Source: Pontederia crassipes
Taxonomy: Eukaryota; Streptophyta; Magnoliopsida; Commelinales; Pontederiaceae
Length of the DNA stretch: 64,000 nt
Direction: 5' to 3'
Assembly (NCBI GenBank): GCA_030549335.1
Contig: JAUKPH010000023.1
Span: forward strand, 4,111,501 to 4,175,500
Shown: positions 1 to 64,000 of the stretch, piece by piece
Layout of the letters: each line of letters opens with the position of its first letter
Numbering within the stretch: the first letter of the stretch is position 1
Made by a program: the position numbers and the translations under genes
The notes under the pieces: generated by a model
Database searches by the model: none
What the model saw: the letters and a program-made list of their open reading frames with translations, nothing else
Told to the model about the DNA's origin: nothing

Positions 1-206
1 TTAACTCTATTTCAAATTGAAGTTGAACCGTTACAATCAAAGATAACGCTCTTGGGGATTAGAGTCTTAGAGTGTGGTTCAAAGATATAAGTTATAGATA
101 CTTATTACAAACTTTGGGTGTCCTAAGAGGTGATAGATCTTTAGAACTTTAACTCTATTTCAATCCGAAGTGAACCGTTACAATCAATGATAAAGCTCTT
201 GGGGAT

Positions 207-221
207 TAGAGTCTTAGAGTA
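207..221 (+). repeat. Representative TTAGAGT direct repeat inside the monomer
   Basis: Each monomer has TTAGAGT twice, at monomer positions 59-65 and 67-73, one base apart. They are shown here in the second monomer. The second copy, in monomers of GAGTTAGG type, reads AGAGTTA, which is the reverse complement of TAACTCT at the monomer start. This pair of opposed 7-mers lies at the orientation switch at 62,903-62,911. Confidence 0.85.
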
Positions 222-231
222 AGGTTCAAAG

Positions 232-244
232 CTATAAGTTATAG
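232..244. repeat. Representative 13-bp palindrome inside the monomer
   Basis: CTATAA, one central base, then TTATAG, at monomer positions 85-97. It is shown here in the second monomer and present in most copies. The central base is G in most monomers and C in a subset (CTATAACTTATAG), which is the same palindrome read from the other strand. A second short inverted pair, ATAAGT (87-92) and ACTTAT (100-105), surrounds the right half with a 7-nt loop. Confidence 0.85.
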
Positions 245-3200
245 ATACTTATTACAACATTTGGGTGTCCTAAGAGGTGATAGATCTTTAGAACTTTAAC
301 TCTATTTCAATCCAATGTTGAACCGTTACAATCAATGATAAAGCTCTTGGGGATTAGAGTCTTAGAGTAAGGTTCAAAGCTATAACTTATAGATACCTAT
401 TACAACCTTTGGGTGTCCTAAGAGGTGATAGATCTTTAGAACTTTAACTCTATTTCAAACCGAAGTTGAACCGTTACAATGAAATATAACGCTCTTGTGG
501 ATTAGAGTCTTAGAGTTGGGTTCAAAGCTATAAGTTATAGATACTTATTACAACCTTTGGGTGTCCTAAGAGGTGATAGATCTTTAGAACTTTGACTCTA
601 TTTCAAACCGAAGTTGAACCGTTACAATCAAAGATAACGCTCTTGGGGATTAGAGTCTTAGAGTTGGGTTCAAAGCTATAAGTTATAGATACTTATTACA
701 ACCTTTGGGTGTCCTAAGAGGTGATAGATCTTTAGAACTTTGACTCTATTTCAAACCGAAGTTGAACCGTTACAATCAAAGATACGTTCTTGGGGATTAG
801 AGTCTTAGAGTGAGGTTCAAAGCTATAAGATATAGATACTTATTACAACCTTTGGGTGTCCTAAGAGGTGATAGATCTTTAGAACTTTAACTCTATTTCA
901 AATTGAAGTTGAACCGTTACAATCAAAGATAACGCTCTTGGGGATTAGAGTCTTAGAGTGAGGTTCAAAGATATAAGTTATAGATACTTATTACAAACTT
1001 TGGGTGTCCTAAGAGGTGATAGATCTTTAGAACTTTAACTCTATTTCAATCCGAAGTGAACCGTTACAATCAATGATAAAGCTCTTGGGGATTAGAGTCT
1101 TAGAGTAAGGTTCAAAGCTATAAGTTATAGATACTTATTACAACATTTGGGTGTCCTAAGAGGTGATAGATCTTTAGAACTTTAACTCTATTTCAATCCA
1201 AAGTTGAACCGTTACAATCAATGATAAAGCTCTTGGGGATTAGAGTCTTAGAGTAAGGTTCAAAGCTATAACTTATAGATACCTATTACAACCTTTGGGT
1301 GTCCTAAGAAGTGATAGATCTTTAGAACTTTAACTCTATTTCAATCCGAAGTTGAACCGTTACAATCAAAGATAACGCTCTTGGGGATTAGAGTCTTAGA
1401 GTTGGGTTCAAAGCTATAAGTTATAGATACTTATTACAACCTTTGGGTGTCCTAAGAGGTGATAGATCTTTAGAACTTTGACTCTATTTCAAACCGAAGT
1501 TGAACCGTTACAATCAAAGATAACGCTCTTGGGGATTAGAGTCTTAGAGTTGGGTTCAAAGCTATAAGTTATAGATACTTATTACAACCTTTGGGTGTCC
1601 TAAGAGGTGATAGATCTTTAGAACTTTGACTCTATTTCAAACCGAAGTTGAACCGTTACAATCAAAGATACGCTCTTGGGGATTTGAGTCTTAGAGTGAG
1701 GTTCAAAGCTATAAGTTATGGATACCTATTACAACCTTTGGGTGTCCTAAGAAGTGATAGATCTTTAGAACTTTAACTCTATTTCAATCCGAAGTTGAAC
1801 CGTTACAATCAATGATAACGCTCTTGGGGATTAGAGTCTTAGAGTTGGGTTCAAAGCTATAACTTATAGATACCTATTACAACCTTTGGATGTCCTAAGA
1901 GGTGATAGATCTTTAGAACTTTAACTCTATTTCAATCCGAAGTTGAACCGTTACAATCAATGATAAAGCTCTTGGGGATTAGAGTCTTAGAGTGAGGTTC
2001 AAAGCTATAACTTATAGATACCTATTACAACCTTTGGGTGTCCTAAGAGGTGATAGATCTTTAGAACTTTAACTCTATTTCAAACCGAAGTTGAACCGTT
2101 ACAATCAAAGATACGCTCTTGGGGATAAGAGTCTTGGAGTGAGGTTCAAAGCTATAAGTAATAGATACTTATTACAACCTTTGGGTGTCCTAAGAGGTGA
2201 TAGATCTTTAGAACTTTAACTCTATTTCAATCCAAAATTGAACCGTTACAATCAATGATAAAGCTCTTGGGGATTAGAGTCTTAGAGTAAGGTTCAAAGC
2301 TATAAGTTATAGATACTTATTACAACTTTTGGGTGTCCTAAGAGGTGATCGATCTTTAGAACTTTAACTCTATTTCAATCCAAAGTTGAACCGTTACAAT
2401 CAAAGATAACGCTCTTGGGGATTAGAGTCTTAGAGTTGGGTTCAAAGCTATAAGTTATAGATACTTATTACAACCTTTGGGTGTCCTAAGAGGAGATAGA
2501 TCTTTAGAACTTTAACTCTATTTCAAACCAAAATTGAACCGTTACAATCAAAGATAACGCTCTTGGGGATTAGAGTCTTAGAGTTGGGTTCAAAGCTATA
2601 AGTTATAGATACTTATTACAACCTTTGGGTGTCCTAAGAGGAGGTAGATCTTTAGAACTTTAACTCTATTTCAAACCGAAGTTGAACCGTTACAATCAAA
2701 GATAACGCTCTTGGGGATTAGAGTCTTAGAGTTGGGTTCAAAGCTATAAGTTATAGATACTTATTACAACCTTTGGGTGTCCTAAGAGGAGATAGATCTT
2801 TAGAAGTTTAACTCTATTTCATTCCGAAGTTGAACCGTTACAATCAAAGATAACGGTCTTGGGGATTAGAGTCTTAGAGTTGGGTTCAAAGCTATAAGTT
2901 ATAGATACTTATTACAACCTTTGGGTGTCCTAAGAGGAGATAGACCTTTAGAACTTTAACTCTATTTCAAACCGAAGTTGAACCGTTACAATCAAAGATA
3001 ACGCTCTTGGGGATTAGAGTCTTAGAGTTGGGTTCAAAGCTATAAGTTATAGATACTTATTACAACCTTTGGGTGCCCTAAGAGGTTATAGATCTTTAGA
3101 ATTTTAACTCTATTTCAATCCGAAGTTGAACCGTTACAATCAAAGATAACGCTCTTGGGGATTAGAGTCTTGAGTTGGGTTCAAAGCTATAAGTTATAGA

Positions 3201-3842
3201 TACTTATTACAACCTTTGGGTGTCCTAAGATGTGCTAGATCTTTAGAACTTTAACTCTATTTCAAACCGAAGTTGAACCGTTACAATCAAAGATAACGCT
3301 CTTGGGGATTAGAGTCTTAGAGTTGGGTTCAAAGCTATAAGTTATAGATACTTATTACAACCTTTGGGTGTCCTAAGAGGTGTTAGATCTTTAGAACTTT
3401 GACTCTATTTCAAACCGAAGTTGAACCGTTACAATCAAAGATAAAGCTCTTGGGGATTAGAGTCTTAGAATAAGGTTCAAAGCTATAAGTTATAGATACT
3501 TATTACAACTTTTGGATGTCCTAAGAGGTGATAGATCTTTAGAACTTTAACACTATTTCAAACCGAAGTTGAACCGTTACAATCAAAGATAACGCTCTTG
3601 GGGATTAGAGTCTTAGAGTTAGGTTCAAAGCTAGAAGTTATAGATACTTATTACAACCTTTGGGTGTCCTAAGAGGAGATAGATCTTTAGAACTTTGACT
3701 GTATTTCAAACCGAAGTTGAACCGTTACAATCAAAGATAACGCTCTTGGGGATTAGAGTCTAAGAGTTGGGTTCAAAGCTATAAGTTATAGATACTTATT
3801 ACAACCTTTGGGTGTCCTAAGAGGTGATAGATCTTTAAACCT

Positions 3843-3987
3843 TTGACTCTATTTCAAACCGAAGTTGAACTGTTACAGTCAAAGATAACGCTCTTGGGGA
3901 TTAGAGTCTTAGAGTGAGGTTCAAAGCTATAAGTTATAGATACAAGTTACAACCTTGGGTGTCCTAAGGTGATAGATCTTTAGAACT
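3843..3987 (+). repeat. Irregular 145-bp monomer with small deletions
   Basis: This monomer is three bases short. Around 3,941-3,970 it reads TACAAGTTAC, AACCTTGGG and CCTAAGGTG where the consensus has TACTTATTAC, AACCTTTGGG and CCTAAGAGGTG. It directly precedes the strongly truncated monomer at 3,988, so the two form one locally disturbed site. Confidence 0.85.
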
Positions 3988-4085
3988 TTAACTCTATTTC
4001 AATCCGAAGTTGAACCGTTACAATCAATGATAAAGCTCTTGGGGCTTAGAGTCGGTGTCCTAAGAGGTGATAGATCTTTAGACCT
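3988..4085 (+). repeat. Truncated 98-bp satellite monomer
   Basis: This monomer lacks 50 bp. It reads normally to GGGGCTTAGAGTC at about 4,043 and then jumps to GGTGTCCTAAGAGG, omitting the second TTAGAGT, the palindrome region and most of the CCTTTGGG segment. The next monomer, from 4,086, carries the same GGGGCTTAGAGTC variant in full length. The truncated copy therefore looks like a deleted sister of its neighbour. It is the only deletion of this size that I saw in the forward array. Confidence 0.9.
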
Positions 4086-4799
4086 TTGACTCTATTTCAA
4101 TCCGAAGTTGAACCGTTACAATCAATGATAAAGCTCTTGGGGCTTAGAGTCTTAGAGTAAGGTTCAAAGCTATAAGTTATGGATACTTATTACAACCTTT
4201 GGGTGTCCTAAGAGGTGATAGATCTTTAGAACTTTAACTCTATTTCAATCCGAAGTTGAACCGTTACAATCAATGATAAAGCTCTTGGGGCTTAGAGTGT
4301 TAGAGTAAGGTTCAAAGCTATAAGTTATAGATACTTATTACAACTTTTGGGTGTCCTAAGAGGTGATAGATCTTTAGAACTTTAACTCTATTTCAATCCG
4401 AAGTTGAACCGTTACAATCAAAGATAACGCTCTTGGGGATTAGAGTCTTAGAGTTGGGTTCAAAGCTATAAGTTATAGATACTTATTACAACCTTTGGGT
4501 GTCCTAAGAGGTGATAGATCTTTAGAACTTTAACTCTATTTCAAACCGAAGTTGAACCGTTACAATCAAAGATAACGCTCTTGGGGATTAGAGTCTTAGA
4601 GTTGGGTTCAAAGCTATAAGTTATAGTTACTTATTACAACCTTTGGGTGCCCTAAGAGGTGATAGATATTTAGAATTTTAACTCTATTTGAATCCGAAGT
4701 TGAACCGTTACAATCAAAGATAACGCTCTTGGGGATTAGAGTCTTAGAGTTGGGTTCAAAGCTATAAGTTATAGATACTTATTACAACCTTTGGGTGTC

Positions 4800-7165
4800 C
4801 TAAGAGGAGATAGATCTTTAGAACTTTAACTCTATTTCAAACCGAAGTTGAACCGTTACAACCAAAGATAACGTTCTTGGGGATTAGAGTCTTAGAGTAA
4901 GGTGCAAAGCTATAAGTTATAGATACTTATTACAACCCTTGGGTGCCCTAAGAGGTGATAGATCTTTTGAACTTTAACTCTATTTCAAATCGAAGTTGAA
5001 CCGTTACAATCAAAGATAACGCTCTTGGGGATTAGAATCTTAGAGTGAGGTTCAAAGATATAAGTTATAGATACTTATTACAACCTTTGGGTGTCCTAAG
5101 AGGTGATAGATCTTTAGAACTTTAACTCTATTTCAAACCGAAGTTGAACCGTTAAAATCAAAGATAACGCTGTTGGGGATTAGAGTCTTAGAGTTGGGTT
5201 CAAAGTTATAAGTTATAGATACTTATTACAACCTTTGGGTGTCCTAAGAGGTGCTAGATCTTTAGAACTTTAACTCTATTTCAATCCAAAGTTGAACCGT
5301 TACAATCAATGATAAAAGTTCTTGGGGATTAGAGTCTTAGAGTAAGGTTTAAAGCTATAAGTTATAGATACTTATTACAACCTTTGGGTGTCCTAAGAGG
5401 TGATAGATCTTTAGAACTTTAAGTCTATTTCAATCCGAAGTTGAACCGTTACAATCAATGATAAAGCTCTTGGGGATTAGAGTCTTAGAGTAAGGTTCAA
5501 AGCTATAAGTTATAGATACTTATTACAACTTTTGGGTGTCCTAAGAGGTGATAGATCTTTAGAACTTTAACTCTATTTCAATCCGAAGTTGAACCGTTAT
5601 AATCAAAGATAACGCTCTTGGGGATTAAAGTCTTAGAGTTGGGTTCAAAGCTATAAGTTATAGATACTTATTACAACCTTTGGGTGTCCTAAGAGGTGAT
5701 AGATCTTTATAACTTTAACTCTATTTCAAACCGAAGTTGAACCGTTTCAATCAAAGATAACGCTCTTGGGGATTAGAGTCTTAGAGTTGGGTTCAAAGCT
5801 ATAAGTTATAGATACTTATTACAACCTTTGGGTGCCCTAAGAGGTGATAGATCTTTAGAATTTAAACTCTATTTCAATTCGAAGTTGAACCGTTAAAATC
5901 AAAGATAACGCTCTTGGGGATTAGAGTCTTAGAGTTGGGTTCAAAGCTATAAGTTATAGATACTTATTACAACCTTTGGGTGTCCTAAGAGGAGATAGAT
6001 CTTTAGAACTTTAACTATATTTCAAACCGAAGTTGAACCGTTACAATCAAAGATAACGTTCTTGGGGATTAGAGTCTTAGAGTAAGGTGCAAAGCTATAA
6101 GTTATAGATACTTATTACAACCCTTGGGTGCCCTAAGAGGTGATAGATCCTTAGAACTTTAACTCTATTTCAAACCGAAGATGAACCGTTACAATCAAAG
6201 ATAACACTCTTGGGGATTAGAGTCTTAGAGTAAGGTTCAAAGCTATAAGTTATAGATACTTATTACAACCTTTGGGTGTCCTAAGAGGTGATAGATCTTT
6301 AGAACTTTAACTCTATTTCAAACCGAAGTTGAACCGTTACAATCAAAGATAACGCTCTTGGGGATTAGAGTCTTAGAGTTGGGTTCAAAGTTATAAGTTA
6401 TAGATACTTATTACAACCTTTGGGTGTCCTAAGAGGTGCTAGATCTTTAGAAATTTAACTCTATTTCAATCCAAAGTTGAACCGTTACAATCAATGATAA
6501 AAGTTCTTGGGGATTAGAGTCTTAGAGTAAGGTTCAAAGCTATAAGTTATAGATACTTATTACAACCTTTGGGTGTCCTAAGAGGTGATAGATCTTTAGA
6601 ACTTTAAGTCTATTTCAATCCGAAGTTGAACCGTTACAATCAATGATAAAGCTCTTGGGGATTTGAGTCTTAGAGTTAGGTTCAAAGCTATAAGTTATAG
6701 ATACTTATTACAACTTTTGGGTGTCCTAAGAGGTGATAGATCTTTAGAACTTTAACTCTATTTCAATCCGAAGTTGAACCGTTATAATCAAAGATAACGC
6801 TCTTGGGGATTAAAGTCTTAGAGTTGGGTTCAAAGCTATAAGTTATAGATACTTATTACAACCTTTGGGTGTCCTAAGAGGTGATAGATCTTTATAACTT
6901 TAACTCTATTTCAAACCGAAGTTGAACCGTTTCAATCAAAGATAACGCTCTTGGGGATTAGAGTCTTAGAGTTGGGATCAAAGTTATAAGTTATAGATAC
7001 TTATTACAACCTTTGGGTGTCCTAAGAGGTGATAGATCTTTAGAATTTAAACTCTATTTCAATTCGAAGTTGAACCGTTAAAATCAAAGATAACGCTCTT
7101 GGGGATTAGAGTCTTAGAGTTGGGTTCAAAGCTATAAGTTATAGATACTTGTTACAACCTTTGGG
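4800..7165 (+). repeat. 1,185-bp (8-monomer) duplication
   Basis: Shared rare variants lie 1,185 bp apart: ACGTTCTTGG (4,871 and 6,056), CCCTTGGGTG (4,936 and 6,121), the one-base insertion GATAAAAGTT (5,311 and 6,496), and CCGTTATAATC (near 5,594 and 6,779). The extra base above 8 x 148 is the inserted A of GATAAAAGTT. The GATAAAAGTT and CCGTTATAATC markers recur a third time 2,516 bp (17 monomers) further on, at 9,012 and about 9,295. The copies differ at many positions, so this is an older event. Confidence 0.8.
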
Positions 7166-10100
7166 TGTCCTAAGAGGTGATAGATCTTTAGAACTTTAAC
7201 TCTATTTCAAACCGAAGTTGAACCGTTACAATCAAAGATAACGCTCTTGGGGATTAGAGTCTTAGAGTTGGGTTCAAAGTTATAAGTTATAGATACTTAT
7301 TACAACCTTTGGGTGTCCTAAGAGGTGATAGATCTTTAGAACTTTAACTCTATTTCAAATCGAAGTTGAACCGTTACAATCAAAGATAACGCTCTTGGGG
7401 ATTAGAATCTTAGAGTGAGGTTCAAAGATATAAGTTATAGATACTTATTACAACCTTTGGGTGTCCTAAGAGGTGATAGATCTTTAGAACCGTAACTCTA
7501 TTTCAATCCGAAGTTGAACCGTTATAATCAAAGATAACGCTCTTGGGGATTAGAGTCTTAGAGTTGGGTTCAAAGCTATAAGTTATGATACTTATTACAA
7601 CCTTTGGATGTCCTAAGAGGTGATAGATCTTTATAACTTTAACTCTATTTCAAACCGAAGTTGAACCGTTTCAATCAAAGATAACGCTCTTGGAGATTAG
7701 AGTCTTAGAGTTGGGTTCAAAGTTATAAGTTATAGATACTTATTACAACCTTTGGGTGTCCTAAGAGGTGCTAGATCTTTAGAACTTTAACTCTATTTCA
7801 ATCCAAAGTTGAACCGTTACAATCAATGATAAAGCTCTTGGGGATTAGAGTCTTAGAATAAGGTTCAAAGCTATAAGTTATAGATACTTATTACAACATT
7901 TGGGTGTCCTAAGAGGTGATAGATCTTTAGAACTTTAATTCTATTTCAATCCGAAGTTGAACCGTTACAATCAATGATAAAGCTCTTGGGGCTTAGAGTC
8001 TTAGAGTTGGGTTCAAAGCTATAAGTTATAGATACTTATTACAACCTTTGGGTGTCCTAAGAGGTGATAGATCTTTAGAACTTTAACTCTATTTCGAACC
8101 GAAGTAGAACATTTACAATCAAAGATAACGCTCTTGGGGATTAGAGTCTTAGAGTTGGGTTCAAAGCTATAAGTTATAGATACTTATTACAACCTTTGGG
8201 TGCCCTAAGAGGTGATAGATCTTTAGAATTTTAACTCTATTTGAATCCGAAGTTGAACCGTTACAATCAAAGATAACGCTCTTGGGGATTAGAGTCTTAG
8301 AGTTGGGTTCAGAGCTATAAGTTATAGATACTTATTACAACCTTTGGGTGTCCTAAGAGGAGATAGATCTTTAGAACTTTAGCTCTATTTCAAACCGAAG
8401 TTGAACCGTTACAATCAAAGATAACGTTCTTGGGGATTAGAGTCTTAGAGTAAGGTGCAAAGCTATAAGTTATAGATACTTATTACAACCCTTGGGTGCC
8501 CTAAGAGGTGATAGATCTTTAGAACTTTAACTCTATTTCAAATCGAAGTTGAACCGTTACAATAAAAGATAACGCTCTTGGGGATTAGAATCTTAGAGTG
8601 AGGTTCAAAGATATAAGTTATAGATACTTATTACAACCTTTGGGTGTCCTAAGAGGTGATAGATCTTTAGAACTTTAACTCTATTTCAATCCGAAGTTGA
8701 ACCGTTACAATCAATGATAAAGCTCTTGGGGATTAGAGTCATAGGGTAAGGTTCAAAGCTATAAGTTATAGATACTTATTACAACATTTGGGCGTCCTAA
8801 GAGGTGATAGATCTTTAGAACTTTAACTCTATTTCAATCCGAAGTTGAACCGTTACAATCAAAGATAACGCTCTTGGGGATTAGAGTCTTAGAGTTGGGT
8901 TCAAAGTTATAAGTTATAGATACTTATTACAACCTTTGGGTGTCCTAAGAGGTGCTAGATCTTTAGAACTTTAACTCTATTTCAATCCAAAGTTGAACCG
9001 TTACAATCAATGATAAAAGTTCTTGGTGATTAGAGTCTTAGAGTAAGGTTCAAAGCTATAAGTTATAGATACTTATTACAACCTTTGGGTGTCCTAAGAG
9101 GTGATAGATCTTTAGAACTTTAAGTCTATTTCAATCCGAAGTTGAACCGTTACAATCAATGATAAAGCTCTTGGGGATTAGAGTCTTAGAGTAAGGTTCA
9201 AAGCTATAAGTTATAGATACTTATTACAACTTTTGGGTGTCCTAAGAGGTGATAGATCTTTAGAACTTTAACTCTATTTCAATCCGAAGTTGAACCGTTA
9301 TAATCAAAGATAACGCTCTTGGGGATTAAAGTCTTAGAGTTGGGTTCAAAGCTATTAAGTTATAGATACTTATTACAACCTTTGGGTGTCCTAAGAGGTG
9401 ATAGATCTTTATAACTTTAACTCTATTTCAAACCGAAGTTGAACCGTTTCAATCAAAGATAACGCTCTTGGGGATTAGAGTCATAGAGTTGGGTTCAAAG
9501 CTATAAGTTATAGATACTTATTACAACCTTTGGGTGCCCTAAGAGGTGATAGATCTTTAGAATTTTAACTCTATTTCAATTCGAAGTTGAACCGTTAAAA
9601 TCAAAGATAACGCTCTTGGGGATTAGAGTCTTAGAGTTGGGTTCAAAGCTATAAGTTATAGATACTTATTACAACCTTTGGGTGTCCTAAGAGGTGATAG
9701 ATCTTTAGAACTTTAACTCTATTTCAAACCGAAGTTGAACCGTTACAATCAAAGATAACGCTCTTGGGGATTAGAGTCTTAGAGTTGGGTTCAAAGTTAT
9801 AAGTTATAGATACTTATTACAACCTTTGGGTGTCCTAAGAGGTGCTAGATCTTTAGAACTTTAACTCTATTTCAATCCAAAGTTGAACCGTTACAATCAA
9901 TGATAAAGCTCTTGGGGATTAGAGTCTTAGAATAAGGTTCAAAGCTATAAGTTATAGATACTTATTACAACCTTTGAGTGTCCTAAGAGGTGATAGATCT
10001 TTAGAACTTTAACTCTATTTCAAATCGAAGTTGAACTGTTACAATCAAAGATAACGCTCTTGGGGATTAGAATCTTAGAATGAGGTTCAAAGATATAAGT

Positions 10101-11282
10101 TATAGATACTTATTACAACCTTTGGGTGTCCTAAGAGGTGATAGATCTTTAGAACCGTAACTCTATTTCAATCCGAAGTTGAACCGTTATAATCAAAGAT
10201 AACGCTCTTGGGGATTAGAGTCTTAGAGTTGGGTTCAAAGCTATAAGTTATAGATACTTATTCCAACATTTGGGTGTCCTAAGAGGTGATAGATCTTTAT
10301 AACTTTAACTCTATTTCAAACCGAAGTTGAACCGTTTCAATCAAAGATAACGCTCTTGGGGATTAGAGTCTTAAAGTTGGGTTCAAAGTTATAAGTTATA
10401 GATACTTATTACAATCTTTGGGTGTCCAAAGAGGTGCTAGATCTTTAGAACTTTAACTCTATTTCAATCCAAAGTTGAACCGTTACAATCAATGATAAAG
10501 CTCTTGGGGATTAGAGTCTTAGAATAAGGTTCAAAGCTATAAGTTATAGATACTTATTACAACCTTTGGGTGTCCTAAGAGGTGATATATCTTTAGCACT
10601 TTAACTCTATTTCAATCCGAAGTTGAACCGTTATAATCAATGATAAAGCTCTTGGGGCTTAGAGTCTTAGAGTAAAGTTCAAAGCTATAAGTTATAGATA
10701 CTTATTACAACTTTTGGGTGTCCTAAGAGGTGATAGATCTTTAGAACTTTAACTCTATTTCAATCTGAAGTTGAACAATTACAATCAAAGATAACGCTCT
10801 TGGGGATTAGAGTCTTAGAGTTGGGTTCAAAGCTATAAGTTATAGATACTTATTACAACCTTTGGGTGTCCTAAGAGGTGATAGATCTTTGGAACTTTGA
10901 CTTTATTTCAAGCCGAAGTTGAACCGTTACAATCAATTATAACGCTCTTGGGGATTAGAGTCTTAGAGTGAGGTTCAAAGCTATAAGTTATAGATACTTA
11001 TTACAACCTTTGGGTGTCCTAAGAGGTGATAGATCTTTAGAACTTTAACTCTATTTCAATCCGAAGTTGAACCGTTACAATCAATGATAAAGCTCTTGGG
11101 GATTAGAGTCTTAGAGTAAGGTTCAAAGCTATAAGTTATAGATACTTATTACAACTTTTGGGTGTCCTAAGAGGTGATACATCTTTAGAACTTTAACTCT
11201 ATTTCAATCCGAAGTTGAACCGTTACAATCAAAGATAACGCTCTTGGGGATTAGAGTCTTAGAGTTGGGTTCAAAGCTATAA
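7166..11282 (+). repeat. Mixed satellite section without one dominant long period
   Basis: About 28 monomers of mixed subfamilies. It includes partial reuse of the 4.8-7.2 kb block: GATAAAAGTT at 9,012, and CCCTTGGGTG near 8,488. I see no gene, insertion or orientation change. One monomer near 8,095-8,118 has several private substitutions. Confidence 0.85.
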
Positions 11283-12200
11283 GTTATAGATACTTATTAC
11301 TACCTTTGGGTGTCCTAAGAGGTGATAGATCTTTAGAACTTTAACTCTATTTCAAACCGAAGTTGAACCGTTACAATCAAAGATAACGCTCTTGGGGATT
11401 AGAGTCTTAGAGTTGGGTTCAAAGCTATAAGTTATAGATACTTATTACAACCTTTGGGTGTCCTAAGAGGTGCTAGATCTTTAAAACTTTAACTCTATTT
11501 CAATCCAAAGTTGAACCGTTACAATCAATGATAAAGCTCTTGGGGATTAGAGTCTTAGAGTGATGTTCAAAGATATAAGTTATAGATACTTATTACAACC
11601 TTTGGGTGTCCTAAGAGGTGCTAGATCTTTAGAACTTTAACTCTATTTCAATCCAAAGTTGAACCGTTACAATCAATGATAAAGTTCTTGGGGATTAGAG
11701 TCTTAGAGTAAGGTTCAAAGCTATAAGTTATAGATACTTATTACAACCTTTGGGTGTCCTAAGAGGTGATAGATCTTTAAAACTTTAACTCTATTTCAAT
11801 CCGAAGTTGAACCGTTACAATCAATGATAAAGCTCTTGGGGATTAGAGTCATAGGGTAAGGTTCAAAGCTATAAGTTATAGATACTTATTACAACTTTTG
11901 GGTGTCCTAAGAGGTGATTGATCTTTAGAACTTTAACTCTATTTCAATCCGAAGTTGAACCGTTACAATCAAAGATAACGCTCTTGGGGATTAGAGTCTT
12001 AGAGTTGGGTTCAAAGCTATAAGTTATATCTACTTATTACAACCTTTGGGTGTCCTAAGAGGTGATAGATCTTTATAACTTTAACTCTATTTCAAACCGA
12101 AGTTGAACCGTTACAATCAAAGATAACGCTCTTGGGGATTAGAGTCTTAGACTTGGGTTCAAAGCTATAAGTTATAGATACTTATTACAACCTTTGGGTG
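11283..12200 (+). repeat. Six-monomer block, left copy of a three-place repeat
   Basis: The ordered variants are GATCTTTAAAAC, GAGTGATGTTC (11,557), GATAAAGTTC, GTCATAGGGTAAGG, GGTGATTGATC (11,917) and TTATATCTAC (12,026). The same order recurs at 38.5-39.4 kb (shift 27,227) and at 57.75-58.66 kb (a further 19,237). The left copy differs from the others by a few substitutions, and its match stops near 12,201, where it reads GGGTGTCC and the others GGGTGCCC. Confidence 0.88.
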
Positions 12201-12599
12201 TCCTAAGAGGTGATAGATCTTTAGAACTTTAACTCTATTTCAAACCGAAGTTGAACCGTTACAATCAAAGATAACGCTCTTGGGGATTAGAGTCTTAGAG
12301 TTGGGTTCAAAGTTATAAGTTATAGATACTTATTACAACCTTTGGGTGTCCTAAGAGGTGCTAGATCTTTAGAACTTTAACTCTATTTCAATCCAAAGTT
12401 GAACCGTTACAATCAATGATAAAGCTCTTGGGATTAGAGTCTTAGAATAAGGTTCAAAGCTATAAGTTATAGATACTTATTACAACCTTTGGGTGTCCTA
12501 AGAGGTGATAGATCTTTAGAACTTTAACTCTATTTCAATCCGAAGTTGAACCGTTACAATCAATGATAAAGCTCTTGGGGATTAGAGTCTTAGAGTAAG

Positions 12600-15500
12600 G
12601 TGCAAAGCTATAAGTTATAGATACTTATTACAACCTTTGGGTGCCCTAAGAGGTGATAGAACTTTAGAACTTTTAACTCTATTTCAAATCGAAGTTGAAC
12701 CGTTACAATCAAAGATAACGCTCTTGGGGATTAGAGTCTTAGAGTTGGGTTCAAAGCTATAAGTTATAGATACTTGTTACAACCTTTGGGTGTCCTAAGA
12801 GGTGACAGATCTTTAGAACTTTGACTCTATTTCAAACCGAAGTTGAACCGTTACAATCAAAGATAATGCTCTTGGGGATTAGAGTCTTAGAGTTGGGTTC
12901 AAAGCTATAAGTTATAGATACTTATTACAACCTTTGGGTGTCCTAAGAGGTGATAGATCTTTAGAACTTTAACTCTATTTCAAACCGAAGTTGAACCGTT
13001 ACAATCAAAGATAACGGTCTTGGGGATTAGAGTCTTAGAGTTGGGTTCAAAGCTATAAGTTATAGATACTTATTACAACCTTTGGGTGTCCTAAGAGGTG
13101 ATAGATCTTTAGAACTTTGACTCTATTTCAAACCGAGGTTGAACCGTTACAATCAAAGATAACGCTCTTGGGGATCAGAGTCTTAGAGTGAGGTTCAAAG
13201 CTATAAGTTATAGATACTTATTACAACCTTAGGGTGTCCTAAGAGGTGATAGATCTTTAGAACTTTAACTCTATTTCAATCCGAAGTTGAACCGTTACAA
13301 TCAATGATAAAGCTCTTGGGGCTTAGAGCCTTAGAGTAAGGTTCAAAGCTATAAGTTATAGATACTTATTACAACTTTTGGGTGTCCTAAGAAGTGATAG
13401 ATCTTTAGAACTTTAACTCTATTTCAATCCGAAGTTGAACCGTTACAATCAAAGATAATGCTCTTGGGGATTAGAGTCTTAGAGTTGGGTTCAATGCTAT
13501 AAGTAATAGATACTTATTACAACCTTTGGGTGCCCTAAGAGGTGATAGATCTTTAGAACTTTAACTCTATTTCAATTCGAAGTTGAACCGTTACAATCAA
13601 TGATAAAGCTCTTGGGGATTAGAGTCTTAGAGTAAGGTTCAAAGCTATAACTTATAGATACCTATTACAACCTTTGGGTGTCCTAAGAGGTGATAGATCT
13701 TTAGAACTTTAACTCTATTTCAAACCGAAGTTGAACCGTTACAATCAAAGATAACGGTCTTGGGGATTAGAGTCTTAGAGTTGGGTTCAAAGCTATAAGT
13801 TATAGATACTTATTACAACCTTTGGGTGTCCTAAGAGGTGATAGATCTTTAGAACTTTGACTCTATTTCAAACCGAGGTTGAACCGTTACAATCAAAGAT
13901 AACGCTCTTGGGGATTAGAGTCTTAGAGTGAGGTTCAAAGCTATAAGTTATAGATACTTATTACAACCTTAGGGTGTCCTAAGAGGTGTAGATCTTTAGA
14001 ACTTTAACTCAATTTCAATCCGAAGTTGAACCGTTACAATCAATGATAAAGCTCTTGGGGCTTAGAGCCTTAGAGTATGGTTCAAAGCTATAAGTTATAG
14101 ATACTTATTACAACTTTTGGGTGTCCTAAGAAGTGATAGATCTTTAGAACTTTAACTCTATTTCAATCCGAAGTTGAACCGTTACAATCAAAGATAACGC
14201 TCTTGGGGATTAGAGTCTTAGAGTTGGGTTCAAAGCTATAAGTTATAGATACTTGTTACAACCTTTGGGTGTCCTAAGAGGTGACAGATCTTTAGAACTT
14301 TGACTCTATTTCAAACCGAAGTTGAACCGTTACAATCAAAGATAATGCTCTTGGGGATTAGAGTCTTAGAGTTGGGTTCAAAGCTATAAGTTATAGATAC
14401 TTATTACAACCTTTGGGTGTCCTAAGAGGTGATAGATATTTAGAATTTTAACTCTATTTGAATCCGAAGTTGAACCGTTACAATCAATGATAAAGCTCTT
14501 GGGGATTAGAGTCTTAGAGTAAGGTTCAAAGCTATAACTTATAGATACCTATTACAACCTTTGGGTGTCCTAAGAGGTGATAGATCTTTAGAACTTTAAC
14601 TCTATTTCAAACCGAAGTTGAACCGTTACAATCAAAGATAACGGTCTTGGGGATTAGAGTCTTAGAGTTGGGTTCAAAGCTATAAGTTATAGATACTTAT
14701 TACAACCTTTGGGTGTCCTAAGAGGTGATAGATCTTTAGAACTTTGACTCTATTTCAAACCGAGGTTGAACCGTTACAATCAAAGATAACGCTCTTGGGG
14801 ATCAGAGTCTTAGAGTGAGGTTCAAAGCTATAAGTTATAGATACTTATTACAACCTTAGGGTGTCCTAAGAGGTGATAGATCTTTAGAACTTTAACTCTA
14901 TTTCAATCCGAAGTTGAACCGTTACAATCAATGATAAAGCTCTTGGGGCTTAGAGCCTTAGAGTAAGGTTCAAAGCTATAAGTTATAGATACTTATTACA
15001 ACTTTTGGGTGTCCTAAGAAGTGATAGATCTTTAGAACTTTAACTCTATTTCAATCCGAAGTTGAACCGTTACAATCAAAGATAATGCTCTTGGGGATTA
15101 GAGTCTTAGAGTTGGGTTCAATGCTATAAGTAATAGATACTTATTACAACCTTTGGGTGCCCTAAGAGGTGATAGATCTTTAGAATTTTAACTCTATTTC
15201 AATTCGAAGTTGAACCGTTACAATCAATGATAAAGCTCTTGGGGATTAGAGTCTTAGAGTAAGGTTCAAAGCTATAAGTTATAGATACTTATTACAACCT
15301 TTGGGTGTCCTAAGAGGTGATAGATCTTTAGAACTTTAACTCTATTTCAATCCGAAGTTGAACCGTTACAATCAAAGATAACGCTCTTGGGAATTAGAGT
15401 CTTAGAGTTGGGTTCAAAGCTATAACTTATAGATACTTATTACAACCTTTGGGTGTCCTAAGAGGTGATAGATCTTTAGAACTTTAACTCTATTTCAATC

Positions 15501-15640
15501 CAAAGTTGAACCGTTACAATCAATGATAAAGCTCTTGAGGATTAGAGTCTTAGAGTAAGGTTCAAAGCTATAACTTATAAATACCTATTACAACCTTTGG
15601 GTGTCTTAAGAGGTGATAGATCTTTATAACTTTAACTCTA
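12600..15640 (+). repeat. Start of the homogenised middle section
   Basis: From here to about 38 kb the array carries marker variants that are rare elsewhere: AACGGTCTTGG, the pair GATACTTGTTAC and GGTGACAG, CTATTTGAATCC, and GGGGCTTAGAGCC. AACGGTC occurs at 13,013, 13,753 and 14,640, giving local periods of 740 bp (5 monomers) and 887 bp (about 6 monomers). The part from 14,695 begins the 3,255-bp repeat. Confidence 0.8.
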
Positions 15641-18600
15641 TTTCAAACCGAAGCTGAACCGTTACAATCAAAGATAACGCTCTTGGGGATTAGAGTCTTA
15701 GAGTAAGGTTCAAAGCTATAACTTATAGATACTTATTACAACCTTTGGGTGCCCTAAGAGGTGATAGATCTTTAGAACTTTAACTCTATTTCAAATCGAA
15801 GTTGAACCGTTACAATTAAAGATAACGCTCTTGGGGATTAGAGTCTTAGAGTTGGGTTCAAAGCTATAAGTTATAGAAACTTATTACAACCTTTGGGTGT
15901 CCTAAGAGGTGATAGATCTTTAGAACTTTAACTCTATTTCAATCCGAAGTTGAACCGTTACAATCAATGATAAAGCTCTTGGGGATTAGAGTCTTAGAGT
16001 AAGGTTCAAAGCTATAAGTTATAGATACTTATTAAAACTTTTGGGTGTCCTAAGAGGTGATAGATCTTTAGAACTTTAACTCTATTTCAAACCGAAGTTG
16101 AACCGTTACAATCAAAGATAACGCTCTTGGGGATTAGAGTCTTAGAGTTGGGTTCAAAGCTATAAGTTATAGATACTTATTACAACCTTTGGGTACCCTA
16201 AGAGGAGATAGACCTTTAGAACTTTAACTCTATTTCAAACCAAAGTTGAACCATTAAAATCAAAGTTAACGCTCTTGGGGATTAGAGTCTTAGAGTAAGG
16301 TGCAAAGCTATAAGTTATAGATACTTATTACAACCTTTGGGTGCCCTAAGAGGTGATAGAACTTTAGAACTTTAACTCTATTTCAAATCGAAGTTGAACC
16401 GTTACAATCAAAGATAACGCTCTTGGGGATTAGAGTCTTAGACTTGGGTTCAAAGCTATAAGTTATAGATACTTGTTACAACCTTTGGGTGTCCTAAGAG
16501 GTGACAGATCTTTAGAACTTTGACTCTATTTCAAACCGAAGTTGAACCGTTACAATCAAAGATAATGCTCTTGGGGATTAGAGTCTTAGAGTTGGGTTCA
16601 AAGCTATAAGTTATAGATACTTATTACAACCTTTGGGTGTCCTAAGAGGTGATAGATCTTTAGAATTTTAACTCTATTTGAATCCGAAGTTGAACCGTTA
16701 CAATCAATGATAAAGCTCTTGGGGATTAGAGTCTTAGAGTAAGGTTGAAAGCTATAACTTATAGATACCTATTACAACCTTTGGGTGTCCTAAGAGGTGA
16801 TAGATCTTTAGAACTTTAACTCTATTTCAAACCGAAGTTGAACCGTTACAATCAAAGATAACGGTCTTGGGGATTAGAGTCTTAGAGTTGGGTTCAAAGC
16901 TATAAGTTATAGATACTTATTACAACCTTTGGGTGTCCTAAGAGGTGATAGATCTTTAGAACTTTGACTCTATTTCAAACCGAGGTTGAACCGTTACAAT
17001 CAAAGATAACGCTCTTGGGGATTAGAGTCTTAGAGTGAGGTTCAAAGCTATAAGTTATAGATACTTATTACAACCATAGGGTGTCCTAAGAGGTGTAGAT
17101 CTTTAGAACTTTAACTCTATTTCAATCTGAAGTTGAACCGTTACAATCAATGATAAAGCTCTTGGGGCTTAGAGCCTTAGAGTAAGGTTCAAAGCTATAA
17201 GTTATAGATACTTATTACAACTTTTGGGTGTCCTAAGAAGTGATAGATCTTTAGAACTCTAACTCTATTTCAATCCGAAGTTGAACCGTTACAATCAAAG
17301 ATAACGCTCTTGGGGATTAGAGTCTTAGAGTTGGGTTCAAAGCTATAAGTTATAGATACTTGTTACAACCTTTGGGTGTCCTAAGAGGTGACAGATCTTT
17401 AGAACTTTGACTCTATTTCAAACCGAAGTTGAACCGTTACAATCAAAGATAATGCTCTTGGGGATTAGAGTCTTAGAGTTGGGTTCAAAGCTATAAGTTA
17501 TAGATACTTATTACAACCTTTGGGTGTCCTAAGAGGTGATAGATCTTAAGAATTTTAAATCTATTTGAATCCGAAGTTGAACCGTTACAATCAATGATAA
17601 AGCTCTTGGGGATTAGAGTCTTAGAGTAAGGTTCAAAGCTATAACTTATAGATACCTATTACAACCTTTGGGTGTCCTAAGAGGTGATAGATCTTTAGAA
17701 CTTTAACTCTATTTCAAACCGAAGTTGAACCGTTACAATCAAAGATAACGCTCTTGGGGATTAGAGTCTTAGAGTTGGGTTCAAAGCTATAAGTTATAGA
17801 TACTTGTTACAACCTTTGGGTGTCCTAAGAGGTGACAGATCTTTAGAACTTTGACTCTATTTCAAACCGAAGTTGAACCGTTACAATCAAAGATAATGCT
17901 CTTGGGGATTAGAGTCTTAGAGTTGGGTTCAAAGCTATAAGTTATAGACACTTATTACAACCTTTGGGTGTCCTAAGAGGTGATAGATCTTTAGAACTTT
18001 GACTCTATTTCAAACCGAGGTTGAACCGTTACAATCAAAGATAACGCTCTTGGGGATCAGAGTCTTAGAGTGAGGTTCAAAGCTATAAGTTATAGATACT
18101 TATTACAACCTTAGGGTGTCCTAAGAGGTGATAGATCTTTAGAACTTTAACTCTATTTCAATCCGAAGTTGAACCGTTACAATCAATGATAAAGCTCTTG
18201 GGGCTTAGAGCCTTAGAGTAAGGTTCAAAGCTATAAGTTATAGATACTTATTACAACTTTTGGGTGTCCTAAGAAGTGATAGATCTTTAGAACTTTAACT
18301 CTATTTCAATCCGAAGTTGAACCGTTACAATCAAAGATAATGCTCTTGGGGATTAGAGTCTTAGAGTTGGGTTCAAAGCTATAAGTTATAGATACTTATT
18401 ACAACCTTTGGGTGCCCTAAGAGGTGATAGATCTTTAGAATTTTAACTCTATTTCAATTCGAAGTTGAACCGTTACAATCAATGATAAAGCTCTTGGGGA
18501 TTAGAGTCTTAGAGTAAGGTTCAAAGCTATAAGTTATAGATACTTATTACAACCTTTGGGTGTCCTAAGAGGTGATAGATCTTTAGAACTTTAACTCTAT

Positions 18601-20110
18601 TTCAATCCGAAGTTGAACCGTTACAATCAAAGATAACGCTCTTGGGAATTAGAGTCTTAGAGTTGGGTTCAAAGCTATAACTTATAGATACTTATTACAA
18701 CCTTTGGGTGTCCTAAGAGGTGATAGATCTTTAGAACTTTAACTCTATTTCAATCCAAAGTTGAACCGTTACAATCAATGATAAAGCTCTTGGGGATTAG
18801 AGTCTTAGAGTAAGGTTCAAAGCTATAACTTATAAATACCTATTACAACCTTTGGGTGTCTTAAGAGGTGATAGATCTTTATAACTTTAACTCTATTTCA
18901 AACCGAAGCTGAACCGTTACAATCAAAGATAACGCTCTTGGGGATTAGAGTCTTAGAGTAAGGTTCAAAGCTATAACTTATAGATACTTATTACAACCTT
19001 TGGGTGCCCTAAGAGGTGATAGATCTTTAGAACTTTAACTCTATTTCAAATCGAAGTTGAACCGTTACAATCAAAGATAACGCTCTTGGGGATTAGAGTC
19101 TTAGAGTTGGGTTCAAAGCTATAAGTTATAGATACTTATTACAACCTTTGGGTGTCCTAAGAGGTGATAGATCTTTAGAACTTTAACTCTATTTCAATCC
19201 GAAGTTGAACCGTTACAATCAATGATAAAGCTCTTGGGGATTAGAGTCTTAGAGTAAGGTTCAAAGCTATAAGTTATAGATACTTATTACAACTTTTGGG
19301 TGTCCTAAGAGGTGATAGATCTTTAGAACTTTAACTCTATTTCAAACCGAAGTTGAACCGTTACAATCAAAGATAACGCTCTTGGGGATTAGAGTCTTAG
19401 AGTTGGGTTCAAGGCTATAAGTTATAGATACTTATTACAACCTTTGGGTACCCTAAGAGGAGATAGACCTTTAGAACTTTAACTCTATTTCAAACCAAAG
19501 TTGAACCATTAAAATCAAAGTTAACGCTCTTGGGGATTAGAGTCTTAGAGTAAGGTGCAAAGCTATAAGTTATAGATACTTATTACAACCTTTGGGTGCC
19601 CTAAGAGGTGATAGAACTTTAGAACTTTAACTCTATTTCAAATCCAAGTTGAACCGTTACAATCAAAGATAACGCTCTTGGGGATTAGAGTCTTAGAGTT
19701 GGGTTCAAAGCTATAAGTTATAGATACTTGTTACAACCTTTGGGTGTCCTAAGAGGTGACAGATGTTTAGAACTTTGACTCTATTTCAAACCGAAGTTGA
19801 ACCGTTACAATCAAAGATAATGCTCTTGGGGATTAGAGTCTTAGAGTTGGGTTCAAAGCTATAAGTTATAGATACTTATTACAACCTTTGGGTGTCCTAA
19901 GAGGTGATAGATCTTTAGAATTTTAACTCTATTTGAATCCGTAGTTGAACCGTTACAATCAATGATAAAGCTCTTGGGGATTAGAGTCTTAGAGTAAGGT
20001 TGAAAGCTATAACTTATAGATACCTATTACAACCTTTGGGTGTCCTAAGAGGTGATAGATCTTTAGAACTTTAACTCTATTTCAAACCGAAGTTGAACCG
20101 TTACAATCAA
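14695..20110 (+). repeat. 3,255-bp (22-monomer) repeat, partial
   Basis: Bases from about 14,695 to 16,855 match 17,950-20,110 at a shift of 3,255. The markers are GGGATCAGAG, GGGAATTAGAG (gaattag at 15,391 and 18,646) and CCATTAAAATC (16,251 and 19,506). Differences seen include two changes near 15,121-15,132, a GAGG/GGGG change near 15,538, CAATTAAAG versus CAATCAAAG at 15,815, and GACTTGGG versus GAGTTGGG near 16,443. The 1.1 kb between the two matched parts (16,855-17,950) is not part of the match. The unit lies partly inside the first 6,363-bp copy, so it predates that event. Confidence 0.8.
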
Positions 20111-23100
20111 AGATAACGCTCTTGGGGATTAGAGTCTTAGAGTAAGGTTCAAAGCTATAAGTTATAGATACTTATTACAACCTTTGGGTGCCCTAAGAGG
20201 TGATAGAACTTTAGAACTTTAACTCTATTTCAAATCGAAGTTGAACCGTTACAATCAAAGATAACGCTCTTGGGGATTAGAGTCTTAGAGTTGGGTTCAA
20301 AGCTATAAGTTATAGATACTTGTTACAACCTTTGGGTGTCCTAAGAGGTGACAGATCTTTAGAACTTTGACTCTATTTCAAACCCAAGTTGAACGGTTAC
20401 AATCAAAGATAATGCTCTTGGGGATTAGAGTCTTAGAGTTGGGTTCAAAGCTATAAGTTATAGATACTTATTACAACCTTTGGGTGTCCTAAGAGGTGAT
20501 AGATCTTTAGAATTTTAACTCTATTTGAATCCGAAGTTGAACCGTTACAATCAATGATAAAGCTCTTGGGGATTAGAGTCTTAGAGTAAGGTTGAAAGCT
20601 ATAACTTATAGATACCTATTACAACCTTTGGGTGTCCTAAGAGGTGATAGATCTTTAGAACTTTAACTCTATTTCAAACCGAAGTTGAACCGTTACAATC
20701 AAAGATAACGGTCTTGGGGATTAGAGTCTTAGAGTTGGGTTCAAAGCTATAAGTTATAGATACTTATTACAACCTTTGGGTGTCCTAAGAGGTGATAGAT
20801 CTTTAGAACTTTGACTTTATTTCAATCCGAAGTTGAACCGTTACAATCAATGATAAAGCTCTTGGGGCTTAGAGCCTTAGAGTAAGGTTCAAAGCTATAA
20901 GTTATAGATACTTATTACAACTTTTGGGTGTCCTAAGAAGTGATAGATCTTTAGAACTTTAATTCTATTTCAATCCGAAGTTGAACCGTTACAATCAAAG
21001 ATAATGCTCTTGGGGATTAGAGTCTTAGAGTTGGGTTCAAAGCTATAAGTTATAGATACTTGTTACAACCTTTGGGTGTCCTAAGAGGTGACAGATCTTT
21101 AGAACTTTGACTCTATTTCAAACCGAAGTTGAACCGTTACAATCAAAGATAATGCTCTTGGGGATTAGAGTCTTAGAGTTGGGTTCAAAGCTATAAGTTA
21201 TAGATACTTGTTACAACCTTTGGGTGTCCTAAGAGGTGCTAGATCTTTTGAACTTTAACACTATTTCAATCCAAAGTTGAACCGTTACAATCAATGATAA
21301 AGCTCTTGGGGATTAGAGTCTTAGAGTAAGGTTCAAAGCTATAACTTATAGATACCTATTACAACCTTTGGGTGTCCTAAGAGGTGATAGATCTTTAGAA
21401 CTTTAACTCTATTTCAAACCAAAGCTGAACCGTTACAATCAAAGATAACGCTCTTGGGGATTAGAGTCTTAGAGTAAGGTTCAAAGCTATAACTTATAGA
21501 TACTTATTACAACCTTTGGGTGCCCTAAGAGGTGATAGATCTTTAGAACTTTAACTCTATTTCAAATCGAAGTTGAACCGTTACAATCAAAGATAACGCT
21601 CTTGGGGATTAGAGTCTTAGAGTTGGGTTCAAAGCTATAAGTTATAGATACTTGTTACAACCTTTGGGTGTCCTAAGAGGTGATAGATCTTTAGAACTTT
21701 GACTCTATTTGAAACCGAAGTTGAACCGTTACAATCAAAGATAATGCTCTTGGGGATTAGAGTCTAAGAGTTGGGTTCAAAGCTATAAGTTATAGATACA
21801 TATTACAACCTTTGGGTGTCCTAAGAGGTGCTAGATCTTTTGAACTTTAACACTATTTCAATCCAAAGTTGAACCGTTACAATCAATGATAAAGCTCTTG
21901 GGGATTAGAGTCTTAGAGTAAGGTTCAAAGCTATAACTTATAGATACCTATTACAACCTTTGGGTGTCCTAAGAGGTGATAGATCTTTAGAACTTTAACT
22001 CTATTTCAAACCGAAGCTGAACCGTTACAATCAAAGATAACGCTCTTGGGGATTAGAGTCTTAGAGTAAGGTTCAAAGCTATAACTTATAGATACTTATT
22101 ACAACCTTTGGGTGCCCTAAGAGGTGATAGATCTTTAGAACTTTAACTCTATTTCAAATCGAAGTTGAACCGTTACAATTAAAGATAACGCTCTTGGGGA
22201 TTAGAGTCTTAGAGTTGGGTTCAAAGCTATAAGTTATAGAAACTTATTACAACCTTTGGGTGTCCTAAGAGGTGATAGATCTTTAGAACTTTAACTCTAT
22301 TTCAATCCGAAGTTGAACCGTTACAATCAATGATAAAGCTCTTGGGGATTAGAGTCTTAGAGTAAGGTTCAAAGCTATAAGTTATAGATACTTATTAAAA
22401 CTTTTGGGTGTCCTAAGAGGTGATAGATCTTTAGAACTTTAACTCTATTTCAAACCGAAGTTGAACCGTTACAATCAAAGATAACGCTCTTGGGGATTAG
22501 AGTCTTAGAGTTGGGTTCAAAGCTATAAGTTATAGATACTTATTACAACCTTTGGGTACCCTAAGAGGAGATAGACCTTTAGAACTTTAACTCTATTTCA
22601 AACCAAAGTTGAACCATTAAAATCAAAGTTAACGCTCTTGGGGATTAGAGTCTTAGAGTAAGGTGCAAAGCTATAAGTTATAGATACTTATTACAACCTT
22701 TGGGTGCCCTAAGAGGTGATAGAACTTTAGAACTTTAACTCTATTTCAAATCGAAGTTGAACCGTTACAATCAAAGATAACGCTCTTGGGGATTAGAGTC
22801 TTAGACTTGGGTTCAAAGCTATAAGTTATAGATACTTGTTACAACCTTTGGGTGTCCTAAGAGGTGACAGATCTTTAGAACTTTGACTCTATTTCAAACC
22901 GAAGTTGAACCGTTACAATCAAAGATAATGCTCTTGGGGATTAGAGTCTTAGAGTTGGGTTCAAAGCTATAAGTTATAGATACTTATTACAACCTTTGGG
23001 TGTCCTAAGAGGTGATAGATCTTTAGAATTTTAACTCTATTTGAATCCGAAGTTGAACCGTTACAATCAATGATAAAGCTCTTGGGGATTAGAGTCTTAG

Positions 23101-26100
23101 AGTAAGGTTGAAAGCTATAACTTATAGATACCTATTACAACCTTTGGGTGTCCTAAGAGGTGATAGATCTTTAGAACTTTAACTCTATTTCAAACCGAAG
23201 TTGAACCGTTACAATCAAAGATAACGGTCTTGGGGATTAGAGTCTTAGAGTTGGGTTCAAAGCTATAAGTTATAGATACTTATTACAACCTTTGGGTGTC
23301 CTAAGAGGTGATAGATCTTTAGAACTTTGACTCTATTTCAAACCGAGGTTGAACCGTTACAATCAAAGATAACGCTCTTGGGGATTAGAGTCTTAGAGTG
23401 AGGTTCAAAGCTATAAGTTATAGATACTTATTACAACCATAGGGTGTCCTAAGAGGTGTAGATCTTTAGAACTTTAACTCTATTTCAATCTGAAGTTGAA
23501 CCGTTACAATCAATGATAAAGCTCTTGGGGCTTAGAGCCTTAGAGTAAGGTTCAAAGCTATAAGTTATAGATACTTATTACAACTTTTGGGTGTCCTAAG
23601 AAGTGATAGATCTTTAGAACTCTAACTCTATTTCAATCCGAAGTTGAACCGTTACAATCAAAGATAACGCTCTTGGGGATTAGAGTCTTAGAGTTGGGTT
23701 CAAAGCTATAAGTTATAGATACTTGTTACAACCTTTGGGTGTCCTAAGAGGTGACAGATCTTTAGAACTTTGACTCTATTTCAAACCGAAGTTGAACCGT
23801 TACAATCAAAGATAATGCTCTTGGGGATTAGAGTCTTAGAGTTGGGTTCAAAGCTATAAGTTATAGATACTTATTACAACCTTTGGGTGTCCTAAGAGGT
23901 GATAGATCTTAAGAATTTTAAATCTATTTGAATCCGAAGTTGAACCGTTACAATCAATGATAAAGCTCTTGGGGATTAGAGTCTTAGAGTAAGGTTCAAA
24001 GCTATAACTTATAGATACCTATTACAACCTTTGGGTGTCCTAAGAGGTGATAGATCTTTAGAACTTTAACTCTATTTCAAACCGAAGTTGAACCGTTACA
24101 ATCAAAGATAACGCTCTTGGGGATTAGAGTCTTAGAGTTGGGTTCAAAGCTATAAGTTATAGATACTTGTTACAACCTTTGGGTGTCCTAAGAGGTGACA
24201 GATCTTTAGAACTTTGACTCTATTTCAAACCGAAGTTGAACCGTTACAATCAAAGATAATGCTCTTGGGGATTAGAGTCTTAGAGTTGGGTTCAAAGCTA
24301 TAAGTTATAGACACTTATTACAACCTTTGGGTGTCCTAAGAGGTGATAGATCTTTAGAACTTTGACTCTATTTCAAACCGAGGTTGAACCGTTACAATCA
24401 AAGATAACGCTCTTGGGGATCAGAGTCTTAGAGTGAGGTTCAAAGCTATAAGTTATAGATACTTATTACAACCTTAGGGTGTCCTAAGAGGTGATAGATC
24501 TTTAGAACTTTAACTCTATTTCAATCCGAAGTTGAACCGTTACAATCAATGATAAAGCTCTTGGGGCTTAGAGCCTTAGAGTAAGGTTCAAAGCTATAAG
24601 TTATAGATACTTATTACAACTTTTGGGTGTCCTAAGAAGTGATAGATCTTTAGAACTTTAACTCTATTTCAATCCGAAGTTGAACCGTTACAATCAAAGA
24701 TAATGCTCTTGGGGATTAGAGTCTTAGAGTTGGGTTCAAAGCTATAAGTTATAGATACTTATTACAACCTTTGGGTGCCCTAAGAGGTGATAGATCTTTA
24801 GAATTTTAACTCTATTTCAATTCGAAGTTGAACCGTTACAATCAATGATAAAGCTCTTGGGGATTAGAGTCTTAGAGTAAGGTTCAAAGCTATAAGTTAT
24901 AGATACTTATTACAACCTTTGGGTGTCCTAAGAGGTGATAGATCTTTAGAACTTTAACTCTATTTCAATCCGAAGTTGAACCGTTACAATCAAAGATAAC
25001 GCTCTTGGGAATTAGAGTCTTAGAGTTGGGTTCAAAGCTATAACTTATAGATACTTATTACAACCTTTGGGTGTCCTAAGAGGTGATAGATCTTTAGAAC
25101 TTTAACTCTATTTCAATCCAAAGTTGAACCGTTACAATCAATGATAAAGCTCTTGGGGATTAGAGTCTTAGAGTAAGGTTCAAAGCTATAACTTATAAAT
25201 ACCTATTACAACCTTTGGGTGTCTTAAGAGGTGATAGATCTTTATAACTTTAACTCTATTTCAAACCGAAGCTGAACCGTTACAATCAAAGATAACGCTC
25301 TTGGGGATTAGAGTCTTAGAGTAAGGTTCAAAGCTATAACTTATAGATACTTATTACAACCTTTGGGTGCCCTAAGAGGTGATAGATCTTTAGAACTTTA
25401 ACTCTATTTCAAATCGAAGTTGAACCGTTACAATCAAAGATAACGCTCTTGGGGATTAGAGTCTTAGAGTTGGGTTCAAAGCTATAAGTTATAGATACTT
25501 ATTACAACCTTTGGGTGTCCTAAGAGGTGATAGATCTTTAGAACTTTAACTCTATTTCAATCCGAAGTTGAACCGTTACAATCAATGATAAAGCTCTTGG
25601 GGATTAGAGTCTTAGAGTAAGGTTCAAAGCTATAAGTTATAGATACTTATTACAACTTTTGGGTGTCCTAAGAGGTGATAGATCTTTAGAACGTTAACTC
25701 TATTTCAAACCGAAGTTGAACCGTTACAATCAAAGATAACGCTCTTGGGGATTAGAGTCTTAGAGTTGGGTTCAAGGCTATAAGTTATAGATACTTATTA
25801 CAACCTTTGGGTACCCTAAGAGGAGATAGACCTTTAGAACTTTAACTCTATTTCAAACCAAAGTTGAACCATTAAAATCAAAGTTAACGCTCTTGGGGAT
25901 TAGAGTCTTAGAGTAAGGTGCAAAGCTATAAGTTATAGATACTTATTACAACCTTTGGGTGCCCTAAGAGGTGATAGAACTTTAGAACTTTAACTCTATT
26001 TCAAATCGAAGTTGAACCGTTACAATCAAAGATAACGCTCTTGGGGATTAGAGTCTTAGAGTTGGGTTCAAAGCTATAAGTTATAGATACTTGTTACAAC

Positions 26101-28320
26101 CTTTGGGTGTCCTAAGAGGTGACAGATGTTTAGAACTTTGACTCTATTTCAAACCGAAGTTGAACCGTTACAATCAAAGATAATGCTCTTGGGGATTAGA
26201 GTCTTAGAGTTGGGTTCAAAGCTATAAGTTATAGATACTTATTACAACCTTTGGGTGTCCTAAGAGGTGATAGATCTTTAGAATTTTAACTCTATTTGAA
26301 TCCGAAGTTGAACCGTTACAATCAATGATAAAGCTCTTGGGGATTAGAGTCTTAGAGTAAGGTTGAAAGCTATAACTTATAGATACCTATTACAACCTTT
26401 GGGTGTCCTAAGAGGTGATAGATCTTTAGAACTTTAACTCTATTTCAAACCGAAGTTGAACCGTTACAATCAAAGATAACGCTCTTGGGGATTAGAGTCT
26501 TAGAGTAAGGTTCAAAGCTATAAGTTATAGATACTTATTACAACCTTTGGGTGCCCTAAGAGGTGATAGAACTTTAGAACTTTAACTCTATTTCAAATCG
26601 AAGTTGAACCGTTACAATCAAAGATAACGCTCTTGGGGATTAGAGTCTTAGAGTTGGGTTCAAAGCTATAAGTTATAGATACTTGTTACAACCTTTGGGT
26701 GTCCTAAGAGGTGACAGATCTTTAGAACTTTGACTCTATTTCAAACCCAAGTTGAACGGTTACAATCAAAGATAATGCTCTTGGGGATTAGAGTCTTAGA
26801 GTTGGGTTCAAAGCTATAAGTTATAGATACTTATTACAACCTTTGGGTGTCCTAAGAGGTGATAGATCTTTAGAATTTTAACTCTATTTGAATCCGAAGT
26901 TGAACCGTTACAATCAATGATAAAGCTCTTGGGGATTAGAGTCTTAGAGTAAGGTTGAAAGCTATAACTTATAGATACCTATTACAACCTTTGGGTGTCC
27001 TAAGAGGTGATAGATCTTTAGAACTTTAACTCTATTTCAAACCGAAGTTGAACCGTTACAATCAAAGATAACGGTCTTGGGGATTAGAGTCTTAGAGTTG
27101 GGTTCAAAGCTATAAGTTATAGATACTTATTACAACCTTTGGGTGTCCTAAGAGGTGATAGATCTTTAGAACTTTGACTCTATTTCAATCCGAAGTTGAA
27201 CCGTTACAATCAATGATAAAGCTCTTGGGGCTTAGAGCCTTAGAGTAAGGTTCAAAGCTATAAGTTATAGATACTTATTACAACTTTTGGGTGTCCTAAG
27301 AAGTGATAGATCTTTAGAACTTTAATTCTATTTCAATCCGAAGTTGAACCGTTACAATCAAAGATAATGCTCTTGGGGATTAGAGTCTTAGAGTTGGGTT
27401 CAAAGCTATAAGTTATAGATACTTGTTACAACCTTTGGGTGTCCTAAGAGGTGACAGATCTTTAGAACTTTGACTCTATTTCAAACCGAAGTTGAACCGT
27501 TACAATCAAAGATAATGCTCTTGGGGATTAGAGTCTTAGAGTTGGGTTCAAAGCTATAAGTTATAGATACTTGTTACAACCTTTGGGTGTCCTAAGAGGT
27601 GCTAGATCTTTTGAACTTTAACACTATTTCAATCCAAAGTTGAACCGTTACAATCAATGATAAAGCTCTTGGGGATTAGAGTCTTAGAGTAAGGTTCAAA
27701 GCTATAACTTATAGATACCTATTACAACCTTTGGGTGTCCTAAGAGGTGATAGATCTTTAGAACTTTAACTCTATTTCAAACCGAAGCTGAACCGTTACA
27801 ATCAAAGATAACGCTCTTGGGGATTAGAGTCTTAGAGTAAGGTTCAAAGCTATAACTTATAGATACTTATTACAACCTTTGGGTGCCCTAAGAGGTGATA
27901 GATCTTTAGAACTTTAACTCTATTTCAAATCGAAGTTGAACCGTTACAATCAAAGATAACGCTCTTGGGGATTAGAGTCTTAGAGTTGGGTTCAAAGCTA
28001 TAAGTTATAGATACTTGTTACAACCTTTGGGTGTCCTAAGAGGTGATAGATCTTTAGAACTTTGACTCTATTTGAAACCGAAGTTGAACCGTTACAATCA
28101 AAGATAATGCTCTTGGGGATTAGAGTCTAAGAGTTGGGTTCAAAGCTATAAGTTATAGATACATATTACAACCTTTGGGTGTCCTAAGAGGTGCTAGATC
28201 TTTTGAACTTTAACACTATTTCAATCCAAAGTTGAACCGTTACAATCAATGATAAAGCTCTTGGGGATTAGAGTCTTAGAGTAAGGTTCAAAGCTATAAC
28301 TTATAGATACCTATTACAAC
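15628..28320 (+). repeat. 6,363-bp (43-monomer) tandem duplication
   Basis: Bases 15,628-21,957 match 21,991-28,320 at a constant shift of 6,363, with the joint between about 21,958 and 21,990. More than ten rare markers keep exact spacing. They include CAATTAAAG (15,811/22,174), CCATTAAAATC (16,251/22,614 and 19,506/25,869), CTTAAGAATTTTAAATC (near 17,546/23,909), AACCATAGGG, TTCAAGGC, and GCTAGATCTTTTG (21,238/27,601 and 21,830/28,193). I noticed five substitutions (at 19,330, 19,645, 19,942, 20,817 and 21,421 of copy 1) and no length change, so identity is about 99.9%. This is a recent event. The period is one base short of 43 x 148. Confidence 0.92.
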
Positions 28321-31300
28321 TTTTGGGTGTCCTAAGAGGTGATAGATCTTTAGAACTTTAACTCTATTTCAAACCGAAGTTGAACCGTTACAATCAAAGA
28401 TAACGCTCTTGGGGATTAGAGTCTTAGAGTTGGGTTCAAAGCTATAAGTTATAGATACTTATTACAACCTTTGGGTACCCTAAGAGGAGATAGACCTTTA
28501 GAACTTTAACTCTATTTCAAACCAAAGTTGAACCATTAAAATCAAAGTTAACGCTCTTGGGGATTAGAGTCTTAGAGTAAGGTGCAAAGCTATAAGTTAT
28601 AGATACTTATTACAACCTTTGGGTGCCCTAAGAGGTGATAGAACTTTAGAACTTTAACTCTATTTCAAATCGAAGTTGAACCGTTACAATCAAAGATAAC
28701 GCTCTTGGGGATTAGAGTCTTAGAGTTGGGTTCAAAGCTATAAGTTATAGATACTTGTTACAACCTTTGGGTGTCCTAAGAGGTGACAGATGTTTAGAAC
28801 TTTGACTCTATTTCAAACCGAAGTTGAACCGTTACAATCAAAGATAATGCTCTTGGGGATTAGAGTCTTAGAGTTGGGTTCAAAGCTATAAGTTATAGAT
28901 ACTTATTACAACCTTTGGGTGTCCTAAGAGGTGATAGATCTTTAGAATTTTAACTCTATTTGAATCCGAAGTTGAACCGTTACAATCAATGATAAAGCTC
29001 TTGGGGATTAGAGTCTTAGAGTAAGGTTGAAAGCTATAACTTATAGATACCTATTACAACCTTTGGGTGTCCTAAGAGGTGATAGATCTTTAGAACTTTA
29101 ACTCTATTTCAAACCGAAGTTGAACCGTTACAATCAAAGATAACGGTCTTGGGGATTAGAGTCTTAGAGTTGGGTTCAAAGCTATAAGTTATAGATACTT
29201 ATTACAACCTTTGGGTGTCCTAAGAGGTGATAGATCTTTAGAACTTTGACTCTATTTCAAACCGAGGTTGAACCGTTACAATCAAAGATAACGCTCTTGG
29301 GGATTAGAGTCTTAGAGTGAGGTTCAAAGCTATAAGTTATAGATACTTATTACAACCTTAGGGTGTCCTAAGAGGTGTAGATCTTTAGAACTTTAACTCT
29401 ATTTCAATCTGAAGTTGAACCGTTACAATCAATGATAAAGCTCTTGGGGCTTAGAGCCTTAGAGTAAGGTTCAAAGCTATAAGTTATAGATACTTATTAC
29501 AACCTTTGGGTGTCCTAAGAGGTGATAGATCTTTAGAATTTTAACTCTATTTGAATCCGAAGTTGAACCGTTACAATCAATGATAAAGCTCTTGGGGATT
29601 AGAGTCTTAGAGTAAGGTTCAAAGCTATAAGTTATAGATACTTATTACAACTTTTGGGTGTCCTAAGAGGTGATAGATCTTTAGAACTTTAACTCTATTT
29701 CAAACCGAAGTTGAACCGTTACAATCAAAGATAACGCTCTTGGGGATTAGAGTCTTAGAGTTGGGTTCAAAGCTATAAGTTATAGATACTTATTACAACC
29801 TTTGGGTGTCCTAAGAGGTGATAGATCTTAAGAATTTTAACTCTATTTGAATCCGAAGTTGAACCGTTACAATCAATGATAAAGCTCTTGGGGATTAGAG
29901 TCTTAGAGTAAGGTTCAAAGCTATAACTTATAGATACCTATTACAACCTTTGGGTGTCCTAAGAGGTGATAGATCTTTAGAACTTTAACTCTATTTCAAA
30001 CCGAAGTTGAACCGTTACAATCAAAGATAACGCTCTTGGGGATTAGAGTCTTAGAGTTGGGTTCAAAGCTATAAGTTATAGATACTTATTACAACTTTTG
30101 GGTGTCCTAAGAAGTGATAGATCTTTAGAACTTTAACTCTATTTCAATCCGAAGTTGAACCGTTACAATCAAAGATAATGCTCTTGGGGATTAGAGTCTT
30201 AGAGTTGGGTTCAAAGCTATAAGTTATAGATACTTATTACAACCTTTGGGTGCCCTAAGAGGTGATAGATCTTTAGAATTTTAACTCTATTTCAATTCGA
30301 AGTTGAACCGTTACAATCAATGATAAAGCTCTTGGGGATTAGAGTCTTAGAGTAAGGTTCAAAGCTATAAGTTATAGATACTTATTACAACCTTTGGGTG
30401 TCCTAAGAGGCGATAGATCTTTAGAACTTTAACTCTATTTCAATCCGAAGTTGAAGCGTTACAATCAAAGATAACGCTCTTGGGAATTAGAGTCTTAGAG
30501 TTGGGTTCAAAGCTATAACTTATAGATACTTATTACAACCTTTGGGTGTCCTAAGAGGTGATAGATCTTTAGAACTTTAACTCTATTTCAATCCAAAGTT
30601 GAACCGTTACAATCAATGATAAAGCTCTTGGGGATTAGAGTCTTAGAGTAAGGTTCAAAGCTATAACTTATAAATACCTATTACAACCTTTGGGTGTCTT
30701 AAGAGGTGATAGATCTTTATAACTTTAACTCTATTTCAAACCGAAGCTGAACCGTTACAATCAAAGATAACGCTCTTGGGGATTAGAGTCTTAGAGTAAG
30801 GTTCAAAGCTATAACTTATAGATACTTATTACAACCTTTGGGTGCCCTAAGAGGTGATAGATCTTTAGAACTTTAACTCTATTTCAAATCGAAGTTGAAC
30901 CGTTACAATCAAAGATAACGCTCTTGGGGATTAGAGTCTTAGAGTTGGGTTCAAAGCTATAAGTTATAGATACTTGTTACAACCTTTGGGTGTCCTAAGA
31001 GGTGATAGATCTTTAGAACTTTGACTCTATTTGAAACCGAAGTTGAACCGTTACAATCAAAGATAATGCTCTTGGGGATTAGAGTCTAAGAGTTGGGTTC
31101 AAAGCTATAAGTTATGGATACATATTACAACCTTTGGGTGTCCTAAGAGGTGCTAGATCTTTTGAACTTTAACTCTATTTCAATCCAAAGTTGAACCGTT
31201 ACAATCAATGATAAAGCTCTTGGGGATTAGAGTCTTAGAGTAAGGTTCAAAGCTATAACTTATAGATACCTATTACAACCTTTGGGTGTCCTAAGAGGTG

Positions 31301-34300
31301 ATAGATCTTTAGAACTTTAACTCTATTTCAAACCGAAGTTGAACCGTTACAATCAAAGATAACGCTTTTGGGGATTAGAGTCTTAGAGTTGGGTTCAAAG
31401 CTATAAGTTATAGATACTTATTACAACCTTTGGGTGTCCTAAGAGGTGATAGATCTTTAGAACTTTGACTCTATTTCAAACCGAGGTTGAACCGTTACAA
31501 TCAAAGATAACGCTCTTGGGGATTAGAGTCTTAGAGTAAGGTTCAAAGCTATAAGTTATAGATACTTATTACAACCTTAGGGTGTCCTAAGAGGTGATAG
31601 ATCTTTAGAACTTTAACTCTATTTCAATCCGAAGTTGAACCGTTACAATCAATGATAAAGCTCTTGGGGCTTAGAGCCTTAGAGTAAGGTTCAAAGCTAT
31701 AAGTTATAGATACTTATTACAACTTTTGGGTGTCCTAAGAAGTGATAGATCTTTAGAACTTTAACTCTATTTCAATCCGAAGTTGAACCGTTACAATCAA
31801 AGATAATGCTCTTGGGGATTAGAGTCTTAGAGTTGGGTTCAAAGCTATAACTTATAGATACTTATTACAACCTTTGGGTGCCCTAAGAGGTGATAGATCT
31901 TTAGAACTTTAACTCTATTTCAAATCGAAGTTGAACCGTTACAATCAAAGATAACGCTCTTGGGGATTAGAGTCTAAGAGTTGGGTTCAAAGCTATAAGT
32001 TATAGATACATATTACAACCTTTGGGTGTCCTAAGAGGTGCTAGATCTTTTGAACTTTAACACTATTTCAATCCAAAGTTGAACCGTTACAATCAATGAT
32101 AAAGCTCTTGGGGATTAGAGTCTTAGAGTAAGGTTCAAAGCTATAACTTATAGATACCTATTACAACCTTTGGGTGTCCTAAGAGGTGATAGATCTTTAG
32201 AACTTTAACTCTATTTCAATCCGAAGTTGAACCGTTACAATCAAAGATAACGCTCTTGGGAATTAGAGTCTTAGAGTTGGGTTCAAAGCTATAACTTATA
32301 GATACTTATTACAACCTTTGGGTGTCCTAAGAGGTGATAGATCTTTAGAACTTTAACTCTATTTCAATCCAAAGTTGAACCGTTACAATCAATGATAAAG
32401 CTCTTGGGGATTAGAGTCTTAGAGTAAGGTTCAAAGCTATAACTTATAAATACCTATTACAACCTTTGGGTGTCTTAAGAGGTGATAGATCTTTATAACT
32501 TTAACTCTATTTCAAACCGAAGCTGAACCGTTACAATCAAAGATAACGCTCTTGGGGATTAGAGTCTTAGAGTAAGGTTCAAAGCTATAACTTATAGATA
32601 CTTATTACAACCTTTGGGTGCCCTAAGAGGTGATAGATCTTTAGAACTTTAACTCTATTTCAAATCGAAGTTGAACCGTTACAATCAAAGATAACGCTCT
32701 TGGGGATTAGAGTCTTAGAGTTGGGTTCAAAGCTATAAGTTATAGATACTTATTACAACCTTTGGGTGTCCTAAGAGGTGATAGATCTTTAGAACTTTAA
32801 CTCTATTTCAATCCGAAGTTGAACCGTTACAATCAATGATAAAGCTCTTGGGGATTAGAGTCTTAGAGTAAGGTTCAAAGCTATAAGTTATAGATACTTA
32901 TTACAACTTTTGGGTGTCCTAAGAGGTGATAGATCTTTAGAACTTTAACTCTATTTCAAACCGAAGTTGAACCGTTACAATCAAAGATAACGCTCTTGGG
33001 GATTAGAGTCTTAGAGTTGGGTTCAAAGCTATAAGTTATAGATACTTATTACAACCTTTGGGTACCCTAAGAGGAGATAGACCTTTAGAACTTTAACTCT
33101 ATTTCAAACCAAAGTTGAACCATTAAAATCAAAGTTAACGCTCTTGGGGATTAGAGTCTTAGAGTAAGGTGCAAAGCTATAAGTTATAGATACTTATTAC
33201 AACCTTTGGGTGCCCTAAGAGGTGATAGAACTTTAGAACTTTAACTCTATTTCAAATCGAAGTTGAACCGTTACAATCAAAGATAACGCTCTTGGGGATT
33301 ACAGTCTTAGAGTTGGGTTCAAAGCTATAAGTTATAGATACTTGTTACAACCTTTGGGTGTCCTAAGAGGTGACAGATCTTTAGAACTTTGACTCTATTT
33401 CAAACCGAAGTTGAACCGTTACAATCAAAGATAATGCTCTTGGGGATTAGAGTCTTAGAGTTGGGTTCAAAGCTATAAGTTATAGATACTTATTACAACC
33501 TTTGGGTGTCCTAAGAGGTGATAGATCTTTAGAATTTTAACTCTATTTGAATCCGAAGTTGAACCGTTACAATCAATGATAAAGCTCTTGGGGATTAGAG
33601 TCTTAGAGTAAGGTTGAAAGCTATAACTTATAGATACCTATTACAACCTTTGGGTGTCCTAAGAGGTGATAGATCTTTAGAACTTTAACTCTATTTCAAA
33701 CCGAAGTTGAACCATTACAATCAAAGATAACGGTCTTGGGGATTAGAGTCTTAGAGTTGGGTTCAAAGCTATAAGTTATAGATACTTATTACAACCTTTG
33801 GGTGTCCTAAGAGGTGATAGATCTTTAGAACTTTGACTCTATTTCAAACCGAGGTTGAACCGTTACAATCAAAGATAACGCTCTTGGGGATTAGAGTCTT
33901 AGAGTGAGGTTCAAAGCTATAAGTTATAGATACTTATTACAACCTTAGGGTGTCCTAAGAGGTGTAGATCTTTAGAACTTTAACTCTATTTCAATCTGAA
34001 GTTGAACCGTTACAATCAATGATAAAGCTCTTGGCGCTTAGAGCCTTAGAGTAAGGTTCAAAGCTATAAGTTATAGATACTTATTACAACCTTTGGGTGT
34101 CCTAAGAGGTGATAGATCTTTAGAATTTTAACTCTATTTGAATCCGAAGTTGAACCGTTACAATCAATGATAAAGCTCTTGGGGATTAGAGTCTTAGAGT
34201 AAGGTTCAAAGCTATAAGTTATAGATACTTATTACAACTTTTGGGTGTCCTAAGAGGTGATAGATCTTTAGAACTTTAACTCTATTTCAAACCGAAGTTG

Positions 34301-35258
34301 AACCGTTACAATCAAAGATAACGCTCTTGGGGATTAGTGTCTTAGAGTTGGGTTCAAAGCTATAAGTTATAGATACTTATTACAACCTTTGGGTGTCCTA
34401 AGAGGTGATAGATCTTAAGAATTTTAACTCTATTTGAATCCGAGGTTGAACCGTTACAATCAATGATAAAGCTCTTGGGGATTAGAGTCTTAGAGTAAGG
34501 TTCAAAGCTATAACTTATAGATACCTATTACAACCTTTGGGTGTCCTAAGAGGTGATAGATCTTTAGAACTTTAACTCTATTTCAAACCGAAGTTGAACC
34601 GTTACAATCAAAGATAACGCTCTTGGGGATTAGAGTCTTAGAGTTGGGTTCAAAGCTATAAGTTATAGATACTTATTACAACTTTTGGGTGTCCTAAGAA
34701 GTGATAGATCTTTAGAACTTTAACTCTATTTCAATCCGAAGTTGAACCGTTACAATCAAAGATAATGCTCTTGGGGATTAGAGTCTTAGAGTTGGGTTCA
34801 AAGCTATAAGTTATAGATACTTATTACAACCTTTGGGTGCCCTAAGAGGTGATAGATCTTTAGAATTTTAACTCTATTTCAATTCGAAGTTGAACCGTTA
34901 CAATCAATGATAAAGCTCTTGGGGATTAGAGTCTTAGAGTAAGGTTCAAAGCTATAAGTTATAGATACTTATTACAACCTTTGGGTGTCCTAAGAGGCGA
35001 TAGATCTTTAGAACTTTAACTCTATTTTAATCCGAAGTTGAAGCGTTACAATCAAAGATAACGCTCTTGGGAATTAGAGTCTTAGAGTTGGGTTCAAAGC
35101 TATAACTTATAGATACTTATTACAACCTTTGGGTGTCCTAAGAGGTGATAGATCTTTAGAACTTTAACTCTATTTCAATCCAAAGTTGAACCGTTACAAT
35201 CAATGATAAAGCTCTTGGGGATTAGAGTCTTAGAGTAAGGTTCAAAGCTATAACTTAT
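28312..35258 (+). repeat. 4,587-bp (31-monomer) repeat, partial
   Basis: Bases about 28,312-30,671 match 32,899-35,258 at a shift of 4,587. Markers are CCATTAAAATC (28,533/33,120), AACGGTC (29,142/33,729), AGGTGTAGATC (29,374/33,961) and GAGGCGATAG (cga at 30,411/34,998). I saw about seven substitutions over 2.36 kb, including ACAGTC at 33,301, TTGGCGC at 34,034 and GATTAGTGTC near 34,336. The 2.2 kb between the matched parts contains middle-section monomers in a different order. Confidence 0.85.
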
Positions 35259-38200
35259 AGATACTTATTACAACCTTTGGGTGCCCTAAGAGGTGATAGA
35301 TCTTTAGAACTTTAACTCTATTTCAAATCGAAGTTGAACCGTTACAATCAAAGATAACGCTCTTGGGGATTAGAGTCTTAGAGTTGGGTTCAAAGCTATA
35401 AGTTATAGATACTTGTTACAACCTTTGGGTGTCCTAAGAGGTGATAGATCTTTAGAACTTTAACTCTATTTCAAACCGAAGTTGAACCGTTACAATCAAA
35501 GATAACGCTCTTGGGGATTAGAGTCTTAGAGTTAGGTTCAAAGCTATAAGTTATAGGTACTTATTACAACCTTTGGGTGTCCTAAGAGGTGATAGAACTT
35601 CAGAACTTTAACTCTATTTCAAACCGAAGTTGAACCGTTACAATCAAAGATAACGCTCTTGGGGATTAGAGTCTTAGAGTTAGGTTCAAAGCTATAAGTT
35701 ATAGATACTTATTACAACCTTTGGGTGTCCTAAGAGGTGATAGATCTTTAGAACTTTAACTCTATTTCAAACCGAAGTTGAACCGTTACAATCAAAGATA
35801 ACGCTTTTGGGGATTAGAGTCTTAGAGTTGGGTTCAAAGCTATAAGTTATAGATACTTATTACAACCTTTGGGTGTCCTAAGAGGTGATAGATCTTTAGA
35901 ACTTTGACTCTATTTCAAACCGAGGTTGAACCGTTACAATCAAAGATAACGCTCTTGGGGATTAGAGTCTTAGAGTGAGGTTCAAAGCTATAAGTTATAG
36001 ATACTTATTACAACCTTAGGGTGTCCTAAGAGGTGATAGATCTTTAGAACTTTAACTCTATTTCAATCCGAAGTTGAACCGTTACAATCAATGATAAAGC
36101 TCTTGGGGCTTAGAGCCTTAGAGTAAGGTTCAAAGCTATAAGTTATAGATACTTATTACAACTTTTGGGTGTCCTAAGAAGTGATAGATCTTTAGAACTT
36201 TAACTCTATTTCAATCCGAAGTTGAACCGTTACAATCAAAGATAATGCTCTTGGGGATTAGAGTCTTAGAGTTGGGTTCAAAGCTATAAGTTATAGATAC
36301 TTATTACAACCTTTGGGTGCCCTAAGAGGTGATAGATCTTTAGAATTTTAACTCTATTTCAATTCGAAGTTGAACCGTTACAATCAATGATAAAGCTCTT
36401 GGGGATTAGAGTCTTAGAGTAAGGTTCAAAGCTATAAGTTATAGATACTTATTACAACCTTTCGGTGTCCTAAGAGGCGATAGATCTTTAGAACTTTAAC
36501 TCTATTTCAATCCGAAGTTGAAGCGTTACAATCAAAGATAACGCTCTTGGGAATTAGAGTCTTAGAGTTGGGTTCAAAGCTATAAATTATAGATACTTAT
36601 TACAACCTTTGGGTGTCCTAAGAGGTGATAGATCTTTAGAACTTTAACTCTATTTCAATCCAAAGTTGAACCGTTACAATCAATGATAAAGCTCTTGGGG
36701 ATTAGAGTCTTAGAGTAAGGTTCAAAGCTATAACTTATAAATACCTATTACAACCTTTGGGTGTCTTAAGAGGTGATAGATCTTTATAACTTTAACTCTA
36801 TTTCAAACCGAAGCTGAACCGTTACAATCAAAGATAACGCTCTTGGGGATTAGAGTCTTAGAGTAAGGTTCAAAGCTATAACTTATAGATACTTATTACA
36901 ACCTTTGGGTGCTCTAAGAGGTGATAGATCTTTAGAACTTTAACTCTATTTCAAATCGAAGTTGAACCGTTACAATCAAAGATAACGCTCTTGGGGATTA
37001 GAGTCTTAGAGTTGGGTTCAAAGCTATAAGTTATAGATACTTGTTACAACCTTTGGGTGTCCTAAGAGGTGATAGATCTTTAGAACTTTGACTCTATTTG
37101 AAACCGAAGTTGAACCGTTACAATCAAAGATAATGCTCTTGGGGATTAGAGTCTAAGAGTTGGGTTCAAAGCTATAAGTTATAGATACATGTTACAACCT
37201 TTGGGTGTCCTAAGAGGTGTTAGATCTTTTGAACTTTAACTCTATTTCAATCCAAAGTTGAACCGTTACAATCAATGATAAAGCTCTTGGGGATTAGAGT
37301 CTTAGAGTAAGGTTCAAAGCTATAACTTATAGATACCTATTACAACCTTTGGGTGTCCTAAGAGGTGATAGATCTTTAGAACTTTGACTCTATTTCAAAC
37401 CGAGGTTGAACCGTTACAATCAAAGATAACGCTCTTGGGGATTAGAGTCTTAGAGTGAGGTTCAAAGCTATAAGTTATAGATACTTATTACAACCTTAGG
37501 GTGTCCTAAGAGGCGATAGATCTTTAGAACTTTAACTCTATTTCAATCCGAAGTTGAACCGTTACAATCAATGATAAAGCTCTTGGGGCTTAGAGCCTTA
37601 GAGTAAGGTTCAAAGCTATAAGTTATAGATACTTATTACAACTTTTGGGTGTCCTAAGAAGTGATAGATCTTTAGAACTTTAACTCTATTTCAATCCGAA
37701 GTTGAACCGTTACAATCAAAGATAATGCTCTTGGGGATTAGAGTCTTAGAGTTGGGTTCAAAGCTATAAGTTATAGATACTTATTACAACCTTTGGGTGC
37801 CCTAAGAGGTGATAGATCTTTAGAATTTTAACTCTATTTCAATTCGAAGTTGAACCGTTACAATCAATGATAAAGCTCTTGGGGATTAGAGTCTTAGAGT
37901 AAGGTTCAAAGCTATAAGTTATAGATACTTATTACAACCTTTGGGTGTCCTAAGAGGCGATAGATCTTTAGAACTTTAACTCTATTTCAAACCGAAGTTG
38001 AACCGTTACAATCAAAGATAACGCTCTTGGGGATTAGAGTCTTAGAGTTGGGTTCAAAGCTATAAGTTATAGATACTTATTACAACATTTGGGTGCCCTA
38101 AGAGGTGATAGATCTTTAGAATTTTAACTCTATTTCAATCCGAAGTTGAACCGTTACAATCAAATATAACGCTCTTGGGGATTAGAGTCTTAGAGTAAGG

Positions 38201-38509
38201 TGCAAAGCTATAAGTTATAGATACTTATTACAACCTTTGGGTGTCCTAAGAGGTGATAGATCTTTTGAATTTTGACTCTATTTCAAACCGAAGTTGAACC
38301 GTTACAATCAAAGATAACGCTCTTGGGGATTAGAGTCTTAGAGTGAGGTTCAAAGCTATACGTTATAGATACTTATTACAACCTTTGGGTGTCCTAAGAG
38401 GTGATAAATCTTTAGAACTTTAACTCTATTTCAATCCGAAGTTGAACCGTTACAATCAATGATAAAGCTCTTGGGGCTTAGAGTCTTAGAGTAAGGTTCA
38501 AAGCTATAA
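35259..38509 (+). repeat. End of the middle section and transition zone
   Basis: Middle-section markers continue. GAGGCGATAG (cga) occurs at 36,478, 37,514 and 37,958, spaced 7 and 3 monomers apart and 10 monomers from 34,998. GGGGCTTAGAGCC is last seen near 37,590. From about 38 kb the middle-section markers fade, and those of the right section appear from about 38.5 kb. Only satellite is present. Confidence 0.8.
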
Positions 38510-40330
38510 GTTATAGATACTTATTACAACCTTTGGGCATCCTAAGAGGTGATAGATCTTTAGAACTTTAACTCTATTTCAAACTGAAGTTGAACCGTTA
38601 CAATCAAAGATAACGCTCTTGGGGATTAGAGTCTTAGAGTTGGGTTCAAAGCTATAAGTTATAGATACTTATTACAACCTTTGGGTGTCCTAAGAGGTGC
38701 TAGATCTTTAAAACTTTAACTCTATTTCAATCCAAAGTTGAACCGTTACAATCAATGATAAAGCTCTTGGGGATTAGAGTCTTAGAGTGATGTTCAAAGA
38801 TATAAGTTATAGATACTTATTACAACCTTTGGGTGTCCTAAGAGGTGCTAGATCTTTAGAACTTTAACTCTATTTCAATCCAAAGTTGAACCGTTACAAT
38901 CAATGATAAAGTTCTTGGGGATTAGAGTCTTAGAGTAAGGTTCAAAGCTATAAGTTATAGATACTTATTACAACCTTTGGGTGTCCTAAGAGGTGATAGA
39001 TCTTTAAAACTTTAACTCTATTTCAATCCGAAGTTGAACCGTTACAATCAATGATAAAGCTCTTGGGGATTAGAGTCATAGGGTAAGGTTCAAAGCTATA
39101 AGTTATAGATACTTATTACAACTTTTGGGTGTCCTAAGAGGTGATTGATCTTTAGAACTTTAACTCTATTTCAATCCGAAGTTGAACCGTTACAATCAAA
39201 GATAACGCTCTTGGGGATTAGAGTCTTAGAGTTGGGTTCAAAGCTATAAGTTATATCTACTTATTACAGCCTTTGGGTGTCCTAGGAGGTGATAGATCTT
39301 TATAACTTTAACTCTATTTCAAACCGAAGTTGAACCGTTACAATCAAAGATAACGCTCTTGGGGATTAGAGTCTTAGACTTGGGTTCAAAGCTATAAGTT
39401 ATAGATACTTATTACAACCTTTGGGTGCCCTAAGAGGTGATAGATCTTTAGAATTTTAACTCCATTTCAATTCGAAGTTGAACCGTTACAATCAAAGATA
39501 ACGCTCTTGGGGATTAGAGTCTTAGAGTTGGGTTCAAAGCTATAAGTTATAGATACTTATTACAACCTTTGGGTGTCCTAAGAGGTGATAGATCTTTAGA
39601 ACTTTAACTCTATTTCAAACCGAAGTTGAACCGTTACAATCAAAGATAACGCTCTTGGGGATTAGAGTCTTAGAGTTGGGTTCAAAGTTATAAGTTATAG
39701 ATACTTATTACAACCTTTGGGTGTCCTAAGAGGTGCTAGATCTTTAGAACTTTAACTCTATTTCAATCCAAAGTTGAACCATTACAATCAATGATAAAGC
39801 TCTTGGGGATTAGAGTCTTAGAGTAAGGTTCAAAGCTATAAGTTATAGCTACTTATTACAACCTTTGGGTGTCCTAAGAGGTGATAGATCTTTAGAACTT
39901 TAACTCTATTTCAATCCGAAGTTGAACCGTTACAATCAAAGATAACGCTCTTGGGGATTAGAGTCTTAGACTTGGGTTCAAAGCTATAAGTTATAGATAC
40001 TTATTACAACCTTTGGGTGCCCTAAGAGGTGATAGATCTTTAGAATTTTAACTCTATTTCAATTCGAAGTTGAACCGTTACAATCAAAGATAATGCTCTT
40101 GGGGATTAGAGTCTTAGAGTTGGGTTCAAAGCTATAAGTTATAGATACTTATTACAACTTTTGGGTGTTCTAAGAGGTGATAGATCTTTAGAACTTTAAC
40201 TCTATTTCAAATCGAAGTTGAACCGTTACAATCAAAGATAACGCTCTTGGGGATTAGAGTCTTAGAGTTGGGTTCAAAGCTATAAGTTATAGATACTTGT
40301 TACAACCTTTGGGTGTCCTAAGAGGTGATA
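38510..40330 (+). repeat. 1.8-kb block shared with 57.75-59.57 kb
   Basis: The order of variants matches the block 19,237 bp downstream: CAAACTGAAG, GAGTGATGTTC (tgatg at 38,788/58,025), GGTGATTGATC (attg at 39,144/58,381), TTATATCTAC, CAAAGTTATAAG, CCATTACAATC, TATAGCTAC and GACTTGGG. Its first 0.9 kb also matches 11.3-12.2 kb. Private changes here include CCTAGGAGG near 39,282, TTACAGCC near 39,267 and GGGTGTTC near 40,165. Confidence 0.85.
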
Positions 40331-42394
40331 GATCTTTAGAACTTTAACTCTATTTCAAACCGAAGTTGAACCGTTACAATCAAAGATAATGCTCTTGGGG
40401 ATTAGAGTCTTAGAGTAAGGTTCAAAGCTATAAGTTATAGATACTTATTACAACCTTTGGGTGTCCTAAGTGGTGATAGATCTTTAGAACTTTAACTCTA
40501 TTTCAATCCGAAGTTGAACCGTTACAATCAAAGATAACGCTCTTGGGGATTAGAGTCCTAGAGTTGGGTTCAAAGCTATAAGTTATAGATACTTATTACA
40601 ACCTTTGGGTGTCCTAAGAGGTGCTAGATCTTTAGAACTTTAACTCTATTTCAATCCAAAGTTGAATCGTTACAATCAATGATAAAGCTCTTGGGGATTA
40701 GAGTCTTAGAGTAAGGTTCAAAGCTATAAGTTATAGATACTTATTACAACCTTTGGGTGTCCTAACAGGTGAAAGATCTTTAGAACTTTAACTCTATTTC
40801 AAATCGAAGTTGAACCGTTACAATCAAAGATAACGCTCTTGGGGATTAGAGTCTTAGAGTTAGGTTCAAAGCTATAAGTTATAGATACTTATTACAACCT
40901 TTGGGTGTCCTAAGAGGTGATAGATCTTTAGAACTTTAACTCTATTTCAAACCGAAGTTGAACCGTTATAATCAAAGATAACGCTCTTGGGGATTAGAGT
41001 CTTAGAGTTGGGTTCAAAGCTATAAGTTATAGATACTTATTACAACCTTTGGGTGCCCTAAGAGGTGATAGATCTTTAGAATTTTAACTCTATTTCAATC
41101 CGAAGTTGAACCGTTATAATCAAAGATAACGCTCTTGGGGATTAGAGTCTTAGAGTTGGGTTCAAAGCTATAAGTTATAGATACTTATTACAACCTTTGG
41201 GTGTCCTAAGAGGAGATAGATCTTTAGAACTTTAACTCTATTTCAAACCGAAGTTGAACCGTTACAATCAAAGATAATGCTCTTGGGGATTAGAGTCTTA
41301 GAGTTGGGTTCAAAGCTATAAGTTATAGATACTTATTACAACCTTTGGGTGTCCTAAGAGGAGATAGATCTTTAGAATTTTAACTCTATTTCAATCCGAA
41401 GTTGAACCGTTACAATCAAAGATAAAGCTCTTGGGGATTAAAGTCTTAGAGTAAGGTTCAAAGCTATAAGTTATAGCTACTTATTACAACCTTTGGGTGT
41501 CCTAAGAGGTGATAGATCTTTAGAACTTTAACTCTATTTCAATCCGAAGTTGAACCGTTACAATCAAAGATAACGCTCTTGGGGATTAGAGTCTTAGACT
41601 TGGGTTCAAAGCTATAAGTTATAGATACTTATTACAACCTTTGGGTGCCCTAAGAGGTGATAGATCTTTAGAATTTTAACTCTATTTCAATTCGAAGTTG
41701 AACCGTTACAATCAAAGATAACGCTCTTGGGGATTAGAGTCTTAGAGTTGGGTTCAAAGCTATAAGTTATAGATACTTATTACAACTTTTGGGTGTCCTA
41801 AGAGGTGATAGATCTTTAGAACTTTAACTCTATTTCAAATCGAAGTTGAACCGTTACAATCAAAGATAACGCTCTTGGGGATTAGAGTCTTAGAGTTGGG
41901 TTCAAAGCTATAAGTTATAGATACTTGTTACAACCTTTGGGTGTCCTAAGAGGTGACAGATCTTTAGAACTTTGACTGTATTTCAAACCGAAGTTGAACC
42001 GTTACAATCAAAGATAATGCTCTTGGGGATTAGAGTCTTAGAGTTAGGTTCAAAGCTATAAGTTATAGATACTTATTACAACCTTTGGGTGTCCTAAGAG
42101 GTGATAGATCTTTAGAACTTTAACTCTATTTCAAACCGAAGTTGAACCGTTACAATCAAAGATAACGCTCTTGGGGATTAGAGTCTTAGAGTAAGGTGCA
42201 AAGCTATAAGTTATAAATACTTATTACAACCTTTGGGTGCCCTAAGAGGTGATAGATCTTTAGAATTTTAACTCTATTTCAATACGAAGTTGAACCGTTA
42301 CAATCAAAGATAACGCTCTTGGGGATTAGAGTCTTAGAGTAAGGTGCAAAGCTATAAGTTATAGATACTTATTACAACCTTTCGGTGCCCTAAG
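40331..42394 (+). repeat. Right-section satellite, reused variants
   Basis: About 14 monomers carrying right-section markers that recur downstream at many places: CTAAGTGGTGATAG (near 40,467, also near 45,793, 49,197, 52,897, 60,294 and 62,514), GAGGAGATAG, GATTAAAGTC, TATAGCTAC and TTATAAATAC (near 42,211). I see nothing but satellite. Confidence 0.82.
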
Positions 42395-44500
42395 AGGTGA
42401 TAGATCTTTAGAACTTTAACTCTATTTCAAACTGAAGTTGAACCGTTACAATCAAAGATAACGCTCTTGGGGATTAGAGTCTTAGAGTTGGGTTCAAAGC
42501 TATAAGTTATAGATACTTATTACAACCTTTGGGTGTCCTAAGAGGTGCTAGATCTTTAAAACTTTAACTCTATTTCAATCCAAAGTTGAACCGTTACAAT
42601 CAATGATAAAGCTCTTGGGGATTAGAGTCTTAGAGTAAGGTTCAAAGCTATAAGTTATAGATACTTATTACAACCTTTGGGCATCCTAAGAGGTGATAGA
42701 TCTTTAGAACTTTAACTCTATTTCAAACTGAAGTTGAACCGTTACAATCAAAGATAACGCTCTTGGGGATTAGAGTCTTAGAGTTGGGTTCAAAGCTATA
42801 AGTTATAGATACTTATTACAACCTTTGGGTGTCCTAAGAGGTGCTAGATCTTTAGAACTTTAACTCTATTTCAATCCAAAGTTGAATCGTTACAATCAAT
42901 GATAAAGCTCTTGGGGATTAGAGTCTTAGAGTAAGGTTCAAAGCTATAAGTTATAGATACTTATTACAACCTTTGGGTGTCCTAAGAGGTGAAAGATCTT
43001 TAGAACTTTAACTCTATTTCAAATCGAAGTTGAACCGTTACAATCAAAGATAACGCTCTTGAGGATTAGAGTCTTAGAGTTAGGTTCAAAGCTATAAGTT
43101 ATAGATACTTATTACAACCTTTGGGTTTCCTAAGAGGTGATAGATCTTTAGAACTTTAACTCTATTTCAAACCGAAGTTGAACCGTTATAATCAAAGATA
43201 ACGCTCTTGGGGATTAGAGTCTTAGAGTTGGGTTCAAAGCTATAAGTTATAGATACTTATTACAACCTTTGGGTGCCCTAAGAGGTGATAGATCTTTAGA
43301 ATTTTAACTCTATTTCAATCCGAAGTTGAACCGTTACAATCAAAGATAACGCTCTTGGGGATTAGAGTCTTAGAGTTGGGTTCAAAGCTATAAGTTATAG
43401 ATACTTATTACAACCTTTGGGTGTCCTAAGAGGAGTAAGATCTTTAGAACTTTAACTCTATTTCAAACCGAAGTTGAACCGTTACAATCAAAGATAATGC
43501 TCTTGGGGATTAGAGTCTTAGAGTTGGGTTCAAAGCTATAAGTTATAGATACTTATTACAACCTTTGGGTGTCCTAAGAGGAGATAGATCTTTAGAATTT
43601 TAACTCTATTTCAATCCGAAGTTGAACCGTTACAATCAAAGATAAAGCTCTTGGGGATTAAAGTCTTAGAGTTAGGTTCAAAGCTATAAGTTATAGATAC
43701 TTATTACAACCTTTGGGTGTCCTAAGAGGTGATAGATCTTTAGAACTTTAACTCTATTTCAAACTGAAGTTGAACCGTTACAATCAAAGATAACGCTCTT
43801 GGGGATTAGAGTCTTAGAGTTGGGTTCAAAGCTATAAGTTATAGATACTTATTACAACCTTTGGGTGTCCTAAGAGGTGCTAGATCTTTAAAACTTTAAC
43901 TCTATTTCAATCCAAAGTTGAACCGTTACAATCAATGATAAAGCTTTTGGGGATTAGAGTCTTAGAGTAAGGTTCAAAGCTATAAGTTATAGATACTTAT
44001 TACAACCTTTGGGCGTCCTAAGAGGTGATAGATCTTTAGAACTTTAACTCTATTTCAAACTGAAGTTGAACCGTTACAATCAAAGATAACGCTCTTGGGG
44101 ATTAGAGTCTTAGAGTTGGTTCAAAGCTATAAGTTATAGATACTTATTACAACATTTGGGTGTCCTAAGAGGTGCTAGATCTTTAAAACTTTAACTCTAT
44201 TTCAATCCAAAGTTGAACCGTTACAATCAATGATAAAGCTCTTGGGGATTAGAGTCTTAGAGTGATGTTCAAAGATATAAGTTATAGATACTTATTAAAA
44301 CCTTTGGGTGTCCTAAGAGGTGCTAGATCTTTAGAACTTTAACTCTATTTCAATCCAAAGTTGAACCGTTACAATCAATGATAAAGTTCTTGGAGATTAG
44401 AGTCTTAGAGTAAGGTTCAAAGCTATAAGTTATAGATACTTATTACAACCTTTGGGTGTCCTAAGATGTGATAGATCTTTAGAACTTTAACTCTATTTCA
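42395..44500 (+). repeat. 2.1-kb block shared with 56.16-58.26 kb
   Basis: Matches a block 13,763 bp downstream (93 monomers minus one base). Markers are CAAACTGAAG (actg at 42,431/56,194), GGGCATCC (gcat at 42,681/56,444), TTGAATCGTTAC, GGTGAAAGATC, TTGAGGATTAG, GATTAAAGTC and GTTCTTGGAGATT. The upstream copy has GGGTTTCC near 43,124 and a one-base deletion in GAGTTGGTTC near 44,117. The downstream copy has a two-base deletion in GATTAGTCTTAG near 57,273. Confidence 0.85.
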
Positions 44501-47500
44501 AACCGAAGTTGAACCGTTACAATCAAAGATAACGCTCTTGGGGATTAGAGTCTTAGAGTTGGGTTCAAAGTTATAAGTTATAGATACTTATTACAACCTT
44601 TGGGTGTCCTAAGAGGTGCTAGATCTTTAGAACTTTAACTCTATTTCAATCCAAAGTTGAACCATTACAATCATTGATAAAGCTCATGGGGATTAGAGTC
44701 TTAGAGTAAGGTTCAAAGCTATAAGTTATAGCTACTTATTACAACCTTTGGGTGTCCTAAGAGGTGATAGATCTTTAGAACTTTAACTCTATTTCAATCC
44801 GAAGTTGAACCGTTACAATCAAAGATAACGCTCTTGGGGATTAGAGTCTTAGACTTGGGTTCAAAGCTATAAGTTATAGATACTTATTACAACCTTTGGG
44901 TGCCCTAAGAGGTGATAGATCTTTAGAATTTTAACTCTATTTCAATTCGAAGTTGAACCGTTACAATCAAAGATAATGCTCTTGGGGATTAGAGTCTTAG
45001 AGTTGGGTTCAAAGCTATAAGTTATAGATACTTATTACAACTTTTGGGTGTCCTAAGAGGTGATAGATCTTTAGAACTTTAACTCTATTTCAAATCGAAG
45101 TTGAACCGTTACAATCAAAGATAACGCTCTTGGGGATTAGAGTCTTAGATTTGGGTTCAAAGCTATAAGTTATAGATACTTGTTACAACCTTTGGGTGTC
45201 CTAAGAGGTGATAGATCTTTAGAACTTTAACTCTATTTCAAACCGAAGTTGAACCGTTACAATCAAAGATAACGCTCTTGGGGATTAGAGTCTTAGAGTA
45301 AGGTGCAAAGCTATAAGTTATAAATACTTATTACAACCTTTGGGTGCCCTAAGAGGTGATAGATCTTTAGAATTTTAACTCTATTTCAATACGAAGTTGA
45401 ACCGTTACAATCAAAGATAACGCTCTTGGGGATTAGAGTCTTAGAGTAAGGTGCAAAGCTATAAGTTATAGATACTTATTACAACCTTTCGGTGCCCTAA
45501 GAGGTGATAGATCTTTAGAACTTTAACTCTATTTCAAATCGAAGTTGAACCGTTACAATCAAAGATAACGCTCTTGGGGATTAGAGTCTTAGAGTTGGGT
45601 TCAAAGCTATAAGTTATAGATACTTGTTACGACCTTTGGGTGTCCTAAGAGGTGACAGATCTTTAGAACTTTGACTCTATTTCAAACCGAAGTTGAACCG
45701 TTACAATCAAAGATAATGCTCTTGGGGATTAGAGTCTTAGAGTAAGGTTCAAAGCTATAAGTTATAGATACTTATTACAACCTTTGGGTGTCCTAAGTGG
45801 TGATAGATCTTTAGAACTTTAACTCTATTTCAATCCGAAGTTGAACCGTTACAATCAAAGATAACGCTCTTGGGGATTAGAGTCTTAGAGTTGGGTTCAA
45901 AGCTATAAGTTATAGATACTTATTACAACCTTTGGGTGCCCTAAGAGGTGATAGATCTTTAGAATTTTAACTCTATTTCAATCCGAAGTTGAACCGTTAT
46001 AATCAAAGATAACGCTCTTGGGGATTAGAGTCTTAGAGTTGGGTTCAAAGCTATAAGATATAGATACTTATTACAACCTTTGGGTGTCCTAAGAGGAGAT
46101 AGATCTTTAGAACTTTAACTCTATTTCAAACCGAAGTTGAACCGTTACAATCAAAGATAATGCTCTTGGGGATTAGAGTCTTAGAGTTGGGTTCAAAGCT
46201 ATAAGTTATAGATACTTATTACAACCTTTGGGTGTCCTAAGAGGAGATAGATCTTTAGAATTTTAACTCTATTTCAATCCGAAGTTGAACCGTTACAATC
46301 AAAGATAAAGCTCTTGGGGATTAAAGTCTTAGAGTAAGGTTCAAAGCTATAAGTTATAGCTAGTTATTACAACCTTTGGGTGTCCTAAGAGGTGATAGAT
46401 CTTTAGAACTTTAACTCTATTTCAATCCGAAGTTGAACCGTTACAATCAAAGATAACGCTCTTGGGGATTAGAGTCTTAGACTTGGGTTCAAAGCTATAA
46501 GTTATAGATACTTATTACAACCTTTGGTTGCCCTAAGGGGTGATAGATCTTTAGAATTTTAACTCTATTTCAATTCGAAGTTGAACCGTTACAATCAAAG
46601 ATAACGCTCTTGGGGATTAGAGTCTTAGAGGTGGGTTCAAAGCTATAAGTTATAGATACTTATTACAACTTTTGGGTGTCCTAAGAGGTGATAGATCTTT
46701 AGAACTTTAACTCTATTTCAAATCGAAGTTGAACCGTTACAATCAAAGATAACGCTCTTGGGGATTAGAGTCTTAGAGTTGGGTTCAAAGCTATAAGTTA
46801 TAGATACTTGTTACAACCTTTGGGTGTCCTAAGAGGTGACAGATCTTTAGAACTTTGACTCTATTTCAAACCGAAGTTGAACCGTTACAATCAAAGATAA
46901 TGCTCTTGGGGATTAGAGTCTTAGAGTTAGGTTCAAAGCTATAAGTTATAGATACTTATTACAACCTTTGGGTGTCCTAAGAGGTGATAGATCTTTAGAA
47001 CTTTAACTCTATTTCAAACCGAAGTTGAACCGTTACAATCAAAGATAACGCTCTTGGGGATTAGAGTCTTAGAGTTGGGTTCAAAGCTATAAGTTATAGA
47101 TACTTATTACAACCTTTGGGTGTCCTAAGAGGAGATAGATCTTTAGAACTTTAACTCTATTTCAAACCGAAGTTGAACCGTTACAATCAAAGATAATGCT
47201 CTTGGGGATTAGAGTCTTAGAGTTGGGTTCAAAGCTATAAGTTATAGATACTTATTACAACCTTTGGGTGTCCTAAGAGGAGATAGATCTTTAGAATTTT
47301 AACTCTATTTCAATCCGAAGTTGAACCGTTACAATCAAAGATAACGCTCTTGGGGATTAGAGTCTTAGAGTTGGGTTCAAAGCTATAAGTTATAGATACT
47401 TATTACAACCTTTGGGCGTCCTAAGAGGTGATAGATCTTTAGAACTTTAACTCTATTTCAAACTGAAGTTGAACCGTTACAATCAAAGATAACGCTCTTG

Positions 47501-48100
47501 GGGATTAGAGTCTTAGAGTTGGGTTCAAAGCTATAAGTTATAGATACTTATTACAACCTTTGGGTGTCCTAAGAGGTGCTAGATCTTTAAAACTTTAACT
47601 CTATTTCAATCCAAAGTTGAACCGTTACAATCAATGATAAAGCTCTTGGAGATTAGAGTCTTAGAGTGATGTTCAAAGATATAAGTTATAGATACTTATT
47701 AAAACCTTTGGGTGTCCTAAGAGGTGCTAGATCTTTAGAACTTTAACTCTATTTCAATCCAAAGTTGAACCGTTACAATCAATGATAAAGTTCTTGGAGA
47801 TTAGAGTCTTAGAGTAAGGTTCAAAGCTATAAGTTATAGATACTTATTACAACCTTTGGGTGTCCTAAGAGGTGATAGATCTTTAGAACTTTAACTCTAT
47901 TTCAAACCGAAGTTGAACCGTTACAATCAAAGATAACGCTCTTGGGGATTAGAGTCTTAGAGTTGGGTTCAAAGTTATAAGTTATAGATACTTATTACAA
48001 CCTTTGGGTGTCCTAAGAGGTGCTAGATCTTTAGAACTTTAACTCTATTTCAATCCAAAGTTGAACCATTACAATCAATGATAAAGCTCTTGGGGATTAG
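44010..48100 (+). repeat. About 3,403-bp (23-monomer) repeat
   Basis: GGGCGTCC (gcgtcc at 44,013 and 47,416), GAGTGATGTTC, GTTCTTGGAGATT, CCATTACAATC, TTATAAATAC (near 45,320 and 48,723), TTCGGTGCC and TTACGACC recur at a shift of 3,403-3,404. The match runs through 44.0-45.9 kb against 47.4-49.4 kb. It overlaps the left edge of the 3,700-bp duplication. Differences include CAATCATTGAT and GCTCATGG near 44,670-44,690. Confidence 0.78.
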
Positions 48101-51100
48101 AGTCTTAGAGTAAGGTTCAAAGCAATAAGTTATAGCTACTTATTACAACCTTTGGGTGTCCTAAGAGGTGATAGATCTTTAGAACTTTAACTCTATTTCA
48201 ATCCGAAGTTGAACCGTTACAATCAAAGATAACGCTCTTGGGGATTAGAGTCTTAGAGTTGGGTTCAAAGCTATAAGTTATAGATACTTATTACAACCTT
48301 TGGGTGCCCTAAGAGGTGATAGATCTTTAGAATTTTAACTCTATTTCAATTCGAAGTTGAACCGTTACAATCAAAGATAATGCTCTTGGGGATTAGAGTC
48401 TTAGAGTTGGGTTCAAAGCTATAAGTTATAGACACTTATTACAACTTTTGGGTGTCCTAAGAGGTGATAGATCTTTAGAACTTTAACTCTATTTCAAATC
48501 GAAGTTGAACCGTTACAATCAAAGATAACGCTCTTGGGGATTAGAGTCTTAGAGTTGGGTTCAAAGCTATAAGTTATAGATACTTGTTACAACCTTTGGG
48601 TGTCCTAAGAGGTGATAGATCTTTAGAACTTTAACTCTATTTCAAACCGAAGTTGAACCGTTACAATCAAAGATAACGCTCTTGGGGATTAGAGTCTTAG
48701 AGTAAGGTGCAAAGCTATAAGTTATAAATACTTATTACAACCTTTGGGTGCCCTAAGAGGTGATAGATCTTTAGAATTTTAACTCTATTTCAATACGAAG
48801 TTGAACCGTTACAATCAAAGATAACGCTCTTGGGGATTAGAGTCTTAGAGTAAGGTGCAAAGCTATAAGTTATAGATACTTATTACAACCTTTCGGTGCC
48901 CTAAGAGGTGATAGATCTTTAGAACTTTAACTCTATTTCAAATCGAAGTTGAACCGTTACAATCAAAGATAACGCTCTTGGGGATTAGAGTCTTAGAGTT
49001 GGGTTCAAAGCTATAAGTTATAGATACTTGTTACGACCTTTGGGTGTCCTAAGAGGTGAATGATCTTTAGAACTTTGACTCTATTTCAAACCGAAGTTGA
49101 ACCGTTACAATCAAAGATAATGCTCTTGGGGATTAGAGTCTTAGAGTAAGGTTCAAAGCTATAAGTTATAGATACTTATTACAACCTTTGGGTGTCCTAA
49201 GTGGTGATAGATCTTTAGAACTTTAACTCTATTTCAATCCGAAGTTGAACCGTTACAATCAAAGATAACGCTCTTGGGGATTAGAGTCTTAGAGTTGGGT
49301 TCAAAGCTATAAGTTATAGATACTTATTACAACCTTTGGGTGTCCTAAGAGGTGCTAGATCTTTAGAACTTTAACTCTATTTCAATCCAAAGTTGAATCG
49401 TTACAATCAATGATAAAGCTCTTGGGGATTAGAGTCTTAGAGTAAGGTTCAAAGCTATAAGTTATAGATACTTATTACAACCTTTGGGTGTCCTAACAGG
49501 TGAAAGATCTTTAGAACTTTAACTCTATTTCAAATCGAAGTTGAACCGTTACAATCTAAGATAACGCTCTTGGGGATTAGAGTCTTAGAGTTAGGTTCAA
49601 AGCTATAAGTTATAGATACTTATTACAACCTTTGGGTGTCCTAAGAGGTGATAGATCTTTAGAACTTTAACTCTATTTCAAACCGAAGTTGAACCGTTAT
49701 AATCCAAGATAACGCTCTTGGGGATTAGAGTCTTAGAGTTGGGTTCAAAGCTATAAGTTATAGATACTTATTACAACCTTTGGGTGCCCTAAGAGGTGAT
49801 AGATCTTTAGAATTTTAACTCTATTTCAATCCGAAGTTGAACCGTTATAATCAAAGATAACGCTCTTGGGGATTAGAGTCTTAGAGTTGGGTTCAAAGCT
49901 ATAAGTTATAGATACTTATTACAACCTTTGGGTGTCCTAAGAGGAGATAGATCTTTAGAACTTTAACTCTATTTCAAACCGAAGTTGAACCATTACAATC
50001 AAAGATAATGCTCTTGGGGATTAGAGTCTTAGAGTTGGGTTCAAAGCTATAAGTTATAGATACTTATTACAACATTTGGGTGTCCTAAGAGGAGATAGAT
50101 CTTTAGAATTTTAACTCTATTTCAATCCGAAGTTGAACCGTTACAATCAAAGATAAAGCTCTTGGGGATTAAAGTCTTAGAGTAAGGTTCAAAGCTATAA
50201 GTTATAGCTACTTATTACAAGCTTTGGGTGTCCTAAGAGGTGATAGATCTTTAGAACTTTAACTCTATTTCAATCCGAAGTTGAACCGTTACAATCAAAG
50301 ATAACGCTCTTGGGGATTAGAGTCTTAGACTTGGGTTCAAAGCTATAAGTTATAGATACTTATTACAACCTTTGGGTGCCCTAAGAGGTGATAGATCTTT
50401 AGAATTTTAACTCTATTTCAATTCGAAGTTGAACCGTTACAATCAAAGATAACGCTCTTGGGGATTAGAGTCTTAGAGTTGGGTTCAAAGCTATAAGTTA
50501 TAGATACTTATTACAACTTTTGGGTGTCCTAAGAGGTGATAGATCTTTAGAACTTTAACTCTATTTCAAATCGAAGTTGAACCGTTACAATCAAAGATAA
50601 CGCTCTTGGGGATTAGAGTCTTAGAGTTGGGTTCAAAGCTATAAGTTATAGATACTTGTTACAACCTTTGGGTGTCCTAAGAGGTGACAGATCTTTAGAA
50701 CTTTGACTCTATTTCAAATCGAAGTTGAACCGTTACAATCAAAGATAATGCTCTTGAGGATTAGAGTCTTAGAGTTAGGTTCAAAGCTATAAGTTATAGA
50801 TACTTATTACAACCTTTGGGTGTCCTAAGAGGTGATAGATCTTTAGAACTTTAACTCTATTTCAAACCGAAGTTGAACCGTTATAATCAAAGATAACGCT
50901 CTTGGGGATTAGAGTCTTAGAGTTGGGTTCAAAGCTATAAGTTATAGATACTTATTACAACCTTTGGGTGCCCTAAGAGGTGATAGATCTTTAGAATTTT
51001 AACTCTATTTCAATCCGAAGTTGAACCGTTACAATCGAAGATAACGCTCTTGGGGATTAGAGTCTTAGAGTTGGGTTCAAAGCTATAAGTTATAGATACT

Positions 51101-54100
51101 TATTACAACCTTTGGGTGTCCTAAGAGGAGATAGATCTTTAGAACTTTAACTCTATTTCAAACCGAAGTTGAACCGTTACAATCAAAGATAATGCTCTTG
51201 GGGATTAGAGTCTTAGAGTTGGGTTCAAAGCTATAAGTTATAGATACTTATTACAACCTTTGGGTGTCCTAAGAGGAGATAGATCTTTAGAACTTTAACT
51301 CTATTTCAAACCGAAGTTGAACCATTACAATCAAAGATAATGCTCTTGGGGATTAGAGTCTTAGAGTTGGGTTCAAAGCTATAAGTTATAGATACTTATT
51401 ACAACCTTTGGGTGTCCTAAGAGGAGATAGATCTTTAGAATTTTAACTCTATTTCAATCCGAAGTTGAACCGTTACAATCAAAGATAAAGCTCTTGGGGA
51501 TTAAAGTCTTAGAGTAAGGTTCAAAGCTATAAGTTATAGCTACTTATTACAAGCTTTGGGTGTCCTAAGAGGTGATAGATCTTTAGAACTTTAACTCTAT
51601 TTCAATCCGAAGTTGAACCGTTACAATCAAAGATAACGCTCTTGGGGATTAGAGTCTTAGACTTGGGTTCAAAGCTATAAGTTATAGATACTTATTACAA
51701 CCTTTGGGTGCCCTAAGAGGTGATAGATCTTTAGAACTTTAACTCTATTTCAATCCAAAGTTGAACCATTACAATCAATGATAAAGCTCTTGGGGATTAG
51801 AGTCTTAGAGTAAGGTTCAAAGCAATAAGTTATAGCTACTTATTACAACCTTTGGGTGTCCTAAGAGGTGATAGATCTTTAGAACTTTAACTCTATTTCA
51901 ATCCGAAGTTGAACCGTTACAATCAAAGATAACGCTCTTGGGGATTAGAGTCTTAGAGTTGGGTTCAAAGCTATAAGTTATAGATACTTATTACAACCTT
52001 TGGGTGCCCTAAGAGGTGATAGATCTTTAGAATTTTAACTCTATTTCAATTCGAAGTTGAACCGTTACAATCAAAGATAATGCTCTTGGGGATTAGAGTC
52101 TTAGAGTTGGGTTCAAAGCTATAAGTTATAGACACTTATTACAACTTTTGGGTGTCCTAAGAGGTGATAGATCTTTAGAACTTTAACTCTATTTCAAATC
52201 GAAGTTGAACCGTTACAATCAAAGATAACGCTCTTGGGGATTAGAGTCTTAGAGTTGGGTTCAAAGCTATAAGTTATAGATACTTGTTACAACCTTTGGG
52301 TGTCCTAAGAGGTGATAGATCTTTAGAACTTTAACTCTATTTCAAACCGAAGTTGAACCGTTACAATCAAAGATAACGCTCTTGGGGATTAGAGTCTTAG
52401 AGTAAGGTGCAAAGCTATAAGTTATAAATACTTATTACAACCTTTGGGTGCCCTAAGAGGTGATAGATCTTTAGAATTTTAACTCTATTTCAATACGAAG
52501 TTGAACCGTTACAATCAAAGATAACGCTCTTGGGGATTAGAGTCTTAGAGTAAGGTGCAAAGCTATAAGTTATAGATACTTATTACAACCTTTCGGTGCC
52601 CTAAGAGGTGATAGATCTTTAGAACTTTAACTCTATTTCAAATCGAAGTTGAACCGTTACAATCAAAGATAACGCTCTTGGGGATTAGAGTCTTAGAGTT
52701 GGGTTCAAAGCTATAAGTTATAGATACTTGTTACGACCTTTGGGTGTCCTAAGAGGTGAATGATCTTTAGAACTTTGACTCTATTTCAAACCGAAGTTGA
52801 ACCGTTACAATCAAAGATAATGCTCTTGGGGATTAGAGTCTTAGAGTAAGGTTCAAAGCTATAAGTTATAGATACTTATTACAACCTTTGGGTGTCCTAA
52901 GTGGTGATAGATCTTTAGAACTTTAACTCTATTTCAATCCGAAGTTGAACCGTTACAATCAAAGATAACGCTCTTGGGGATTAGAGTCTTAGAGTTGGGT
53001 TCAAAGCTATAAGTTATAGATACTTATTACAACCTTTGGGTGTCCTAAGAGGTGCTAGATCTTTAGAACTTTAACTCTATTTCAATCCAAAGTTGAATCG
53101 TTACAATCAATGATAAAGCTCTTGGGGATTAGAGTCTTAGAGTAAGGTTCAAAGCTATAAGTTATAGATACTTATTACAACCTTTGGGTGTCCTAACAGG
53201 TGAAAGATCTTTAGAACTTTAACTCTATTTCAAATCGAAGTTGAACCGTTACAATCTAAGATAACGCTCTTGGGGATTAGAGTCTTAGAGTTAGGTTCAA
53301 AGCTATAAGTTATAGATACTTATTACAACCTTTGGGTGTCCTAAGAGGTGATAGATCTTTAGAACTTTAACTCTATTTCAAACCGAAGTTGAACCGTTAT
53401 AATCCAAGATAACGCTCTTGGGGATTAGAGTCTTAGAGTTGGGTTCAAAGCTATAAGTTATAGATACTTATTACAACCTTTGGGTGCCCTAAGAGGTGAT
53501 AGATCTTTAGAATTTTAACTCTATTTCAATCCGAAGTTGAACCGTTATAATCAAAGATAACGCTCTTGGGGATTAGAGTCTTAGAGTTGGGTTCAAAGCT
53601 ATAAGTTATAGATACTTATTACAACCTTTGGGTGTCCTAAGAGGAGATAGATCTTTAGAACTTTAACTCTATTTCAAACCGAAGTTGAACCATTACAATC
53701 AAAGATAATGCTCTTGGGGATTAGAGTCTTAGAGTTGGGTTCAAAGCTATAAGTTATAGATACTTATTACAACATTTGGGTGTCCTAAGAGGAGATAGAT
53801 CTTTAGAATTTTAACTCTATTTCAATCCGAAGTTGAACCGTTACAATCAAAGATAAAGCTCTTGGGGATTAAAGTCTTAGAGTAAGGTTCAAAGCTATAA
53901 GTTATAGCTACTTATTACAAGCTTTGGGTGTCCTAAGAGGTGATAGATCTTTAGAACTTTAACTCTATTTCAATCCGAAGTTGAACCGTTACAATCAAAG
54001 ATAACGCTCTTGGGGATTAGAGTCTTAGACTTGGGTTCAAAGCTATAAGTTATAGATACTTATTACAACCTTTGGGTGCCCTAAGAGGTGATAGATCTTT

Positions 54101-55435
54101 AGAATTTTAACTCTATTTCAATTCGAAGTTGAACCGTTACAATCAAAGATAACGCTCTTGGGGATTAGAGTCTTAGAGTTGGGTTCAAAGCTATAAGTTA
54201 TAGATACTTATTACAACTTTTGGGTGTCCTAAGAGGTGATAGATCTTTAGAACTTTAACTCTATTTCAAATCGAAGTTGAACCGTTACAATCAAAGATAA
54301 CGCTCTTGGGGATTAGAGTCTTAGAGTTGGGTTCAAAGCTATAAGTTATAGATACTTGTTACAACCTTTGGGTGTCCTAAGAGGTGACAGATCTTTAGAA
54401 CTTTGACTCTATTTCAAATCGAAGTTGAACCGTTACAATCAAAGATAATGCTCTTGAGGATTAGAGTCTTAGAGTTAGGTTCAAAGCTATAAGTTATAGA
54501 TACTTATTACAACCTTTGGGTGTCCTAAGAGGTGATAGATCTTTAGAACTTTAACTCTATTTCAAACCGAAGTTGAACCGTTATAATCAAAGATAACGCT
54601 CTTGGGGATTAGAGTCTTAGAGTTGGGTTCAAAGCTATAAGTTATAGATACTTATTACAACCTTTGGGTGCCCTAAGAGGTGATAGATCTTTAGAATTTT
54701 AACTCTATTTCAATCCGAAGTTGAACCGTTACAATCGAAGATAACGCTCTTGGGGATTAGAGTCTTAGAGTTGGGTTCAAAGCTATAAGTTATAGATACT
54801 TATTACAACCTTTGGGTGTCCTAAGAGGAGATAGATCTTTAGAACTTTAACTCTATTTCAAACCGAAGTTGAACCGTTACAATCAAAGATAATGCTCTTG
54901 GGGATTAGAGTCTTAGAGTTGGGTTCAAAGCTATAAGTTATAGATACTTATTACAACCTTTGGGTGTCCTAAGAGGAGATAGATCTTTAGAACTTTAACT
55001 CTATTTCAAACCGAAGTTGAACCATTACAATCAAAGATAATGCTCTTGGGGATTAGAGTCTTAGAGTTGGGTTCAAAGCTATAAGTTATAGATACTTATT
55101 ACAACCTTTGGGTGTCCTAAGAGGAGATAGATCTTTAGAATTTTAACTCTATTTCAATCCGAAGTTGAACCGTTACAATCAAAGATAAAGCTCTTGGGGA
55201 TTAAAGTCTTAGAGTAAGGTTCAAAGCTATAAGTTATAGCTACTTATTACAAGCTTTGGGTGTCCTAAGAGGTGATAGATCTTTAGAACTTTAACTCTAT
55301 TTCAATCCGAAGTTGAACCGTTACAATCAAAGATAACGCTCTTGGGGATTAGAGTCTTAGACTTGGGTTCAAAGCTATAAGTTATAGATACTTATTACAA
55401 CCTTTGGGTGCCCTAAGAGGTGATAGATCTTTAGA
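48024..55435 (+). repeat. 3,700-bp (25-monomer) tandem duplication, apparently identical copies
   Basis: Copy 1 is about 48,024-51,723 and copy 2 about 51,724-55,423, with the match persisting to 55,435. The left limit is the difference TGCTAG (48,021) versus TGATAG (51,721). Rare markers keep the spacing exactly: AGCAATAAG (48,121/51,821), GGTGAATGATC, CAATCTAAG, AATCCAAG, AACATTTGGG, and AAGCTTTGGG, which creates a HindIII site (50,219/53,919 and 51,551/55,251). I noticed no difference between the copies, so this is the youngest large duplication in the window, or an assembly feature. Confidence 0.9.
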
Positions 55436-56194
55436 ATTTTAACTCTATTTCAATTCGAAGTTGAACCGTTACAATCAAAGATAACGCTCTTGGGGATTAG
55501 AGTCTTAGAGTTGGGTTCAAAGCTATAAGTTATAGATACTTATTACAACTTTTGGGTGTCCTAAGAGGTGATAGATCTTTAGAACTTTAACTCTATTTCA
55601 AATCGAAGTTGAACCGTTACAATCAAAGATAACGCTCTTGGGGATTAGAGTCTTAGAGTTGGGTTCAAAGCTATAAGTTATAGATACTTGTTACAACCTT
55701 TGGGTGTCCTAAGAGGTGACAGATCTTTAGAACTTTGACTCTATTTCAAATCGAAGTTGAACCGTTACAATCAAAGATAATGCTCTTGAGGATTAGAGTC
55801 TTAGAGTTAGGTTCAAAGCTATAAGTTATAGATACTTATTACAACCTTTGGGTGTCCTAAGAGGTGATAGATCTTTAGAACTTTAACTCTATTTCAAACC
55901 GAAGTTGAACCGTTATAATCAAAGATAACGCTCTTGGGGATTAGAGTCTTAGAGTTGGGTTCAAAGCTATAAGTTATAGATACTTATTACAACCTTTGGG
56001 TGCCCTAAGAGGTGATAGATCTTTAGAATTTTAACTCTATTTCAATCCGAAGTTGAACCGTTACAATCGAAGATAACGCTCTTGGGGATTAGAGTCTTAG
56101 AGTTGGGTTCAAAGCTATAAGTTATAGATACTTATTACAACCTTTGGGTGTCCTAAGAGGAGATAGATCTTTAGAACTTTAACTCTATTTCAAA
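53640..56194 (+). repeat. 1,332-bp (9-monomer) tandem repeat, about 1.9 copies
   Basis: Bases from about 53,640 match those 1,332 bp downstream until 56,194, where AACCG meets AACTG. The HindIII-bearing variant AAGCTTTGGG at 53,919 and 55,251 marks the two units. The older parallel pair sits at 50,219 and 51,551 inside the first 3,700-bp copy. There the second unit is cut short near 51,733 by the 3,700-bp joint. One difference seen is AACATTTGGG versus AACCTTTGGG near 53,770/55,102. The order of events is therefore 9-monomer duplication first, 25-monomer duplication second. Confidence 0.85.
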
Positions 56195-58260
56195 CTGAAG
56201 TTGAACCGTTACAATCAAAGATAACGCTCTTGGGGATTAGAGTCTTAGAGTTGGGTTCAAAGCTATAAGTTATAGATACTTATTACAACCTTTGGGTGTC
56301 CTAAGAGGTGCTAGATCTTTAAAACTTTAACTCTATTTCAATCCAAAGTTGAACCGTTACAATCAATGATAAAGCTCTTGGGGATTAGAGTCTTAGAGTA
56401 AGGTTCAAAGCTATAAGTTATAGATACTTATTACAACCTTTGGGCATCCTAAGAGGTGATAGATCTTTAGAACTTTAACTCTATTTCAAACTGAAGTTGA
56501 ACCGTTACAATCAAAGATAACGCTCTTGGGGATTAGAGTCTTAGAGTTGGGTTCAAAGCTATAAGTTATAGATACTTATTACAACCTTTGGGTGTCCTAA
56601 GAGGTGCTAGATCTTTAGAACTTTAACTCTATTTCAATCCAAAGTTGAATCGTTACAATCAATGATAAAGCTCTTGGGGATTAGAGTCTTAGAGTAAGGT
56701 TCAAAGCTATAAGTTATAGATACTTATTACAACCTTTGGGTGTCCTAAGAGGTGAAAGATCTTTAGAACTTTAACTCTATTTCAAATCGAAGTTGAACAG
56801 TTACAATCAAAGATAACGCTCTTGAGGATTAGAGTCTTAGAGTTAGGTTCAAAGCTATAAGTTATAGATACTTATTACAACCTTTGGGTGTCCTAAGAGG
56901 TGATAGATCTTTAGAACTTTAACTCTATTTCAAACCGAAGTTGAACCGTTATAATCAAAGATAACGCTCTTGGGGATTAGAGTCTTAGAGTTGGGTTCAA
57001 AGCTATAAGTTATAGATACTTATTACAACCTTTGGGTGCCCTAAGAGGTGATAGATCTTTAGAATTTTAACTCTATTTCAATCCGAAGTTGAACCGTTAC
57101 AATCAAAGATAACGCTCTTGGGGATTAGAGTCTTAGTGTTGGGTTCAAAGCTATAAGTTATAGATACTTATTACAACCTTTGGGTGTCCTAAGAGGAGAT
57201 AGATCTTTAGAACTTTAACTCTATTTCAAACCGAAGTTGAACCGTTACAATCAAAGATAATGCTCTTGGGGATTAGTCTTAGAGTTGGGTTCAAAGCTAT
57301 AAGTTATAGATACTTATTACAACCTTTGGGTGTCCTAAGAGGAGATAGATCTTTAGAATTTTAACTCTATTTCAATCCGAAGTTGAACCGTTACAATCAA
57401 AGATAAAGCTCTTGGGGATTAAAGTCTTAGAGTTAGGTTCAAAGCTATAAGTTATAGATACTTATTACAACCTTTGGGTGTCCTAAGAGGTGATAGATCT
57501 TTAGAACTTTAACTCTATTTCAAACTGAAGTTGAACCGTTACAATCAAAGATAACGCTCTTGGGGATTAGAGTCTTAGAGTTGGGTTCAAAGCTATAAGT
57601 TATAGATACTTATTACAACCTTTGGGTGTCCTAAGAGGTGCTAGATCTTTAAAACTTTAACTCTATTTCAATGCAAAGTTGAACCGTTACAATCAATGAT
57701 AAAGCTCTTGGGGATTAGAGTCTTAGAGTAAGGTTCAAAGCTATAAGTTATAGATACTTATTACAACCTTTGGGCGTCCTAAGAGGTGATAGATCTTTAG
57801 AACTTTAACTCTATTTCAAACTGAAGTTGAACCGTTACAATCAAAGATAACGCTCTTGGGGATTAGAGTCTTAGAGTTGGGTTCAAAGCTATAAGTTATA
57901 GATACTTATTACAACCTTTGGGTGTCCTAAGAGGTGCTAGATCTTTAAAACTTTAACTCTATTTCAATCCAAAGTTGAACCGTTACAATCAATGATAAAG
58001 CTCTTGGGGATTAGAGTCTTAGAGTGATGTTCAAAGATATAAGTTATAGATACTTATTAAAACCTTTGGGTGTCCTAAGAGGTGCTAGATCTTTAGAACT
58101 TTAACTCTATTTCAATCCAAAGTTGAACCGTTACAATCAATGATAAAGTTCTTGGAGATTAGAGTCTTAGAGTAAGGTTCAAAGCTTTAAGTTATAGATA
58201 CTTATTACAACCTTTGGGTGTCCTAAGAGGTGATAGATCTTTAGAACTTTAACTCTATTT
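56160..58260 (+). repeat. Downstream copy of the 2.1-kb block at 42.4 kb
   Basis: This is the partner of 42,395-44,500 at a shift of 13,763 to 13,764, with the same ordered variants (GGGCATCC, TTGAATCG, GGTGAAAG, GGGCGTCC, GAGTGATG, GTTCTTGGAG). It overlaps the start of the block shared with 38.5 kb, so this part of the array combines pieces of two upstream neighbourhoods. Private changes include TTGAACAGTTAC near 56,797, AATGCAAAG near 57,672 and GCTTTAAG near 58,186. Confidence 0.84.
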
Positions 58261-59978
58261 CAATCCGAAGTTGAACCGTTACAATCAATGATAAAGCTCT
58301 TGGGGATTAGAGTCATAGGGTAAGGTTCAAAGCTATAAGTTATAGATACTTATTACAACTTTTGGGTGTCCTAAGAGGTGATTGATCTTTAGAACTTTAA
58401 CTCTATTTCAATCCGAAGTTGAACCGTTACAATCAAAGATAACGCTCTTGGGGATTAGAGTCTTAGAGTTGGGTTCAAAGCTATAAGTTATATCTACTTA
58501 TTACAACCTTTGGGTGTCCTAAGAGGTGATAGATCTTTATAACTTTAACTCTATTTCAAACCGAAGTTGAACCGTTACAATCAAAGATAACGCTCTTGGG
58601 GATTAGAGTCTTAGACTTGGGTTCAAAGCTATAAGTTATAGATACTTATTACAACCTTTGGGTGCCCTAAGAGGTGATAGATCTTTAGAATTTTAACTCT
58701 ATTTCAATTCGAAGTTGAACCGTTACAATCAAAGATAACGCTCTTGGGGATTAGAGTCTTAGAGTTGGGTTCAAAGCTATAAGTTATAAATACTTATTAC
58801 AACCTTTGGGTGTCCTAAGAGGTGATAGATCTTTAGAACTTTAACTCTATTTCAAACCGAAGTTGAACCGTTACAATCAAAGATAACGCTCTTGGGGATT
58901 AGAGTCTTAGAGTTGGGTTCAAAGTTATAAGTTATAGATACTTATTACAACCTTTGGGTGTCCTAAGAGGTGCTAGATCTTTAGAACTTTAACTCTATTT
59001 CAATCCAAAGTTGAACCATTACAATCAATGATAAAGCTCTTGGGGATTAGAGTCTTAGAGTAAGGTTCAAAGCTATAAGTTATAGCTACTTATTACAACC
59101 TTTGGGTGTCCTAAGAGGTGATAGATCTTTAGAACTTTAACTCTATTTCAATCCGAAGTTGAACCGTTACAATCAAAGATAACGCTCTTGGGGATTAGAG
59201 TCTTAGACTTGGGTTCAAAGCTATAAGTTATAGATACTTATTACAACCTTTGGGTGCCCTAAGAGGTGATAGATCTTTAGAATTTTAACTCTATTTCAAT
59301 TCGAAGTTGAACCGTTACAATCAAAGATAACGCTCTTGGGGATTAGAGTCTTAGAGTTGGGTTCAAAGCTATAAGTTATAGATACTTATTACAACTTTTG
59401 GGTGTCCTAAGAGGTGATAGATCTTTAGAACTTTAACTCTATTTCAAATCGAAGTTGAACCGTTACAATCAAAGATAACGCTCTTGGGGATTAGAGTCTT
59501 AGAGTTGGGTTCAAACCTATAAGTTATAGATACTTGTTACAACCTTTGGGTGTCCTAAGAGGTGACAGATCTTTAGAACTTTGACTCTATTTCAAACCGA
59601 AGTTGAACCGTTACAATCAAAGATAATGCTCTTGGGGATTAGAGTCTAAGAGTTAGGTTCAAGCTATAAGTTATAGATACTTATTACAACATTTGGGTGT
59701 CCTAAGAGTTGATAGATCTTTAGAACTTTAACTCTATTTCAAACCGAAGTTGAACCGTTACAATCAAAGATAACGCTCTTGGGGATTAGAGTCTTAGAGT
59801 AAGGTGCAAAGCTATAAGTTATAAATACTTATTACAACCTTTGGGTGCCCTAAGAGGTGATAGATCTTTAGAATTTTAACTCTATTTCAATACGAAGTTG
59901 AACCGTTACAATCAAAGATAACGCTCTTGGGGATTAGAGTCTTAGAGTAAGGTGCAAAGCTATAAGTTATAGATACTT

Positions 59979-60002
59979 GTTACAACCTTTGGGTGTCCTA
60001 AG
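59979..60002 (+). other. Conversion-like patch between duplicate copies
   Basis: Within the 2,220-bp duplication the copies differ at five sites in 24 bases (59,979, 59,985, 59,991, 59,996 and 60,002), while the flanks are nearly identical. Related blocks near 45.47, 48.88 and 52.58 kb show the other form, CTTTCGGTGCCC. At three of the sites copy 1 carries the common form (CTTGTTAC and CTTTGGGTGTCC). The other two are private changes in copy 2. This is inferred to be a short exchange from another monomer. Confidence 0.6.
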
Positions 60003-62830
60003 AGGTGATAGATCTTTAGAACTTTAACTCTATTTCAAATCGAAGTTGAACCGTTACAATCAAAGATAACGCTCTTGGGGATTAGAGTCTTAGAGTTGGG
60101 TTCAAAGCTATAAGTTATAGATACTTGTTACGACCTTTGGGTGTCCTAAGAGGTGACAGATCTTTAGAACTTTGACTCTATTTCAAACCGAAGTTGAACC
60201 GTTACAATCAAAGATAATGCTCTTGGGGATTAGAGTCTTAGAGTAAGGTTCAAAGCTATAAGTTATAGATACTTATTACAACCTTTGGGTGTCCTAAGTG
60301 GTGATAGATCTTTAGAACTTTAACTCTATTTCAATCCGAAGTTGAACCGTTACAATCAAAGATAACGCTCTTGGGGATTAGAGTCTTAGAGTTGGGTTCA
60401 AAGCTATAAGTTATAGATACTTATTTCAACCTTTGGGTGTCCTAAGAGGTGCTAGATCTTTAGAACTTTAACTCTATTTCAATCCAAAGTTGAATCGTTA
60501 CAATCAATGATAAAGCTCTTGGGGATTAGAGTCTTAGAGTAAGGTTCAAAGCTATAAGTTATAGATACTTATTACAACCTTTGGGTGTCCTAAGAGGTGA
60601 AAGATCTTTGGAACTTTAACTCTATTTCAAATCGAAGTTGAACCGTTACAATCAAAGATAACGCTCTTGGGGATTAGAGCCTTAGAGTTAGGTTCAAAGT
60701 TATAAGTTATAGATACTTATTACAACCTTTGGGTGTCCTAAGAGGTGATAGATCTTTAGAACTTTAACTCTATTTCAAACCGAAGTTGAACCGTTACAAT
60801 CAAAGATAACGCTCTTGGGGATTAGAGTCTTAGACTTGGGTTCAAAGCTATAAGTTATAGATACTTATTACAACCTTTGGGTGCCCTAAGAGGTGATAGA
60901 TCTTTAGAATTTTAACTCTATTTCAATTCGAAGTTGAACCGTTACAATCAAAGATAACGCTCTTGGGGATTAGAGTCTTAGAGTTGGGTTCAAAGCTATA
61001 AGTTATAGATACTTATTACAACCTTTGAGTGTCCTAAGAGGTGATAGATCTTTAGAACTTTAACTCTATTTCAAACCGAAGTTGAACCGTTACAATCAAA
61101 GATAACGCTCTTGGGGATTAGAGTCTTAGAGTTGGGTTCAAAGTTATAAGTTATAGATACTTATTACAACCTTTGGGTGTCCTAAGAGGTGCTAGATCTT
61201 TAGAACTTTAACTCTATTTCAATCCAAAGTTGAACCATTACAATCAATGATAAAGCTCTTGGGGATTAGAGTCTTAGAGTAAGGTTCAAAGCTATAAGTT
61301 ATAGCTACTTATTACAACCTTTGGGTGTCCTAAGAGGTGATAGATCTTTAGAACTTTAACTCTATTTCAATCCGAAGTTGAACCGTTACAATCAAAGATA
61401 ACGCTCTTGGGGATTAGAGTCTTAGACTTGGGTTCAAAGCTATAAGTTATAGATACTTATTACAACCTTTGGGTGCCCTAAGAGGTGATAGATCTTTAGA
61501 ATTTTAACTCTATTTCAATTCGAAGTTGAACCGTTACAATCAAAGATAACGCTCTTGGGGATTAGAGTCTTAGAGTTGGGTTCAAAGCTATAAGTTATAG
61601 ATACTTATTACAACTTTTGGGTGCCCTAAGAGGTGATAGATCTTTAGAACTTTAACTCTATTTCAAATCGAAGTTGAACCGTTACAATCAAAGATAACGC
61701 TCTTGGGGATTAGAGTCTTAGAGTTGGGTTCAAAGCTATAAGTTATAGATACTTGTTACAACCTTTGGGTGTCCTAAGAGGTGACAGATCTTTAGAACTT
61801 TGACTCTATTTCAAACCGAAGTTGAACCGTTACAATCAAAGATAATGCTCTTGGGGATTAGAGTCTTAGAGTTAGGTTCAAAGCTATAAGTTATAGATAC
61901 TTATTACAACATTTGGGTGTCCTAAGAGTTGATAGATCTTTAGAACTTTAACTCTATTTCAAACCGAAGTTGAACCGTTACAATCAAAGATAACGCTCTT
62001 GGGGATTAGAGTCTTAGAGTAAGGTGCAAAGCTATAAGTTATAAATACTTATTACAACCTTTGGGTGCCCTAAGAGGTGATAGATCTTTAGAATTTTAAC
62101 TCTATTTCAATACGAAGTTGAACCGTTACAATCAAAGATAACGCTCTTGGGGATTAGAGTCTTAGAGTAAGGTGCAAAGCTATAAGTTATAGATACTTAT
62201 TACAGCCTTTCGGTGCCCTAAAAGGTGATAGATCTTTAGAACTTTAACTCTATTTCAAATCGAAGTTGAACCGTTACAATCAAAGATAACGCTCTTGGGG
62301 ATTAGAGTCTTAGAGTTGGGTTCAAAGCTATAAGTTATAGATACTTGTTACGACCTTTGGGTGTCCTAAGAGGTGACAGATCTTTAGAACTTTGACTCTA
62401 TTTCAAACCGAAGTTGAACCGTTACAATCAAAGATAATGCTCTTGGGGATTAGAGTCTTAGAGTAAGGTTCAAAGCTATAAGATATAGATACTTATTACA
62501 ACCTTTGGGTGTCCTAAGTGGTGATAGATCTTTAGAACTTTAACTCTATTTCAATCCGAAGTTGAACCGTTACAATCAAAGATAACGCTCTTGGGGATTA
62601 GAGTCTTAGAGTTGGGTTCAAAGCTATAAGTTATAGATACTTATTACAACCTTTGGGTGTCCTAAGAGGTGCTAGATCTTTAGAACTTTAACTCTATTTC
62701 AATCCAAAGTTGAATCGTTACAATCAATGATAAAGCTCTTGGGGATTAGAGTCTTAGAGTAAGGTTCAAAGCTATAAGTTATAGATACTTATTACAACCT
62801 TTGGGTGTCCTAAGAGGTGAAAGATCTTTG

Positions 62831-63064
62831 GAACTTTAACTCTATTTCAAATCGAAGTTGAACCGTTACAATCAAAGATAACGCTCTTGGGGATTAGAGT
62901 CTTAGAGTTAGAGTTCTAAAGATCTATCACCTCTTAGGACACCCAAAGGTTGTAATAAGTATCTATAACTTATAGCTTTGAACCTAACTCTAAGACTCTA
63001 ATCCCCAAGAGCGTTATCTTTGATTGTAACGGTTCAACTTCGATTTGAAATAGAGTTAAAGTTC
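62831..63064. repeat. 81-bp perfect inverted repeat with 72-nt spacer
   Basis: Bases 62,831-62,911 are the exact reverse complement of 62,984-63,064, with 62,912-62,983 between them. The first mismatch outward is at 62,830, where GATCTTTGG faces GATCTTTAG. Beyond it the pairing continues imperfectly, because both arms consist of the same satellite. The first inverted monomer is the same subtype (AAATCGAAG, GATAACG, GAGTTAGG) as the interrupted forward monomer. Single strands could fold here into a long hairpin or cruciform. Confidence 0.9.
62903..62911. other. Orientation switch point of the satellite array
   Basis: The forward array reads to about monomer position 75 and then switches to the opposite strand at about monomer position 8. 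The nine bases TAGAGTTAG fit both sides. On the forward side they are the second TTAGAGT repeat of a GAGTTAGG-type monomer. On the inverted side they are the complement of a monomer start preceded by the variant GAACTC, a variant also seen in the inverted arm at 63,200. The exact breakpoint therefore cannot be placed within these nine bases. No unrelated sequence lies at the joint. Confidence 0.93.
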
Positions 63065-63437
63065 TAAAGATCTATCACCTCTTAGGACACCCAAAGGTTG
63101 TAATAAGTATCTATAACTTATAGCTTTGAACCTAACTCTAAGACTCTAATCCCCAAGAGCGTTATCTTTGATTGTAACGGTTCAACTTCGGTTTGCAATA
63201 GAGTTAGAGTTCTAAAGATCTATCACCTCTTAGGGCACCCAAAGGTTGTAATAAGTATCTATAACTTATAGCTTTTAACATTACTCTAAGACTCTAATCC
63301 CCAAGTGCGTTATCTTTGATTGTAACGGTTCAACTTCGGTTTGAAGTAGAGTTAAAGTTCTAAAGATCTATCACCTCTAAGGGCACCCAAAGGTTGTAAT
63401 AAGTATCTATAACTTATAACTTTGAACCTTACTCTAA

Positions 63438-63457
63438 CAATCTATTCCGCAATATCG
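63438..63457 (-). other. Diverged patch in an inverted monomer
   Basis: Six substitutions fall within about 20 bases, giving AACAATCTATTCCGC and AATATCG where neighbouring inverted monomers read AAGACTCTAATCCCC and AAGAGCG. Both flanks are normal. No such cluster was seen in the forward array. Confidence 0.75.
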
Positions 63458-63791
63458 TTATCTTTGATTGTAACGGTTCAACTTCGGTTTGAAATAGAGT
63501 TAAAGTTCTAAAGATCTATCACCTCTTAGGGCACCCAAAGGTTGTAATAAGTATCTATAACTTATAGCTTTGAACCTAACTCTAAGACTCTAATCACCAA
63601 GAGCGTTATCTTTGATTGTAACGGTTCAACTTCGGTTTGAAATAGAGTTAAAGTTCCAAACATCTATCACCTCTTAGGACATCCAAAGGTTGTAATAAGG
63701 ATCTATAACTTATAGCTTTGAACCTTACTCTAAGACTCTAATCCCCAAGAGCGTTATCTTTGAATGTAACGGTTCAACTTCGGTTTGAAAT

Positions 63792-63931
63792 AGAGTTAAA
63801 GTACTATCACCTCTTAGGACACCCAAAGGTTGTAATAAGTATCTATAACTTATAGCTTTGAACCTTACTCTAAGACTCTAATCCCCAAGAGCGTTATCTT
63901 TGCTTGTAACGGTTCAACTTCGGTTTGAAAT
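63792..63931 (-). repeat. Inverted monomer with an 8-bp deletion
   Basis: This monomer is 140 bp long. After AGAGTTAAAGT it continues with ACTATCACC, dropping eight bases that include the BglII site present in most monomers. The following partial monomer also has changes at the same place (TTCAAAAGATC). Confidence 0.85.
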
Positions 63932-64000
63932 AGAGTTAAGTTCAAAAGATCTATCACCTCTTAGGACACCAACAGGTTGTAATAAGTATCTATAACTTAT

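Follow-up and report, generated by a model that had tools for sequence, protein, structure and literature searches.

The change of strand in a 148-bp satellite array of Pontederia crassipes is probably a joint at a short microhomology between two arrays that had been homogenised separately, accompanied by an independent exchange between LTR retroelements at the far end of the inverted block. The forward array (A) would have been cut in the middle of a higher-order repeat (HOR) unit and joined to an opposed block (B), each having been homogenised beforehand.

Orientation switch and inverted repeat

The window, that is the whole stretch of 64,000 nucleotides that was analysed, corresponds to C23:4111501-4175500 (C23 being contig JAUKPH010000023.1) in a genome of 1.13 Gb in 43 contigs, and 200 kb were read around it on C23. 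Its 148-bp tandem array lies on the forward strand to about 62911-62921 and on the opposite strand from 62903 to the window end. The orientation switch that had been proposed from the letters alone is thus real and correctly placed, with head-to-tail monomers up to 62911 and inverted ones from 62912. With no inverted pair of at least 25 bp in 1-62800 (12-bp seed, 5-kb limit), no switch other than this joint was found in the window. The features discussed below are as follows.

1..62911, forward strand: array A, 148-bp satellite with HOR blocks (wrap-around alignment, 426 pieces of which 402 are exactly 148 bp)
60616..62835, forward strand: final full 15-monomer HOR unit (2,220 bp) of A before the joint, taking the preceding S-type monomer as its start
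62831..62911, forward strand: left arm of an 81-bp perfect inverted repeat (inverted-repeat comparison)
62836..62911, forward strand: interrupted A monomer of type S, columns 1-76, in the expected HOR slot
62837..62844, forward strand: dyad arm TAACTCTA, monomer columns 2-9
62903..62911, no strand assigned: joint with the 9-bp microhomology TAGAGTTAG, columns 68-76 of A and columns 9-1 of an inverted B monomer (T1C variant)
62912..64000, reverse strand: start of block B, which has its own HOR and runs on to C23:4200997
62912..63059, reverse strand: first full inverted monomer, with C17T as its only change and identical copies at four other places in B and one in window A
62984..63064, reverse strand: right arm of the 81-bp inverted repeat

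The perfect inverted repeat of 81 bp announced by the earlier note was found at the joint, between the two arms listed above. This match is weaker than it appears, because two monomers that do not mirror each other share a perfect inverted match of 86 bp (62735-62820 and 63807-63892); length alone is unremarkable in a satellite. Of the 423,382 in-phase points, 1,644 (0.39%, a count that includes the joint) have an exact run of at least 81 bp, and columns 1-76 of the interrupted monomer are found again in only one of the 415 other forward monomers. As single-stranded DNA the joint is predicted to form one long hairpin (-111 kcal/mol vs -21 for shuffles), as must be expected of any head-to-head repeat joint.

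Two arrays with their own higher-order repeats

Monomer types in A were defined from 11 variable columns. For the final 14 full forward monomers the best repeat lag is 15 monomers (12 differences summed over them), the next best being 134 (40 differences). A truncated S monomer could not have given rise to the complete S copies found elsewhere, from which we infer that A already had its HOR organisation when the joint interrupted it in mid-unit. Along the window, the HOR regime of A shifts from ABGAONCDHEARPEL... around 15-37 kb to JIEaUXEYCQSFCMT... around 40-62 kb. The first 11 kb are less homogenised, with a mean nearest difference of about 2 vs less than 1 further on, and a short 98-bp monomer lacking about 50 bp forms a local two-copy 98-bp repeat at 3958-4151.

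The inverted arm was followed past the window and proved to be a block of 26.6 kb (C23:4174412-4200997) with its own HOR, a result that speaks against the fold-back reading favoured by the earlier note and in favour of the caution which that note attached to it. On C23, A is forward up to the joint, B is inverted, a 5.2-kb non-satellite element follows, and forward satellite (C) resumes and extends to at least 4275500. Sampling of C23 in 1-kb points gave no satellite at nine of nine between 3.50 and 4.00 Mb, and forward satellite nearest to C at all 11 between 4.29 Mb and the end of the contig. The distinctness of B is apparent at both scales of comparison: the mean nearest-monomer difference from B (n=180) is 0.62 within B, 4.92 with window A (n=424) and 5.22 with C (n=468), and B cut into 888-bp tiles (n=18) has a median match of 99.6% in B itself as compared with 95.1% in A to the left, 94.8% in window A and 95.4% in C. 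The HOR of B was not found in the sequence of A or C that was read. B is homogenised to the same degree as A, which rules out the inverted arm being an unhomogenised old edge, a view that had been formed from seven monomers.

The sequence at the joint belongs to B on its inverted side. Including the joint copy, B contains eight C17T monomers, and in six of the seven other sites the next three monomer types are the same as at the joint (T1C T12G, then T10C T50A T74A G76T C80A T121C, then C49A C51A G55C...), some of these copies carrying additional private changes. A longer order (G56T or G56A T121C, then A36T..., then a monomer with an 8-bp deletion) is shared by three of the seven sites, at 4176327, 4179277 and 4193286. 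On the joint side, the neighbour of C17T is the T1C T12G monomer, again in six of the seven; the exception is the most distal site, 4197856, which departs from the order of B on both sides. The first nine bases of the T1C T12G monomer are those at the joint, and the nine nucleotides on the joint side are also B's. The B monomer type with the 8-bp deletion (140 bp) occurs at C23:4175300-4175439 (63800-63939 in the window) and in other copies; this length, seen in 10 of 181 B pieces, is a handy marker of the B HOR.

Microhomology on the longest dyad of the monomer

A microhomology of 9 bp had also been reported for the joint and is indeed present as TAGAGTTAG at 62903-62911, a homology common to both parents and beyond chance. 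At this place the five B copies printed show AATAGAGTTAGAGTTC and the single A copy printed shows CTTAGAGTTAGGTTC, as compared with CTTAGAGTTAGAGTTC at the joint itself. In the consensus monomer, TAACTCTA at columns 2-9 faces TAGAGTTA at columns 68-75, and this 8-bp dyad is the longest in the monomer; the T1C variant on the B side extends the overlap from these 8 bp to 9. The dyad as such is unremarkable, since 53 of 300 shuffles contained one of at least 8 bp. Among the 21,904 phase pairs that the consensus allows, only 18 (0.08%) offer microhomology of at least 8 bp, and the position of the joint exactly on the longest dyad is not chance. The same stem (2-9/68-75) closes the fold predicted for the interrupted monomer as a single strand, a fold that is not strong (z -1.75, with 13 of 200 shuffles equally good).

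A genome search with the joint pattern, one mismatch being allowed, returned six matches. Only the window's own is a switch, the five others lying within single-orientation stretches of 3,023 bp. The dyad is not shown by this search to be a recurrent site of joining, which it may nevertheless be. The exact joint motif is unique in the genome, and the head-to-head form of the pattern has 69 matches, none of them exact.

A retroelement at the far end of B and its counterpart on another contig

The right edge of B coincides with a retroelement, which has a counterpart on contig C20.

C23:4200998-4206229, at the right edge of B: LTR retroelement of 5.2 kb, beginning with TGATA and ending with TATCA
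C20:473921-479246, after forward B-type satellite ending at 473920: reciprocal element of the same family, in the opposite direction

The LTRs of the C23 element are about 690 bp long and 97.4% alike (10 mismatches, 8 gap columns), and its flanks, CAAAG and GATCT, form no target-site duplication. Recombinant LTR elements are known to lack matching target-site duplications. The left LTR has at least 41 matches, made of 18 pairs ca. 4.5 kb apart, itself and four singles; scores within a pair never differ by more than 5 bits, and the element's own right LTR is absent among the matches listed. For the right LTR, the matches listed comprise pairs and a number of singles, and the best other one among them is C20:478559-479246. 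The left and right LTRs of the C23 element thus differ in their nearest relatives among the matches listed. On its minus strand the element contains an ORF of 821 aa which gave no Pfam family at E 0.1 and which may be a plant Ty3-type gag-protease.

Flanks and LTRs of the two elements match crosswise. Past the C20 element the satellite is on the minus strand, as it is at the 500- and 600-kb points of that contig, which are nearest to C. The outer flank of the C20 element (1,284 bp) is of C type (98.4% to C, 95.6% to A, 94.9% to B) and its inner flank of B type (97.5% to B, 94.8% to C, 94.0% to A). When reverse-complemented, the outer flank ends with GGTGATAGATCT, and the right flank of the C23 element begins with GATCTTTAGAACT, so that a 5-bp duplication, GATCT, is split over the two contigs, in phase, at columns 136-140. 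Reconstruction of the empty site with a single GATCT gives one register, with 12 differences from the consensus in 583 bases. The LTRs that face this site are alike at 687 of 688 positions across the contigs, vs 97.4% and 97.6% within the elements. Finally, positions 1603-3558 of the two elements form an identical tract of 1,956 bp, flanked by 40 differences on its left side and 65 on its right, as would be expected after a crossover with a conversion tract. Reverse transcription, too, can give rise to mosaic elements.

These data probably reflect a reciprocal ectopic crossover between two LTR retroelements of the same family, one (Z) in B-type and the other (Y) in C-type satellite. Its products would be B-/element/C+, which forms the right edge of B on C23, and B+/element/C- (as the contig reads) on C20. 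LTRs and flanking satellite families are exchanged crosswise as such an event predicts. Neither hybrid element has a target-site duplication of its own, and a duplication split between the products was found for Y only. Element Z fits less neatly: no partner was found for CAAAG, its LTRs are only 98.0% alike and its internal sequence has 74 bp in excess, which means that a further deletion must be assumed.

Two further observations concern the C20 element. It starts 74 bp ahead of its LTR, as if a pair of elements sharing an LTR had existed, one of which was later truncated. The satellite beside this internal sequence breaks off at C20:473920 at column 76 (GAGTAAG), which is also the column of the window joint, possibly by chance.

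An assembly artefact, in which the joint or the pair of hybrid elements would have been produced by the assembler, is unlikely. The identical tract of 1,956 bp is a place where connections could be swapped; however, chance would not produce so long an identity between elements that differ by ca. 2% elsewhere, and an exchange or conversion is needed regardless. In addition, assemblers do not normally join on 9 bp, and elements of about 5.3 kb each are below the usual length of long reads.

Origin of the first inverted monomer

The earlier note had also proposed a fold-back switch in which the interrupted monomer itself was copied. On this reading, the monomer would have been copied back over about 140-160 nt before a second switch led into B. 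This explanation was initially favoured for the rarity of the first-monomer identity and was dropped after all of B had been read; it is now very improbable. It draws on the 81-bp identity of the first inverted monomer with the interrupted one, on the rarity of that match (one of 415 other forward monomers; 44 of 73,632 A x B pairs identical over columns 1-76) and on the closure of the single strand on the dyad. Against it, the first inverted monomer is a regular constituent of the B HOR, and the nine nucleotides before it and the monomers after it are B's in B's order. With B sequence on both sides, the first inverted stretch very probably does not derive from the interrupted monomer, and a fold-back copy is neither needed nor supported. 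A snap-back within the same monomer would further call for a copy of the forward monomer at 62688, with its eight diagnostic changes, and none was seen.

Further out, the inverted arm does not mirror the forward arm, only the first monomer matching. The earlier note had said as much of the inverted neighbours and had cautioned against a long fold-back copy; both statements hold, the mirror register ranking 68th of 420 and the forward neighbour having no mirror copy. Its other suggestion, plain inversion of an existing segment, stands in so far as the inverted arm is pre-existing sequence and falls in so far as this sequence is not flipped A or C sequence as read. A simple local inversion of 26.6 kb from the adjacent array, with the LTR element inserted afterwards at the right breakpoint, would account for forward satellite on either side of B, but it has the slimmest chance of all since the HOR of B is absent from the A and C sequence read and since a later insertion would have brought its own target-site duplication, whereas the flanks are CAAAG and GATCT and the partner of GATCT is on C20.

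Under the preferred explanation, a microhomology joint of two existing arrays, one feature calls for comment. The joint sets face to face two monomers that look alike, a pairing for which plain end joining offers no explanation. For this A monomer, the chance of such a partner in B is 5 in 177. The pairing may be luck, which is possible because the feature was chosen for having been noticed, or it may reflect a homology-guided step.

Proposed course of events

In opposed arrays of this satellite, the longest dyad of the monomer (columns 2-9 vs 68-75) would supply the 9-bp overlap and offer it once per monomer, so that no fold-back copying is needed. The joint itself could have been made by end joining or by a microhomology template switch. 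The exchange between elements would be a separate event, and B would measure only 26.6 kb because that exchange removed its continuation. Were the exchange undone on paper, the B parts would adjoin each other, as would the C parts, all in a single orientation, the window joint then being the only switch seen on that side.

The consequences for the chromosome would depend on the position of C20. If C20 and C23 belong to one chromosome, the core of the array would have been inverted, over at least 0.41 Mb of C23 and 0.47 Mb of C20, and B would be left as a stub in the old orientation; if they belong to different chromosomes, an exchange of arms would have taken place instead. The end of C23 and the start of C20 carry like C-type satellite in like orientation, as do C29 and C6. 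We tentatively consider, as a possibility that falls short of an even chance, that a core of ca. 0.9 Mb or more was flipped through recombination of two retroelements inserted in the array, the two reciprocal breakpoints and the split duplication remaining legible, and that the adjacent switch was set at the dyad between look-alike monomers, the satellite sequence directing the fusion.

Regarding the distribution of these types, hits of 900 bp of B on other contigs had suggested that the B family is spread over the genome. This was rejected: one of the eight loci read has B-type variants (C20, about 471.5-474 kb), three are of C type (C20 at 5-8 kb, C8 and C29) and four of other types (C18, C1, C9 and C24). 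A young C-type HOR family (T86A; A98G T138A T142C; T106G A110T) is common to C23, C20, C29, C6 and C8 at 97-99%. At C9:48341001-48344000, 38-bp partial monomers recur at regular intervals between full monomers, an arrangement like that of a composite HOR unit.

Comparison with known systems

Adjoining inverted arrays of CentC have been described in maize CEN10, in an account that also cites inverted arrays in rice CEN8 (PMC4806543). The present locus resembles these in its opposed adjoining arrays and its HORs, and inversions and microhomology repair are invoked there for centromeres as well; maize CEN10 differs in its satellite, and the part of that account considered here describes neither a split target-site duplication nor a reciprocal pair of elements. 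In human alpha satellite, an inversion is found in the live array of centromere 1, more common ones lying in the divergent flanks (PMC9549924). The strand switch inside a satellite and the layers of differing HOR families are shared features; the present locus differs in that the joint is resolved at single-base level, with a homogenised HOR array on either side. Recombination between inverted repeats and microhomology end joining have both been linked to centromeres, as far as the relevant part of PMC10813616 indicates. In plants, ectopic recombination of dispersed repeats can give inversions or reciprocal translocations (PMC5664140, in the portion relied upon), and the crossover of two same-family copies with reciprocal products is of this kind, except that the copies lie here inside satellite and that one target-site duplication is split over two contigs. 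The satellite Palv148 of white poplar has a 148-bp unit and an HOR organisation, a likeness drawn from its description in an excerpt of PMC12046899 and no more than a lead from unit length. A limited look at open-licence literature on satellite strand switches, inversions and element recombination yielded no case of a duplication split across a satellite array, which is not proof that none exists.

Overall, the event is ordinary in kind and unusually legible. Changes of direction in satellites are mostly inferred from long-range maps. In this array, the HOR types serve as addresses of the monomers, by which it is possible to distinguish the joining of two existing arrays from fold-back copying. 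Fold-back should not be read from a satellite palindrome until the inverted arm has been traced further out. Through the nearby retroelement, one target-site duplication can still be read, each half on a different contig, and a vague strand switch is resolved into two events with testable breakpoints.
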